Source of the DNA: Arabidopsis thaliana
Taxonomy: Eukaryota; Streptophyta; Magnoliopsida; Brassicales; Brassicaceae
DNA: 64,000 nt
Assembly (NCBI RefSeq): GCF_000001735.4
Contig: NC_003071.7
Location: 4,395,151-4,459,150, forward strand
Reading direction: 5' to 3'
Shown here: positions 1 to 64,000 of the stretch, piece after piece
Layout: each line of letters opens with the position of its first letter
How positions within the stretch are numbered: position 1 is the stretch's first letter
Notes under the pieces: generated by a model
Database searches by the model: none
Told to the model about the DNA's origin: nothing
The model's input: the letters and a program-made list of their open reading frames with translations, nothing else
Position numbers and translations under genes: made by a program

Positions 1-2000
1 GACCAAACCATTAGAGGGACCATTTTTGTCTCTTGGCCTAAGCCCGAAACCAAGTGAGTTCATAACCATTGCATTGCTTGATCCACTGTTAGTGTTTAAT
101 GAATGTTAAAGGGAATTGGTTGACGTGAATGCTTGAATAGATTAAGGCAAGTTGTTAGGTTGCATTGTGACGAGTACGACTAACGTTTTTAAGTAAGGGT
201 CTATCATCTTGCAACCTAGAATTAGCTACATGGACATTGAGCTTACCCGTTTTATAGGCATGCTTCGGTTTTTGAATCCCCACCTTCAAACCTCTCCTTC
301 AACTTAAGATTTTTTGTTTGCTTGAGGGCAAGCAAGAGATAAGTTTGGGGGAGTTGATAACACAGTATTTTACTCATTTTAGGTGTATGTTTATCATCAT
401 TTAGCTTTGCATTTGCTCATTGTATCATATCATTTTGAACCATTTTAACTTGTTTTGTATACTTAGGCATCTAGGATCATATTGCATTCGCATTGCATAT
501 TTTGGTGTGTTTTCAGGTGCAAAAAGAGCTTAAAAGGACTCTACTCGATTCATCCACTCGATCCAAGCAGCTACAGAAGAGGCATCATTCTACTCGACCT
601 CTTTACTCGATCCAGGATACTAAAAAGGAGGCTGCAGTTTACTCGACCCTCGTACTCGATCAAGGCAACCTCAGATGAAGCAGCAGATTCATCTACTCGC
701 CCCTCCACCTCGATCCATTCACTCGACCAAGGGTGACCATCTCTACAAGACTTGTTGAGCTATCAAAGCGTCTTCGGATCCTCCTCATTCCCCACTCAAC
801 CATACATGTGAGCATACGGATAGGAGAGGATGAAGCATCTACTCGACCAATTGATCACTCGGAGAATAGACACAAAGGCGCAGACTTTGCAGCACCCTCT
901 TTACTCGATCCCCAAGGTCGAGTATTCGCCCAAACCGTCTTAAGTCTCTTGTCTTCTAGTGAATCTAGGGTTTCAACATTTTAGTATAAATAGATCACTT
1001 TGGGATTTATCCAAGGGATCTATGCTTTATCTTTCAGTTTTTCTTTGTGTTTATGAATCTTGAAACCTTAATTACTCTTAATCTATTTCCTTTTTGCATT
1101 TGATTGTTTAAGTAAAATTGTTTAGGTTGTTTAGATTTACATTTTGGTATGATTTTAGTAATTTCTGGGTTTGTGTTCTTGAGAATGTTGCTTGAGTAGT
1201 GATTAGGGTTCTTGAGGATGGATTAGATTAGGGTAATCTCTAGGTTAGTTAGGTAGTTAGTGTTTAGGTTTACACCCTTCTGGATTCGCTTGGCCCCTAT
1301 GCGGTTTTCGCTGGCTAATATGGAGATTCGATCATAGACTTCCAGCGTCCAAAAGACGTTCAAATGGATGTCTGACCTACGAATTCCAGAGATTTGTAGA
1401 CTCGACCAAGGGATTGGCTTGTCTGCCTATTGGCTTTGGTAGATTGTTTCTTAAACCCTACTTTGCTATGTTTCATCAACGAGAGTTGAGATTAGGAAGT
1501 GGTAGAGTTATGGGGGTCTCTGTCACGAGAGTGGATTGACCCGGTTTTTGATACTATCGTCATGGGTATCTACCTTTCGCCTATTCGCCATTTGATGAAC
1601 CCTAGAGTTACCCTTATCAATGAATCCATCCTTAGAACTTCTATTAGATTGATTTGTATCCCATGTTGATTGCACTTTTATTCACCTATTATTTGTATCC
1701 TCTGTTGATTGCATTTTAGTTCTTAATTTTGTCACCTGTTTGTTCTACTCGACCCAATGATCGAGTAGGGCTCTTAAGTTCTCATTTTAACTTGTTTGAA
1801 TCCTGCCTTAGGATTGTTACTAGGAACCCACCATCATTATAATTTGCCTTGACTTAGTTGTTTTTGTACACATCTTGATTGCTAGCAATATAGTGGACTG
1901 GATTGACACCTTCTATAACTGCATCGACATGTTTGTGTTTTAGGGAAATTGAACTGAATCACACATTCACCATAAGCAGACCTGAAAAACTTGCTTATCA
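1..2000 (+). mobile_element. Athila-like Ty3/gypsy fossil, family A, 3' end
   Basis: This is the 3' end of an LTR retrotransposon whose body lies upstream of the window. Positions 1-354 are non-coding sequence before a purine-rich tract (AGTTTGGGGGAG, about 342-353), directly followed by an LTR. The same 3' non-coding sequence and tract occur in reverse complement at 13682-14040, so the family has a second copy in the window. The Athila assignment rests on that second copy, which carries Athila-type integrase. The element ends at 2000, where L1-type LINE sequence begins, so it probably inserted into the LINE. It is a fossil; only its end is visible. Confidence 0.8.
355..2000 (+). repeat. 3' LTR of Athila-like family A (1,646 bp)
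   Basis: The LTR begins TGATAACACAG after the polypurine tract and ends TTGCTTATCA, giving matched TGATAA/TTATCA ends. The left third (about 540-910) is dense in ACTCGACC and ACTCGATC motifs, mostly 15-30 bp apart. A TATA-like AGTATAAATAG lies near 983. Related LTRs on the minus strand are at 3175-4906, 12796-13681 and 17438-18489. The five bases after the end (GAGGC) should be one side of the target duplication; the other side is outside the window. Confidence 0.82.
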
Positions 2001-3065
2001 GAGGCGCTCTCCTTCAAGAACAAAGTCTATGGCAAATGTGGGTACAGAGTTAGGGAAGTCGCGTTGGTCTCCACGCAGACCCTCACACTCAGGAAAGGAA
2101 GCTAACCACAGGTCTGACTCTCGGGAGTCTCAGAGACGTAGTTGTTTATTGAAACGTTCTCTAGTCCCGCCTGCTAAAAACCCAAGTCCAAAGGACAAGG
2201 ATGGCGCCACTAGCACTCCTAGGTCTCGAAGACCAGCTCTACAACATATTGTGCAGTTACCAGTTCAAACTTGGGAAGGTTACAAGAAGTAGTCTTCTAG
2301 TATGCACGGGAGCCTAGTCATCCATCTCCTCCTTCTAGACCCTCTCCGCTTTCTGATTCTCATCACACCCTCGCTGTTCAGGAAAGTAGAGTTGTGGATA
2401 ATAGAGTGCATACTTCCCTCAGAATGGGACCTCAGTTGGATTCTATCACAATTACGGTTCCCGAGGAAATGTCAAATACAAGAGCTTCAGGGAAAAGAAA
2501 TACTCCAAATCAAAAACCAAAGCCACCACAAAAGATTGGACCAAAACAAAAGCCTGGACCAAAACCAAGAGTAATTCGTAGTCCCTCCAAGGGGTAAGCC
2601 TAAGAAAGCAGAAGGCAACCACTACTTGGGCCTCTTCCTCCAGGAAAAAGCTCCACGTTGATAATATACCTGACTTTCAGGATGGCGAGGCAGCTGTGGC
2701 CCTTCTGCACCGCGTATACTGCCTATAATCCCTGCTATTAACAGAGCCTCGGTGGATTTTCAAATTCCACCAAACACTCTTCCTTAGCTATTGTAGCTTG
2801 GAACTTCCAAGGGTTGGGAAGCACCCTAACAGTTCCTAGATTAAAGGAAATTCGACGCAGTCTGTTTCGTGATATCTTTTTTCTCATGGAGACCAAAAAT
2901 CAAGATGACTTCATTATTAAATCTTTTGAGGGGATGGGTTATCACAGCATGTTTACTATACCTCCTCTAGGGTTAAGCGGGGGTTTAGCTCTCTTCTGGA
3001 AAGATGGAGACTGCCCACATCATGGTTTCAGTGAGGTACAACTCTTTGGTACCTTCTTCAGATGA
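2001..3065 (+). mobile_element. L1-type LINE, 5' portion: ORF1 tail and start of endonuclease
   Basis: Downstream of the family A LTR, 2001-2292 reads as a basic Ser/Arg/Pro-rich protein like the C-terminal part of plant L1 ORF1. Further basic Lys/Pro-rich stretches follow to about 2597 in another frame, so ORF1 is shifted. From about 2776 the frame opens with AIVAWNFQGLGS, the start of an apurinic endonuclease domain, and continues with LMETKN, the usual metal-binding glutamate region, and GLSGGLALFW near 3000. The reading stops at 3063 where Athila gag-like sequence begins. The middle of ORF2 (rest of endonuclease, N-terminal RT) is missing; RT resumes at 18676 in the same orientation, so both are inferred to be halves of one LINE, with about 1 kb lost. 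Confidence 0.75.
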
Positions 3066-3174
3066 GTCGATTGGAGATACCAGATGGCTCTAGATGCAGC
3101 GAGTAATGGTAACTTCAACACCGTTACCCAGCTGATGCTACAGCTCTAATAGAGAACCTCGCTTGCAGCAAAAG

Positions 3175-4906
3175 TGATTATAGGTTTTTAGTCAATTATC
3201 CTAAAACACCAATCATGTCGTTGTGGTATTTTAGGTTGTCAATCCAAATAGATGTGATGCTAACAATCAAGATGTGATCAGAAGTCACTAAGTCAAGCCA
3301 AGCAATAACAGGGTTTGGTGTGTTCTAGCAGTCCTAAGTGAACATGCAGAAAACAGAAAATCAAGCAGAAACAGTAAAACACTCGACCAACACAGCTCAT
3401 TGTTGAGCACTGGGTGTGGTCGAGTGACAGGTCGAGTAATAAATAGAAAATATAACAGGAATACTCGACTGCACAGTGTGTTGCCAGACAACTGGGTGGT
3501 CGAGTACGAGGTCGAGTAATAGGAGAGAAATGCAAATTCTAAGCAAAAGGTAACAAGATGAAGTAAACGATAGTAGAGTAAAGAATTAAATCAATCAGAT
3601 AAAGAATTCCCGAGGATGGGGTAATTGAGTAGTTTCGTTTCCTCAGTTTATAGGTGATTGACATGCTCAATACAACAAGTTCATTAACCAAATCTAAGTG
3701 CCACCGCAACAGAGACCCTCAAGTTAAACTAGTCCCAGACTCAATCACCACTGACGAGAGCTAAGCTAACAGGCATTACGAATCAACAAGTTAAAGCCAA
3801 AACGAACCCTGCAACCAATACCTTGGTATAGAGCCACGAATCTCTGGAATTAGTGGTTCAAACATTTCATCGAACACCTTTTGGGCGCGGAAATGTCTGG
3901 GCTCAAATTCCAGTTGATCAGAAAGCAATAGGCATTAAGAACAACTAATTGAAGGGATCTATCAATCAAACTCAACCACCTAGCATACCGAGAATTCTAA
4001 ACTTCTCTAACCCATCCTAGGAAACCTATTCACTACTCAGACATCATTGCAAAGAACATAAACGTTGAATAGAATGAAAACATGATAACAACAGAGTAAT
4101 AGCAAGATGATAACAGGATGAACAACAGTAAACGAAATCAAAAGCGAATGCTGAATACCGAATAAATTAAGAGAAATCCGGATTACAAAAAGTCAAGAAC
4201 ACAGTGTCTGCGGAATAAAACTTAGATAAACGAAAATATAAAGTACATGCTACTTATAGCGAAATATTCCAAAACCCTAATACTCAAAACGACGTAGTAT
4301 TACGACGGATTAAGAACGGCACTCGACCCAGGTGGTCGAGTGAGTGGTCGAGTGATAAGCTGGAGTCTTCTTTTCTTCCTTCTGCTCGAGTGTCTGGTTG
4401 AGTGCAAAATGGAGAAGACTCTGAAGCTGGCAGTCGAGTATGTAGTCGAGTGATAGGGATGGTGGTACTCGGCTTGGTGGTAGAGTGATCGAGTGAAGGT
4501 GATGAAGGTACTCGACCACGTGGTTGAGTAGTGTGATCGAGTGAAGGTGATGTGGTGGACGTGATGATACTCGACCAGGGGGTCGAGTAATGTGATCGAG
4601 TGGTTGTCCAGGTGGTACTCGACCATGGGGTCGAGTGGTGACGTGAAGTGCTGAGGTCTTCTACTCGACCACGGGGTCGAGTGGTCTGTTGATGTCGTGA
4701 GGCATCTACTTGACTAGGGGGTCGAGTGGTTTGACATGATCAGGTCCGCTTCTTCCAATTAGCTGGTCAACAGCTCCAAATCACCTGAAATCAACACAAA
4801 TATGCAACATGCATGCAAAACTATCCTAAACATGCAAAACACTTGTGATATGATGCAATAGTGATAACAAATTGATGCTCAAAACATGTAAAATACACAC
4901 TTATCA
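3175..4906 (-). mobile_element. Solo LTR of Athila-like family A inside family B gag
   Basis: This 1,732-bp LTR lies in reverse orientation: read on the minus strand it starts TGATAAGTGTG and ends CCTATAATCA. It carries many GGTCGAGT/ACTCGACC motifs between about 3380-3510 and 4320-4730. Gag-like sequence of family B lies directly on both sides, and the flanking five bases are AAAAG (3170-3174) and AACAG (4907-4911), a target duplication with one mismatch. No internal sequence is present, as expected after recombination between the two LTRs of a full element. Confidence 0.85.
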
Positions 4907-5584
4907 AACAGTACCAAGAATGCTGACTTTTAGAGTAAGAAGATTGATGGAGCCATTTCAGGCAATCAGATAGCAGAGGTGAATGCTAAGGTGGATTCAG
5001 TTCATAACTTGCTTACAGGGAAGAAGCATGTCCACTTTGCAGCTGAGGAGGAAATTATTGAGCCTGAGCCTGAGTCAGGAAGTACATAGATGGTCAGGGC
5101 TACAACAAGTTTGGGCAGCCACAAGGCAACATCACTGACAATAGGTTTACAGGGAACCAGGGTTCCTCCAACTACACTCCAAAGCATGCTTATCAGGAGA
5201 CCTTTCCTCAGAACACCTTTCAGAGGACCTATGGTAATTCAGCCTACCAAGCCCCCCTCCACCCTCATTAGAGATAAGCATGGATTCTATGCTTGAGCAG
5301 ATTCTAGATAGCCAAACAAAACTCGTTGTGGAGTTTAATGGCAAGTTTGATGTTGCCTATACAGATCTTAATGGGAAGATTGACAATCTAAGCTCTCACT
5401 TGAAGAAGCTGGAAGTACAGGTCGCTCAAACTGCACAATCAATCAAGTTACAAGAGGGTTTTCTTCCTGGTAATCCTGATGCTAACCCAAGGAAGAGCTG
5501 TAATGCCATCTTGATCATAGAAGGAGATGATGTGTGGGAAGAATTGGACACTGAAGACGAGCTGGACCTCACAGTTGCAGAGAT

Positions 5585-5600
5585 GGTGTCGATCGACACC
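5585..5600. repeat. 16-bp perfect palindrome GGTGTCGATCGACACC (family B)
   Basis: The perfect palindrome occurs at 5585-5600, 6586-6601 and 8202-8217 in the family B copy. Near copies occur around 5658, 6610 and 8183, and AGTGTCGATCGACACT is in the family B LTR fragment near 18510. It appears both in internal sequence and in the LTR, so it is not simply part of a coding motif. Confidence 0.8.
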
Positions 5601-7984
5601 TTCCACTGTCGATCTGACACCCTACGGGACGCTCTTCTCTGAGACGAGCCAGTACGAAGGTGTCGATCGATACCCCTCTAGTGTCGATCCACAGTGGATC
5701 CGAACTGCACCTTGTGAGGTGCAAATCCCAATGCAGCCCGAGTCTGTTTACACTCCTCCTGTCCCTTATCTGAGGAAGCGTCGTTCTAAGCAGGAAGCAA
5801 GAGATTCATGCTGCTAAGTGCATAGCAATCATGGAGAAGATTCTCACTTCTCTCCCTAAGGATGCATCTGAGACATCTTCTGCTCCACTCAACAGGTATG
5901 TCAAGCAACTTGTTGATAATGGTATTAGCTCAGATGAAGCTAAGGTGCTGACACGGGACATCAGTGTAATCATGCTGCCTAAGGTCAAGAAAGAGAAGGC
6001 TTATAGAGAAGACATTGCAGAGTACATTTGCACCATCACTCCTGATCAGACCACTGAAAGCTTCCAGATCCAGGTAGCTTTGTTCTTGATTGCGCTATTT
6101 CCACCAGTAGGTTCAGCCTCTCTTTGTGTGATCTCGGATCAAGTATCAACCTCATCCCTAAGTCTGTTGCTGAGAGACTAGGCATGACTCACTACATGCC
6201 GAACGCATCACTCTCCTCTTCACGGATCGTTCAAACGATTCCCTGAAGGAATTCTCGAAAATGTTCTTGTTAAGGTTGGTAACTCCATAATCCCTGCTGA
6301 TTTCGTAGTCCTGGACTATGAGAAGGAACCCTAGGATCCTCTTATCCTCGGAAGAGCATTCCTATCTACAGCTGGTGCTAGGTTTGATGTGAAGAGAGGG
6401 AGAATCTCTCTCAAGGTGTGTGATTTGTAGAGGGAGTTTAGCATGGATGGTTAAGAGCTTACTAAGACTATCAATAGCATTGCTTCCAGCACTAACACAC
6501 CTCCTCAGATTGCTCAGAATCCCCAGACAGAGCCACACACAACGCTCCCGTCAGCTCAGCTCGCCATTGAGAGTTGAAGAGCAACGGTGTCGATCGACAC
6601 CACCACTCCTGTCGATCGACACCCTCGGGTTTCACAGACAGCTGATTCTGCACATTCTCTTCAGCCAACACCACTTGAGGACCTATGTGATACCTTCGAT
6701 TCATTCCTTAGATTCTTCAAAGTTTGCTTCACAATATAACAAGCCTAGAATTCCTCGAAAGCTTGTTTCTCCTGTTGTTCTTACAGGTGACGAGACGAGT
6801 GCCTTGGAAGGCGAGCTCCGACCATATCAGTCTACACACCGCCTTGGAAGGCGAGGAGGCAGCAGCAATCCTCCACCACTCCACCCACATCCTGAACTCT
6901 ACCAAGTCAAGCTATTGACTCAAAATAAGCGCTTAGTGGTAGGCAACCCACTGGTTTAGTTTTTCTTTCCCTTTCTTTTATTTTCTTTTATTTTTGTTTC
7001 TTATTATTTTTCCCGCCTTCAGATATTAATGCCACTGAGGACAGTGTCATTTAAGTCTGGGGGAGGTTCTTACTAATATTTTTATTTATTTTTGTTTCTT
7101 ATTATATTTCGTTTTTGAGTTTATTAACTTCTTAAAAAAAAAAAGATTAAAAAAAAAAAACGTTTTCTTTAGTCTAGTTAGGAATCATGATCTATATGTC
7201 TCTTGATTATTCCCTGATTGATGAGTGCTGCAAGTTCGAGTCAATCCGACTATTGGAAAATCTAGATAGTAAACTAACAGACTTGAGGATATCCTAGTTT
7301 CCAACTCAACCACTAAGGAGCTATTCTCATTGCTCTTCCTTTTACCTCTTCAAACGGTTAGTATTCATAGATCTTAACTCCTTGTTCATACCTGATATTG
7401 AGACCAATGTGATAGAAAAAGAATGTGTTCCTTTCCCCTTATAAAAAGAAAAATATAATGAAAGATTGAGAAGATTTTTAGATACTGTATAGGGGTAGGA
7501 ATGTTTCCTATGACCCCATTATTATACATTATTTGGAATGATCAATTACAAAGGTTGGAAAAATGCCGAGAGTGTCGATCCAGTATGCGAGTTCCCCTTT
7601 GTTTACTCTCTAAAAAGAATAAGTCTGGGGAGAGAAAGAACACCAAAGAAAAAAAAATATAAAGAATGGTCGATTTATCATGGTATAGTACAGGAATGAG
7701 TTTAGAAGGATCTTGAATGTTTACTTGTTTGATGAGACCCAGTGATGTAAGCCTCGTTGATATAGTTGTGGAACTAAGGTATGGAATCTAGAATGTTGTG
7801 TAAGCTAAAAGAGAAGTACATGTTGGTTAGGATTTGATTAGACTTGTTAGGCATATGGACTTAGTTTAGATGACATGGCAATAGGCTAGAGAATGTTGGG
7901 AGTTCCTTTGTTTTCAAAACCTCTTCCACGGGTTCGGCTTTTGGGTTTTGCTTGAGGGCAAGCAAAAGCTAAGTCTGGGGGAGT

Positions 7985-9183
7985 TGATATATCCCTATTT
8001 TCACTGAATTTATCTATGTTTTAGGCATAGGATTTTGAGTCTTTGTGTTATTTCTCAAGTCTTTTTAGTGTCTTTTCAAGTATTCTATGCAGTGGGAAAT
8101 AATGGAGATGAGGAGACATTTTGGAGCAAAAGCTAAGGAAAATGAAGCTAAGGACGATTTTGGATTCATGAATCAAGAGAAGTATCGATCGACACACTCT
8201 TGGTGTCGATCGACACCAGTTTCGGCCCAGCAGAGTCCAAGACGCTTTCAAGTTTAAAGAACAGGGAAATATGCCCCAGGAGACTTCCCTATTTGCATTA
8301 TTAGTCCCTGGACGTTTTATAGGGTTTATATACATTGTTTTACACCCTAGTTTCGTTATCATCAAGTTTTTATCAAGCTTTTTGCAAAACCCTGTTACAT
8401 AGAGACATAAGCAATTCATCGAGTGTTTTCAGAGATTGATTCAGTTCTTAATACAGTGAAAAGATTCCTTCTTTCCCTTAATCTATTTGTTGTGTTTATG
8501 ATTTCATACTCAATTATGTTGTTTGCTTCAATTAATATGTCTGAGTAATCTGCTTGTTAGGAATAGGGTTTCTCATTAGGGATTCATATGGTTTAGTAGA
8601 TTGCCCCTTCTGGTAGGTTATCTGTAGAATTCTTTATCTTTAGTTATGTTTAATGCTAGATCTAGAGTAATTAACTAGATCTTAAATCCAGGCAGTAGAT
8701 ATGCCCACCATATGTATTTTGTAGTTGGATCTATTATTTGATGAACCTGGTTTTTAGGTGTGTAATAAAAATAGGGCTATCTACTAAGGTGAACAATCGA
8801 ACTCGTTAAGAATGCATATTTAGGTTAATAATCTCTCGGCTTCTCCGGTTATTCTTACCTATATATATGGGGAGTTTTGCGGAACGCGACCGGTTATTCC
8901 ATAATTAGAGTTTGAGTTTAAGAAAGGTTCGATAACAACCTACCTTTCATTAGATCTACTCACCAATAGTTTCCTGAGAATACCATGTTCCTAGATCTTT
9001 TTCTAATCGTTTACAACACAATCAACCTAATGTGTTCTTACTTTGTTTTCTTACTATTTCAATCATCACCTGCTAGCTTAATCTTGATATTCAACTCATT
9101 GTTTGAACAAAAGAACTTTGTGAATTCGATCCTTAAATACTGCATTTGATCTCTTATTGGAGAGAGTAGTTTTAGGGTAATTT
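7985..9183 (+). repeat. 3' LTR of Athila-like family B, main part
   Basis: The LTR begins TGATATATCCCTATTTT immediately after a polypurine tract. It continues to 9183, where a CACTA element interrupts it, and its last bases lie at 12785-12795, ending CATATCA. TGATAT/ATATCA ends are therefore matched. The LTR contains one perfect copy of the GGTGTCGATCGACACC palindrome at 8202-8217. A minus-strand fragment of the same LTR is at 18490-18675. No coding capacity is expected here. Confidence 0.8.
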
Positions 9184-9219
9184 CACTACAAGAAAACAAT
9201 CGTTTTGGTAGGGAAAAAT

Positions 9220-9480
9220 TACTCGCTAATCCCTCGCAAACAGCCATACGCGAGGGACTTGCGAAGAAATCAAGTTCCTCGCAAATCGCTTCTCGCAAAT
9301 GGTAAAAAGTCGCAATTCCCTCGCAAATTTTGCGAGCAACTGTTTTCCTCGCAAAACACACGCAACTACAGTTCTAGTACTTCCCTCGCAACAGTTGCGA
9401 GGGATTTGCGATTCTTTTCTTTCTGCCTAGCAAATCCATCGCAAATATTGCGATGGATTTGCAAGTATTTTGCAACTGAT
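9220..9480. repeat. Left subterminal repeats of the CACTA element
   Basis: The motif CTCGCAAA and its complement TTGCGAGG recur many times, commonly facing each other so that short hairpins can form. The same motif family fills the right side at about 11905-12765. In En/Spm such subterminal repeats are the binding sites of TnpA; the binding here is inferred. Confidence 0.8.
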
Positions 9481-9600
9481 TTCCTAATATATTAAGGCTT
9501 GATTAGTGGATAATTAGAGTCTAATTACCTGGTTAACTCACAAGGACACAACAGAAAACAAGTGAGAAAACAAGTTCAACACAAGACAAAAGAATTCAAA

Positions 9601-9963
9601 CACAACTAGACAACGCTAACAGTGACTATCAAGTACACAACACAACCACACTTGCAATAGAAAGCAATTCAAACACAACACTACACAAAGTATAATGAAT
9701 AAGCGGTCAAGATTTCAGACAACACAATAAGTTGTCAATAAGATTTCAGACAACACAATAAGATTTCAGACACAACTAGACAACGCTAACAGTGATTATC
9801 AAGTACACAACACAACCACACTTGCAATAGAAAGGAATTCAAACACAACACTACACAAAGCATAATGAATAAGCTGTCAAGATTTCAGACAACACAATAA
9901 GATTTCAGACACAAAAGCAATTCAAACACAACACTACACAAAGTATAAGATTTCAGACAACAG
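9601..9963. repeat. Tandem repeat, ~170-bp unit, 3' of the CACTA gene
   Basis: A block beginning CACAACTAGACAACGCTAAC at 9601 recurs at 9771 with only a few differences over about 130 bp, and a shorter third piece follows at 9910-9963. The repeats lie just downstream of the stop codon of the minus-strand CACTA gene, so they would be in its 3' untranslated region. Confidence 0.85.
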
Positions 9964-9979
9964 AAAGAGCACATAAAAT

Positions 9980-11281
9980 TTACCTCAGTAAATATCTTGT
10001 TCTTGGCATGAATAGAAAGTCCACCTGATCCAGTGCTCTCCGGATTGTCCCCTGAACGCATATGAGACTCTTCCTTTCAATCCTAGATGTCACTTGCTTG
10101 TAGATCTCCTCTGACTTCCCATCGATGAAGCTTCCATCCGCTTTTCTGTGTGTCTCATCTAGTAGCTCAAGGAAATCAGGAGTTTTTTCTCCAATCTTCT
10201 CACACTGAAACACAAAGAGATAAACAAGATGTCAGTATGTAATTCTAGATTCAGTAATGGTAAGGAGAGAAGAATACTTATCTTACCCGTTTTCTTGCAC
10301 GAGCTTTGTATGAGGTCTGGCCTTAACGGTGTTTATAGATGCCTTTGCCATCCGGATCATGATACCTAGCATTTCTGCTGTTATTACTCTTTTTTCTGAC
10401 TTTGGATCTTGCCAAAACAGTACTAGACCTTTCCACACATCAGCATCAATCCATTTTAGCTTGGCTTCATCACCCTTCTCCTTCCAATTTCCCTTCCACC
10501 GTGACACTTGATCAGTCATCCTAGACTTTAGCTTTGCTTCAAACTCAACCCTTACTCTTTTGTTAATTGAACGGTCCCAGTTATATACTTGCTACAAAAG
10601 AGAAGCTAACATCAGAAATGAAACCATACACAAAACAAGCATAAACATCAAAAGAGCACAGAACTTACCGCAAACGTTTCATACCATCGATCGATTGTAG
10701 CCTTTGATGTTTGTGACCAATTGGCATAAGGTTCTTTGAAATCTCTTTCAAAGATGTTGTGGACTGTTGCTGCAACTGCAGCGTCATCGTCAAACCTACA
10801 AGAAGACCAACCAGCCCACACATAAGGATTTCTATGTCTTTAAACTTCTAAGACATCACAATGCTAAGTACAACCAAGCTGTTCTATTTGTTGAAACTTC
10901 TAAGGCACTAGAACCTAATTCCATTACGCTCTAAGGCACTACAAAGTTCTAAGGCACTACAACCTAAGCTGTTCTAGGACAATGAATTTAACCTTACCAG
11001 AGAGTTCTCGGGGGACGCTTTGGGTCTAGCCTTGTCAAGCCAGCACGACCAGGACTATCAAGAAGCTCCTCCAGTGTGAGATTGTTGAGACGCTCAGCTT
11101 GAGAATCAGAATGGTTGACAGAAGGCTGAGTGGTTGGCGTTGGAGGCGATGGTGGATGGCATGAACCTTGAACCCCTGAAATATTCCCAGCACTGACAGG
11201 AGAATTGACATGCAACGGGTCTCGCTGCTGTGACCTATATCGTGCATAAGTATTCTCCGACGACGGCATCTTGCAAAACAA
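9980..11281 (-). CDS. CACTA-encoded plant transposase of Ptta/En/Spm (TnpA-like) type
   Basis: This four-exon gene reads on the minus strand. Exons by splice signals are about 11281-10998, 10795-10669, 10591-10287 and 10204-9980, each bordered by GT donors and AG acceptors. Exon 1 is Ser/Pro/Gln-rich and ends with LTLEELLDSPGRAGLTRLDP, a hallmark of plant transposase Transposase_24 (Ptta/En/Spm). Exon 2 contains HNIFERDFKEPYANWSQTS; exon 3 the basic RWKGNWKEKGDEAKLKWIDA region; exon 4 LLDETHRKADGSFIDGKSEE. Family members of this kind are DNA-binding accessory proteins rather than the DDE catalytic subunit. All four exons seem open, with no stop noticed, though the spliced frame was only read by eye. 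The start may be the first Met or the fifth codon. Confidence 0.75.
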
Positions 11282-11339
11282 ACAAAACCCTGAGTTTAGA
11301 TCCGTAAACTAGAACATATTAGATCTGGAAAACAATGCC

Positions 11340-11830
11340 AGATCGGAGATGAAGAAAAAGTTAGATCGGAGAGAAGCAGTTAGATCGGAGAAGAAGACGC
11401 TACCTTGGAGGTAAAAGAGATCGAGTCGCTGCTGCTACTGGAGAAGAAGAGTCGCGACGGCTGCTGGAGAAGAAGAGTTGCGACGGCTGCTGGAGAAGAA
11501 GAGTCATGACGGTTGCTGGAGAAGACGAGACGCAACGGAGAAGAAGAAGAAGTTAGATCGAACGGTGGAAGTTGGAATGGAAAGAAGAAGTTATATCGGA
11601 GAAGAAGACGTTACCTTGGAGAAGAAACAGATCGACTCGCGGCTGAAGTTGGAGAAGAAGAGTTGCGGCGGCTGCTGGAGAATAAGAGACGCGGCGGAGA
11701 AAAAGAAGAGAGGCGGCGACGTAATCAAATCGAAGAAGAAGAGAGGCGGCACCGAAGAAAATAGATCGGAGAAGAAGAGAAGCCGGCGACGAGGAAAACA
11801 GATCGGAGAAGAAGAGAATCAAAGAAAAAA
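11340..11830. repeat. Purine-rich GGAGAAGAAGA repeat block in the CACTA element
   Basis: The + strand is a degenerate array of GATCGGAGAAGAAGA-type units over roughly 500 bp, immediately upstream of the minus-strand CACTA gene. On the transcribed strand it would be a CTTCTT pyrimidine-rich leader or promoter. Open frames across it (for example 11478-11960 on +) are Lys/Arg/Glu low-complexity translations of the repeat and are not annotated as genes. Confidence 0.75.
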
Positions 11831-12784
11831 CTTAGGTTTAGGGTTTAATGCGGCAGGTTTGAGCTCCGCTCAAAATAGGTTATCGAGTATATATAAGAAT
11901 ATATTTCCTCGCAAATCACTCGCAAACCTTGCTAGAAAATTGCGAGGAACCGTCTTTTAAACCAATCAAAATGCAACTTACATTGCGAGGGAACTGCGAG
12001 AGCGCCTAGCAAATCCCTCGCAGTGTTTTAACCAATTAAATCATATCTGATTCAATAATTATATTTGATTCAGTCTCTCCTATTTCTAGTAAGACCCTCA
12101 GCAAAATAAGAACATGACTAAAAATTCTAAATATTTTAGGGTTTAGTGTAAATATTGCGAGGGAAGTGCTACGCGTACTAGCAAACACCTCGCAATATCC
12201 TCGCAATGTATAATCAATTTCGAAAAATACAACAATCACTACTCAAAATCATTTGGATTCATTTTTTTGAATCATTAGAACGTTAATTATCTACATTTGA
12301 ACCTATTTTATCATCATATAATTCGAATGTGTGTTTTCCCCAAATACATCAATGATGATCTTATGGTTTTCTTTAAGTATGAATCATGAATGTTTAACAT
12401 TTTCAAAATGAAATGTTAATATTGAAACCAATACAATATTTTTTTGTTCAAACCATATAATCAACTTGAATGATTATATGGTCACTTAGATTCATATTTA
12501 TAAATGAGAATCAAAGATTGCAAAACACTTTTATGTATTTTAGGGTTTAGGATAAAGATTTGCGACGTATCTGCTTGGGATTTGCGACGGATAATATCTT
12601 TCTTGCGAAACCATCGTACTTCCCTCGCAAATTTGCGAGGAAGTCTTCCCTCGCTAGTTTTGCGACGGAATTGCTACGCGCGTGCGGTACGTAACACCTT
12701 TCTCGCAATACCCTCGCAAAAACTGCGAGGAATGCCTTCCCTCGCAACCCTTCCTCGCAAATTGACTGTTTTCTTGTAGTGTTT

Positions 12785-12795
12785 GAACCATATCA
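12785..12795 (+). repeat. Last 11 bp of the family B 3' LTR, beyond the CACTA insertion
   Basis: GAACCATATCA completes the LTR that was interrupted at 9183 and provides the ATATCA end matching its TGATAT start. Family A LTR sequence begins at the next base. The assignment depends on the end symmetry and on the CACTA target duplication. Confidence 0.65.
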
Positions 12796-13681
12796 CTAAT
12801 CCATCCTCAAGAACCCTAATCACTACTCAAACAACATAACTAAGAACACAAACCAAGAAATTACTGAAATCATACCAAAATGTAGATCTAAACAAACTAA
12901 ACAACTTTACTCAAAGAACTAAATGCAAAAACAAAATAGATTAAGAGTAATTAAGTTTTTTAGATTCAAGAACACAAAAAAAAACTAAAGGATAAAAGCT
13001 AGATCCTTTGAACAAATCCCAAAGTGATCGATTTATACTAAAATGTTGAAAACCCTAGATTCACTAGAAGACAAGAGACTTGAGGCGGTTTGGGTGAGTG
13101 CTCGATCTTGGGGATCAAGTAAAGAGGGTGCTGCAAACTCTGCGCCTTTGTGTCTATGCTCCGAGTGATCAATTGGTCGAGTAGATGCTTCTTCCTCTCC
13201 TATCTGTATGCTCCGATGTCTGGTTGAGTGAGGAATGAGGAGGATCTGAAGATGCTTTGATAGATCAACAAGTCTTGTAAAGTTGGTCGTCCTTGATCGA
13301 GTGAAGGGGTCGAGTAGAGGATCGAGTAAGAGGGGCGAGTAGACCGATCTCCTGCTTCCTCTGTAGCTGCATGGATCGAGTAAACTGGTCGAGTGAATTG
13401 CTGCCTCCTCTATAGATGCCTGGATCGAGTGAACTGGTCGAGTAGATTGCTCCGCTGCTTCCCTCCTGGTTGGATAGAGTAGAGGGTCGAGTAGAATCCT
13501 TTTAAGCTCCTTCTACACCTGAAAACGCACAAAAACATGCAATATGTATGCAAGATGATCCTAAATGCCTAAAGGTGCAAAATAAGCCAAAAATGATTCA
13601 AAATGATATGAAATATTGAGTGATCACTAAGCTAAATGAAGATAAATACATGTCTAAAATGAGTAAAATACAGTGTTATCA
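12796..13681 (-). repeat. Partial 3' LTR of Athila-like family A (minus strand)
   Basis: The sequence is the reverse complement of the first ~890 bp of the LTR at 355-2000, including the GGTCGAGT-rich zone (about 13080-13500) and the TATA-like area near 13035. It ends at the TGATAA start (13681), next to the polypurine tract. The distal half is missing. Confidence 0.85.
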
Positions 13682-16600
13682 ACTCCCCCAAACTTATCTC
13701 TTGCTTGCCCTCAAGCAAACAAAAAATCTTAAGTTGAAGGAGAGGTTTGAAGGTGGGGATTCAAAAACCGAAGCATGCATATAGAACGGGTAAGCTCAAT
13801 GTCCAGGTAGCTAATTCTAGATTGCAAGATGATAGACCCTTACTTAAAAACTTTAGCCATACTCGTCATAATGCAACCTAACAACCTGCCTTAATCTATT
13901 CAGGCATTCAGATCAACCAATTCCCTTTAACATTCATTAAGCACGAACAGTAGATCAAGCAATACAAAGGTTATAAACTCACTTGGTTTCGAGCTTAGGC
14001 TAAGAGACATAAATGGTCCCTCTAATGATTTGGTCGAGTAACAGGGGACTCTTAGAGAAAAGATTGAGCTTTAGCAGAATGCTAAAGGTAAAAGCCAACG
14101 GACACATCCAGTCCCATAGATGTCGTAACTCTACCCTTTTTCTCATTCTTTCTCTTTTTGGTTCAAGTTCTAAGGGGTTCTATTTTTAAACGATTCAAGA
14201 GTCTAGCGGATTTGGTGGTGAAACTCTGTGCCTTCCTGAAACCACTTCTTCAGGGCGGTTTTCTCGCACCATGGTGGCGCATGCGGAAGAGCAGCTCAGT
14301 ACAGCCTGAATTACGTTGATGGCCTTGCCACAATTTTCCAACATCTTGTCTTGAAACTTATTCCAAGCAGTCATCGAACCAATATTCTTATGCGCTTCAC
14401 TCAGACTCTTACTCACTCTTGGTGGTGGTTTGTGTTCCTCAAAATGGAACCTACTCGCATTGTAGTTCTCCCAATCCATCTCCTCCACTTCTTAATTCCC
14501 AGCCCTTTCTTCATTCTCAGCCCTTTCTTCATTGTTCGGAGCTTCTCTTGTCGGGGGTGCCCCATCCATGAAGAAAAGTGCCTCATTAGGAGGGTTGAAA
14601 TCGATGTTACACCTCACTGTGATGGTTGTGAGCTCTTGGCTAGGTATGAGAAGTCTGGCATCCATTTTCGTTCTATGCTGAAACTTGAGAATGTGCATCC
14701 CTTCATGACGCTGATGCTCAATGAACAAAGCCCATTTTAGGTAGGAATGTCGATCCATCTTGGGGCAAAGGGAGTCAACGGAAGTGGCACTGCACAAGCC
14801 ATTAGTATAGGTGTTATCACCCCTCCTATAGAAATGGTTCTCTTGTGTTTATTCGCTAGTGCTCATTTCCTGAAACCACAAAGATGATTCAATAAACGCA
14901 TTGACGGTGAGGCATCGTTTGTGTCACCTCTGAAACAACTCTACTTCCAGTGAAGCAAGAAACTGAAGCGCTTCTGTTTTGTAGGCTGAGTGAGGATTGG
15001 TGATGAGACCCAAAAGACCACTCTTTTCAAAGAGGTACTCGACATCTTTTGTTATGCCAAGCTCATTCATGGTTTGGGAGTGAGGGTATCGAGTTCCATG
15101 GAAATTGTGAACCGCCAAAAGCTCATAGTATCCATCCGGCGACAGCTTAGTCTTCTTCATCAAGGATTTGGTGGCTCTTGGAGTTATTTCAGGTACATAG
15201 TCTTCATCCCCACCAAGGTCTTCATCCACGAGGCTTCTCTCTTCCGCCATGGCTCTCTTACCTCTTGCAATTTCAGCTCTTCTTCTAACACGAGCTAGGA
15301 CTTTGACGGCTTGTTCACTGAACCGCCTGTATTCTTCCATCTCCCTCTCAGGCCTAGTAGACCAAGATTCTGCTTCATCTACGTTGAAATCAGCATCCAT
15401 TGAAGATTTGTTGCTTTTTGAACTCATGGTGATACTGAACTCTTAGAAACCAAAATCGAAGATTAATAGGTGAGTCAAAAACAAGAAGAAAAATCGATGT
15501 GTTTGGTCGAGTGAAAGAAAACTGAAGATTGAAATTTTGGGAATGATTTTGCTAAAGGAATCGAGTGAGAGAGATGATGGTTAGGTGCGATCAAAAGAGA
15601 AAAAGAAAAGAGGGTGAAAGCCTTATCTTTGATGTCGATTTGAATGAGTGGAGGAGGATGGTCTCCATGCTTTCTTGTTGGGATAAAGGGGGTTGACCAA
15701 ATAGCGTTGAGCAAAACGGGTTAATGCATTATCCGACGAGTAATAGAGTGATGGGGAAACAAGTGGGCCACTCGATCACCATGCTTGGTTGTCTAGTCAC
15801 TATACTTGACCAGTTCATAGAGTAAAATGATGATGCAAATTTACTCGACCAATTAATAGAGTAGAATTGCTTCTATAGTAGATATTTCTAGATTACAGAT
15901 TCCAGAGCTCTATAAATCCTAATTTATTTCCTGAACTCCAAAAACACTTAAAAGCATATCAAAATATCAAAATTAAATATGTACAGAGATGGGCATGGGA
16001 TTTCCTCCCAAGTGAGCTAGTTTAAAGTCTTAAGCTAGACTTCTTACTATTTTAGGCACTGATGGGCTCCTAGAGGTGAACTGTAGTTCCTTCAGGAATA
16101 GGGCAATCTGTAATGTAACGCTTGACCCTCTGTCCATTCACAATAAATTCAGAACTTCTCTTCTCGGTAATAGTAATTGCCCCATATGGCAATACTTCTT
16201 TGATGGTGAAAGATCCGGACCACCTGGATTTTAGCTTTCTTGGAAACAACTTGAGCCTGGAGTTGCATAGCAGAACTTGGTCTCCAATGTTGAAATATTT
16301 TGGTGAGATCTTTTTGTCATGAAAGGCATTTGTTTTTTCTTTGTAGATTTAAAAGTCTCATATGCTTCGAGTCTAATCTCTTCCAGTTTATGCTGGTCGA
16401 CTGCTCTTTTTTCTTGATCACCCTTGATTTTCAAGTTCAAAAGTTTGGTTGCTCAAATGGCTTTATATTCCACTTCGACTAGTAGATGACAAGATTTCCC
16501 ATATAGCATCTGGAATGGGGTTCTTCCAATAGGCGTTTTGTATGCAGTTCTATAGGCCCATAAAGTCTTATCAAATTTAGCTGGACAATCCCTTCTTTAG

Positions 16601-17437
16601 ACACCAACAACTTTTGTGAGTATAGCTTTGATCTGTCTGTTCGATACTTCCACTTGGCCACTGGTCTGAGGGTGATAGGGAGGGTCAACCTTATGCTTGA
16701 CCCCATGTTTTTTCAATAGACTTTCAAAGACCTTGTTAATGAAATGTGAGCCTCCATCACTTATCACTACCTTCAGGATACCATATCAGGGAAAAATAAT
16801 GGACTTAAACATTTTTAGGACTACTTTGTGATCGTTGGTTGGTGCTGATATTGCTTCCACCCACTTGGAGACGTAATCCACGGCTACCAAGATATAAGCA
16901 TTTCCATATAAGGGAGGGTTGAACGGACCCATGAAGTATATTTCCCACACATCAAAAACTTCTACCTCAAGAATGGGATTCTATGGCATCTCATTCCTCC
17001 TGGATATGTTCCCGACTCTTTGGCAAGGATCGCATTTCGCTATGAATTCCTGAGTATCTTTAAACATTGTGGGCCACTACAGACCTGCCTGCAAAACTTT
17101 CTAGGCAGTCTTGAAGGTGGCGAAATGCCCTCCATATGTGGAGCCTTGGCAATGTTCCAGTATACCTTGGACTTCTCCTTCAGAGACACACCTCCTGAAT
17201 AGCCCATCATTCCCCTTTTTATATAGGTACGGTTCATCCCAATAGTAATGGTGGACATCTCTAAAGGACTTCATTTTTTTATATGCATCCAAACTCTGGG
17301 GGATCATAACGCTTGCTAAATAATTGACTAAATCTGCATAACAGGCCAACTTTTCTTCTTCAACTGCATATGCTTCGTCCAACATGTCCTTTGTGTCGAT
17401 GCTTTTGTTAACAAGGTCAGTTCAATAATTGACTAAT

Positions 17438-18489
17438 TGATAAGTAAGTTTTTACGCCTACTTATATGCTGAAGTGAGGTTCAGTTCAATTCCCCATAAA
17501 CACTAACATGTCGATGCAACTACAAGGGGTGTCAATCTAGTCCACTGGTATTGCTTGCAATCAAGATGTGTACAGAAGCAACTAAGTCAAGTCAGATTAT
17601 AGTGATGGTTGGTTTCTAGTAACAATCCTAGGTCAAGATTCAGACAACAAAAATAAGAACTTAAAAGCCCTACTCGATAATTGGGTCGAGTAGAACCAAC
17701 AGGTGACAATATTAAGAACTAAAATGCAATCAACAGGTGATACAAATAACAGATAAATAAAAGTACAACAACGGGGGTGAATACAAATAAATATAAGAAG
17801 AATTGAAGTCCTAAGGATGGATTTATTGATAAGGACAACTCTAGGGTTCATCAAGTGGCTAACAGGTGAAAGGCAGAAACCCTAGATGATAGATTCAAAA
17901 ACCGGGTCAATTCACTCTCGTGACGGAGACCCCCATAACTCTACCACTTCCTAATCCCAACTCTCGTTGATGAAACATAGCAGAGCAGGGTTTAAGCAAC
18001 AATCTACCAAAGCCAATAAGCAATCTAGCCAATCTCTTGGTCTATAGTCTACATAGTAGATGCTTCTTCCACTCCTATCGGTATGCTCAGATGTCTGGTT
18101 GAGTGAGGAATGAGGAGGATCCGAAAACGCTTTGATAGATCAACAAGTCTTGTAGAGTTGGTCGTCCTTGATCGAGTAAAGGGGTCGAGTAGAGGATCGA
18201 GTAAGAGGGGCAAGTAGACAGATATGTTGCTTCCTTCGTAGCTGCCTTGATCGAGTAAACTAGTCGAGTGAATTTCTGCCTCCTCGGTAGCTGCCTGGAT
18301 CGAGTGAACTGATCGAGTAGATTGCTCCGCTGCTTCCCTCCTGGTTGGATACAGTAGAGGGTCGAGTAGAATCCTTTTAAGCTCCTTTTGCACCTGAAAA
18401 CACACCAAAACATGCAATATGTATGCAAGATGATCCTAAATGCCTAAGTGTCTAAAATAAGCTAAATGATGATAAATACAGTGTTATCA
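17438..18489 (-). repeat. 5' LTR of Athila-like family A (minus strand), internally shortened
   Basis: This LTR has TGATAA/TTATCA ends and aligns at both ends with the 1,646-bp LTR at 355-2000, but is only 1,052 bp long. The part corresponding to the TATA-like region and leader is not present, so the LTR appears internally shortened relative to its relatives. Confidence 0.82.
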
Positions 18490-18675
18490 ACTTTGCTGGG
18501 CCAAAACTAGTGTCGATCGACACTCTCTCTGATTCCTGAATGTCTCCTTATCTCCATTGTTGTCCCACTACATAGAGTACTTGAAAAGACACTAAAACGA
18601 CTTGAGAAACAACATAAAGACTCAAAATCCTAACCCTAAATCATAGATAAAATCAATGAAAATAGGGATATATTA
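18490..18675 (-). repeat. Fragment of an Athila-like family B LTR (minus strand)
   Basis: Reverse-complemented, this matches the first ~240 bp of the LTR at 7985-9183, including a version of the TCGATCGA palindrome near 18510. Its start lies at the LINE junction at 18675/18676 and its other side is cut off by the family A 5' LTR. It therefore appears to be an older family B insertion in the LINE, later split by family A. Confidence 0.8.
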
Positions 18676-19673
18676 AGTATAAATGGGGTTACTTCATGTT
18701 ATTTCAAAGGAAGGACAAGTTTACGGCAGGGAGACCCATTATCCTCGATTCTGTGGTAATGAATGTGTTATCTCATATGTTGAATAAAGCAGGAGAAGAA
18801 GGATATTTCTAGTATCACCCTGGATGTGTGGATCTTAGGCTTACACATCTGTGTTTTGCTGATGATTTATTGATCTTCTTAGAGGGTTCTAAGCAATCTT
18901 TGAGAGGGGTTCTGTCAGTCCTTACAGCGTTTGAGGATATGACTAGGTTGGGAATGAATATTGAGAAAACCTCTATGTTTAGTTCTGGTTTGAATGAGCA
19001 TAGCTTGAGCCGTTTAAAGGGTATATTCAATCTGCAGCCTACCCCTCTTCCAATTAGGTACTTGGGTCTCCCTTTATGCTCAAGAAAGCTTTTGGTTCGA
19101 GATTGTGATCCCTTGTTATCTCAAATCAGGAAAAAATTAAACTCGTGGACTCACAAGTTTCTGAGTTTGGCTAGCAGATTAACTTTGATCTCTTCTGTCA
19201 TCTCGGGCATCATAGGTTTTTGGACTAGTGCTTTCTTACTTCCTAAGCAGGTTATTCGAAAGATCAATGGGCTTTGCAGCTCCTTTCTATGAAATTGGAT
19301 ACACCTTCAGGTGCAAAAGTATCATGGTATAATGTTTGTTTCCCTAAATCTGAAGGTGACTTGGATTGAGACATATTGGTAGTTGGGATGAGACTTATGC
19401 CATGAAACTTTTTTGGATGCTGTTTTTTAGAGCCAGATCTTTATGGGTTGCATGGATACGAAGTAAGTACTTGTCTACAGCTCCTTTGTGGGCACTGAAT
19501 GAAAAGAATGTTGCTTACTCAGAAAATTACTCAAGCTTCGTTCGAAAACTCTTCAATTTCTGAGCATCAATATTGGAAATGGTGATTCCACGTTCTTTTG
19601 GTGGGATCCTTGGACTCCTTTTGATTCTCTTTACCATTTCCTTGGATCAGATGGGCCTACTCATTAAGGAATC
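18676..19673 (+). mobile_element. L1-type LINE, reverse transcriptase and C-terminal part
   Basis: The + strand encodes LRQGDPLS near 18728 and then LCFADDLLIF at about 18850-18880, the FADD catalytic core of non-LTR reverse transcriptase. It continues through PLPIRYLGLPL (~19050), a common plant L1 motif, to about 19292. Further frames to 19673 contain NGDSTFFWWDPWTPFDSLYH, the beginning of the RT zinc-binding tail. An in-frame stop lies between KAGEEGYF and YHPGC near 18810, and the frame shifts after 19292, so this is a dead copy. The N-terminal half of RT is missing. The piece is cut at 19673 by a MULE. Confidence 0.85.
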
Positions 19674-20740
19674 GGGAAAAATGTCGATATGTCTCTTAAA
19701 TACCAAAGTTATTGTTGATTTTGTAATTAAGTGGGTTAAGTCTTTGGTTATAAATTGCTTTTGGTTATGAGATTAAGTCAATTGACAGAAAAATTAACTG
19801 AGTTAAGTCTTTGGTTATAAATTCTATTAACTTATGAAACGACATCGTTTCAAATTTTAAAAATTTATAACAAGTTCAGGAATCGAACTCGTATCCTCTG
19901 AGAAGATGACGCCAATGACTGGAGGATATAGATGATTGTCACTAGGGGAAAGTACCTGTTTTCGAAAGTTATGTAAAAAGTGCTTTAAAGTAAATATATA
20001 ACCAAGACAAATGCCTATTTTGCAATTAACTCTTATTAAAAATTGAGGGTTTTGATCCCCTTTGTCGGAGTCACCGAGAAGGCGAGTATCTCACCGTCGT
20101 CAACTCGCCGCATCCTAGTGAATTTCATACCCATTGAGCACAGTTTGCAGAACATAATCAATCTTTCCCTAACCAATTTCAAAAGTTCTTTCCAAGAGAG
20201 AAGTCGATTGATTACTCCTCCGAAAATGGTGAGTAAATTTGGAGAAAGCTTGATCAGAAGATGCGAAGATGGTCAATTCTTTCTAATCGTCGTGGTTTAG
20301 ATCTTGATTCGCGATCTTAAGAGTGAGTCCCAGAGAAATGTAGCCCGAATCGGAAGTTAATGCCATGGATGCATTTATCGAGCTTTTATTTAAGCTATAT
20401 ATGTATCTAAGTTTGTGTACAATCAATACGATGTCTCAGCTCAGTAGGTTCAGTATCAGCGTTTCATCTCAAAGGTGTTATGTTTGATTCTTCACTTTTT
20501 AATATTTTTATAATATTAAAACTTCGCCGATTATAAGTTAACAGAATTTATAACGAAAAACTTAACACTGTTAATTTTTCCGTCAGTTGACTTAACGTTA
20601 GGTCCAAAATGGCAAAGTCAACAAAAGTTAACTATTTAATTTAAAAGTCAACAATTACTTTGGTATTTAAGTGACATTTTAAAAGTTTATGTTTTTTTCG
20701 TCCCAAATTTGAAAGTTCATTCTTTTTAAACATTTTTCCC
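19674..20740. mobile_element. Non-autonomous Mutator-like element (MULE), 1.07 kb
   Basis: The left end is GGGAAAAATGT and the right end, read in complement, GGGAAAAATGTTT. A second block, ACTTAAATACCAAAGT plus a further ~15 bp, is shared in inverted orientation at about 19690 and 20650-20685, so the terminal inverted repeats are long but the left one is shortened. The flanks are TTAAGGAATC (19664-19673) and TTTAGGAATC (20741-20750), a 10-bp duplication with one mismatch, as expected for MULEs. Removing the element restores the LINE reading. It carries no transposase. A small open frame at 20043-20300 shows no recognisable domain. Confidence 0.85.
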
Positions 20741-20764
20741 TTTAGGAATCCCTCTGTTTTCAAC
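20741..20764 (+). mobile_element. LINE sliver between MULE and hAT insertions
   Basis: Twenty-four bases of LINE sequence separate the two insertions. The first ten are the MULE target duplication and the last eight (TTTTCAAC) the hAT target duplication. Confidence 0.8.
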
Positions 20765-21667
20765 TAGGCCTGGGAGTTCGGCAGAAACCGGTTAAACCGA
20801 ACTGAACAAACCGACGATTATTGTTTTCGGTTTCAAACCGAGTTATTGTTCTAAACCGATCGGCCAAAAATTAAATTAATTTTGGTCTTCGGATAATACG
20901 GTTCGGTTCATCAAATCCGAACGGTTTTTTCGGTTTAGGGAGATACCTTACAAAAATAGAAAACCCTAAATCTATCACTAAATTCTAAATTGTTTTCTAA
21001 TCTCTCCTCCTCTACAAACGCTTCTTGTCTCCTTTTCTTCTTCAACCACTTTTTATTTTTGACCTTCTAATCCTTCTTCATTCTTCTTCGTATTCCTTCT
21101 TCTTCTTCTCCTTGTCTTAGTTCTTCTTCTCCACCTTTTTGTTTTGTAGGTGTCTTCTGTCAAAGCCGTCGCGACATAAATCCTTCTGTCATTGACGACT
21201 TTAACGGCAACAATTTTATGGTTCTCTACATCTCTTCTCGCCAGATCTAGATTCATCTTCTCTGTTTTTTTTCTTTTTCACCTCACCTTTGTTTTTCCAT
21301 CTCACTCCAACCGTTTGCCGTCATCTTCACAAAATGAACAACAAAACCCTAGATGTGGGTAGTGGGCTTCACTTGACCTAGAACAACGTTTTGGGCTTAT
21401 AAAAGCTAAAAACATAAAGTTGGGCTTTAGAAAACTTAGCCCATTATGCATAAACTTGATCCAACACTATTTGGTTAACCGATTAAAAACAGTTTCGGTT
21501 CAAATTCGGCGAGTTATAAATTTTATTAACCGAACTGAATTAACCGAGTACCAAACTGAACCGAATTTTTATTCGGTTCAATTCGGCAAAATTTTAAAAA
21601 ACCAAAAAACCCGGAAAACCGATTAAACCGAATTGTTTAACCCGATTTAACCGATCTCCCAGGCCTA
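20765..21667. mobile_element. Non-autonomous hAT element, 903 bp
   Basis: The element begins TAGGCCTGGGAGTTCGG and ends with the inverted copy CCGATCTCCCAGGCCTA (16 of 17 matching). The flanks are a perfect 8-bp duplication TTTTCAAC (20757-20764 and 21668-21675), diagnostic of hAT. Both subterminal zones are rich in AACCGAA/TTCGGTT motifs. The interior has a long CTTCTT-rich stretch and no hAT transposase. The open frame at 21053-21256 on the minus strand is Arg/Lys low-complexity and is not called. Confidence 0.9.
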
Positions 21668-22033
21668 TTTTCAACTGTGGCTGAACTACGAAATATAGAT
21701 GGTTGGTCTCTTCCTCCTGCTAGAACAGAGAGACAAGTTCTTCTCCACTCTTTTATCTCTACTATTTCCATGTCATCAGCGAATGATACTCCGGTTTGGG
21801 CAATTGATGGTAGGCCTTACTTCTCTTTCTCTTCTAAATCTGTATGGAATGCTATTAGGATTTCAAATCAAGTTCAATCTTGGGTTCCTCTTGTATGGCA
21901 CAAAGCAGTCATTCCACGTCATGCTATCACATCCTGGCTTTTTATACTCAATCGTAACCCTACTCTAGATCGTTTATCTACATGGGGTTTTGATATTGAG
22001 TTGGACTGTCTTTTGTGTGGCTTTGTCAGGGCA
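21668..22033 (+). mobile_element. L1-type LINE, RT zinc-binding region
   Basis: The frame reads WSLPPARTERQ, then VWNAIRISNQVQSWVPLVWH and KAVIPRHAITSWLFILNRNP, ending LDCLLCG. This is the zf-RVT domain at the C terminus of plant L1 ORF2. It follows directly from the 19673 piece once the MULE and hAT are discounted and continues at 23503, where a Ty1/copia fragment intervenes. Confidence 0.88.
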
Positions 22034-23502
22034 TGAAGTGATGCTAGCAGACTGAAGCTTGGTGCTGAGGTAAGAGATTAGTTGTTGGATGTGATCTTTA
22101 GACATTATTTCATCCTGCATAACCGGTGCTTGATTTTCAGACTGATCGATGCTTGTTAGATTTGTACTGCCTACACAAGAACTCTGTTGATTTGCCCTTG
22201 GATGTCCCGGAGGATAGCCATGAACTTTGTAACACTTGTCAACAGTGTGACCAATACGATTGCAGTGAGTACATTTGGGTTTCTTGAAGTTTCCCTGAGC
22301 CATCAATATTGGATTCTGTTCAGTAAGCAAACCTTGAGTCTGAAAAGCAGCCGGAGAGGGAGTAGGTTTCGAAGCATGTCCAACCAATCGCTGACTCTCA
22401 TCTTGATCAAGCATGTTGTAAATTTCATTCAGTCCAGGTCTAGGCTTCATGTTAAGAATCTGACTCATGATAGTATTAAAGTCATCATTTAAACCCATCA
22501 AAAACTGAATGACTCTACTTGTTTCAGCATCTTCAAGCAGCTCCTTCACTTGATCACAGTCACACTTCTTCACACTACGAGTTTTAGTATTCAACAACTG
22601 TTCCCATAGAGTTTTCTTCTTTGTAAAGTAAGTGGATAGATTAAGAGATCCCTGCTTCAGTGTCATCACAGCTTGTTCCAGCTGATACTTCCTAGGCAAA
22701 TTATTCACCCTAAACCGAGTAAATAGATCAGTCCACATCTCAACAGCATCTTCATAATAAAGTATACTGTCATAAATCTCCTTGTTCACAACATTAAGAA
22801 TCCACGATTTCACCATACTATTGCATCTACTCCAGATTCGAAAAGTAGAATCATCAACAGAAGGTCGCAACAGAGATCCATCAACAAAACCCAGCTTGTT
22901 TTTCGCATCTAGGCTGATTCTCATCGCTATGGACCAACTATTATAGTTACTACCATCAAGAACATGAGCTACAATAGATAAACCTGGATGATCGGAGGAA
23001 TGGAGAATCAATGGGTTATCAACGTTGTCAGGAACCTTCGGATTTGACCCATTTCCACCATAAGCATCCGATCGTTGAGTAAGTTGCTGTTTCAGTGCCA
23101 TGAGCTTCTGATCTTCAAGGATCGTTGCTTCACGAGCAGATCTGACAGCTGAACCTTCATCATCCGTCATTGCACTTCGAGTCTTCATTTTTCCACCTTT
23201 CTTCACCATTTTTCTTCAAACTGAGCTCGCGGAAGAACAATCAATGATCAGAGAAGGAAGAATCGGTGAAGATGGAACAGAAACTGTAGAAACGAAGGTG
23301 AAATCACCAGATTTGTGTGAGGAAATGCTCTGATACCATATTAGAAGTCGAGAACAAAAGAGTTTTGTGAAATGATTTTCTATTTTCTCAAATGTAAAAG
23401 TAATTACAAAGCTGATTATATACAATTCTCCTAAACCAACTAAACCAAGCTACAATGTACAATCTAAGCTAAACCGGATTACAATAGGTAAGTTAATACC
23501 CA
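22034..23502 (-). mobile_element. Ty1/copia fossil: 5' LTR, primer site and gag only
   Basis: Read on the minus strand, a short LTR of about 163 bp (about 23502-23340) is followed by a classical Ty1/copia primer-binding site TGGTATCAGAGC (23338-23327). A long gag-type reading frame runs from 23209 to about 22034, with a copia-like N-terminal domain and a zinc knuckle with CTHCNRIGHTVDKC near 22250. Protease, integrase, reverse transcriptase and the second LTR are absent. LINE sequence lies on both sides (22033 and 23503), so it was inserted in the LINE. The gag frame looks open across its length but the element as a whole is a truncated fossil. Confidence 0.85.
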
Positions 23503-24030
23503 CGAATCAAGGAATCATTTGTATTTGAATGTGTCTTCTCTGCTGAAGTTTGGCGATTGATAACACAACGGCTTCAGACATCACCCCCTCCGCTCCTCTG
23601 GGATCAAATCCTTCTTTGGCTACCTAAAGCTTCAACATCTAAACATCGTAATCTAGCTCTCCTTCAAGGTTGGCAAGGTGCAATCTATGCATTGTGGAAG
23701 GAACGAAATCGCCGATTCCATGATGGTCTCTCCCTCTCTTCGGGTACAATCGCAATGGACGTCATGTCCACCATGATTAACAAGTGTAAAGTAATGATTC
23801 AGCTGGACTTAAAGCGTGGAATTTCACTTCTCCAATGTTGGACTCACTATGGTTTAAATCAAGATTATGGCTCTGTTTTTCTTTATGCAGGTTTCTCTGT
23901 TTTTGATTCTTACTCTTTCTAGCATTCTCTGCTAGTCCTCTTTCTTCTCTTTCTGGTTGTAATAGTTTCGTCTTCTTTCATTGTAATTTTTTCTTCCATT
24001 TATTTTAAAAAACCGGTAAACAAAAAAAAG
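23503..24030 (+). mobile_element. L1-type LINE, 3' end and poly(A)-like tail
   Basis: The frame reads ESRNHL followed by PPPLLWDQILLWLPKAST and WQGAIYALWKERNRRFHDG, the usual end of plant L1 ORF2. Coding similarity ends about 23850. The 3' untranslated part TTGTAATAGTTTCGTC leads to an A-rich end (AAACAAAAAAAAG, about 24018-24030), which I take as the element's end. The 5' flank needed for a target duplication lies outside the window. Confidence 0.82.
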
Positions 24031-24525
24031 TATACAATAATTCCATTCTCATACTTTTTGTCGTATATATTGACTTAATTAGGAATCTAAACAGAAATCA
24101 GTATTTAGTAATGATTAATATTGATTCAAAAATTTTGACTTAAAATTGATCGAGAGTCAGTGTATAGCGAGAGAGGCTAAATATATAGTCATGGAATACA
24201 ACTCTGTTACTATATTCCCTAAAAGTCAAGATCTATAGTAATAAATTCGTGTAAAATAAACAAAAGATAGAACATAGATTTAGAGAACATTAGAGTAAAT
24301 GTAAGAGAACTGGACAAAGAACGATGAGAGGAAATAGATTTTTTCGAATAAATTGAAATGAATTCAAAACCAAAATAGTGTAAACCTTACAAATCCGAAA
24401 ATGGTTTTAACAAAGACAATTGAAATCAATAATGAAAGAAACATGAAATAATCAAATCGAATGCAAAGAAATGTAACAAAATTGTCCATCTAAAACAACC
24501 GTCACATTTTTGAAAGACCAGCAAA
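24031..24525. other. AT-rich spacer, nothing recognised
   Basis: Between the LINE tail and the first RPA-like exon there is about 500 bp of AT-rich sequence. I see no coding frame, terminal repeat or tandem array in it. It may include the 3' untranslated region of the minus-strand RPA-like pseudogene. Confidence 0.5.
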
Positions 24526-26929
24526 TCACTCCTTCTTTTCGACCTTCACCTTAAAAACCTCTTTCTTAACAGCCTCCTTCTTCACAATAATCAGCTCAAC
24601 ACTTCCCCTATCAACAGTAACCTCTTCATCTAACTCCACCACTGTCCCTTTCTTTTTGATATCAACACGCTCGTCTCCAACAATCAAGGTATTAGGTGTA
24701 GCAGCTCCACGAATAACACCCTCCGCATCAAACTCTAGTTTAGACTTTCCCAAGTATATAGGTTCAAGACATAATTTCTTCGAAGTTGAAGATCAATCTG
24801 ATGCATCAATTTCTGTAGCATAGACACGCTTAGAAGATGGAGTAATAGACTCGGTTGTTTCCTGGCTATTCTCTATCATGAGTGGTACCTATTGTATTAT
24901 AATACACGATTAAAGATTAGACATATGAATGGAAGCACAATAAATACAAATTATTATAAGTGTTATGATTAATGATATATGTTTATAGTAGGATTACCTG
25001 ATCACCAGAAACGATTGAAGCCGCGTTGACAATCTCAGCAGAGTCCTCTAGCAATTGGTCATCAAGAAGTCCATCCTTGAGGAGAACCTTTGAAACCTTG
25101 TAGATCTCTTTTCTCATCCCATATATTCTCTTTCTCAACACATACCAGGAAAAGAAATGTCTTTCCAATCAAATTTTTCACGGGATCATGCAATACATCT
25201 GGATCCTCGATCTCCTCAACGGAGCCATCAAGTACAAAAGCAGAGGACTCGCCAATAATTTCAGAGCAAATTGAATCAAATAGCAACAATTTCGCCTCTC
25301 CAGTATTATCAATGACTTTAGCAAAACATCATGAACCTGTAAAAAAAAAACAACTCATACAATATAAGTAAGACCGTTTGAGAAAATCCATAAACATTTT
25401 CCAAATTAATAAAACGCATAGGGAGTGCATATGCACCTAGTAACAACATTTGTGACCACATACTTGCACATGTCACACCATAAACGTGGTTTCTTTCCTT
25501 TGTTATTGACACCATGCACCCCATCATGTAGATATGTGTTACCTTCTTTTTGCAAACTTTGCAACTGATGAAGTACCAAGCCCAATCTGTATCTATCGCA
25601 TAAATAGTACACAATACCCTTACCTTACCAATGTACACATACATAAAATTTCAAACATTAGGATATATAACAAAAAAGATCATCAAGGTCAAAAACACCA
25701 AAAATAATATGATCTCACACCTCTACATAATTAATGAGTTATGAGATAGTGTTCCTTGCGAACTCAGCATAGTCAACATTCTGACCAGCGACCATTTGAA
25801 ACCTTGGAACTCTCTCTCGATGTACGCAAATGATACCATCCGCTGGGAGTATAGATTTAAAAGCAGAACCGGTATTCATATACATTACAAAAAAAGCAAA
25901 ATTCAATATGAGCAGGTTCGTATGGTTAGCAAAACTTACGATCGCACGAAAACATCAACCTCTGGGAAAGGTGGATTGACATGTACTTGAGAGGAGTCAA
26001 ACGAATTAGATAAACTTCGAACACCTAATATTTGATATTCAATAAAAATTACGAATCAATCTATAGAAAATATGACATCTTCGTACCATTATAAGCCTTT
26101 ATTTTGGAAAACCGTAAGAGGTAGACCACAATCTTGCCATCAGACTCCTGACAGGACCTAAAGACATGTTCGGCGAACGAACTCCACAAAGTTACAGCCA
26201 ATCTCTCATCCCTGTTAGTAGTAAATGAAGACGAAATGAGTACCAATACTAACACAACCAAAAATCAGAGAATAAGCAACTTACATCTCATCTCTTATTT
26301 CAAAATCAATCTTCTTGGTTGGCTTATTATTAGTCTCGAGATCTTCAAGCTCACCAATCATAACAATCTGACCTATAAATTTTGTTACACGAAAGAGCAA
26401 GCAAATATTAATAATTTGGAATAACATGACAATTAAAATACACGGATCTTTGATATAACCCTTACCAACCAAGATGTGAGGATTCAACTCTCCACTTTGA
26501 ATTATTTTATAGCTTGCCAACTGTCAGGAAGTTGGAATCAGATTTTGATTCACAGCCCATGACTTGAGTTCCAGTTTGGAAACTCATCTTATACAAATGG
26601 TTGGTAGGATAAAACTGGCCACCTGCATAATTGAGACCAAACTTCTCAATGAAGATCCATTCATCAACAATAAGCTGGTTGACAAACTTAGACATCAACT
26701 CCTTTTTCACAGATGTGTGTCTTCCCCTACAAATGTTTTGAAAAATGATACGATGCATTAGCAAGACATATACATTATTTACGTTTGTAAAGAATATACT
26801 TGGAGGGTCTGTTTTTTACTTGCTCATCATAAATGACCAACTCCAATGTTTCACCGGTACTCGCGGTGAACTGTTTCCACTTGTCTTGTAGGGTCTCACA
26901 ACTTTAAGATATGCGAAAGTGGAAACCAT
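24526..26929 (-). pseudogene. RPA70-like OB-fold (DUF223-type) gene, decayed
   Basis: The minus strand carries at least eight exon-like blocks resembling plant replication protein A large-subunit paralogues that bind single-stranded DNA. Blocks with splice signals: about 26929-26820 (starts MVSTFAYLK), 26726-26466 (FGLNYAGGQFYPTNHLYKMS), 26372-26285 (GELEDLETNNKPTKKIDFEI), 26211-26087, 26024-25940, ~25890-25725, ~25640-25400 and ~25325-24990, then 24880-24526. The last OB domain includes CTIYAIDTDWAWYFISC and a paired CDMC, the RPA zinc-finger region. Decay signs are a frame change within exon 1, frame changes near 26510, 25550 and 25120, an in-frame stop after ARNTIS (~25740) and another near 24795. 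It is therefore a pseudogene. RPA-like genes are also carried by plant Helitrons, but no Helitron ends were found here. Confidence 0.75.
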
Positions 26930-26999
26930 TTTTCTGAAGTAAGCTTTTTGCTAATGAATTAGTAAGAGATTGGAGTTTGTGATGATGAGAAGTGCCGGT

Positions 27000-27570
27000 C
27001 GTTAAAAGAGTATTTATAGAGATAACAATAGGTTAAAAATCCTTTTGCTCTACACAGAGAAAAAAAAACGCATAAGGAAATTTCTTTTCATTTCTCGAAA
27101 AAGTTATTGCTTAAATATTCTTGGCCATTATGTTAGTGATATTGCGTGATTAGAATTCGTTTGTATAAGGAAAGTTGTGAGCTACACACGAAAAAAACAC
27201 ATAGGGAAAGTCAACGTTATTCCTTAAATATATTGGCTATTATGTTAGTGATTTTGCTTGATTAGAATTCGGTTGTATAAGGCAAGTCGTAAGCAACATT
27301 ATTGCTTAAATATATTGGCTATTAAGAAGAAACGAACAGAGAAAGTCCGTGAGCTAATCACGCAAACTTTATTGCTTAAATATATTGACTATTATGAATG
27401 TGATATTGTGGTGAGAATTCGTTTATATAGGGCAAGTTGTATATGCCAATTGATATTTACCATATATTTGAATTGAGAATTTTAATTGACATGAATGCAC
27501 ATTGTTGAGTATGGAAACTGTTTATAAAATTTTTGTGTCGTTGGAGTTATTCAATTCAAGTGTTATTGGA
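27000..27570. repeat. Degenerate tandem repeat, four copies (27108-27440), in AT-rich spacer
   Basis: The phrase ATTGCTTAAATATATTGGCT recurs at about 27110, 27222, 27300 and 27373, each time followed by variants of TATTATGTTAGTGATATTG and AGAATTCGTTTGTATA. Unit spacing is uneven (about 112, 78 and 73 bp), so it is an old array. The surrounding sequence is AT-rich and shows no gene. Confidence 0.65.
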
Positions 27571-27585
27571 GTTAATTCAACTAAT

Positions 27586-27720
27586 TACTGCAATTCAACT
27601 AATTGTAAGTTTTTAGTTATAAAGTATTTGATTGAAATTAAATTTGTAAAGACTAATATTGAAAATAGTAAATAGGTGAGGGATTTTTGGCCAAAAACCC
27701 TACCAAAAATGTATACGTAG
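27586..27720. repeat. Direct repeat copy 1, partner at 33823-33970
   Basis: This block includes TTTGTAAAGACT and GGGATTTTTGGCCAAAAA and matches 33823-33970 in the same orientation at roughly three quarters of positions by eye. The pair brackets the ULP-like pseudogene and its repeat-filled flanks at about 6.2 kb distance. Confidence 0.6.
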
Positions 27721-27749
27721 ATCATTGTAAATCTATGTTACTTGTGTAG

Positions 27750-28900
27750 TTTCGAAACAACACAGTCATTACAAGTCATTTTAAAGGACTTTAAAAACCC
27801 TTGTAAAATCATTTTTAAAAATCCTTCATAATCCTTTTAAAGACTTTTTTATAACCCTTGTACAAAAAAATTTTAAAATTTTTTAAAAGCACACAACCAT
27901 AAATAGAAACAAAAAAAAAACATTTTCAAACCAGCTCTAATCAACTGGTAACCCATAAATTAAGTGAGGATTGGCATATAAGAGAATTGGCATTAGAAAT
28001 CTTTTTAAAAGTTTTTCGAAACCCAAATATCAAACTTTAAATATTAATCTATCAAAATTGTAAAACCATTTCTAAAATTCTTTCATAATCCCAAATATCA
28101 ATCTATTTTACTTGTGTAGTTTGTAACCAAAAACCCTAGAAATTGCTATAACAAAGAAGAGATTCGGCAAAAAGAAACAAAATCGAACAAATCCAAATAT
28201 CAAACTTTAGTGTCATAAATTGTGACCTTCAATTCATTTCTTTGCTGGAAAAACGGAATTTCTTCAAATTGTTGAAGGGACAGTTTCTTTGCATCTTTTT
28301 TTTTTTGTTACTTTCACGATTTCCTTTTCTTTTTGTTTTTAGTGAATTTTGGGCTTCAGTGAATTTTTACTAAAACGGCTTGCTTTTCAAAAATAAGTGG
28401 CCTAGGCCAAATTACTAACAGTACAAGTGTTAACATTATTGTAACTTTTTCAACGCTTTAAAATTCTTTTAAAACCTTTTAAAAAGGATTGTAGATCCTT
28501 TCAAAAACCTTTTAAAATTGCTTTTGTAAATCATTTTTGAATCCTTTTCAATTCAACTTTAAGCACTTTCTAACCCAGACAACCATATATAGGAATTGTA
28601 CTAAATAAACTTCATCAATATTTTTTTCCATTTTAGTTTTATAGGTCTTGAGTTCGAATTACTTTTAGTGCACCTTTTTCAAAAAAATTTAAACACTTTA
28701 AAATTCTTTTAAAAACGATTGTAAATTCTTTTAAAAATGGTTGTAAATTTTTTTAAAAACAGTTGTAAATCTTTTTATAATAACAGTTACTGCAATTTTT
28801 TCAACGCTTTTAAATCCTTTAAAAAAAAGCTTGTACATCATTTAAAAATCTGCTAAAAAGCATATTTATCATACAGTAATTGTGTTCAATAGTAATTGTA
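27750..28900. repeat. Short-period repeats of TTTTAAAAACGATTGTAAATC type
   Basis: Variants of a ~21-22 bp phrase combining TTTTAAAA with TTGTAAATC recur in clusters, most regular at 28685-28780. The same phrases occur in the introns of the neighbouring minus-strand gene (about 30590-30660, 31195-31290, 31830-31950, 32580-32780). No open frame is supported here. Confidence 0.7.
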
Positions 28901-29146
28901 CTAAATAAATTTCATAAAATTTATATCATACAGATGTTCATAAAATATTCAAACGACAAAGTTTTATGAAATAAGAAACAAAAGCTGCTAAATCTTTCTT
29001 ATACTCCACTCTTTTTTATTAGCAATCTGCTACTTCTGCATAGTGACTGACCCTATTCAAAAGAAAAATGATAATATAACCCAAAACTTCTTAATTCTTC
29101 AAACGGATTGGTTATTGAAATTATATTGGTTTAAGCATATACTAAC

Positions 29147-32100
29147 CTATATATTTGCTAATTCTGTGTAGATGTTAGCCGCGAATTTCTTCCTTGCGTT
29201 TCCAATAATATTTCCCTCAAGGTTTGAATGACTAGTATACATTGTATAGCACTCCATTATCTTCACAACGTAGATACCAAAATCTTCAATCTTAGGAGCC
29301 TACCACCAAAAACCAAAAGAATTTTAAGCATTTAATTTGGAAATTACTTGAGGAATAGAGGTCAAGACTCTGATATATTAAAGAAATTTAGAAATTTGTT
29401 GAGGAAAAGAGGTCAAGACTCTAATACTGAATGGAGAGACATCCATGTCCTCTTTTCTGAGGATGTTCTGAACAATGTATGGCACAACAATAGAGTAGGC
29501 ACCAACATGTTTTTTGTTAACTTCTTTTGTTAAAAAAGCTGATGCACAATCCCACACACAAACTGCCTTCTGTTCCAAGTGGATTAGCATGACGACCCAA
29601 CAAATTCCTTTAATACACAAAAGAGCGATTATGCACTTGATATCTTCCTCTATTATCAGGTTACAGATTTCTTCAGATGGAAATTGAAATCCCTCTTTGT
29701 CATCCACAAACTCCATGTATGACTCATCAATCACATTTAAAAAAGACAATCCAACTAATACAACAGTTTTATTTTTGAACATTTCTGGATTTCTTTCCTT
29801 CCTCGTTTTCAATAACTCCAATGCTGCATCAACAAGCTAAACACAAAACAAAAATAGAAATTATCATATAAGAAAATTGGTTTTACAAGGATTTTAAAAT
29901 ATTAAATATATTGTTGCTGTTATTGCTTTCCCTAGCGTTTCTAGCGTTGTAAACCACTTTGTATCTATATTATTTTCCGCAATTGTTAGTGCCCTAAAAC
30001 AACAAAACAGTCACCAATGATTTCAAATTTATAAATGCAAAAGCATGTTTTTAATTTTGTTCTTACTAACAAAAAACTCACTTGCATTTCCTTGACTTCT
30101 TCCCCTCAGCCAATTTCTCAACCCGTGATGCGTCAACTTTCGCAAATGGATACAATATTGGGTGCTTCTTCTTCTCAGCTGTGAAAGGTGGTTGTGTATG
30201 AATTGAAGGAATTGTACCTCGCTTACTTTTTCTTTGTGCAGTAGGATGATCATCATTGTCGCCAACAGGTGGTCCGTCAACATTATCAGCGTCGTCAACT
30301 CGACTTTGTTTGTTTGATCTTGTTGGAACATTATCACCATCATTGTCAATAATTTTTCTCTTCTTACTCAGTGTCTACCAAAAAGAAAAGAAAAACAGAT
30401 GTTTTAAATACCTTGTAAACAAAATTTTAGTTCCTTGCAAACATTCTTATACCATAAATTTCTCGCAATCTCATAACATATTACTTTTTTAAAAACCCTC
30501 ATATAATTTTTTAAATAAGATACTAACCTCTTTTCCTGTTGAAACATCATCTTGTTTCTGCCTCTTTCTCGGCGCCTAGAATAAATGAAAAACACTTTTT
30601 TAAAATTACTTTTAAAATCCCTTTTAAATATCATTACAAGACGATTGACAATTTTTAAAAATAGTTCCATTGTAAATATTAACCTGTTTTCTTACGCTTG
30701 GTTTAAGTCTCTTCTTCTTAAGTTGAAAGAAAGATAATTTTTTAAAGAAACATTACAAACACTTTGTGAGATAATACAAATTCTTTTAAATGCTAACGTC
30801 ATTTTTTCCTCAACTAACTCTCTTCTTATCCTTTTCAATATCCAGACTTTCTTTAGATAAAATATTGAAATTTGGTGTAGAGAATCGTGAAGTAGGAGAC
30901 TGATACTTCAAAAGATAACAGAATGTAAAGTTCTAAAAACGATACTAATCATTTTTGTAAAACTTTTAGAGAAATAAGATTACTTCAGTTTTGATGATTG
31001 TTCAGCTATTTCATCACCAATATCGCGTTGGGTGTTTTCATCATTACCCGGATAGCTCCCATATTGTATTTTTGGCTTTCAGATTGAATCTTCAAATGTG
31101 TCATTCTCATTCTGCAACAAAATAAAATAATTAGTCAATAGATAATATATGTAGTAAACCTTTAAAATACATATAAGATACATTGTAAACCTTCCTAAAC
31201 ACCTATTAAATAACTTTCTAAATACCTACTTAACGTTTAAAATTCATTGTAAAACCTTTGTAAGACTTTTTAAATAGCTTGTAAAGATTTTCAATTACCT
31301 CTTCTTTTCTTTCTACTCTTTCTTCTTCTGACTGCAAAAAAAAGAGTACACCTTTTTAATTAACTGTTGTAAATTGACTTAAATACGTAAAATCTTTATA
31401 AATATTCTTTTACCTGTTCTTTTCTTTCTTCATCTTCATCAGATCTCTGATTATTCTTTCTCTCCATTTTAATGTCTAAAATCTTCTCAATGAGCTCGAC
31501 TCACTTGTTAAGATCTTCAAGGATTGTAAAAATCCTGTCAAGATTCTCGCTATCAGATATTTTGTTATTCATTTTCTTTTCACCTACTTCTTCAAGGGCA
31601 ACAAAAACATCAATGCATCTTGTATTCATTCAGTTTTCTTCATTCTATAGCCCATCTTAAAAAGTTTCAGAACTTGTTGGAATTCTGTGTCATTTAGATG
31701 AAAACCAGGAACTAAAGACTTGAAGTCTTCTAGGTTCCTTATAATTGTATCCACCTCAATCTGCGAAGATACAATAACATTAAAAATCTTGAAAAAGCAG
31801 AACTTCAAATCTCAAAGCCATTCTAAATTACCTTTTGAAATCTCTTGTAAATCCTTTAAACCCTTTGTAAATTATTATAAACGACTTGTAATTCTATAAA
31901 AAAAACCCAATCTAAAACACTTTTTAAAATCTCTTGTAAATAATTTTTATACTAAGACATAACAATAAAACTCTTCAAATTATATAAATAGACAGACCAA
32001 AGCTTACATCAGTAGTTTGATTTACCAGGTTTACAACCTTGGAAAACTCTGGCGTACTAGTGCTTTTCCACTTCAATATCAAAGGATATTCAGATCAGTA

Positions 32101-33131
32101 TTCCTTATCACTAATTCCATATGCTGCACCAAATGCTGGAACTGCGCTCAACAACCATATGGTTAGCGCAAGTCCAAATCCTCTTAGATCTTATTTTTTG
32201 GTTGCCCAAGTTTTCTCGTCCATTCTTAGAATTGAATTTGATAGAATACTGTATGGTTCTTTACCCCACAGTTGGGCTGTGTACATCTTAAAATCAGAAG
32301 CATGCTGCAATCTTAACAAAGGAATCTTCTCTTTGTCAAAAGTTGTCAATAGAAGTCCTTCAGTCAACAACACTGCACCAAGACACAACTTTTTTTCATC
32401 TTCAACAGGAGCTTCACCTTCCTTAGGTTTTGTAAACTATCGATCTTCGAGGTCACAAAGAGTATATACTCCTTCAGTCGCCCAAAAGTATGGATCTTTT
32501 ACTGGATCTTTGCCCATTCGTCGAAGTTCCCTATTAGCAGGTTCACATTGAATTCCTGTAAGAACAAAAGACAACGTAAAGACATTTATTACAGGTTTTA
32601 TAGTAAATACTTTAATAACGATTGTAAATCATGTAAACCCTTTTAAAAACCCTTATAAACCCTTCAAAATCACTTTTTTATCCTTTAAAAACGATTGTAA
32701 ATCATGTTAACCCATTTTCAAAGCTTTAATTATCCTTGTAAATCATTCTATACCACTTGCTTATGCTTTAAAAATGATTGTAAATTACCTGTCGCGAGGA
32801 AGAATTCTCTCATGGAGAACCAGAGTGGTTGGGAATCAACTCTAAACCAAAGAGTTGAACCTTTTGTCCTGACACTATGTAGCATAAGGTAATGAAAAAT
32901 TTTCCCTGAAAATTTTATTCCTTTCTTTGCCTTCATTCTTGGGGGTAAATCAACTAATGGACCAAAGAATGAGCTTTTAATTTTGGCAAACAGAGTATCG
33001 CCTAACGCATCCTCCACTTTCTTAACCAATGACCAATCTGAATGGTGCAGAACCATCCCTATTGAAATCGATTCTTTTCCTTGTTTATAGATCTGTTCAG
33101 GTAAAGTTAGAATTTCGCTCTCTGAATCCAT
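29147..33131 (-). pseudogene. DUF1985 + Ulp1-protease-like gene (ULP-like, MULE-associated type)
   Basis: Exon 1 (33131-32789) starts MDSESEIL and contains a DUF1985 domain with KFSGKIFHYL and LWFSMREFFLATG. Exon 2 (32555-32008) continues with WATEGVYTLCDLEDR and LCLGAVLLTEGLLL. Several small basic or acidic exons form a linker (for example TLSKKRKIIDNDGDN near 30360). A C-terminal Ulp1-like region lies at 29840-29147 with KCIIALLCIKGICWVVMLIH, VCVWDC and IEDFGIYVVKIMECYTM. Ulp1 proteases remove SUMO-like modifiers using His, Asp and Cys; here the usual HW is CW and the usual DCG is DFG, so activity is unlikely. An in-frame TAG (32437-32439) follows LEDR. DUF1985/ULP genes are known cargo of Arabidopsis Mutator-like elements, but no terminal inverted repeats were found. 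Confidence 0.75.
29348..29445. repeat. 54-bp local duplication in the Ulp1 region
   Basis: GAGGTCAAGACTCT occurs in two near-identical contexts about 54 bp apart (about 29358 and 29412). On the minus strand it repeats the peptide RVLTS(F/I)PQ, so the C-terminal exon border of the ULP-like gene has been partly duplicated. Confidence 0.75.
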
Positions 33132-33429
33132 CTGCGAAATAATATAAAAAATAAATCAAAATCGAGATCTAAACTATAAGATTTAGGGTGATTTGCAAAA
33201 GTATTAATTGTTAAGCAAATCCACTAGAAATTGCACAACTGAGAATCATATTTACCGTAGATTCTTTCGCCGAAAAGTTTCTTCACCGAATCTGGTGATT
33301 TTTTTGTCGGATCTTCAAATTCAAAGTCGCCGAAAAAGTTTCTTCACCATATCTGGCGATTTATTCGTCGGATCTTCAAATACGAAATCGTAGTAAGAGA
33401 ATAAGGTCGGAGAAGAAGAACTGTTTGTC

Positions 33430-35470
33430 AAAGAGAAGACAAGTGAATTGAAAACCCTAATTTTTCATTAAGGGTAACATAGTCATTTTATGCAAAATAA
33501 GAGGCAGTTTTAAAAATGGCCATGAGAAAAGTCATTTTTGCAAAAGGGCACTAAAAATACACTTATTTTGCATCGATTGAGTATTACTTGTCTGTTTTTA
33601 AAAATTTGAATTACATCAGATGTAGAAAAAATCGAATATTTTATTAACTATTTGTATTTTATATATAAAGTCAAAATAAATTATATATAAGAACAAATAT
33701 AGTGATAGAAAAATTATATATATATTTTTAATGTTGATATAGAGATTTTAGGAAATTAGCATTAATAAAATATAATTCAATAAAATAAGATTTAATTAAG
33801 GATAAAAAGTTAGGAAAGAGTTAATTCAAGTATTTAAGGCAAATTAACAATTTGTAAGTTTTTAGGAATAGAATATTTTGTTGAGATAGAACTTGTAAAG
33901 ACCTGAATATTAATATTAAATTGTATAGGGATTTTTGGCCAAAAAGTCTAACAAAAATGTATATATTAATATGTGTATATATAAAAGAAAATATAAATTT
34001 TTTTCTAAACGAAAAAGAAAAATTAACAAATTTAGTTATAAATGTGTTATTCGTAATTTCAATTTAGCATGTAATTTTAAAAAGAAAATTATTTACGATG
34101 GATAATAATACTAATTAGAAAGGCTCTTGAAATTTAAATTAACAATACAATTTATTCAACATTAATTTAAGAGCCCCTTAATTTAATTGGATAGAAAAAA
34201 ACTAACAAAGCGAAACAAGTCTACATATACTTATTTAGTTGTCTATGTCTAAAAAAAAAAAAAATATTAACAAAAAGGAAAATTAACAAATTTATTTTAA
34301 CATTTGTTATTGGTCAATTAAATTAGCATGTAATTTTCTATTTAAAATTAATTAGTTTAGATAATATACTAAATCAAAAGCCCACTGAGGTTTAAAATAA
34401 CAATTAGATAACAAACCCGCACTATATTAACAACTAATTAAAAAACGGTATAAAATGATTCACGTAAATTATTATGGATAAAATTATATATTACATTTTT
34501 GAGGTAATTATATATTTGATTATTAACTTAGTTAGAATATATATACCATAATCGGTGGAAGAATAAAATTACCAATCAATTATAAAATATTTTTCAATTC
34601 CATATTTTAGATTTAGTGGATATGCATCTTATTAAATCGATTATAAATTTTAAAATAGATATCTCATTATTGATCCTTTTAAATATACTCTAATTATTTA
34701 ATTAGTAGAAATCAAGGAACAGAGGATGCTGACAAAAAATAATTCCAAAAGTTAACATTAAATTTGGGTGATTGTTAAGATAGCGAACATTAGTAATTAA
34801 ACATTACGTATAGGTGAAATTGAACCAAAGGTTGACGAGGAGGCTGAACGACAAATTGATTTTCCCTAACAGGGGCAAGGGCACTTTGTGGTCGCCAGAA
34901 ATGTCTAGTAGGGGCCATTGGTCGAGGGTGGATACATTTGCCTTTCTCACAGACGATTTTGGGCATTTTGGATTATCGACTCGGATAGTACTGAAGGTGT
35001 ACAAATAACAATCTAAAAATGAAAATTTAAGCAACCCAGATAAATGTAGATTTAATCCATAACTTTGAGATCGTGATAGAATGGAATCCTAATTCTCTGT
35101 CACATTGAAGAGAGTGGGGTGTCGTGGTGAGATGGGTTAGTGGCGACATATGTAGTGGGTCCTACAAAAAAATAGTTAGACTAGGGAATAAATTTTCTCA
35201 TGTCCAAAATAAATCATGTGTGTCCAAATTATGTTGTCCAAAGATATATATCCTTATGGTGTATAATATATAGACGTGGATAGGGACGTAGATGTCTTGT
35301 AACATGCAACCCAACGGGGACTCATCTAGGTAATACATACATAGACTGAACTCATTAAACACCAACAACAAAATAAGATGGATAAGCCTTAGCAAATATT
35401 GAAATGAAGATTAAATAGCAAACGAGAATATCACATTAAAAAGTCAGACTAGCAGAAGCATAAATACAAA
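33430..35470. other. AT-rich intergenic region with diverged repeats
   Basis: Copy 2 of the 27586 direct repeat lies at 33823-33970. A diverged duplication follows: ATTAACAAATTTA and TTAGCATGTAATTTT occur at about 34020-34080 and again at 34275-34335, with a related third copy at about 54340-54400. The remaining sequence is AT-rich. The small open frame at 34814-35008 (+) has no recognisable domain and is not called. From about 35190 the sequence resembles the 3' flank of the truncated F-box copy at 38000-38280. Confidence 0.55.
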
Positions 35471-35474
35471 AAAA

Positions 35475-36026
35475 TCAAGTTTTAGAAAAAGATAAACATG
35501 TAGATAGACAGATAATGATGGATAACACATTATGAAAACATTGTCTTTCAATATTTGGGACAATTAGCTCTTTTGTGTGCCCGAGATTTGCAACGGGAGC
35601 AACGTGGAATACTCTCTCGAACTCGGGGTTGAGCCCAGTAAGCTCCATGGATTTGTACCCATCCTCCGTCCTTTCCATAAGGTTCCATCCATAAACTAGC
35701 TCTACAACTTCATCAACCAAATTCTCATATGCGATTCCTTTGTATAATACAGCAGTTAAAGCATGTGGATTGTTGGCTTCAATATATTTTGTAAAGAAAT
35801 GATAATAGATGGAATGCGGCATTGACCACCACATAAAATACCGAGATATGTCAAGGCGGACACAACTTAGAGTTTCCTCGGAATAGACTGCCGCTTTAAA
35901 TAACAGACCAGCCTTAACAAAGGGTTTCAAAGCATCAACACCAGATTCTGAGTAGCTAACAATTTTAGCAAGCACCGGGGTGGCAAGTAAATTTATGGGA
36001 TAGCAACAACCTGTTGAAAAAAACAA
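35475..36026 (-). CDS. F-box-like protein of the Brassicaceae At2g35280-like type
   Basis: The frame reads YPINLLATPVLAKIVSYSES, resembling a degenerate F-box, then GVDALKPFVKAG, KAAVYSEETLSC and IYYHFFTKYIEANNPHAL, the pattern of a Brassicaceae F-box family whose members end in Sel1-like helical segments. F-box proteins of this sort would be substrate adaptors of SCF ubiquitin ligases. No stop interrupts 183 codons. The upstream edge reads TTTTTTTCAACAG before GTTGTTGC, a good splice acceptor, so the frame may be an exon joined to RPA-like exons upstream rather than starting at its first Met. The C terminus past ~35560 does not resemble the family. Family assignment is from memory of the pattern. 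Confidence 0.45.
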   Translation of the reverse strand: MFFSTGCCYPINLLATPVLAKIVSYSESGVDALKPFVKAGLLFKAAVYSEETLSCVRLDISRYFMWWSMPHSIYYHFFTKYIEANNPHALTAVLYKGIAYENLVDEVVELVYGWNLMERTEDGYKSMELTGLNPEFERVFHVAPVANLGHTKELIVPNIERQCFHNVLSIIICLSTCLSFSKT

Positions 36027-36099
36027 ACGGAAGAGATTGTTAGTATTTGCTTAAAGATGTAGTTAAAACTATAGAAAACTAAGTACTTTAGGTTTGGAT

Positions 36100-37445
36100 G
36101 AACAACCATTTTAACATCTGAAATAGATGATGTTTCATTGTTGTGTATCTTCGTAAACTTCTGCATAATTTCTCTGTGTTCAGGTTTTAACTAAAGAGAT
36201 GGGTAATGGAAAAAACATAAAACAATTTTGGATCTTTATTATATAGAGATTATTAAGGTTTGAGTAAGTAGTTACAGTATTTTTGCGGTTTTACTAAAAG
36301 TTATAATCGGTGGGAAATTGTCCCGCTATAAAACAGTTTCTCAATTTTGGGGACGGAACTCAATTCAGATGCGGATAAAAGAGAGAGAATATAACGTATA
36401 GACCTAAAAGTGATTAGGATATGAAAGAAAATCAATTTATTAACCTATCTATAAACAGCAATCCACGAAAGTAGTTTCTTATGGATTAAAAATGAAATTT
36501 TTATTGAAAGACATTGGTATTAGCTAATCATGTATCTGTAGCAATAATTTGTTCGTAGCAACCGAAAAAAAGGAAAAATGACGATAATAATAAATAATAT
36601 CAAGAAATTACAGTATTCAAACGATAAGAAAGTGACATTAAGTTTGAGGGGTACATAAGAGGGAAAAAAAAAAAAACTTGTGATAATAATATTGAAGCAG
36701 CAAGCATTGTGATGATTTTATTCCTCTTGTATTAGTCGACAACCTTAAAAGAGAATGACAAGAAATAGTGGATAAGTTTATAAAATGTTATTTGAAGAAA
36801 TTATTTTAACGAAAGAGTACATACCATTTTAATTTCTTTCACTTCCTCGAGATCAGGTTCAGGATACACAATTGATATAGGGGCATGGCTTACAATCTTC
36901 ACACGGTGACCACCGGCATAATATATAACTACCTTCCATCAAGCAAGGGCAATAACAATATTGTTATTGCGAAGGGATCAAAACCTTCTGTCAAAGTCCA
37001 CTGCGATTTCTCCATAAGCCTCGCATTGCAATATTGTTCGGCTGAAAATCAGTAAGAATATGAGATTGTTACCTCTTGTTAATGCAAAGAAATGTAACCA
37101 TGCTCTGTTGGAAAAAAAACTGAAATTGATGGTAAAGAGATGTACTATATATCTATCCATGATCTTGAAGGGTAGCTTGAATCCGTCCAAATCGGTACCA
37201 TTCCTCGCAATATTGGTCAGAAATCCATAATCAACAAGTCCACCAAGCAAATTTGGTCAAAATATGAAGAAGATGAGAGACGTAAAATCTGTGTGCTTTG
37301 AAAGAAAATTAAATTTGTGAAGTTATTACTTACCAACCAAAGTATCTTTGGGAACAGTGTTTTCGACGATGTAGTCAAATGGAGTGAAGTTGTTAAGCAA
37401 AATGGTTTCTCTTGTTGTTGAGGAAGTCACGGCAGTTTGCTCCAT
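36100..37445 (-). pseudogene. RPA70-like OB-fold exons, incomplete
   Basis: Exon 1 (37445-37334) starts MEQTAVTSSTTRET and contains FTPFDYIVENTVPKDTLV before a GTAAGT donor, resembling the linker before an OB fold in DUF223-type proteins. Further blocks are GLVDYGFLTNIARNGTDLDG (~37230), CEAYGEIAVDF (~37020), GGHRVKIVSHAPISIVYPEP (~36915) and a block near 36180-36100. The order matches one OB domain of RPA-like paralogues. Frames differ between blocks, and the zinc-finger OB domain is absent; F-box-like sequence follows instead. It is either a decayed RPA-like gene or the 5' part of a chimeric gene. Confidence 0.45.
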
Positions 37446-37620
37446 GAACAAAATCCGAAATTCATGAGTTGTTCTTATTGCTTCGCAGTTTGGTCGAACA
37501 ATGAAAGTAGTAATCGTTTTCCATTAATTCTCTTTGATTATGTCATAGTAGAAGGCAGAAAAAGGAGGCCCGATGGTTGCCTTGATCCGCTGTCGTTATG
37601 CTATATGACATGTTAATTTT

Positions 37621-37996
37621 CAGAATATTACGTATTGAGGTGAGGTGGTTGTAATATTAGATAGATAATTCGTCTAGTGTCGTTTATAGTTGAGTTAGAT
37701 ATCTGTAATTAAATGCTAGATGTCTACATACTACTGTCCGTTAATGTTAAATGTAGACGACAAAGAGCAATGATACTATATAACTTCCACAAAATATATG
37801 TTCTGTCACAGAATATTACGTATTGAGGTGGGGTGGTTGAAATATTAGATAGATAATTCGTCTGGTGTCGTTTATAGTCGAGTTATTTATCTGTAATTAA
37901 ATGCTAGATGTCCACATACTACTGTCCGTTAATGTTAATTGTATACGACAAAGAGCAACGATACTATATAACTTCCCCAAAATATATGTTCTGTCC
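37621..37996. repeat. Tandem duplication, 188-bp unit, two copies
   Basis: CAGAATATTACGTATTGAGG begins both copies, at 37621 and 37809. They differ at only about a dozen positions over 188 bp by eye, so the duplication is fairly recent compared with its surroundings. It lies between the RPA-like exon 1 and the truncated F-box copy. Confidence 0.9.
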
Positions 37997-38289
37997 AAGA
38001 CAACATGTCCAAAGATACATGTCCGTTTGGAATTTATTATAACGACGTGCGCACAAGTATATGGCATTAAAGGGTTATCAATTGGAAATCATTTCTGCTG
38101 ATTTAGCTTAAACATATATAGGCAAAACTCATTCATGGCAACGAGCGAATTTTGATGGGATCTGACTTTTCAAAGGATTAACCAGAGTAGAAATGATTTA
38201 TTTACAAAAACAAAGGCAGAACAGTAGAAATGAATAAGGAACCACATTGTCTTTCAAAATTTGGGACTATTTGTTCCTTTCTTTAATTC

Positions 38290-38472
38290 CTATCCTTCAT
38301 GCTCTCCGAACAGCTCCGCCCATAAGGTAGATCTATAGCATTCGGCAGCAAAATTCTCATATGCTATTGGTTTGTACAATACAACTTTCAAAGCATGTGG
38401 ATTGTTGGCTTCAAGACATTTTGTGAAGAAATGATAATAGATAAAATGGGTGAAGAAATGAAAAAGTAGCAT
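38290..38472 (-). pseudogene. Truncated duplicate of the 35475-36026 F-box-like ORF
   Basis: The peptide IYYHFFTKCLEANNPHAL matches the neighbouring F-box-like protein (IYYHFFTKYIEANNPHAL), and the downstream non-coding sequence also matches (ACATTGTCTTTCAA at about 38245 and 35535). Only the C-terminal third survives; the N-terminal F-box-like part is missing. This is a partial segmental duplicate. Confidence 0.7.
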
Positions 38473-38828
38473 TAGTGAAGAACTTGATGATGAATGTTGT
38501 GGAAATAGGAAAAATGAATGCTAAACCATACATATCTGGAGCGCTAGAGAGGGTTTTGACAAACGGTGAATAATCGGCTTTTTAGTGTTGGTAAAAGTGG
38601 TTGTGTCTCAGGTATCGGTTGCGATGTCAACTCGGCTATGAGACGTGCTTCAGCTTGGGACGTGCTTCAGCTTGGGAGAGAATTGGTTTTTCTCTTTTAC
38701 GCGCCGGGGATGAATCAGATAACTCAACATATTGATATGCAGGTGAGTTAGAGTGTTATGACTTATTATCCTGTACGGGAAAATGTAATATCAAACCAAT
38801 AGACATAAGTTGTTACAGAACTAAAAAC

Positions 38829-41800
38829 TTATTCCCTATCCATTATGAACAATAGTGAATATATGTTAAGCAATACCTCGTTTCTTGTACCCCCACTATT
38901 GGAACTATGTGTAGGAGATGATTGGGGGTCTTTGTCAGCTTTGGAACTGATATCAAATACAGGCTTCCCAAACACAACCATTGCCTGAAATAAGAAGATA
39001 ATGTTAAAAACAATCCAAACAGTGTTGTCCAATAAAACATACCAGAAAAGTATGATACTTGTTATTGATGTATACTTTCATAGGATCAATGTTGACTTCA
39101 CAAACTCCTGAATGAGATGCTACAACCGTCTCCATGGTGACCTGAATGTTGAAGTACAAAAAAAGATGGTGAGAAAAAATAAGAAAATATTACCTGCAAA
39201 TTATAACGTATCCACAAACTTCTATCAAATATAAAAGTGAACATGCAATCCTAATTTAGTTTAGACATAAGGATGACCTTCTTTTTAAAAAACATTGGAA
39301 ACCCTAACAATAAATGAGATGCTGGAGGCCTCTCTATGGTGTCGTGAATGTTGAAGTACACAAAAAGATGGTGAGAAAAACATAAGAAAATATTATCTGC
39401 AAATTTTAAAGTATCCACAAACTCTTGTCAAATATAAAATTGAACATGGGATCATAATTTAGTTCAGACCTAATGTTGACCTTCTTTTTAGAGAACTTTA
39501 CCCTGTGGAGCATTTTTTCTATAAATGTTTGTTGCATTATGACTAAGAGATGCAACATACCTCTACAATATCTAATAAATCAATAAATGTAAATGATTAA
39601 CTGAAACTAGTTAGAAATGTATACCTCCATAGGATCATTGCCAATCTTTACTTCGGGTTGCGCCTCCGACACTAAATGCGATGTTGCAGGCATCTCCAAA
39701 GTAACCTGAATGTTAAAGTACACATGTAACTGGTTAGAATAAATATAAGAAATATTGCCTACAAATTATGAAGTATCCACAAAATCATGTCCAATAACAC
39801 AAAAACCGCAACCCGTAAAATGATACTTGTTATTACTGTATACCTTCATAGGAACACCGTCGATGTTGACTTCTGATTGAGTCTCTAGCAATGAATGAGA
39901 TGCTGCAGCCGTCTCGATGTTGTCCTGAAAGTTGAAGTCCCCAAAAATATGGTCAGAAAAAATAAAAGAAATATTGCCTACAAATTATGAAGTAACCACA
40001 AAATCTTGTCCAATAACACAAGAACCGCAACCCATAAAATAATACTTGTTGTTACTGTATACCTTCATAGGATCACAATCGATGTTGACTACTGGTTGAG
40101 ACTCTAACAATGAATAAGATGCTGCATTGCCCTATGGAGAATTGCCCTGTGGAGAATTATTTCTATAAATGTTTTTTTGGACAAGGACTGAGAGATGAAG
40201 CATGCCTCTCCTGTGTCCAATAAATCAAGGAACTAGTTAAAAATGTATACTTCCATAAGATCATCAAGTTGTGGCTCCACCACTTATTGAGATGCTGCAT
40301 CCGCCTCCAAAGTGACCTGAATGTTGAAGTATACTTGTAAGTATCCACAAAATTTTGTCTATAATAACTATGCACATGTGCCATTATTTGGTTTAAGGAC
40401 TAGGATGCAGAAACTCTCCCCAATGTGTTATATCAAATTATATATTAGCTTACCTCCGTCATTGGATCATCGTCAATGTTTTCTTCGGGTTGCGTCTCCA
40501 ACACTGAAAGAGAAGCTTCAACCGTCTCCAAGGTGTCCTGAATAATGAATTACAAACGAATATGGCTTAAGGACTGTGACAATAAGTATGTTTAAGGACT
40601 GGGATGCAGCAACCCTCTCCGATGTGTTCCCACAAATTATATATTAGCTTACCTCCATAATATTATCTTGCTCGAGAGGAGGTTGTTTTTTGTTGCTTAG
40701 GTTTGCACTTGAATCAAACTGATTGTAAAGTACAATAGTCAAAGGTGTCAGAATCTATAAACTGTTAAATAAATTGTTTGATTTGTTCTGTTTGTATTTA
40801 TAAAAGTACCTGAATTTTGCCCTCCTCATCTGCTTCATTGCCATTTGGATCTTTGACATCAGTGTCATAAATTGGGTTGCCTTCTTTTGCATCATCCTTA
40901 TAAGATTCCTGTGATTCATTTGGAGTATGATAGACGTCAATGGTGTCATCAGTAATCACCTGAAACAAGATTTGTTGACGTAATCAATTCTACCAAGGAG
41001 ATATTGGAAATTAAATATTACACTAACCGTGTTTGTCAATGTGGTTCTATAAAAGGAGTCCTCTTGAAACTTCTGGAATTCAGCATCAACAACTAATATA
41101 CAAGCGGGGTGGGGGGGGGAAGAGGAGGAGAAAACATCTCGTGAATTATCCTTTTGCTCAAATTGATGTTATCAAGAGTGAACTTTTTTGATTAAGTACA
41201 TATAGATGTGGTAACAGAATAATCAATAAACACATAAGGTTGAACCAGCAGACCTCAAAATCAAATTCCTCATTCTGGTGCTCAGACAGCGTGTGTGAAT
41301 GAGATGGATTCTATGAGGAAAATAAAGAACCTAAGGGGTTTCAGATTGGATAGGTACCTCCAATGACTTCTTGCGCTTTGATCTAGAAGAACATGGAACA
41401 AAACTGAAGGAGAGTTTTCTGGACCGCTTGAATATGATAGCTTTTCTTTTCTTTTTAAGCTTCATTACACGATTTGATAGCTCTTCCACCGTGTTTTGTA
41501 GTTCAACGAGCAACCTAGACTTCTCATCATGAGATAGCTTTAGTTATGGATTAGTACGAGTTGAATACCTATGCCATGATTTGACAGGGTCAGACTTCAC
41601 CCGTAGTCTCTTCTTACGATCCACAATGTGCTATTTGTGAACAACAAATAGCTTCTTCTTTGAGATTTTAATTGATGGCAATGTGCATCACCTCTTGGCC
41701 ATTCGCTTTTTTTGAATTGATGAGATGTCAGTATCGAATCTTTCATGTGCGCAACTTTCATATCTTTCACCTCATCATCCCACTCTGTCCAACTTTGGTG

Positions 41801-42860
41801 AACATTAATATCTTCAACTATAAGCGGATCCACTAGTCTCTATTGAAAAATAGAAGGTTATTATTAGTAAATAAGACTGGATATATAGAAAGAGAATATT
41901 ATAGAGACCATATAGAAACTTTTGGGTTAATAAAAAAATACCTTAAGGTTGCTTTCTAAAGCGTGAATATGAGGAAGGGATATCTGTTGTGTTGGATGAG
42001 TTAAATTTTCCAATGAATGATTGTCAAGGAGGTGTCGTCAAAGGACAACAAATCTACCATTCCAGGTATGTTACGAAATGCTAAGAGCTGCAGCGCATGC
42101 GGGAACCTTTAAGACGGAATGAGATGTGTTGAAGTTGCTTCTCCAAATTCTGAATAGGATCGTTTGTGAGCTGTCTTTTACCTGTGCACTTATCGAGAAT
42201 CCGTTTCTCGGGTGTCATCGCTTCTACCGTCTTCATAAATGACTCTCTACCACAAGGAAATGAAAGGAATTTCTCTAGATCTGCCAACATCTCTACATAT
42301 TTAAATGTAGGCCTACCAGTTTGGTTCGATGCTATGAGGACACCATCTACAATTAGTAGAAACGCGAGCTTCAGTTTGTGCTCAGAAGACAATTTCTTGC
42401 GTCTCTTGGTTAGCATGGCTGATATATCCCCTAACGTAACCGTCTTGTCTGGACCAATTAACTCGTTCCGGTAACTCTTCTTGCCATCATCATAAACCGG
42501 AGTATTTTCAGGGTCGTACTCCACCGGAAACTCCCCACAAGGCAAGCCAGCCAGGGAAGCAAATTCAAGTAGTGAAAATCACATTGGGTGTGTCCAAAAC
42601 TCATACTTTTTCTTAGTAACCAACTTCCTACATAGTAAGGCATGAATGACTTTACCCGAAGTCGCAACCCTACTAACCGACAAATGGAATAGAGATCCAA
42701 AGCATGACTGAAGAATAAAATCGAATTTCTCTGTCTCATCAAAAACCTTCCGGACAAAGGATAGAATATCTAGTCTAGAGTATACATTCAGCCTTCCCTT
42801 CGAATATTGATCGCTGGCGAAGAGTCCATTAGGAAGTTTTGAATCCCCACTGAGAATATG
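38829..42860 (-). pseudogene. DUF1985 ULP-like gene with tandemly repeated linker exons
   Basis: The N-terminal DUF1985 region lies at about 42860-42100 on the minus strand: LSGDSKLPNGLFASDQYS, LVTKKKYEFWT, then LPCGEFPVEYDPENTPVYDD and LKLAFLLIVDGVLIASNQTG. A TGA interrupts it near 42580 within the conserved FSLREF-type motif. Next comes a block at 41833-41600 with WTEWDDEVKDMKVAHM and FKKSEWPRGD, then a Lys-rich coiled segment (41513-41331, LQNTVEELSNRVMKLKKKRK). The rest is a linker of small exons repeated in tandem (39060-40560). No Ulp1 catalytic domain follows; F-box-like remnants begin at 38472. It is probably a truncated relative of the gene at 29147-33131. Confidence 0.65.
39060..40560 (-). 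repeat. Tandem array of a small exon plus intron, at least six copies
   Basis: On the minus strand a short exon coding a variant of ETAAASHSLLETQSEVNID, ending in DPMK or similar before a GTATAC or GTAAGC donor, recurs at about 39130-39080, 39706-39630, 39930-39845, 40125-40070, 40320-40260 and 40540-40455, with a poorer copy near 39330. The intron begins are alike as well (CTTCAACATTCAGG on + next to most copies). Spacing is about 190-300 bp, so whole exon-intron segments were duplicated. One copy (about 40290) contains an in-frame TAA. Confidence 0.8.
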
Positions 42861-42879
42861 TGATGGGTTGAGTTGTTAA

Positions 42880-43660
42880 ATGGGTTAACCCATTTAAATA
42901 AGAATTTAATTAATTATTATTGTAAAACAAAAATAAATAATTATCGTTATTAATAATTATTATTTCATTACGGATTCTACTTTTACGGGTTTACGTTTTC
43001 GGCGGAAAAATTACGGGTTTACTTTTTTGGCGGAAGAATCATGGGTTTACATTTTTTTCGGGAAAATTACGGGTTTATGTTTTTGGCGGAAAAATTACAG
43101 GTTTACGTTTTTGGCGGGAAAATCACGGGTTTACGTTTTTTTGGCGGAAAATATTATTTTCTAATGTAATTTAGCAAATATGATTTATTTATATATATAT
43201 ATATATATATAATTATAAATATCGAATTAATATGTTTGAATTCAAAATTGGCTTAAATATTCTAAATTTATATAAATAACTGTAATAACATTTAATTAAA
43301 CCATCTTTTATGTTTCATAATTAAAATATAAAAATATTTTTAAACATTAAAAAATAATACATTTTTGGTTTGATATTTAAATATTAATTTTCATAACATT
43401 TATTAATTTCCGCTTTGAAAATAATTCATAACTTAAATATACAAAATTATTTTCGAATCTTATTTAATTTGATCTATTTACGTGTATTTAATATGATTGA
43501 TTGAGTATTCGAATATGATATAAAAATTATGATTATACTCCCTAAATCTGATATTATAATCGTTTAAAACAAGCATATTCCACAAATTTATAATTATGTA
43601 TATTTAATATGAATGATCATTGATTGAGTATTCAAATATGAAAATGAAAATTTTCATTTA
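42880..43660. repeat. Minisatellite ACGGGTTTACGTTTTTGGCG (42975-43150) in AT-rich sequence
   Basis: Six or so copies of a 28-31 bp unit built on GGGTTTACGTTTTTGGCGG and AAAATTAC lie between 42975 and 43150. A (TA) run follows at 43190-43210. The remainder is very AT-rich, with no coding signal. Confidence 0.85.
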
Positions 43661-44334
43661 TTTTTTTAGCATTGCTCTCAAAGCTTAAAAGAAGATTTCA
43701 CTAGAAGATTCAAAATTTTAACCCTAAATCGACATCCTCTCTTCATTATATAAGATCATCCATATCTTTCAACAAGACATCCATTGTTTTCTTCCCAGTT
43801 TTATATAAATTATTTAATTATGATTTTGTTTAATTTAATTTATTTGTTTTATTTTATGTTTCATTATTAACTAAATTTTTCATATTCAGATTATAGCTCT
43901 CTGATATTTGGAAAAATTCGACTATAGATCATCACAACTATCTTCCAATGAAAAACAAATTTATAAGGTATGCAAAAAAATTTCTCAACCATCACCACTT
44001 TTACTCAACCGCTCATTGACTTTTTTTTATAAAAACTTTTGACCTTAGATTTTGTTTTAATCTTGACTTGAATATAAAAATAATTCATTAAGATATCAAT
44101 CTAAATTTGGTCAAAAACAAAAAATTAATTAAATGATGAAAGATCCAATATTTATGGAATATACAAGAAAAATACTTATAATATTTAAATAGAAATTTAA
44201 AATTCTGCCTACAAAACATATATTATAGATTATCACTTTTCAATAATTCTGAAGTAAATATTAAAATAACAATCGAAAAATAGTTTAACAAAAAAGGATT
44301 TGTTTTTTTTTTAAATGTAACATATATTTTATTA
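43661..44334. other. AT-rich spacer before a transposase fragment
   Basis: I see no reading frame or terminal repeat here. The stretch may be untranslated or intronic remains of the MULE fragment that follows. Confidence 0.4.
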
Positions 44335-44811
44335 TATGAGGTAACTGAGCATGGAAAAGGTTTTAGAGTTGATATGAATGCAAAGAAATGTGTGTGTAGG
44401 AGGTGGAGTATGATATGATTACCTTGTCGACATGTACTACAAATAATATTGGTAAAAAGCTGAAGCTTGAAGATTTCGTTGTCTCAGATTGGTATTTGAC
44501 TACAAGTTGGGTAAATCAATACAGTGAGACACTTATGGGAGTATATGGAATGGATTTTTGGGGAAAATCTAGGGAATCTACAGTTCAACCACCATCAAGG
44601 GATAAGGGTCGTAAAAAGAAGCAGAAAAGAATCAAGTTGAAAAATGAGTCACCACAGAAGAAGAAGATGAAAGAGATATGAGCAAATCAACCTCCTCAGA
44701 AAATGCAAAAATTGACAAGACAAGGAGTGACTCTTCATTGTGGACATTGTGGATCAACAAGCCATAACATAACAAGGTGTAACAACATAGGAGTCCCAGT
44801 GAAAAGCTAAC
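44335..44811 (+). pseudogene. MULE transposase C-terminal fragment
   Basis: The + strand reads EHGKGFRVDMNAKKCVCRRW, the start of a SWIM zinc finger (CxC present, the second CxH half lost). It then passes into KLEDFVVSDWYLTTSWVNQY and YGMDFWGK, the typical region after SWIM in MuDR transposases, a Lys-rich stretch, and after one TGA (44679-44681) a zinc knuckle CGHCGSTSHNITRC, ending at a TAA near 44811. The DDE core is absent. It is a remnant of a Mutator-like element and may belong to the element that carried the ULP-like genes. Confidence 0.75.
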
Positions 44812-45433
44812 CAAAGAAGCAACAAGAGGCAAATTCTTCCTATATTCTTAGGAACCTCCATCCTCCAAATTATAGTCCAAACACAAGTTTGTAGTATCTT
44901 TGGAATATTTAATGGTTAATAGTATTTCTGATTTTTATTTATTTTTAATTCGCAGTATTTTTCAAAAGACCCGTGCAATGCCAATATATACCACGGATTA
45001 AATATTAGTGCTGGAACTAGATATTTTGGTCAAAAATTTAAAGGTCTTATATATTGAAGGCAAAAAAGTAGAGAATTGTTGATAAATTTAAAATGGTAAA
45101 TGAACGGGCAAGCAGACAATAACACCTCAATATGGTGTTTAGGTAACTCAATTAGAGAATTTAAAAATGAAAGAAGTTTGAACTATTTTTTCATAATGGT
45201 GCATGAACAGAATATGAAAATGCTCTTCAAAGTACATCCCAAAATATTAAGACAATTTACTATGTCAATAAAGAAATGTTTGAACTATGTCTTTCGTATA
45301 AAAATATATGTATGTAATGTATTAGCAGATGAAGAAGAATATTGAATGCTCGTTGAAAGGAAATAAATACTCATAAAGTTTGAAGAGCCAAATTAAGAAA
45401 GAAAAAACTCTTCTGATCCATGGATTCATGTCC

Positions 45434-45468
<35 letters not shown>

Positions 45469-45497
45469 TGTGAAAGCAGCAAATGCATGTAGACGTG
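44812..45497. other. Spacer with (TA)n microsatellite at 45437-45465
   Basis: The sequence is AT-rich and has no supported gene. A pure TA repeat of about 29 bp lies at 45437-45465, 30 bp upstream of the DUF2431 start region. The open frame at 45100-45345 shows no domain. Confidence 0.55.
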
Positions 45498-46394
45498 ATG
45501 GAGGTTTCACACAGTTTACACTGTAGCCATTACAATAATAAACAACAAATACTTCTGGTAGGAGAAGGATATTTCTCTTTTTTTTGTATCTTGCAAGAGC
45601 CTTTGGTTCGGGTACTAGCATAACTGTAAATTCTTTCGATACTCGAGGTAGAAACAGATATCATTGTAGTATAGACATTTCCTTATAATCTAAAGTATAA
45701 AAAAATTGTTTGACCATCATTGTTACTTTGTCTGTGTTATTATTTGCCATTATATGATGATTACAATATCAGAACACGTAAATTTGCGGTTATAGCAATC
45801 ATACTTGTTGAGTGTTGTAGAGGAGTTAAAGGTGAAGTGCAAGAATGCGAAGACAAATGTAGAAGAGTTGGAGAGACTTGGATGCATTGTGGTCCATGGT
45901 GTTAATGTGCACTCCATGAGCATAGATTGCAGGGTTGTTGGAACGATTCTATATGATAGAATCATCTTCAATTTTTCTCATGTATGGTTTTCTTTTGGTC
46001 GTGAGCATGAGAGCTACATCATCTCATATGATTTTTTGTTGTACATATATATATGGTCGCTGTTATTGTTTATGGTGTTTTAAACAAATATTTCCGTACT
46101 TGTGAGAGAAGACACAGGAAACACCAAAAACCGGTGGAAGGTTTTTTCAGGAGTGCTAGAGTGATGCTTAAAGACCAATATGGAGAGATTCATGTGACTC
46201 ATAAGATGGTTCACTCATTTAAGGAGTGGAGGATACTGGTTCTGGGTTTTACATTTGGTTTTCGTTGTCACAGAGAAGTGGAAATTAACGCATGCAATAT
46301 CTAGGTTACACTAATAAGAGAGGAGGTGGAAGTGACTATGACTCTAGTTTCCCTGTTGGACAAGCTTCTACTTTCATGTTTAGGAAATTCTAAA
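45498..46394 (+). pseudogene. DUF2431 (BMT5-like rRNA methyltransferase fold) gene
   Basis: The start MEVSHSLHCSHYNNKQQ leads into ILLVGEGYFSF, the SAM-binding Rossmann motif of DUF2431 proteins. ARAFGSGTSITVNSFDT follows in the next frame. The exon at 45805-45995 contains NVEELERLGCIVVHGVNVHS and YDRIIFNFSHVWFSFGREHE; after an intron comes KPVEGFFRSARVMLKDQYGE (46125-46190) and IHVTHKMVHSFKEW, and the last block (46296-46394) ends DSSFPVGQASTFMFRKF-stop. The family includes the yeast 25S rRNA uridine methyltransferase Bmt5; plant roles are little known. One T appears missing in the T-run at 45577-45585, shifting the frame, and another shift lies near 46230-46290. It may be a young pseudogene, or the T-run may be a sequencing error. 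Confidence 0.7.
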
Positions 46395-46918
46395 GGAGAG
46401 TTGATATGAAACCACTCATTTTGTAGAATTCTTTTAAATTATATGATTTGTTTGTCCACCAGAACTAATCAATCTTATGAGTATCATAGGTATCTGGATC
46501 ATGTCTGAATACCAGTACCACAAGATTTTGTGTCATAATGTATTTCGAGTTTTAGAAAATTAATTTCTATGTACTTTTAAAATTTGTTATAAGGCATGTC
46601 CATGGTTTTTTTCCTTCTTATGTATATAACTCCAACACTTTATATAACTACAAATTTAATAATAGATGGAGAGACAAACAAACATAGATGGACATTTTTG
46701 GGATTATGAAAATTATTAAGCAATCAGTTATTTGGGCAATAAATAAAAATTAATGGAGGTTATCCTAGCTAATCATAATAATAAAAAAAAAGTGGGTAAT
46801 CTTAGGTAAATTTTAGTATATGAGTCCATTTACACATAAATGATTAGATTAATTAGGATAACCTCCTTTAATTTTAAATTGGGAGATAAATGGAAAAACA
46901 TTGAGATAAAATGAAAAC
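46395..46918. other. Intergenic spacer, nothing recognised
   Basis: This stretch follows the DUF2431 stop and runs to the copia 5' LTR. It is AT-rich, with two weakly inverted phrases (TGGAGGTTATCCTA near 46754 and TAGGATAACCTCC near 46855) that could form a long-loop hairpin. No gene is visible. Confidence 0.5.
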
Positions 46919-47102
46919 TGTTACAAATAATTGATGGATGCCCATTATAAGGCCTATCTTCTAGAATTCTCTAGAATTATTTGTATCTAGAATTTTATTT
47001 TGTCACCAAGTAAAATTCTTCACTTGTACTCCTATATAAAGGACCCTTTATTCATTGGAATAATACACTCATTTTGTACAATCTCTTTCTCTAGTTACAA
47101 CA
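46919..47102 (+). repeat. 5' LTR of the copia fossil
   Basis: The 184-bp LTR contains a TATA-like CCTATATAAAGG near 47032 and ends immediately before CGTTATCAGCGCGC, a position expected for a primer-binding site. Confidence 0.88.
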
Positions 47103-50100
47103 CGTTATCAGCGCGCTTTAAAAGAAACAATGAATGGTGGAGAAATATGCTTGGCAGACAATGCAACTAATCATACTATTTTAAAAAATAAGAGATATTT
47201 CTCTTTTTTGACAATGAAAGAAGCAAGTGTAACTATCGTAACAGGTAGTGCAAAGATAATTGAAGGCTTTGGAAGAGCAAATATAGCAATGCCTATGGGA
47301 ACAAAATTAGAGATTGTGGAGGCCTTATACTCTCCTAAATCTCAAAGGAACTTATTAAGTTTTAAAGACATCTGCAGAAATGGATATCATATTGAGACTA
47401 TAAGCGAAGGTAGTATCGAATACCTTCGAATCACAAGTAATATCCAAGAATCTCAAAATATTCAGGAAAAACTACCTGCTTTCTCCACTGGTTTATATTA
47501 TACTACAATTAATACAATTGAAGTAAATGCTACAGTAAACCAGAACTCTACAGAAAACATTAAAGTTTGGCATGACCGGTAGGCCATCCCAGTACAATAA
47601 TGATGCGAAAGATAATCACGAATTCATGTGGACATTCATGAAAGAACCAATAGATTCGTCCTAATGATTTTTCATGTGTTGGTTGTTCACAAGGCAAGTT
47701 GATTATACGGCCTTCACCAGCTAAGATAAATTTCGAATCAATCAATTTTTTGGAATGAATACAAGGAGATATTTGTGGGCCGATTAACCCATCATGTGGA
47801 ACTTTATAATCCTTTATGGTTTTAATTGACTCATCTAGAAGATGGTCGCATGTATCCCTATTATCAACTCGAAACCTGGCGTTTGCAAGATTGCTTGCTC
47901 AGTTGATTAGAATACGAGCATATTTTCCAGACTTTCCTTTAACAAAAATGTGTCTTGATAATGTTGGTGAATTCACATCTCAAGCTTTTAATGACTATTG
48001 TATGTCTATTAGGATAAGTGTTGAACATCCTGTAGCACATGTTCACACACAAAATGGTTTATCAGAATCACTAATCAAGTGTCTTCAATTGATTGCTAGA
48101 CCATTACAAATGAAATCAAAACTCCCAATATCTGCTTGGGGACATGCTATATTACATGTAGCATCATTGATTCGCATCAGGCCAACAAGTAATCATAAGT
48201 TCTCTCCATCTCAACTGGTTCTCGGTGAGGAACCAAATATTTCTCATCTCAAAGTTTTTGGATTGTGCTCTATATGTTCCAATTGCTCCACCACAGCCAT
48301 ATAAGATGGGACCTCAAAGAACGTTGGGAGTATATGTTGGTTATGATTCCCCATCAATAATTAAGTATCTCAATCTATCTATAGGAGATTTATTCAAAGC
48401 TCGATTCGTAGACTGTCATTTTAATGAGTCTGTTTTCCTAACATTAGGGGGAGAAAATAAATAGTCGGGAAAAGATATAGTTTGGAATGAATTATCAATG
48501 TCTTATCTTTATCCTCGGACTAAAGAGTGTGAATTAGAAGTCCAAAAGATAATTCATTTACAGAGTTTAGCAAATCAGCTGCCAGATGCATTCATTGACC
48601 CAAAAAGTGTGATCAAATCACATATACCGGCTGCAAATGCTCCAATAAGAATAAATATCCTAGAAGGACAAAATCAAACTGTAAATGAGTCTAAGACATG
48701 TTTAAAGCGTGGTAGACCTATTGGTTCCAAAGATAAAAATCCTCGAAAAAGAAAAGGGGCAAAAATTGGCATAGGTAAAACAGAGGATATAATTACAAAT
48801 GAAGAATCTCCAGAAGAGAGCTTAGACATGACACATAAAGAAATTCAGGTACCTGACAATGAAGAGATCTCAATTACTTATGTCATGTCTGGAATAAAAT
48901 GGAACCAAAAGCAAATCGATATCCATGATATTTTTGCATGCAATGTAGCAGTTGATGTTATGGATGAGGATCATGAACCAACATCTATTGAAGAGTGTAC
49001 ACAAATAAGTGATTGGCCAAAATGGAATGAAGCAATAGATGCTGAATTAAAATTTCTTGCAAAGAGAGAAGTGTTTAGACCAGTAGTCCGTACATCCAAA
49101 GGTGTAAAACCAGTTGGACATAAATGAGTTTTTGTACTAAAGAAGAATGCAAATGGTGAAATTGTGAGGCGTTTAGTCGCACAAGGATTCTCACAAAGAC
49201 CATGAATTGACTATGAAGAGACATGGTGACTTGATTTACGTTTGATGGATGTTGTCACAACCTATTTATACGGTCTACTAGAAAATGACATTTATATGAA
49301 AGTCCGAGAAGGATTAAAAATGCCTCAAGCAGTAAATTCAAATTCTCGAGAACAATACTGCATAAAATTAAATTGATCCCTTTATGGATTAAAAGAATCA
49401 GGGCGTATGTGGTATAATCGCCTTAGTGAGAACTTGCTAAAAGAAGGCTACAAAAATGACCCTGTTAGTCCATGCATCTTTATAAAAATTTTGGGAAAGG
49501 ATTTGTTATAATTGCAGTTTATGTTGATAATTTAAATATTATGGGAACTATTGCAGAGATCTCATTCACTGTAGAATATTTAAAGAAAGAATTCGAGATG
49601 AAAGATCTTGGAAAAACGAAATTTTGTTTAGGACTACAAATCGAACACCTAAAGAACGTAATTCTGGAGTATCAAGAGACATATACCAAAAATGTTCTCA
49701 AAAGATTCTATATGGATGGAGCATACCCCTTGAGTAGTCCAATGGTTGTAAGATAACTTGATGTGGATAAACATCCATTCCGTCCTTGGGAAAACAATGA
49801 AGAAGTTCTTAGTCCTGAAGGACCATACTTAAGTGCAATATGAGCACTGATGTATCTTGCTAGTCATATAAGACCTTATATATCATTTGCGGTGAATTTA
49901 TTAGCAAGGTTCAGCTCATGTCCAACTTGAAGGCATTGGAATGGAATTATACATATACTTTGTTACCTCCAAGGTACGAAAGACATGGGTCTGTATTTTC
50001 CTAACAAATCCAAGTAGCGAGTGCGAGTGTGTATGGCTAAGATCCATAGTTCACCATATACAAGAAGATTGTGGTTTGTATGCAGGGAAAAAGGCTCCAA

Positions 50101-50501
50101 CAATTATGTACGAAGACAAATGCAGCATGCATCCCACAACTCAAAGACGGATACATTAAAGGTGATAGAACAAATGCAGCATGCATCCCACATTCTTCTT
50201 CACACACGATCTACAGAAGAGCGGCGATGTATGAGTTCTACCGATCCGTTCGAACGATAATCTGGCTGACCTATTCACCAAGGCTCTACCTACTGCTACT
50301 TTCAAGAATTTCGTCTATCGTATCGGATTACGCCGTCTCAAAGATCTCGACGTATATACTCATAAGGGGGAGTAATGGCGTGTTGCACTCTTTTTCCCTT
50401 AATCATGGTTTTCCCAATGGGATTTCTTGGTAAGGTTTTTAATGAGATATCATTTCAGATGCACTACGAGCTATGGTACTATAATGGTCATCAAGGGGGA
50501 G

Positions 50502-50685
50502 TGTTATGAATAATAGATGGATGCCCATTATAAGGTCAATCTTCTAGAAGTTTCTAGAATTACTTGTATCTAGGGTTTTACTTTGTCACCAAGTAAAATC
50601 CTTCCCATGTACTCCTATATAACGGACCCTTTATTCATTGAAATAATACACTCATTTTCTACTATCTCTTTCTCTAGTTACAACA
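50502..50685 (+). repeat. 3' LTR of the copia fossil
   Basis: This LTR aligns without gaps to the 5' LTR, with about 18 differences by eye, and follows the polypurine tract directly. Confidence 0.88.
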
Positions 50686-50749
50686 ACAACTAAAAAGTTA
50701 AAAGAATACTATACAACAATAAGCAAAAATAATTCTGACCAAAGATTGT

Positions 50750-51090
50750 AAGTTTAGTCAACGATCAGAAATTTATGATCATTCAGGGTTTGGTTTTGGA
50801 TATGGGTACCAGAGCTAGGTACTACATCATGTAGAGTGCGAAAAATATGGTAAAAGACGTCAGTGGAGTCATGTTACTCATAAGATGGCTCATGCATCCA
50901 TTTGACAAGTGAGAGATCAAGATTGTCTAGCTGAAGAAAGCGTTCAATCTGTGTTTGATCCGGGAGGTGGAGTTTCACCAATTATGTTTTCTTGGTTACT
51001 CAAATAAGAAAGGAAGTGGACGCCGCTGTGACTCTAGCTTTCGTTTCAGAAAATCTTCTACTTTCCTGTTTCAAAAACGAAGTCTTAAAA
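50750..51090 (+). pseudogene. Second DUF2431 remnant (C-terminal part)
   Basis: The end of the block reads GYSNKKGSGRRCDSSFRFRK followed by SSTFLFQK, matching the C terminus of the gene at 45498-46394 (GYTNKRGGGSDYDSSFPVG). Just upstream CATGTTACTCATAAGATGGCTCA parallels CATGTGACTCATAAGATGGTTCA at 46192. The frame changes between these blocks and no Rossmann motif is present. It is a decayed relative of the first gene; the copia fossil lies between them. Confidence 0.7.
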
Positions 51091-51199
51091 ACAAAATCTG
51101 TTGAAGTGTGTTTTGGATTACTTTTTCTTTGTGATGAAGATATGAAACTTACTAATTTGTATATATGTTGTTACTGGATAACTTTCATGGGACAAGGAT

Positions 51200-53815
51200 A
51201 ATAGTTTTTTTTAACCTCTTCAGATCGACAAGCCCGATCCACAGTTAATCTCTACTACACGGATAAGACGATTTACTGGATTCGAATTCCGATAGAAAAA
51301 GCGGAGTGTAATGGAGCTAACCACTTGACTAAACACTATTGAATTAAACACCTTAGAACCTAGAAGATTGCAAGTATAAAAGACTCTTTCTTTTATTAGT
51401 TAAGGAAAATAACTCAAAACCTAAACCTTACAAATCTCTCAAGTTCTCAAAACACACACAAGTTATGTCACACTTTGACATCTCCTTATATAGAGAACTC
51501 TTATACTTAATCCAAATCTAATTAGGATTGTATTTAAATAACTCTTAAACACTTCGTTAGATAACTCCTAAAGACCGAAATATTATCTCTTTAATAACTT
51601 ATATCTTAAGTTATCTTCAAGCTTACTTCAACATTCTTCCCCTTAAGCTTGAACTCACATTTCACCACATCTTGAACTCCAACAAGATCTCTCATTTCCT
51701 TGAACTTTATCCTTGCAAGCGCCTTAGTTCAGATATCGGCTCTCTGCTCCTTACCGGGAATGTGCTCTACTTCAACTTGCTCATTCATAACACATTCTCG
51801 GATAAAGTGATATCTCTTGTATATACGTTGGCTTCGACCATGAAAAACAGGAATCTTTGTAAGAGCTATTGTTGACTTGTTGTCGATTAGAATGGAACTT
51901 TCTTACACGATTCTCCAGTGATTTCTCCGAGAAGCTCTTGAAGCCAAATGGCTTGTTTTGCTGCTTCAGCGGCAGCCATAAACTAAGCTTCACACGATGA
52001 CAAAGCCACGTTTTCTTGTTTCTACGAACACCAACTTATGGGACAGTTGTTAAGGTAAAAGATGTGACCTGTTGTGGTTCTACCATCGTCTTCATCAACG
52101 TTGTGGTTGCTGTCACTGAAACCTATTAACTTTGTTTAATTCATCCGCTCAAAACAGAGTCCATAGGGCGGAGTTCCTTTTAGGTACCAAAGAACTTGTT
52201 CAAGTGCTACTCCATGGGATTCTTTTGGCTCATACACGTACCTGCTAAGAACTCTGACAATGTAAGAGAGATCCGGTCTTGTGTGAAGTAGGTATCGAAG
52301 ACAACCAATGTTTCTCGTGTACTCCTTCTCATCAATGCCGTTTTCTCCTTGTGCTTTACATAGTTGACATTCACATCCATTAGAATATACACTACATTAC
52401 AATCATCTATTCTTGCTTCTTCGAGAACCTTTGATGCATATCTCTCTTGTTTTAGCATACTCCCTTCTTCATGTTGAATTACTTTAATGCCTAGGTAGTA
52501 AGTTAGCTTTCCAAGGTCACTCATCTCGAATTTTCCCGCCATTCCTTCTTTGAATTCTAGTATTACTTGTAAGTTGGACCCTGTGACAAGTAAATCGTCG
52601 ACATAGACAGCTACAACAAGAAACTCATCATTCTCCCTCTTTTGATACAGAGATGGTTCCTTGGAATACTTAACGAATTTTTGCCCCAGAAGAATCTTGT
52701 TCAATTTGTTGTCCACGCCCTAGGTGCTTGTTTAAGTCCATAAAGTGCTTTGTTCAGTTTATAGACTTTATTTTCGCTTCCCTCTATCACAAAACCTTCA
52801 GGCTCAGGCTACGAGACGTAGACCCGTTCTTTCAACTCACCATGAAGAAACTCTGTTTTCACATCAAGATGATGTACCTCCCATCCTCTAGCTACTGCTA
52901 ACGCAATGATAAGTCGGATTGTTTCAGTGCGAGCCACAATAGCAAACACTTCATCAAAGTCAACACCATGTCTTTGCACATAACCTTTAGCCACAAGTCT
53001 TGCTTTGTGTTTATTTATACTTCCATCCGAGTTTTGTTGGATCTTAAAGACCCATTTCAGTCCAATTGGTTTAGCTCCTGTAGGAAGACCAACTAAATCC
53101 CAAGTGTGGTTCTTTTCAATCGATGAGATTTCTTCTACGCACGCTTGTGTCCATTCCTTTGACTCCTTTGCGTCATTGAAGTTCCATGGCTCTTCGTTTA
53201 TTGCAAACAAGAGTCTCTCGCATTCTGTTTGATCCATCAAGATATAGTCATGTAAGTGTCTTGGCCTTGAAGTCTCTCTCTGCGACCTTCTTAATGTTGT
53301 TTGTGGTGGTGCTTGTTGTTCTTCTGTTTATGTGTCAAGAGTAGGCGGCACATGTTCCTCGACTGGTTCTGTATCATGACTTTCATCCCTCTTGTGATTC
53401 TCTGTTTCTCCATTGACTTTGGCTTCCCTTATACCATTGTTTCCAAATTCACCAAATGATAAACTGAACAAACCTGAGTCACTATTAGTTTCATCTTTAT
53501 CATTACTCCACCTCCAGCTCTTAGTCTCATCAAAAACAACATATCTACTCACTACTACCTTCTTCTTTGTTGGATCCAATAGACGATATGCTTTCGAGCC
53601 GGGCTCTGTTCGGAGGTGTACTAGCATTCGTGAGCAATCATCCAACTTCTTTAAGTTCACAGTCTCTACTTTTGCGTACCCAATGCAACCAAATACCCGT
53701 AAGCGCTCAACGTTCGGTTTCTTTCCTATGAAGGCTTCGTATGGTGTTTGGTTAACTAAGGTTCTCGTTGCCACTCTATTTATGAGATAGGTTGCATGTC
53801 TCACCATAGATAGTT
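51200..53815 (-). mobile_element. Ty1/copia fossil, minus strand, 5'-truncated
   Basis: Read on the minus strand, an integrase C-terminal region lies at 53807-53328 (HATYLINRVATRTLVNQTPY), reverse transcriptase at 53240-52207 (including AVYVDDLLVTGS near 52600), with RNase H remnants to about 51650. A polypurine tract AAGCTTAAGGGGAAGAA precedes an LTR that starts TGTTGAAGTAAGC at 51633 and runs left to an uncertain end near 51200-51340. The 5' LTR, gag, protease and most of integrase are missing. Several breaks interrupt the frame. It is a different family from the 46919 element. Confidence 0.8.
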
Positions 53816-54427
53816 TGGAATATTCATTAACGGTTATTTTTTCCGTTAGTGTCTTTTATCGCAACTTCTCATACAACTGTATTTTTTATCTAAACAGTTG
53901 TGTCTATTAAAATATTGACAGTTACTCTTTTACATTCGTGTCTTTTAATCGTAAACATTAGATTACTAATTAAATATCGGAAATTTTGCTTAAATCAAAA
54001 AATATCACATTTAATATCAAATTTTTTATAGATTACTAATTTACTACTCGAAATTCAAATACTATCGATTAATATTTAAATGTATATATATTACATCCGT
54101 CTATTTAGGTGGGCTTTATCTAGATAAGATGAAAGTACAGTTTTACAAGTTACAAACTCATATGATTGTGCCACGTGTCAAATATAACGATCAGATGTTT
54201 TACTGTATCACTAAAAATTTAATTTTTTTATTTTTTTTTTTAAAATAAAAAAACTAAAAAAGTAAACAAATTTACATATACTAATTTTATTATATATATA
54301 TATATATATAGACAAATATTTTGATCAACCTAAAGGAAAATTTACAAATTTGTTACTACATGTGTTATTGGTCGATTAAATAAGTCTAAAATGTATTAAT
54401 TCAAAATAGAATCATTAGTATGAATAA
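53816..54427. repeat. Two minisatellite units (53825-53960) and AT-rich spacer
   Basis: Phrases AAACAGTTGTGTCTATTAAA, ATTGACAGTTACT and TTACATTCGTGTCTTTT occur here in the same order as in the array at 61905-62370. A related copy of the 34266 AT-rich repeat lies at about 54335-54400 and a TA run at 54290-54311. No gene is visible. Confidence 0.7.
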
Positions 54428-56387
54428 TCTATACTATATAAAAGTTGAAGCTATTTGCTTATAAAGACGTCCACATAGGATATAGAACGACTAATCGGGG
54501 TTGGACATGTCATTAATTAACATTTTTTTACCATTTTATTGATTAACTTTTATAAATTTTACGAATTTTCTATAATAAGATTATTATATGGAAAACAATA
54601 TATATGGAAAGAAGAGATATGACAACTTTTGAAAATATAGCATATGGAAATAAGAAAAGTGTAAAATTGTTTAGGCTATTTGCTCTTTACGGCGTCCACA
54701 TAGAATTTTAAACAACTAATTGCAGTTGAAGATGTCATTAATTAGCATTTTTAGCCATTATGTTAATTTACATTTTTAAATTTTAACAAATTTCTATGTT
54801 AAAATATTTATGAAAAGAAAAAAAGATATGGAGATAAGAAAATGTATTATTTGATTAGTATATTATAGAAATATTAATGTCATTGTTAGTGTCACTATGT
54901 TAGCTTCCAAATAAATTAAAAAAAAATCTTAATTCTAAAATAATATATATAATAAGAATTGGAAAAAAAATCAAATATAAAAATAAATTTTCTAAAACTC
55001 TATACTATAGAAAAGTCGAAGCTTATGAGCCTCTAAAGACATCCACATAGGATTTTAAACAACGAATTGCGGTTGGACATTGTCATTAATTAGCATTTTT
55101 AGTCATTCTGTTAGTTTACAATTTTAACTTTTTAACAAACTTCAATATTAAGATATTTATGAAAAAGAAAACAAGATATGGAAATAAAAAAACGTATAAT
55201 TCAATTATATAATGTTGAAATATTAATGTCATTGTTAGTCTCACTATGTTAGCTTCCAAATAAATTAAGAAAAAATCCTAATTCTAAGATAATATAGATA
55301 ATTAGAATTGGAAAAAAATCAAATATAAGAAGAAGTTTTCTAAATATTAACAAAAAGATAGTAATAAACAACCGTGCAGAAATTTTCCGGAAGTTTGAGA
55401 AAATTAAAGTTTAAACAAAAAGAAAAAGCTTAATGACTTAAAGAAAAACTTCTTCTTAACAACCATGGAAATTAATAAAGTCTTAAATAATAAAGCAGTG
55501 GTGTCTATATAAATAAACATCTATGGACCATTGATGATAGTCGATCAAAGATTTTACTTTGAAAAGTTTAAACAACTAATTTATTGACTTAACTAAGCGA
55601 CCTCTCGACAAACTTGAAAAAAGCTTTTACTAATAAGAAAAGGAAGAAACTTTTAAAGAATCATATATATGAAAGTTGAACAACTCTCTCCATATGAGTG
55701 ACACATCATCACACAAGAAAATGACATGTGTGATTCTACATTAATTAAATAAAAAGATTAAAAACTATTTGAGGAAAAATTCTTTTGTTGTATTAAATCC
55801 ACCATTAATCTCACTCTTAAATAAATATTCTAACTATACAAATATAATTACATAAAATGAATATAACTTTATTAACTACATAATAACATACACGAAAATA
55901 ACATAAATTAATAATAAAAATAGTTAAACATAATTATTTTTAAACAAATTTCAAACAACAACCAACAAAATGACAATCACAATGTGAATCCAAACTTTAA
56001 TCATGAGCCTATCACAATGTTACTGAAGTACATAAAACAAGGAAATGATTATTTATAATCGAGTTAGGCAAATATTAAACCACAAAAATAACATAGTTAC
56101 ACAGAATTGTATTAAAATATCATTATTGTTGTTATATGTATTCATAAAGTGAAAAATATTAAAATTTTATAAATAATCAACTTTATACACAAAAATATAT
56201 AAATTGATATTTCGAGTCACAAATGAATCTAACCATAAAAATTGTAACTACATATTATGGATCTAATTTTACTAATAATACAAGAATAAACAAATAGTAA
56301 ATATAAATTAGCAAAAAGAACAATCAATGTAATTTTTTTTTAACAATTTTCAAAACAGATCCACGCGTAGCATGGGTACTCATCTAG
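54428..56387 (+). mobile_element. Non-autonomous Helitron, ~2 kb
   Basis: The 5' end TCTATACTATATAAAAGTTG follows an A, and the 3' end reads CCACGCGTAGCATGGGTACT followed by CATCTAG and then T. The short stem CCA(C/T)GC...GCATGG with terminal CTAG and insertion between A and T are the hallmarks of plant Helitrons. No Rep/helicase is encoded. The 5' portion is repeated: TCTATACTATAGAAAAGTCG starts again at 54999, and the following sequence (CATCCACATAGGATTTTAAA, GTTAGCTTCCAAATAAATTA) occurs at about 54690-54920 and 55035-55265. The interior to 56340 is AT-rich with no gene. Confidence 0.8.
54660..55360. repeat. ~340-bp tandem duplication inside the Helitron
   Basis: Two long copies begin with GCGTCCACATAGAATTTTAA (54690) and CATCCACATAGGATTTTAAA (55030) and run about 310 bp, both ending in AATTGGAAAAAAA..TCAAATAT. 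The first ~110 bp of the Helitron (54440-54530) is a third partial copy. Confidence 0.85.
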
Positions 56388-56767
56388 TATATATGAAGGT
56401 AGGCTATGTGAAAATTTTGGAAGGTAGGCTATGTATTGTTTAAACAAAATCATAAGAGGATGGAAAGATACACCCGTTAAAAAAAAGTGTGTGAAATTTT
56501 TTTTAAAAAACAAATTATTTCTAACTCTTTTTTCTCGATAGATAATCAAGCCTATGGCGTCAATGTTTTTTTGCTGTTGATGTCGATGGAAGTCCATCAC
56601 GAGATTAATAATATTTTATACTAACATATCTTGGCCCACATTAAGAAGCCCACCAAGATTCTCAAGCCCACTATAGGCCCATCAGCTTTTTATTTCTTCA
56701 ATTGAGTTTGACGTGTTAACTATATAGCCGGAAGGTACCAAAATACTTTTCGAAGCTTTGACCTAAC
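56388..56767. promoter_or_regulatory. Upstream region of the F-box gene
   Basis: Between the Helitron end and the F-box start lie GGCCCA/GCCCA elements (GGCCCACATT at 56634, GCCCACTATAGGCCC at 56667), common in plant promoters of growth-related genes, and a TATA-like CTATATAG near 56720. Promoter use is inferred. Confidence 0.4.
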
Positions 56768-57440
56768 TTGGAGATGAGAGATTTAACAACAGCGATGTCC
56801 GATCTTCCACGAGATTTGGAAGAGGAAGTGCTCTCTAGGGTCCAGTTAGCATCTCTTAGAGCAGTGCGAACTACTTGCAAAAAGTGGAACCGTCGTTTAT
56901 CCAAATATCGCTTTACAAAGAAGTATATTCGTAAATCAAGATCAGCAACGGCGGATAAAGAGTTTTTAGCGATCATGATGTTGGATTCTAGTCTATATCT
57001 AATGAATGTTGTTATTGACAAGATCGACAACGAAAACAACGTTGAATCATCTATAGAGAGAAAAGGTAAACTGATTAGCGTAAACGACGCAGATGGAGTC
57101 GATATAATAAGCGTCGTCCACTATAATGCTTTGTTGTTATGCCTCACCAAAGAAAAAACACCGAAGGCTTGTGGTTTGGAACCCTTGTCGTGGGCAATCA
57201 AGGTGGATCGAAACTGCTTATCGTTGCGGTTTATTTGAATAGTCCAAATGCTTCTTCAATTTTTAACCATTTTATTTGATGTTGCGAGCGATGACGATGA
57301 CACGATCGGCAGCAAACCCAAAGTGAAATGTAGCCGTCACAAATGACTTGGAAAACCAAAGCTACAGGGTGTCTCCCCCGAAACTTTAAGAGATAAGTTG
57401 GAAAAACATACGTTTTTCAAACTTAATTATCAAAGCAGTA
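56768..57440 (+). pseudogene. F-box protein with FBA-type associated domain, broken
   Basis: The open frame from 56768 contains MSDLPRDLEEEVLSRVQLAS (second Met, 56795) and RAVRTTCKKWNRRLSKYRFT, a clear plant F-box that would bind SKP1. The better start is the Met at 56795, which matches the family. The FBA domain begins after it, but near 57160 the frame changes: RLVVWNPCRGQSRWIET appears in another frame at 57163-57215. Remnants such as the phrase around 57360-57390 continue to about 57440 in changing frames. The usual FBA protein is ~350-400 residues, so this is a truncated pseudogene. Confidence 0.75.
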
Positions 57441-57857
57441 CGGTTCCTATTCATAATTGGAGATTTCAGCGGGACCACCGTTGTGTCCAATACAGATAAA
57501 GTGGGGTATGTTTTCTTTTGTGGAAATTACGTATAAGGGCTTCCATTATTTTTATGAGAAAACGAAACCCTCTGGCCGAGTTCGGGTTTTTGTTTTGTTA
57601 AGTCATAGTCAAAGTTAGGAAACGTCTGATCGTTATGGGCTCAACGAAATCGTAAATGGACCTTAAACGGAAATTCTTCTTATCTTAGAAACGAAGTACG
57701 TGTTGAAGTCAACTTGTCTTCCTCGTCGACAAATTCAATGACGGAGTGGGAGCTGAAAGAAACGACGGAATTTATGAGATTTTCAAATCAACGAAATTAG
57801 TTAACAGGTTGGTGAATAAAATGATTTAATACTCAGACTCTCTTTAGTTTTTTTTTT
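57441..57857. other. Region between F-box remnant and MULE transposase
   Basis: The sequence may contain further decayed FBA remnants (reading frames with GDFSGTTVVSNTDK at ~57460), but I cannot support a boundary. No MULE terminal inverted repeat was recognised. Confidence 0.35.
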
Positions 57858-60456
57858 TTGAAATTAGCTAAATTTTTGGATTGGCAGTTTAGATGCTTTA
57901 AATCTTTAAGAACTAGTGATAAATCTGTGAATCTTTTTGTGTGTTTTAGAGAAGGTGATTCAGTTATAGTCGACACTACTTCTGAAGCTGGAAAGACTTG
58001 CACAACCATTGCTAAGTGTTTAGAAGCTGGAGAATCATCATCTACAAGTATTGTACAGACTAGAGTTAAACCCCTTGCTGCAGTGGAAGGAGGATACTTT
58101 GCTGGTCTGTTATCTTCTGTTCAAGTTAATACCACTGTCTATCCTCCCAACCCTCAGTTTGCTATTGTTCAGAGTACAGATGGTTGTAAAACATCCAGTG
58201 AATGGGGCATAAGCGATGAACTTCTGTTAGAAGCCCTAGAAGCAGTGGAGAACTCAACTAATGGTGTGAATACATCTATAGCGGTAGAAGTTCTTGTGTC
58301 GGGTGATGACTATGAGTTCTTAGGAAACTCTGATGATTATTTCTCTCTCAGTACAGGGAGTGAATCAGAAGATGATGAGTTCGATGACGATAACCACACT
58401 ACAGGTCCGCTTCAAGCTGGGAAAGAAACCGTTGTATATGGAGACAATGGGGATGATGATTTTGTTAAGCAGCCCCCTAAAAAGAAAGTCATGCAAAAAG
58501 AAAGTAATGTTGGTGCTATGAAAGAGTTTCTGGAAACATTTCAGAAAAGTATAAGCATTGATCAAGTGTATGGGTACGACGAAATTGAGCCAATGTTTGG
58601 AGATGATGATATGGATGCAAAAGCAGCTCATGTTAACTTGAGCAAAGAGAATGACAATATGTTTGTCGGAAGGACCTTTGCATCAAGGGAAGATTTCAGG
58701 ATTGCCTTGTCCATTTATGCCATAAACTTTATTTTCCGCTTCAAATTTACTAGGTATGAGAAACATTACTTGGTTGTTGAATGTTATGATAAACAATGCT
58801 GTGATTGGAGAGTCAGAGCACACCAAGTTGGGGACAGTGAAGAGTATGAGTTCAGGAAGGCAAAGTCGGAACATATGTGTAAGGTTGAGACTAGGAGCCG
58901 CTTTTCAAAACATGTTACTTCTAAGGTTATAGCTGCATTCCTAAGGGCTAAGTATGCGAAGGCGTTCTGTGGGCCAAGAGCGAGAGACTTACCCGATTCT
59001 CTGTTGAGGGAGCACAATGTGCGGATGACGTATTGTGGATGTTGGAAAGCTAAAGAACTGGGTGTTGAGACAGCTCAGGGCACAAATGAGAGCTCTTTCT
59101 CCTTGTTACCAGTATATCTTCACGTCTTATAACTTGCAAATCCTGGCACAATTTATCATTTGGAAACAGAGTTGGTATTGGTGATGAGCGATTCAAATAT
59201 GGTTTCCTAGCATTGGGGGCTAGTGTAAAAGGGTTAATATATCTTCGGAGAGTCATTGTAGTAGATGATACACACCTTTTTGGTAAGTTTCTTGGCTGTC
59301 TTCTTACCGCTAGTTGGCAGGATGCAAACTTTTAGATTTTCCCAATAGCTTTCTGTAGTGGACAACGAGACTGATGAATCATGGACATGGTTCATGAATA
59401 AGCTTTCAGAAATAATCAAAGATGGCCCAGACTTGACATTTGTCTCAAATTGCAATCAATCAATATTCAAATCCGTGAGTCTTGTGTTCACTCAAGCACA
59501 CCATGGAGCTTGTTTGGTCCACATAAGAAGGAATGTTAAAGGAAGGTAAGGAAAGAAGAGTGGCCTTCCAGCTTTAGTGTGGCAAGCAGGTAACACATTT
59601 CGGCTCAAATATTTTAATAATGTATGTGAAAGGATCAAGAAAAGGAGTATGGGCTGTTGGAAATATATAGAAGAAATGGGTCTTGCGAATTGGAGTAGGG
59701 TTCATTTTACATGGGAGAGATATAATTTGATGTCTAATAACATTGTTGAGTCTTTGAACAATGCTTTACTACCAGCTAGGGGAAGTCCAGTTGTGGCATT
59801 GCTTAAATTTATAAGGAAAATGCTTGCTAGGTGGTTTGAATCAAGGAGGAAAAAAATATCTAGATTAGTCGGGGACATACCTATTGCGGTTGAAAGGGAA
59901 CTTATGAAGCGGTTCAAAGGTGCTTTGGGAATGTCTGTTCCGGCTGTTGGGAGGAGTTGGGATTTCTAAGTAGTTGCAAAGGATGGAGTACAGTCCCACG
60001 TCTCCTTGGAACAACAGACTTTCACTTGCTTGGAGTTTCAGAAAATCGAAATACCCTGTACGCATGCAATGGCTGCCGCTCATGATAGGGGTTTGGAATT
60101 CAGATCTTTGGTTGGAGAGATGCATAGGCTAGGAATGTGGTCACCAACGGTCCAAGAACCAATCCTCCTTGTACGCGATCCATCGGAGGTGGATGTCCCT
60201 GAGGAAATAAGGGTTCTCTGTTTAATGCCTCCGAAAATAAAAAGACCTCCTGGGAGACCCCCAAAGCTGCGAATACACTCAGTTGGGGAATATGAGGTCA
60301 GTTATATTTTTTCATCCATATATTTCTATATAATTCAAAGGTAACAATACTTTTTGTCTTATTTCGGGGATAAGAAGTCTAAAACGCCTCATAAGTGTGG
60401 AAGATATGGAGGTGTAGGTCACAATTGTGTTACGCGCAAGAATCCCCTTGGGTGAC
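57858..60456 (+). pseudogene. MuDR-type MULE transposase, nearly full length but broken
   Basis: The first frame (57858-59132, 424 codons) carries an acidic N-terminal region and the MuDR DNA-binding domain (VGRTFASREDFRIALSIYAI, CCDWRVRAH, about residues 272-345). The MULE DDE domain follows at 59170-59970: VIVVDDTHLFGKF holds the first Asp, CLVH the CxxH motif and NNIVESLNNALLPARGSP the Glu region. The expected SDR of the second Asp reads SNC (59445-59455), a probable Asp-to-Asn change. A SWIM-like finger lies at 60023-60070 (TCLEFQKIEIPCTHAMAAA) with its first Cys as Phe, and a zinc knuckle (KCGRYGGVGHNCVTRK) at 60390-60440 has lost two Cys. Stops occur near 59130, 59333, 59547 and 59968, with a frame change near 59175. 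The element's ends were not found. Confidence 0.82.
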
Positions 60457-61146
60457 GCTATGGAATCTTAGAAAGATTTGGAAAGTTTTTCGGTTATCAA
60501 TAGAGAAGTATTTTGGCCCGAGACCTTTTTGGTTTTGTTAATGGGTAGACATTTATATGAAATATGGTTGGAGACAATTTTCATAACAATGTCTATTTTT
60601 ATGAATTGTACAAATTATTACCTAAACTTCTTTTGAAGTGGCAAGTACTACTGATGAATGTATATCTCTCTTTATGTATTACCCAAGTATGATTGGTGAT
60701 GTATTTTTATTTATTTTGTTGTCATCCCTTCTCAAAAAGTAGTTTTTTCTTCAATTCAAGATATACTTGTACAGTTCTTAATTTTACTGTACGGATTTAA
60801 ACAGAGTACATTCTACGTTTGATGTACATATGGATTAAAATAGCTTTACGACAGTACTGTACAGATAGCGCTATACAGTTATCTGTAGTTTATTGTACAG
60901 ATGGAGCTGTAGAGATGTGTTCGTCAAGATTCTGTTGGAGAGGTTAATATTTAACATTAATTGGGTAATATTTGTAAAAATCTAACATGTCATAAATATG
61001 TTTGGTATGAGGATTAAATTATTCTCAATTGTAAGTTTCAAAACTACTACATTATTATGGCTTATATATACAAGAAAGTTGAATTTCTAAATAACATCTT
61101 AGAAGAAGAAAACTTCTCTTAGTTTATTCTCAGTTAAAAAAAAAAT
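60457..61146. other. Spacer after the MULE transposase, nothing recognised
   Basis: The stretch may contain the MULE's 3' non-coding part. Phrases GTACAG and TGTACAG recur around 60760-60910 (TTTATTGTACAGATGGAGCT and neighbours), a weak local repetition. No inverted match to the region before 57858 was seen. Confidence 0.4.
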
Positions 61147-62815
61147 ATGGGAACAAAAATGCCAGACATTGCTAATGATTTGTTGGCTAAAATCGTTAAG
61201 CTTGTGGCTGATGATCGTTGGTGGCGGCTGTAATTTGTTTTTCTTATTCCCTTCTATAACTATAGTTTTTTCTCTATTATCTTAGTATTTTGTATAATTA
61301 TTATATTATGTTGTTTTGGCACTTTTGGAAGTATAATATTTGTTTTTTTGTAATATATATATATATTCTATGGGTTTCGAAACATTGTCTTGTTTGAATT
61401 TATTTATGATTGTGTGTATTTATGGGATAAATGTTGACCGCCTAATAGTGTTGACTGAGTTTCTATATATCTTACATTATTTATTAATGTAATAATTCGT
61501 TTATTTATTAATGCCGACCACTTGAATGAATTTCTATATATCTTACATTATTTAACTCGTTCTAACAATAAACGAATTTTCATATACTTTAAGTGCTGGT
61601 GACATTATCAGCTTTTGTCTATTTTATTAATAGAAATTCGGCTTCTTGTGATTTCTTGGGCAGAAATGAACAAGATGTGGGATATGTTTCGGTTATATTG
61701 TGAGGAGGTGAGAACTCAAAAGTACTGATATGATTGAAATTTCAGACTAGACCATCCACTTATATATCGTTGGACAGATAAATTAGTTGACATGTGTTAA
61801 AAAAGTATGTGTATTAGTACTGTTGAGTCTTGCTCCAACTGACAGTAATAATTAGTTTTCAAAATATATTAATAATTTCAATCTGAATAAATGTGATTTG
61901 CACTTTCGAACAGTTGTGTCTTTTAATTTATTGACAGTTACTTTTTAATATTTGTATCTTTTCATTGTAAATAGTTATGTCTGTTAAATTGTTGACGATT
62001 ATTTTTTTACATTCATGTCTTCTTATCGTAAACAGTTGTGTCTGTTAAAATATTAAAGGTTACTTTTTACGTTCGTGTCTTTTTATTGACGGTTACTTTT
62101 TTAATTCATGTCTATTCATCGTAAACAGTTGTGTCTGTTAAAATATTGGTGGTTACTTTTTACATTCGTATATTTCATTGACGGTTATTTTTTTATGGTT
62201 ACTTATTTACATTCGTGTCTTCTCATTGACGTTTATTTTCTTACGTTCGTGTCTTTTCAGCGTAAACTATTGTGTCTGTTAAAATATTGACGTTTACTTT
62301 TTTACATTCTTATCTTTTTATCGTAACTTTTGGTTAACATTGACGGTTACTCTTTATATTTGTCATTCTTCAGATTATTGTTTCATGATGAATCCAAAAA
62401 AAAAACCTTAAAATGACTAGAAATTCTTGACTCTCTAATCTAATCTGTTTCTAAATATACATCAATTTAATATCAAAGAAATTCTTCTAATTCTTGATCT
62501 AACCAAAGATTTTTGGAATGATTATAACAATGGTGAAGTTTTAATCAACTCTAAATATAAAATTCTAATGAAGATGCCAACAATTTTCTTCTCAGAATTG
62601 GGCGGATTATACAGTGAATTTTTTTATTTAACTATTGTATATGGTAATAGTGATACTTTCTGTCTTAAGGCAATATATATGGGTTGTATACAACGAAATA
62701 TTGATGCTGCGTTAACACTATTACAAAGTCCGAATATGAGAAGACATCCTCAAGCAATATGGCTATATTTTTCATATGTGTTGGGCGCTTTAAATGTGGT
62801 AAACGTCAAATGAAC
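61147..62815 (+). pseudogene. F-box gene of At2g35280-like type, in pieces
   Basis: An ATG at 61147 opens MGTKMPDIANDLLAKIVKLV, an F-box start followed by a stop after WWRL (61230). More than 1.3 kb further on, 62568-62813 encodes FCLKAIYMGCIQRNIDAALT and SPNMRRHPQAIWLYFSYVLG, the helical C-terminal region of the same Brassicaceae F-box family as the ORF at 35475-36026. The middle is replaced by AT-rich sequence and a minisatellite array. Whether the two pieces belong to one gene is inferred from order and strand. Confidence 0.5.
61905..62370. repeat. Minisatellite, ~60-bp unit, about seven degenerate copies
   Basis: The unit combines TTTTTACATTCGTGTCTTTT, CATCGTAAACAGTTGTGTCT and GTTAAAATATTGACGGTTAC. 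Full units alternate with shortened ones lacking the middle part. Two similar units lie 8 kb away at 53825-53960. Confidence 0.85.
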
Positions 62816-62975
62816 CATTTTAAATGGTATAGTAATCCAGAAATCATCTCCGTTATTAGGAAAAAAGCAATGATTCCAATACGTCACATGAATATTCAAG
62901 GAAGAAGTTTTTTTAGTCAGTTAATTTATCAATATAAGTATAAATTCATGAAATCTTGTAAATGCTTATTTGTTT

Positions 62976-63251
62976 TTTTTTTTTTTTTAACACTCACTAT
63001 GCTTTATTGATTAACAGAGTCAACGTACAGAGCAGTTGCAATACATGGTGGGATTAAATGGTGATAAAAGAAATCGATGGTTGATAAACGTTGATTCCGT
63101 GCAAGCTGATCTGCTGCTTTGTTAGCTGTTCTTGGGACCCAGTTATATTCGACACCTTCAAATCTTCGTTCCCATAACTTGATCTCTGTTACCCAGTTGA
63201 ATAAGTCAAAGCGCTGTGCAGGAGATTGAAGAAGAGACACTAAGACCATGT
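62976..63251 (-). mobile_element. 5'-truncated L1-type LINE tail with RNase H end (276 bp)
   Basis: On the minus strand an open frame (63249-63004) reads FEGVEYNWVPRTANKAADQL, the conserved end of a plant RNase H (RVT_3) domain, then runs to a stop and a poly(A) tract (T-run at 62976-62988 on +). The flanks are TTATTTGTTT at 62966-62975 and 63252-63261, a perfect 10-bp duplication. Poly(A), 5' truncation and long duplication all point to target-primed reverse transcription. The source is probably an L1 type with a C-terminal RNase H, different from the LINE at 2001-24030, whose RNase H I did not see. Confidence 0.82.
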
Positions 63252-63261
63252 TTATTTGTTT

Positions 63262-64000
63262 GTTATAGATGTAATTTACGTCATCAAATATTGTATTTTC
63301 TCAAATCTATATAATATAATCTGAAAATTATCCAGATTGACTTAAAACTGGGCAATAATAATTAAAATGACTCTCATTAGTGATAGATAACTAGACTAAC
63401 ACAAATTTTATGTAAAAAGACAATTTGACCTTAGATGTCCACATTTAATGTTTTAGTGGTAAATATGGTAACTGTTCTAATAAGTCTGTCATTACATGGA
63501 AAAAAAACTGTCACCATTGTAAATATTATTATAGCAAACAAATATGCAAAAAAAAACCATAATTGATTTTTGAAGTTATAGAATTTTTATATATTTGGGT
63601 TGACTATGTATATTTACGGTATAATTTTTAGGTGTCAGGTTTAGTATTTAGGATATAGAAATTAGTTTTGAATATTAAATTTAGTTTTAGATTTGTGGTA
63701 TTTTTGAAAAATAAAATTCATTATAGTATTTTTTGGAAAAACTCATTTTAGTAGTATTTAAAAGAATTTCAAAAAAAATTGACAAAAAAAAATCAAATCT
63801 GTCATAATATGATTTTCCAAATAAAACAAATGTTACAATAGTTAGTATTATTCTATGAAAAAAATCATGGAAAAAAGAAAACTATAAATCGGTCACCATA
63901 AGGATTTCAAATTACAAATCTGTTGTAACATAAAATATTTTTAAGGTCATGCCATCAAACGACAGATTTATGGTAATATAAGTTTATCTGTCACAACATA
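63262..64000. other. AT-rich end of window with recurrent CTGTCA(T/C)AA phrases
   Basis: Variants CTGTCATTACATGG, CTGTCACCATTGTAA, CTGTCATAATATGA, CTGTTGTAACATAA and CTGTCACAACATA recur between 63485 and 64000, several preceded by AAAT. Such spaced phrases can be subterminal motifs of a DNA transposon that continues beyond the window. No gene is seen. Confidence 0.45.

Follow-up and report, generated by a model that had tools for sequence, protein, structure and literature searches.

A stretch of Arabidopsis thaliana DNA of 64 kb (C2:4,395,151-4,459,150, hereafter the window) contains seven exon-like units arranged head to tail on the minus strand, spanning positions 39,076-40,537, each 66-84 bp long and coding for 22-28 residues. 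Considering these units together with their relatives elsewhere in the genome, we think it probable that they form a tandem array of symmetric modules, situated in the linker between the DUF1985 and Ulp1 domains of a Kaonashi/KIU-type, VANC-like gene that belongs to a VANDAL-type Mutator-like transposon (MULE). The window copy itself is a pseudogene and the dead remnant of such a gene.

That the array of exons and introns is real, as a preliminary description of this DNA had proposed, is confirmed by the repeat and profile searches. TRF reports period arrays of 203 bp at 39,111-39,490 and of 219 bp at 39,731-40,126, a repeat search of the window gives families with up to six copies, and an nhmmer profile seeded with four of the window units returns seven matches in the window, all of them on the minus strand (E 6.8e-9 to 8.5e-29). 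The TRF arrays and the profile matches rule out a chance repeat. Where at least six copies of an exon of about 75 bp had been expected, seven are found; the exons are present but not uniform in length, and some are remnants, so that not all of the copies are usable. The peptide pattern ET..ASHS..ETQPEVNID..DPMK/E is correct as a pattern, with variation from unit to unit.

All seven units lie on the minus strand. Unit 1 (40,454-40,537; 84 bp; DTLETVEASLSVLETQPEENIDDDPMTE) is open and is bordered by AG and GTAAGC, while units 3 (40,063-40,131; 69 bp; GNAASYSLLESQPVVNIDCDPMK), 4 (39,844-39,924; 81 bp; DNIETAAASHSLLETQSEVNIDGVPMK), 5 (39,625-39,705; 81 bp; VTLEMPATSHLVSEAQPEVKIGNDPME) and 7 (39,076-39,141; 66 bp; VTMETVVASHSGVCEVNIDPMK) are likewise open and are bordered by AG and GTATAC. 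Unit 2 (40,251-40,316; 66 bp) has these same borders and an in-frame TAA, and unit 6 (39,278-39,343; 66 bp) is an exon remnant in which the acceptor reads AC in place of AG and the donor reads GTCATC. An AG acceptor, a GT donor, a whole number of codons and an open frame are accordingly combined in five of the seven units. Phase-compatible splice sites, the absence of which had been named beforehand as evidence against a coding array, are therefore present.

Comparison of the 100 nt situated 5' of each of the seven window units gives pairwise identities of 53-91%. In seven of the 21 pairs the identity is above 0.74, the highest value among 200 shuffled pairs (shuffled mean 0.60), from which it follows that the duplicated unit includes the intron, and many of the window intron pairs are now no more alike than chance. 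Introns that repeat along with the exons, with identities reaching 0.91, would also be expected of a non-coding minisatellite within an intron, the open frames of which would be due to chance or would be fossils of one captured exon. We consider that reading unlikely on the strength of the frame and splice sites of the relatives, to which we return below.

When the array is used as a DNA query against the whole genome (119.66 Mb, 7 contigs), 32 pieces match, from which 13 further loci (L040-L052) of 9.2-9.5 kb each were taken, making 14 loci with the window; weaker pieces at C2:4,615,357 and C3:11,713,300 were left out of the set. The unit profile has 59 matches over the 14 loci. There are eight units in L040 and L044, seven in the window, L041, L042 and L043, two in L046-L052, and one in L045, so that the copy number does differ between related copies, as had been suggested, with one to eight units among the paralogues of a single genome. 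In 51 of the 59 units an AG and an in-frame GT are present and there is no stop; this count depends in part on the model, since donors were tried at lengths of 66, 69, 81 and 84 alone. In an earlier pass, in which donors were taken from a predetermined set of hexamers, the count was 45 out of the 58 units with a settable start. L041-L044 are close copies of each other, and their units are not independent observations.

The order in which units match between loci provides further insight into how the array has changed. The best matches of window units 1-6 in L040 are, in order, its units 1, 3, 4, 5, 6 and 7, and window unit 7 is slightly better matched by L040 unit 4 than by any later unit of that locus. 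In L044 and L043, window units 3-7 pair in order, whereas units 1 and 2 have changed places, with window unit 4 having no partner of its own and sharing that of unit 3. A second unit of the first type is present in L040 and L044. This order of best matches indicates that, since the divergence of the elements, modules have been added, removed and shifted in position. Several other parts of the linker are duplicated as well, because exon e is doubled in L041-L044, exon g reads like the beginning of a unit fused to the last part of exon d, and subfamily B has blocks of 443-445 bp containing exon e that are repeated two to three times in L049 and L050.

The arrangement of the gene can be seen in less decayed relatives, of which intact ones lie, for instance, at C4:10.55 Mb and C5:14.16 Mb. 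In L041, Pfam places DUF1985 (E 8.8e-40) before the array and Peptidase_C48 (E 5.4e-59) after it, in agreement with the DUF1985/ULP-like family originally proposed for the gene. By position, 11 of the 13 relatives (all but L045 and L046) have a C48 match downstream on the same strand, and a MULE transposase domain (PF10551) lies on the opposite strand within 20 kb downstream in at least nine of the 13 among the matches listed. This domain is found at 20.3 kb in L047, and among the matches listed there is none within 20 kb in L043, L045 and L049 and no PF10551 neighbour of the window copy. The positions of C48 and the transposase relative to the array were compared by eye. DUF1985, which is a mark of VANC genes, is detected by Pfam both in the window remnant and in the relatives.

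For L043, an exon model drawn by hand contains 14 consecutive linker exons (57-150 bp) that lie between AG and GT and are in phase 0 at both ends. When joined they give 383 residues free of stops, with 87 D/E against 23 K/R, and the linker is thus acidic, as predicted. Among the 13 introns every length class modulo 3 is represented, and in 10 of them there is a stop in the frame continued from the exon. Pfam finds no family in the spliced linker at E<=1, and its composition suggests that it is disordered; a phmmer search of the Ulp1 exon against solved structures gives no match at E<=0.01.

The window gene departs from this arrangement at several points. Its DUF1985-coding exon remnant (42,084-42,875, minus strand), with a Pfam match of E 4.5e-24 over 42,084-42,578, has a TGA in frame at 42,579-42,581 and loses its frame at about 42,105, the latter judged by eye from the window ORFs against L041; the DUF1985 match of the genome search (C2:4437375-4437785) contains one TGA. 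Two linker exons are situated 5' of the array on the minus strand, exon d (40,810-40,959; 150 bp, phase 0), which is identified by an nhmmer match and has the borders CAG/GTACTT, and exon e (40,653-40,718; 66 bp; FDSSANLSNKKQPPLEQDNIME). Exon o (38,877-38,984, minus strand; 108 bp; AMVVFGKPVFD...GTRNE), read from the sequence and with a homologue in L043, is situated 3' of it. At 38,448-38,461 the collinear BLAST alignment of the window to L044 leaps from L044:6633 to L044:9143, which marks a deletion junction on the minus strand where about 2.5 kb are gone relative to L044, including the Ulp1-coding exons. Consistent with this, the L041 Ulp1 protein has no match in the 64-kb window at E<=1e-3, and a Peptidase_C48 domain downstream in the same gene is lacking in the window copy and present in most relatives. 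On this alignment, the deletion has juxtaposed to the array gene a piece of the element's following gene (38,293-38,454, minus strand), 54 residues of which match an L049 ORF at 80% identity in tblastn. The gene that follows the DUF1985 gene in the relatives has left a second remnant at 35,475-36,050 (minus strand), which tblastn aligns to that L049 ORF at 74% identity over 94 residues and in which Pfam detects no family. Between the two downstream-gene fragments there is a direct repeat with a period of 188 bp, in two copies at 94% (37,621-37,995).

Because of the stop and the frame loss in the DUF1985 exon, the stop in unit 2, the loss of the acceptor of unit 6 and the deletion of the Ulp1 end, the window copy cannot make the full protein, and the gain of a repeat region in a protein, as had been envisaged, is not supported for this copy. 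Given that its Ulp1 region is deleted, we class it by descent as a truncated relative and not as a full KIU gene.

Other elements are present in the same window. A Peptidase_C48 fragment at 29,381-29,836 (minus strand, E 1.2e-20) is not matched by the L041 Ulp1 protein at E<=1e-3 and apparently comes from another element. A separate MULE at 57,825-60,260 (plus strand) has a MuDR DNA-binding domain (E 3.4e-10) and, after it, a region that shares 37% identity with the transposase ORF of L046; its place and orientation do not fit with its being part of the array element. Remnants of retroelements, with domains of ATHILA ORF1, copia-type gag, Pol BBD, RVT_2 and SH3_retrovirus, are situated at 14,927-15,442, 21,977-23,215 and 52,210-53,855 on the minus strand and at 47,064-47,579 on the plus strand.

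Between representatives of the two subfamilies, pN/pS is 0.24 in DUF1985 (L041 vs L050, one per subfamily, 230 codons) and 0.32 in Ulp1/C48 (L041 vs L048, one per subfamily, 173 codons). The value for eight unit types is 0.75 in frame 0 as against 1.31 and 1.26 in the shifted frames, with a bootstrap interval of 0.54-1.12, a value of 1 or more being reached in 7.7% of 2000 replicates; owing to this interval the signal is suggestive and not firm, and the frame constraint on the units is weak. In the linker exons of the youngest copies, which are about 1-2% apart, pN exceeds pS in five of five pairs and is not below the divergence of the introns, as in L043 and L044, where pN is 0.025, pS is 0.013 and the introns differ by 0.020.

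A bootstrap interval that takes in 1, and linkers that show no purifying selection in the youngest copies, are again what one would expect of a minisatellite that codes for nothing. On the other hand, AG and GT with an open frame of whole codons are kept in 51 of the 59 units, when the probability that one stretch of 66-84 nt is open by chance would be 0.20-0.29 (assuming exon-like composition), pN/pS is lower in frame 0 than in the other two frames, and one phase is held throughout the 14 consecutive linker exons of L043. Although the frame signal alone is not firm, conservation of frame and splice sites together leads us to reject a minisatellite by itself as the main explanation.

Repeats of this general kind have been described before. 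Passages of Hosaka et al. 2017 (PMC5735166) report peptide motifs in tandem in VANC proteins and, in VANC genes, exon/intron structures linked to repeats, speculate on a role of VANC repeat variation in target specificity, and leave the parts of VANC that set specificity to future work. As to the remark that the repeat was not familiar from described ULP-like proteins, related VANC repeats are in print (passages of PMC5735166); a keyword search, in which the peptide itself was not used as a query, finds no published account of this particular one. The array is a further case of a known kind of repeat, in a DUF1985+Ulp1 branch. The VANC genes of VANDAL6/7/8/17/21 resemble the array gene in having DUF1985 and a variable region with tandem motifs and an exon/intron structure tied to repeats, and also in their MULE element if, as is probable, the array gene is MULE-borne, but the Fig. 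5 legend of the same source marks DUF1985 together with DUF287 (passages of PMC5735166), whereas here the relatives end in Ulp1 C48 and DUF287 (PF03384) has no match in the array gene over the 14 loci at E<=0.001. As DUF287 is absent, we do not class the array gene as a VANC of the DUF287-bearing type, and it belongs to a branch outside the VANDAL6/7/8/17/21 genes with published dot plots.

The array gene resembles Kaonashi/KIU genes in that C48 is found in a probably MULE-borne gene of many copies, with DUF1985 in the same gene as found here. Hoen et al. in 2006 reportedly described Kaonashi or KIU genes as belonging to ULP1-carrying non-TIR MULEs. The array subfamily differs in having a linker exon array, the comparison being with two other DUF1985+C48 loci (L053 and L054), and L053, which lies outside the subfamily, has no internal repeat. 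In L054, related repeats are situated at about 1-160, 1143-1224, 1992-2412 and 3267-3519 (strand turned), mostly between or outside ORFs of at least 80 aa, although the 5' repeat reaches an ORF start at 156 and the last overlaps an ORF start at 3466; this layout resembles the published VANC-target pattern. The names Kaonashi and KIU are used for ULP1-carrying MULE genes in passages of two sources (PMC6117577, PMC13317346), and the second, in the passages concerned, counts some VANC genes as KIUs with an anti-silencing effect and cites Sasaki et al. 2022 for ULP1-carrying VANCs with such an effect (PMC13317346). VANC1 targets are named in a passage of PMC10398659. VANC1 of VANDAL1 (Sasaki et al. 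2022), which we count among the nearest described systems, is in our view probably the ULP1-carrying VANC. Two Ulp1-family genes, one of them marked DUF1985, have altered transcript levels in MET1 lines according to passages of PMC5821449, and as far as can be told from these they are not loci of the array subfamily.

The conservation of C48 between L041 and L048 (pN/pS 0.32) would equally suit a plain deSUMOylating ULP that happens to have a repeated linker and has no tie to anti-silencing. That is quite unlikely in our view, as the domain has DUF1985 for a partner, the gene is present in many copies and has a MULE transposase as a neighbour, and passages of PMC6117577 consider KIU proteins unlikely to act on SUMO.

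A different proposal, partly compatible with the explanation that we favour, is that the repeat is a DNA target, the unit introns being a VANC-type binding array with which the exons hitch-hike. VANC21 binds tandemly repeated motifs in VANDAL21 introns (passages of PMC5735166), the unit introns do repeat, and the word TTGTGGATAC occurs four times in the window gene. However, this word is confined to the array region, where it occurs one to four times per locus in the five loci examined, splice-site words account for many of those enriched in L041-L044, and, poly-T apart, every 9-mer falls short of five copies in at least one of these four loci. The target motifs of VANC21 and VANC6 are found zero to one time per locus over the 14 loci, and k-mer enrichment over 9.5-kb stretches of L041-L044, which are not full elements, gives no convincing new dense motif. 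We regard a binding array as very improbable.

Just upstream of the array gene, at 42,983-43,156 of the window, there is a minisatellite of 28 bp. A stretch at about 704-835 of L044, approximately 0.9 kb before the DUF1985 ORF, is 71-73% similar to it and has four GGCGG-A cores, and a pattern search finds this core absent from the other 12 loci. The 28-bp minisatellite is possibly a regulatory or target repeat.

In the explanation that we favour, a symmetric-module array in a transposon gene, each module consists of an exon and an intron in phase 0-0, with its own AG and GT and a length of whole codons. Unequal recombination or slippage between modules would then add or remove 22-28 residues and leave the frame intact, the frame surviving such gain and loss because every module brings its own splice sites and a whole number of codons. 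The relatives presumably splice and express the array, and reviews and family resemblance suggest that the encoded protein may be an anti-silencing factor like VANC. Changes in the linker may help such proteins to diverge, in line with the speculation of Hosaka et al., and the repeats may have a role in target choice. It is also conceivable, if highly doubtful, that duplication of one module changes both partners, the exon lengthening the repeat of the VANC-like protein and the intron adding the DNA target of that same protein; if true, the co-evolution of reader and target would proceed by single steps. The array would provide a countable case of an anti-silencing-type transposon protein changing its length without loss of frame, and the series of paralogues with 1 to 8 units would be natural material on repeat number and target choice.
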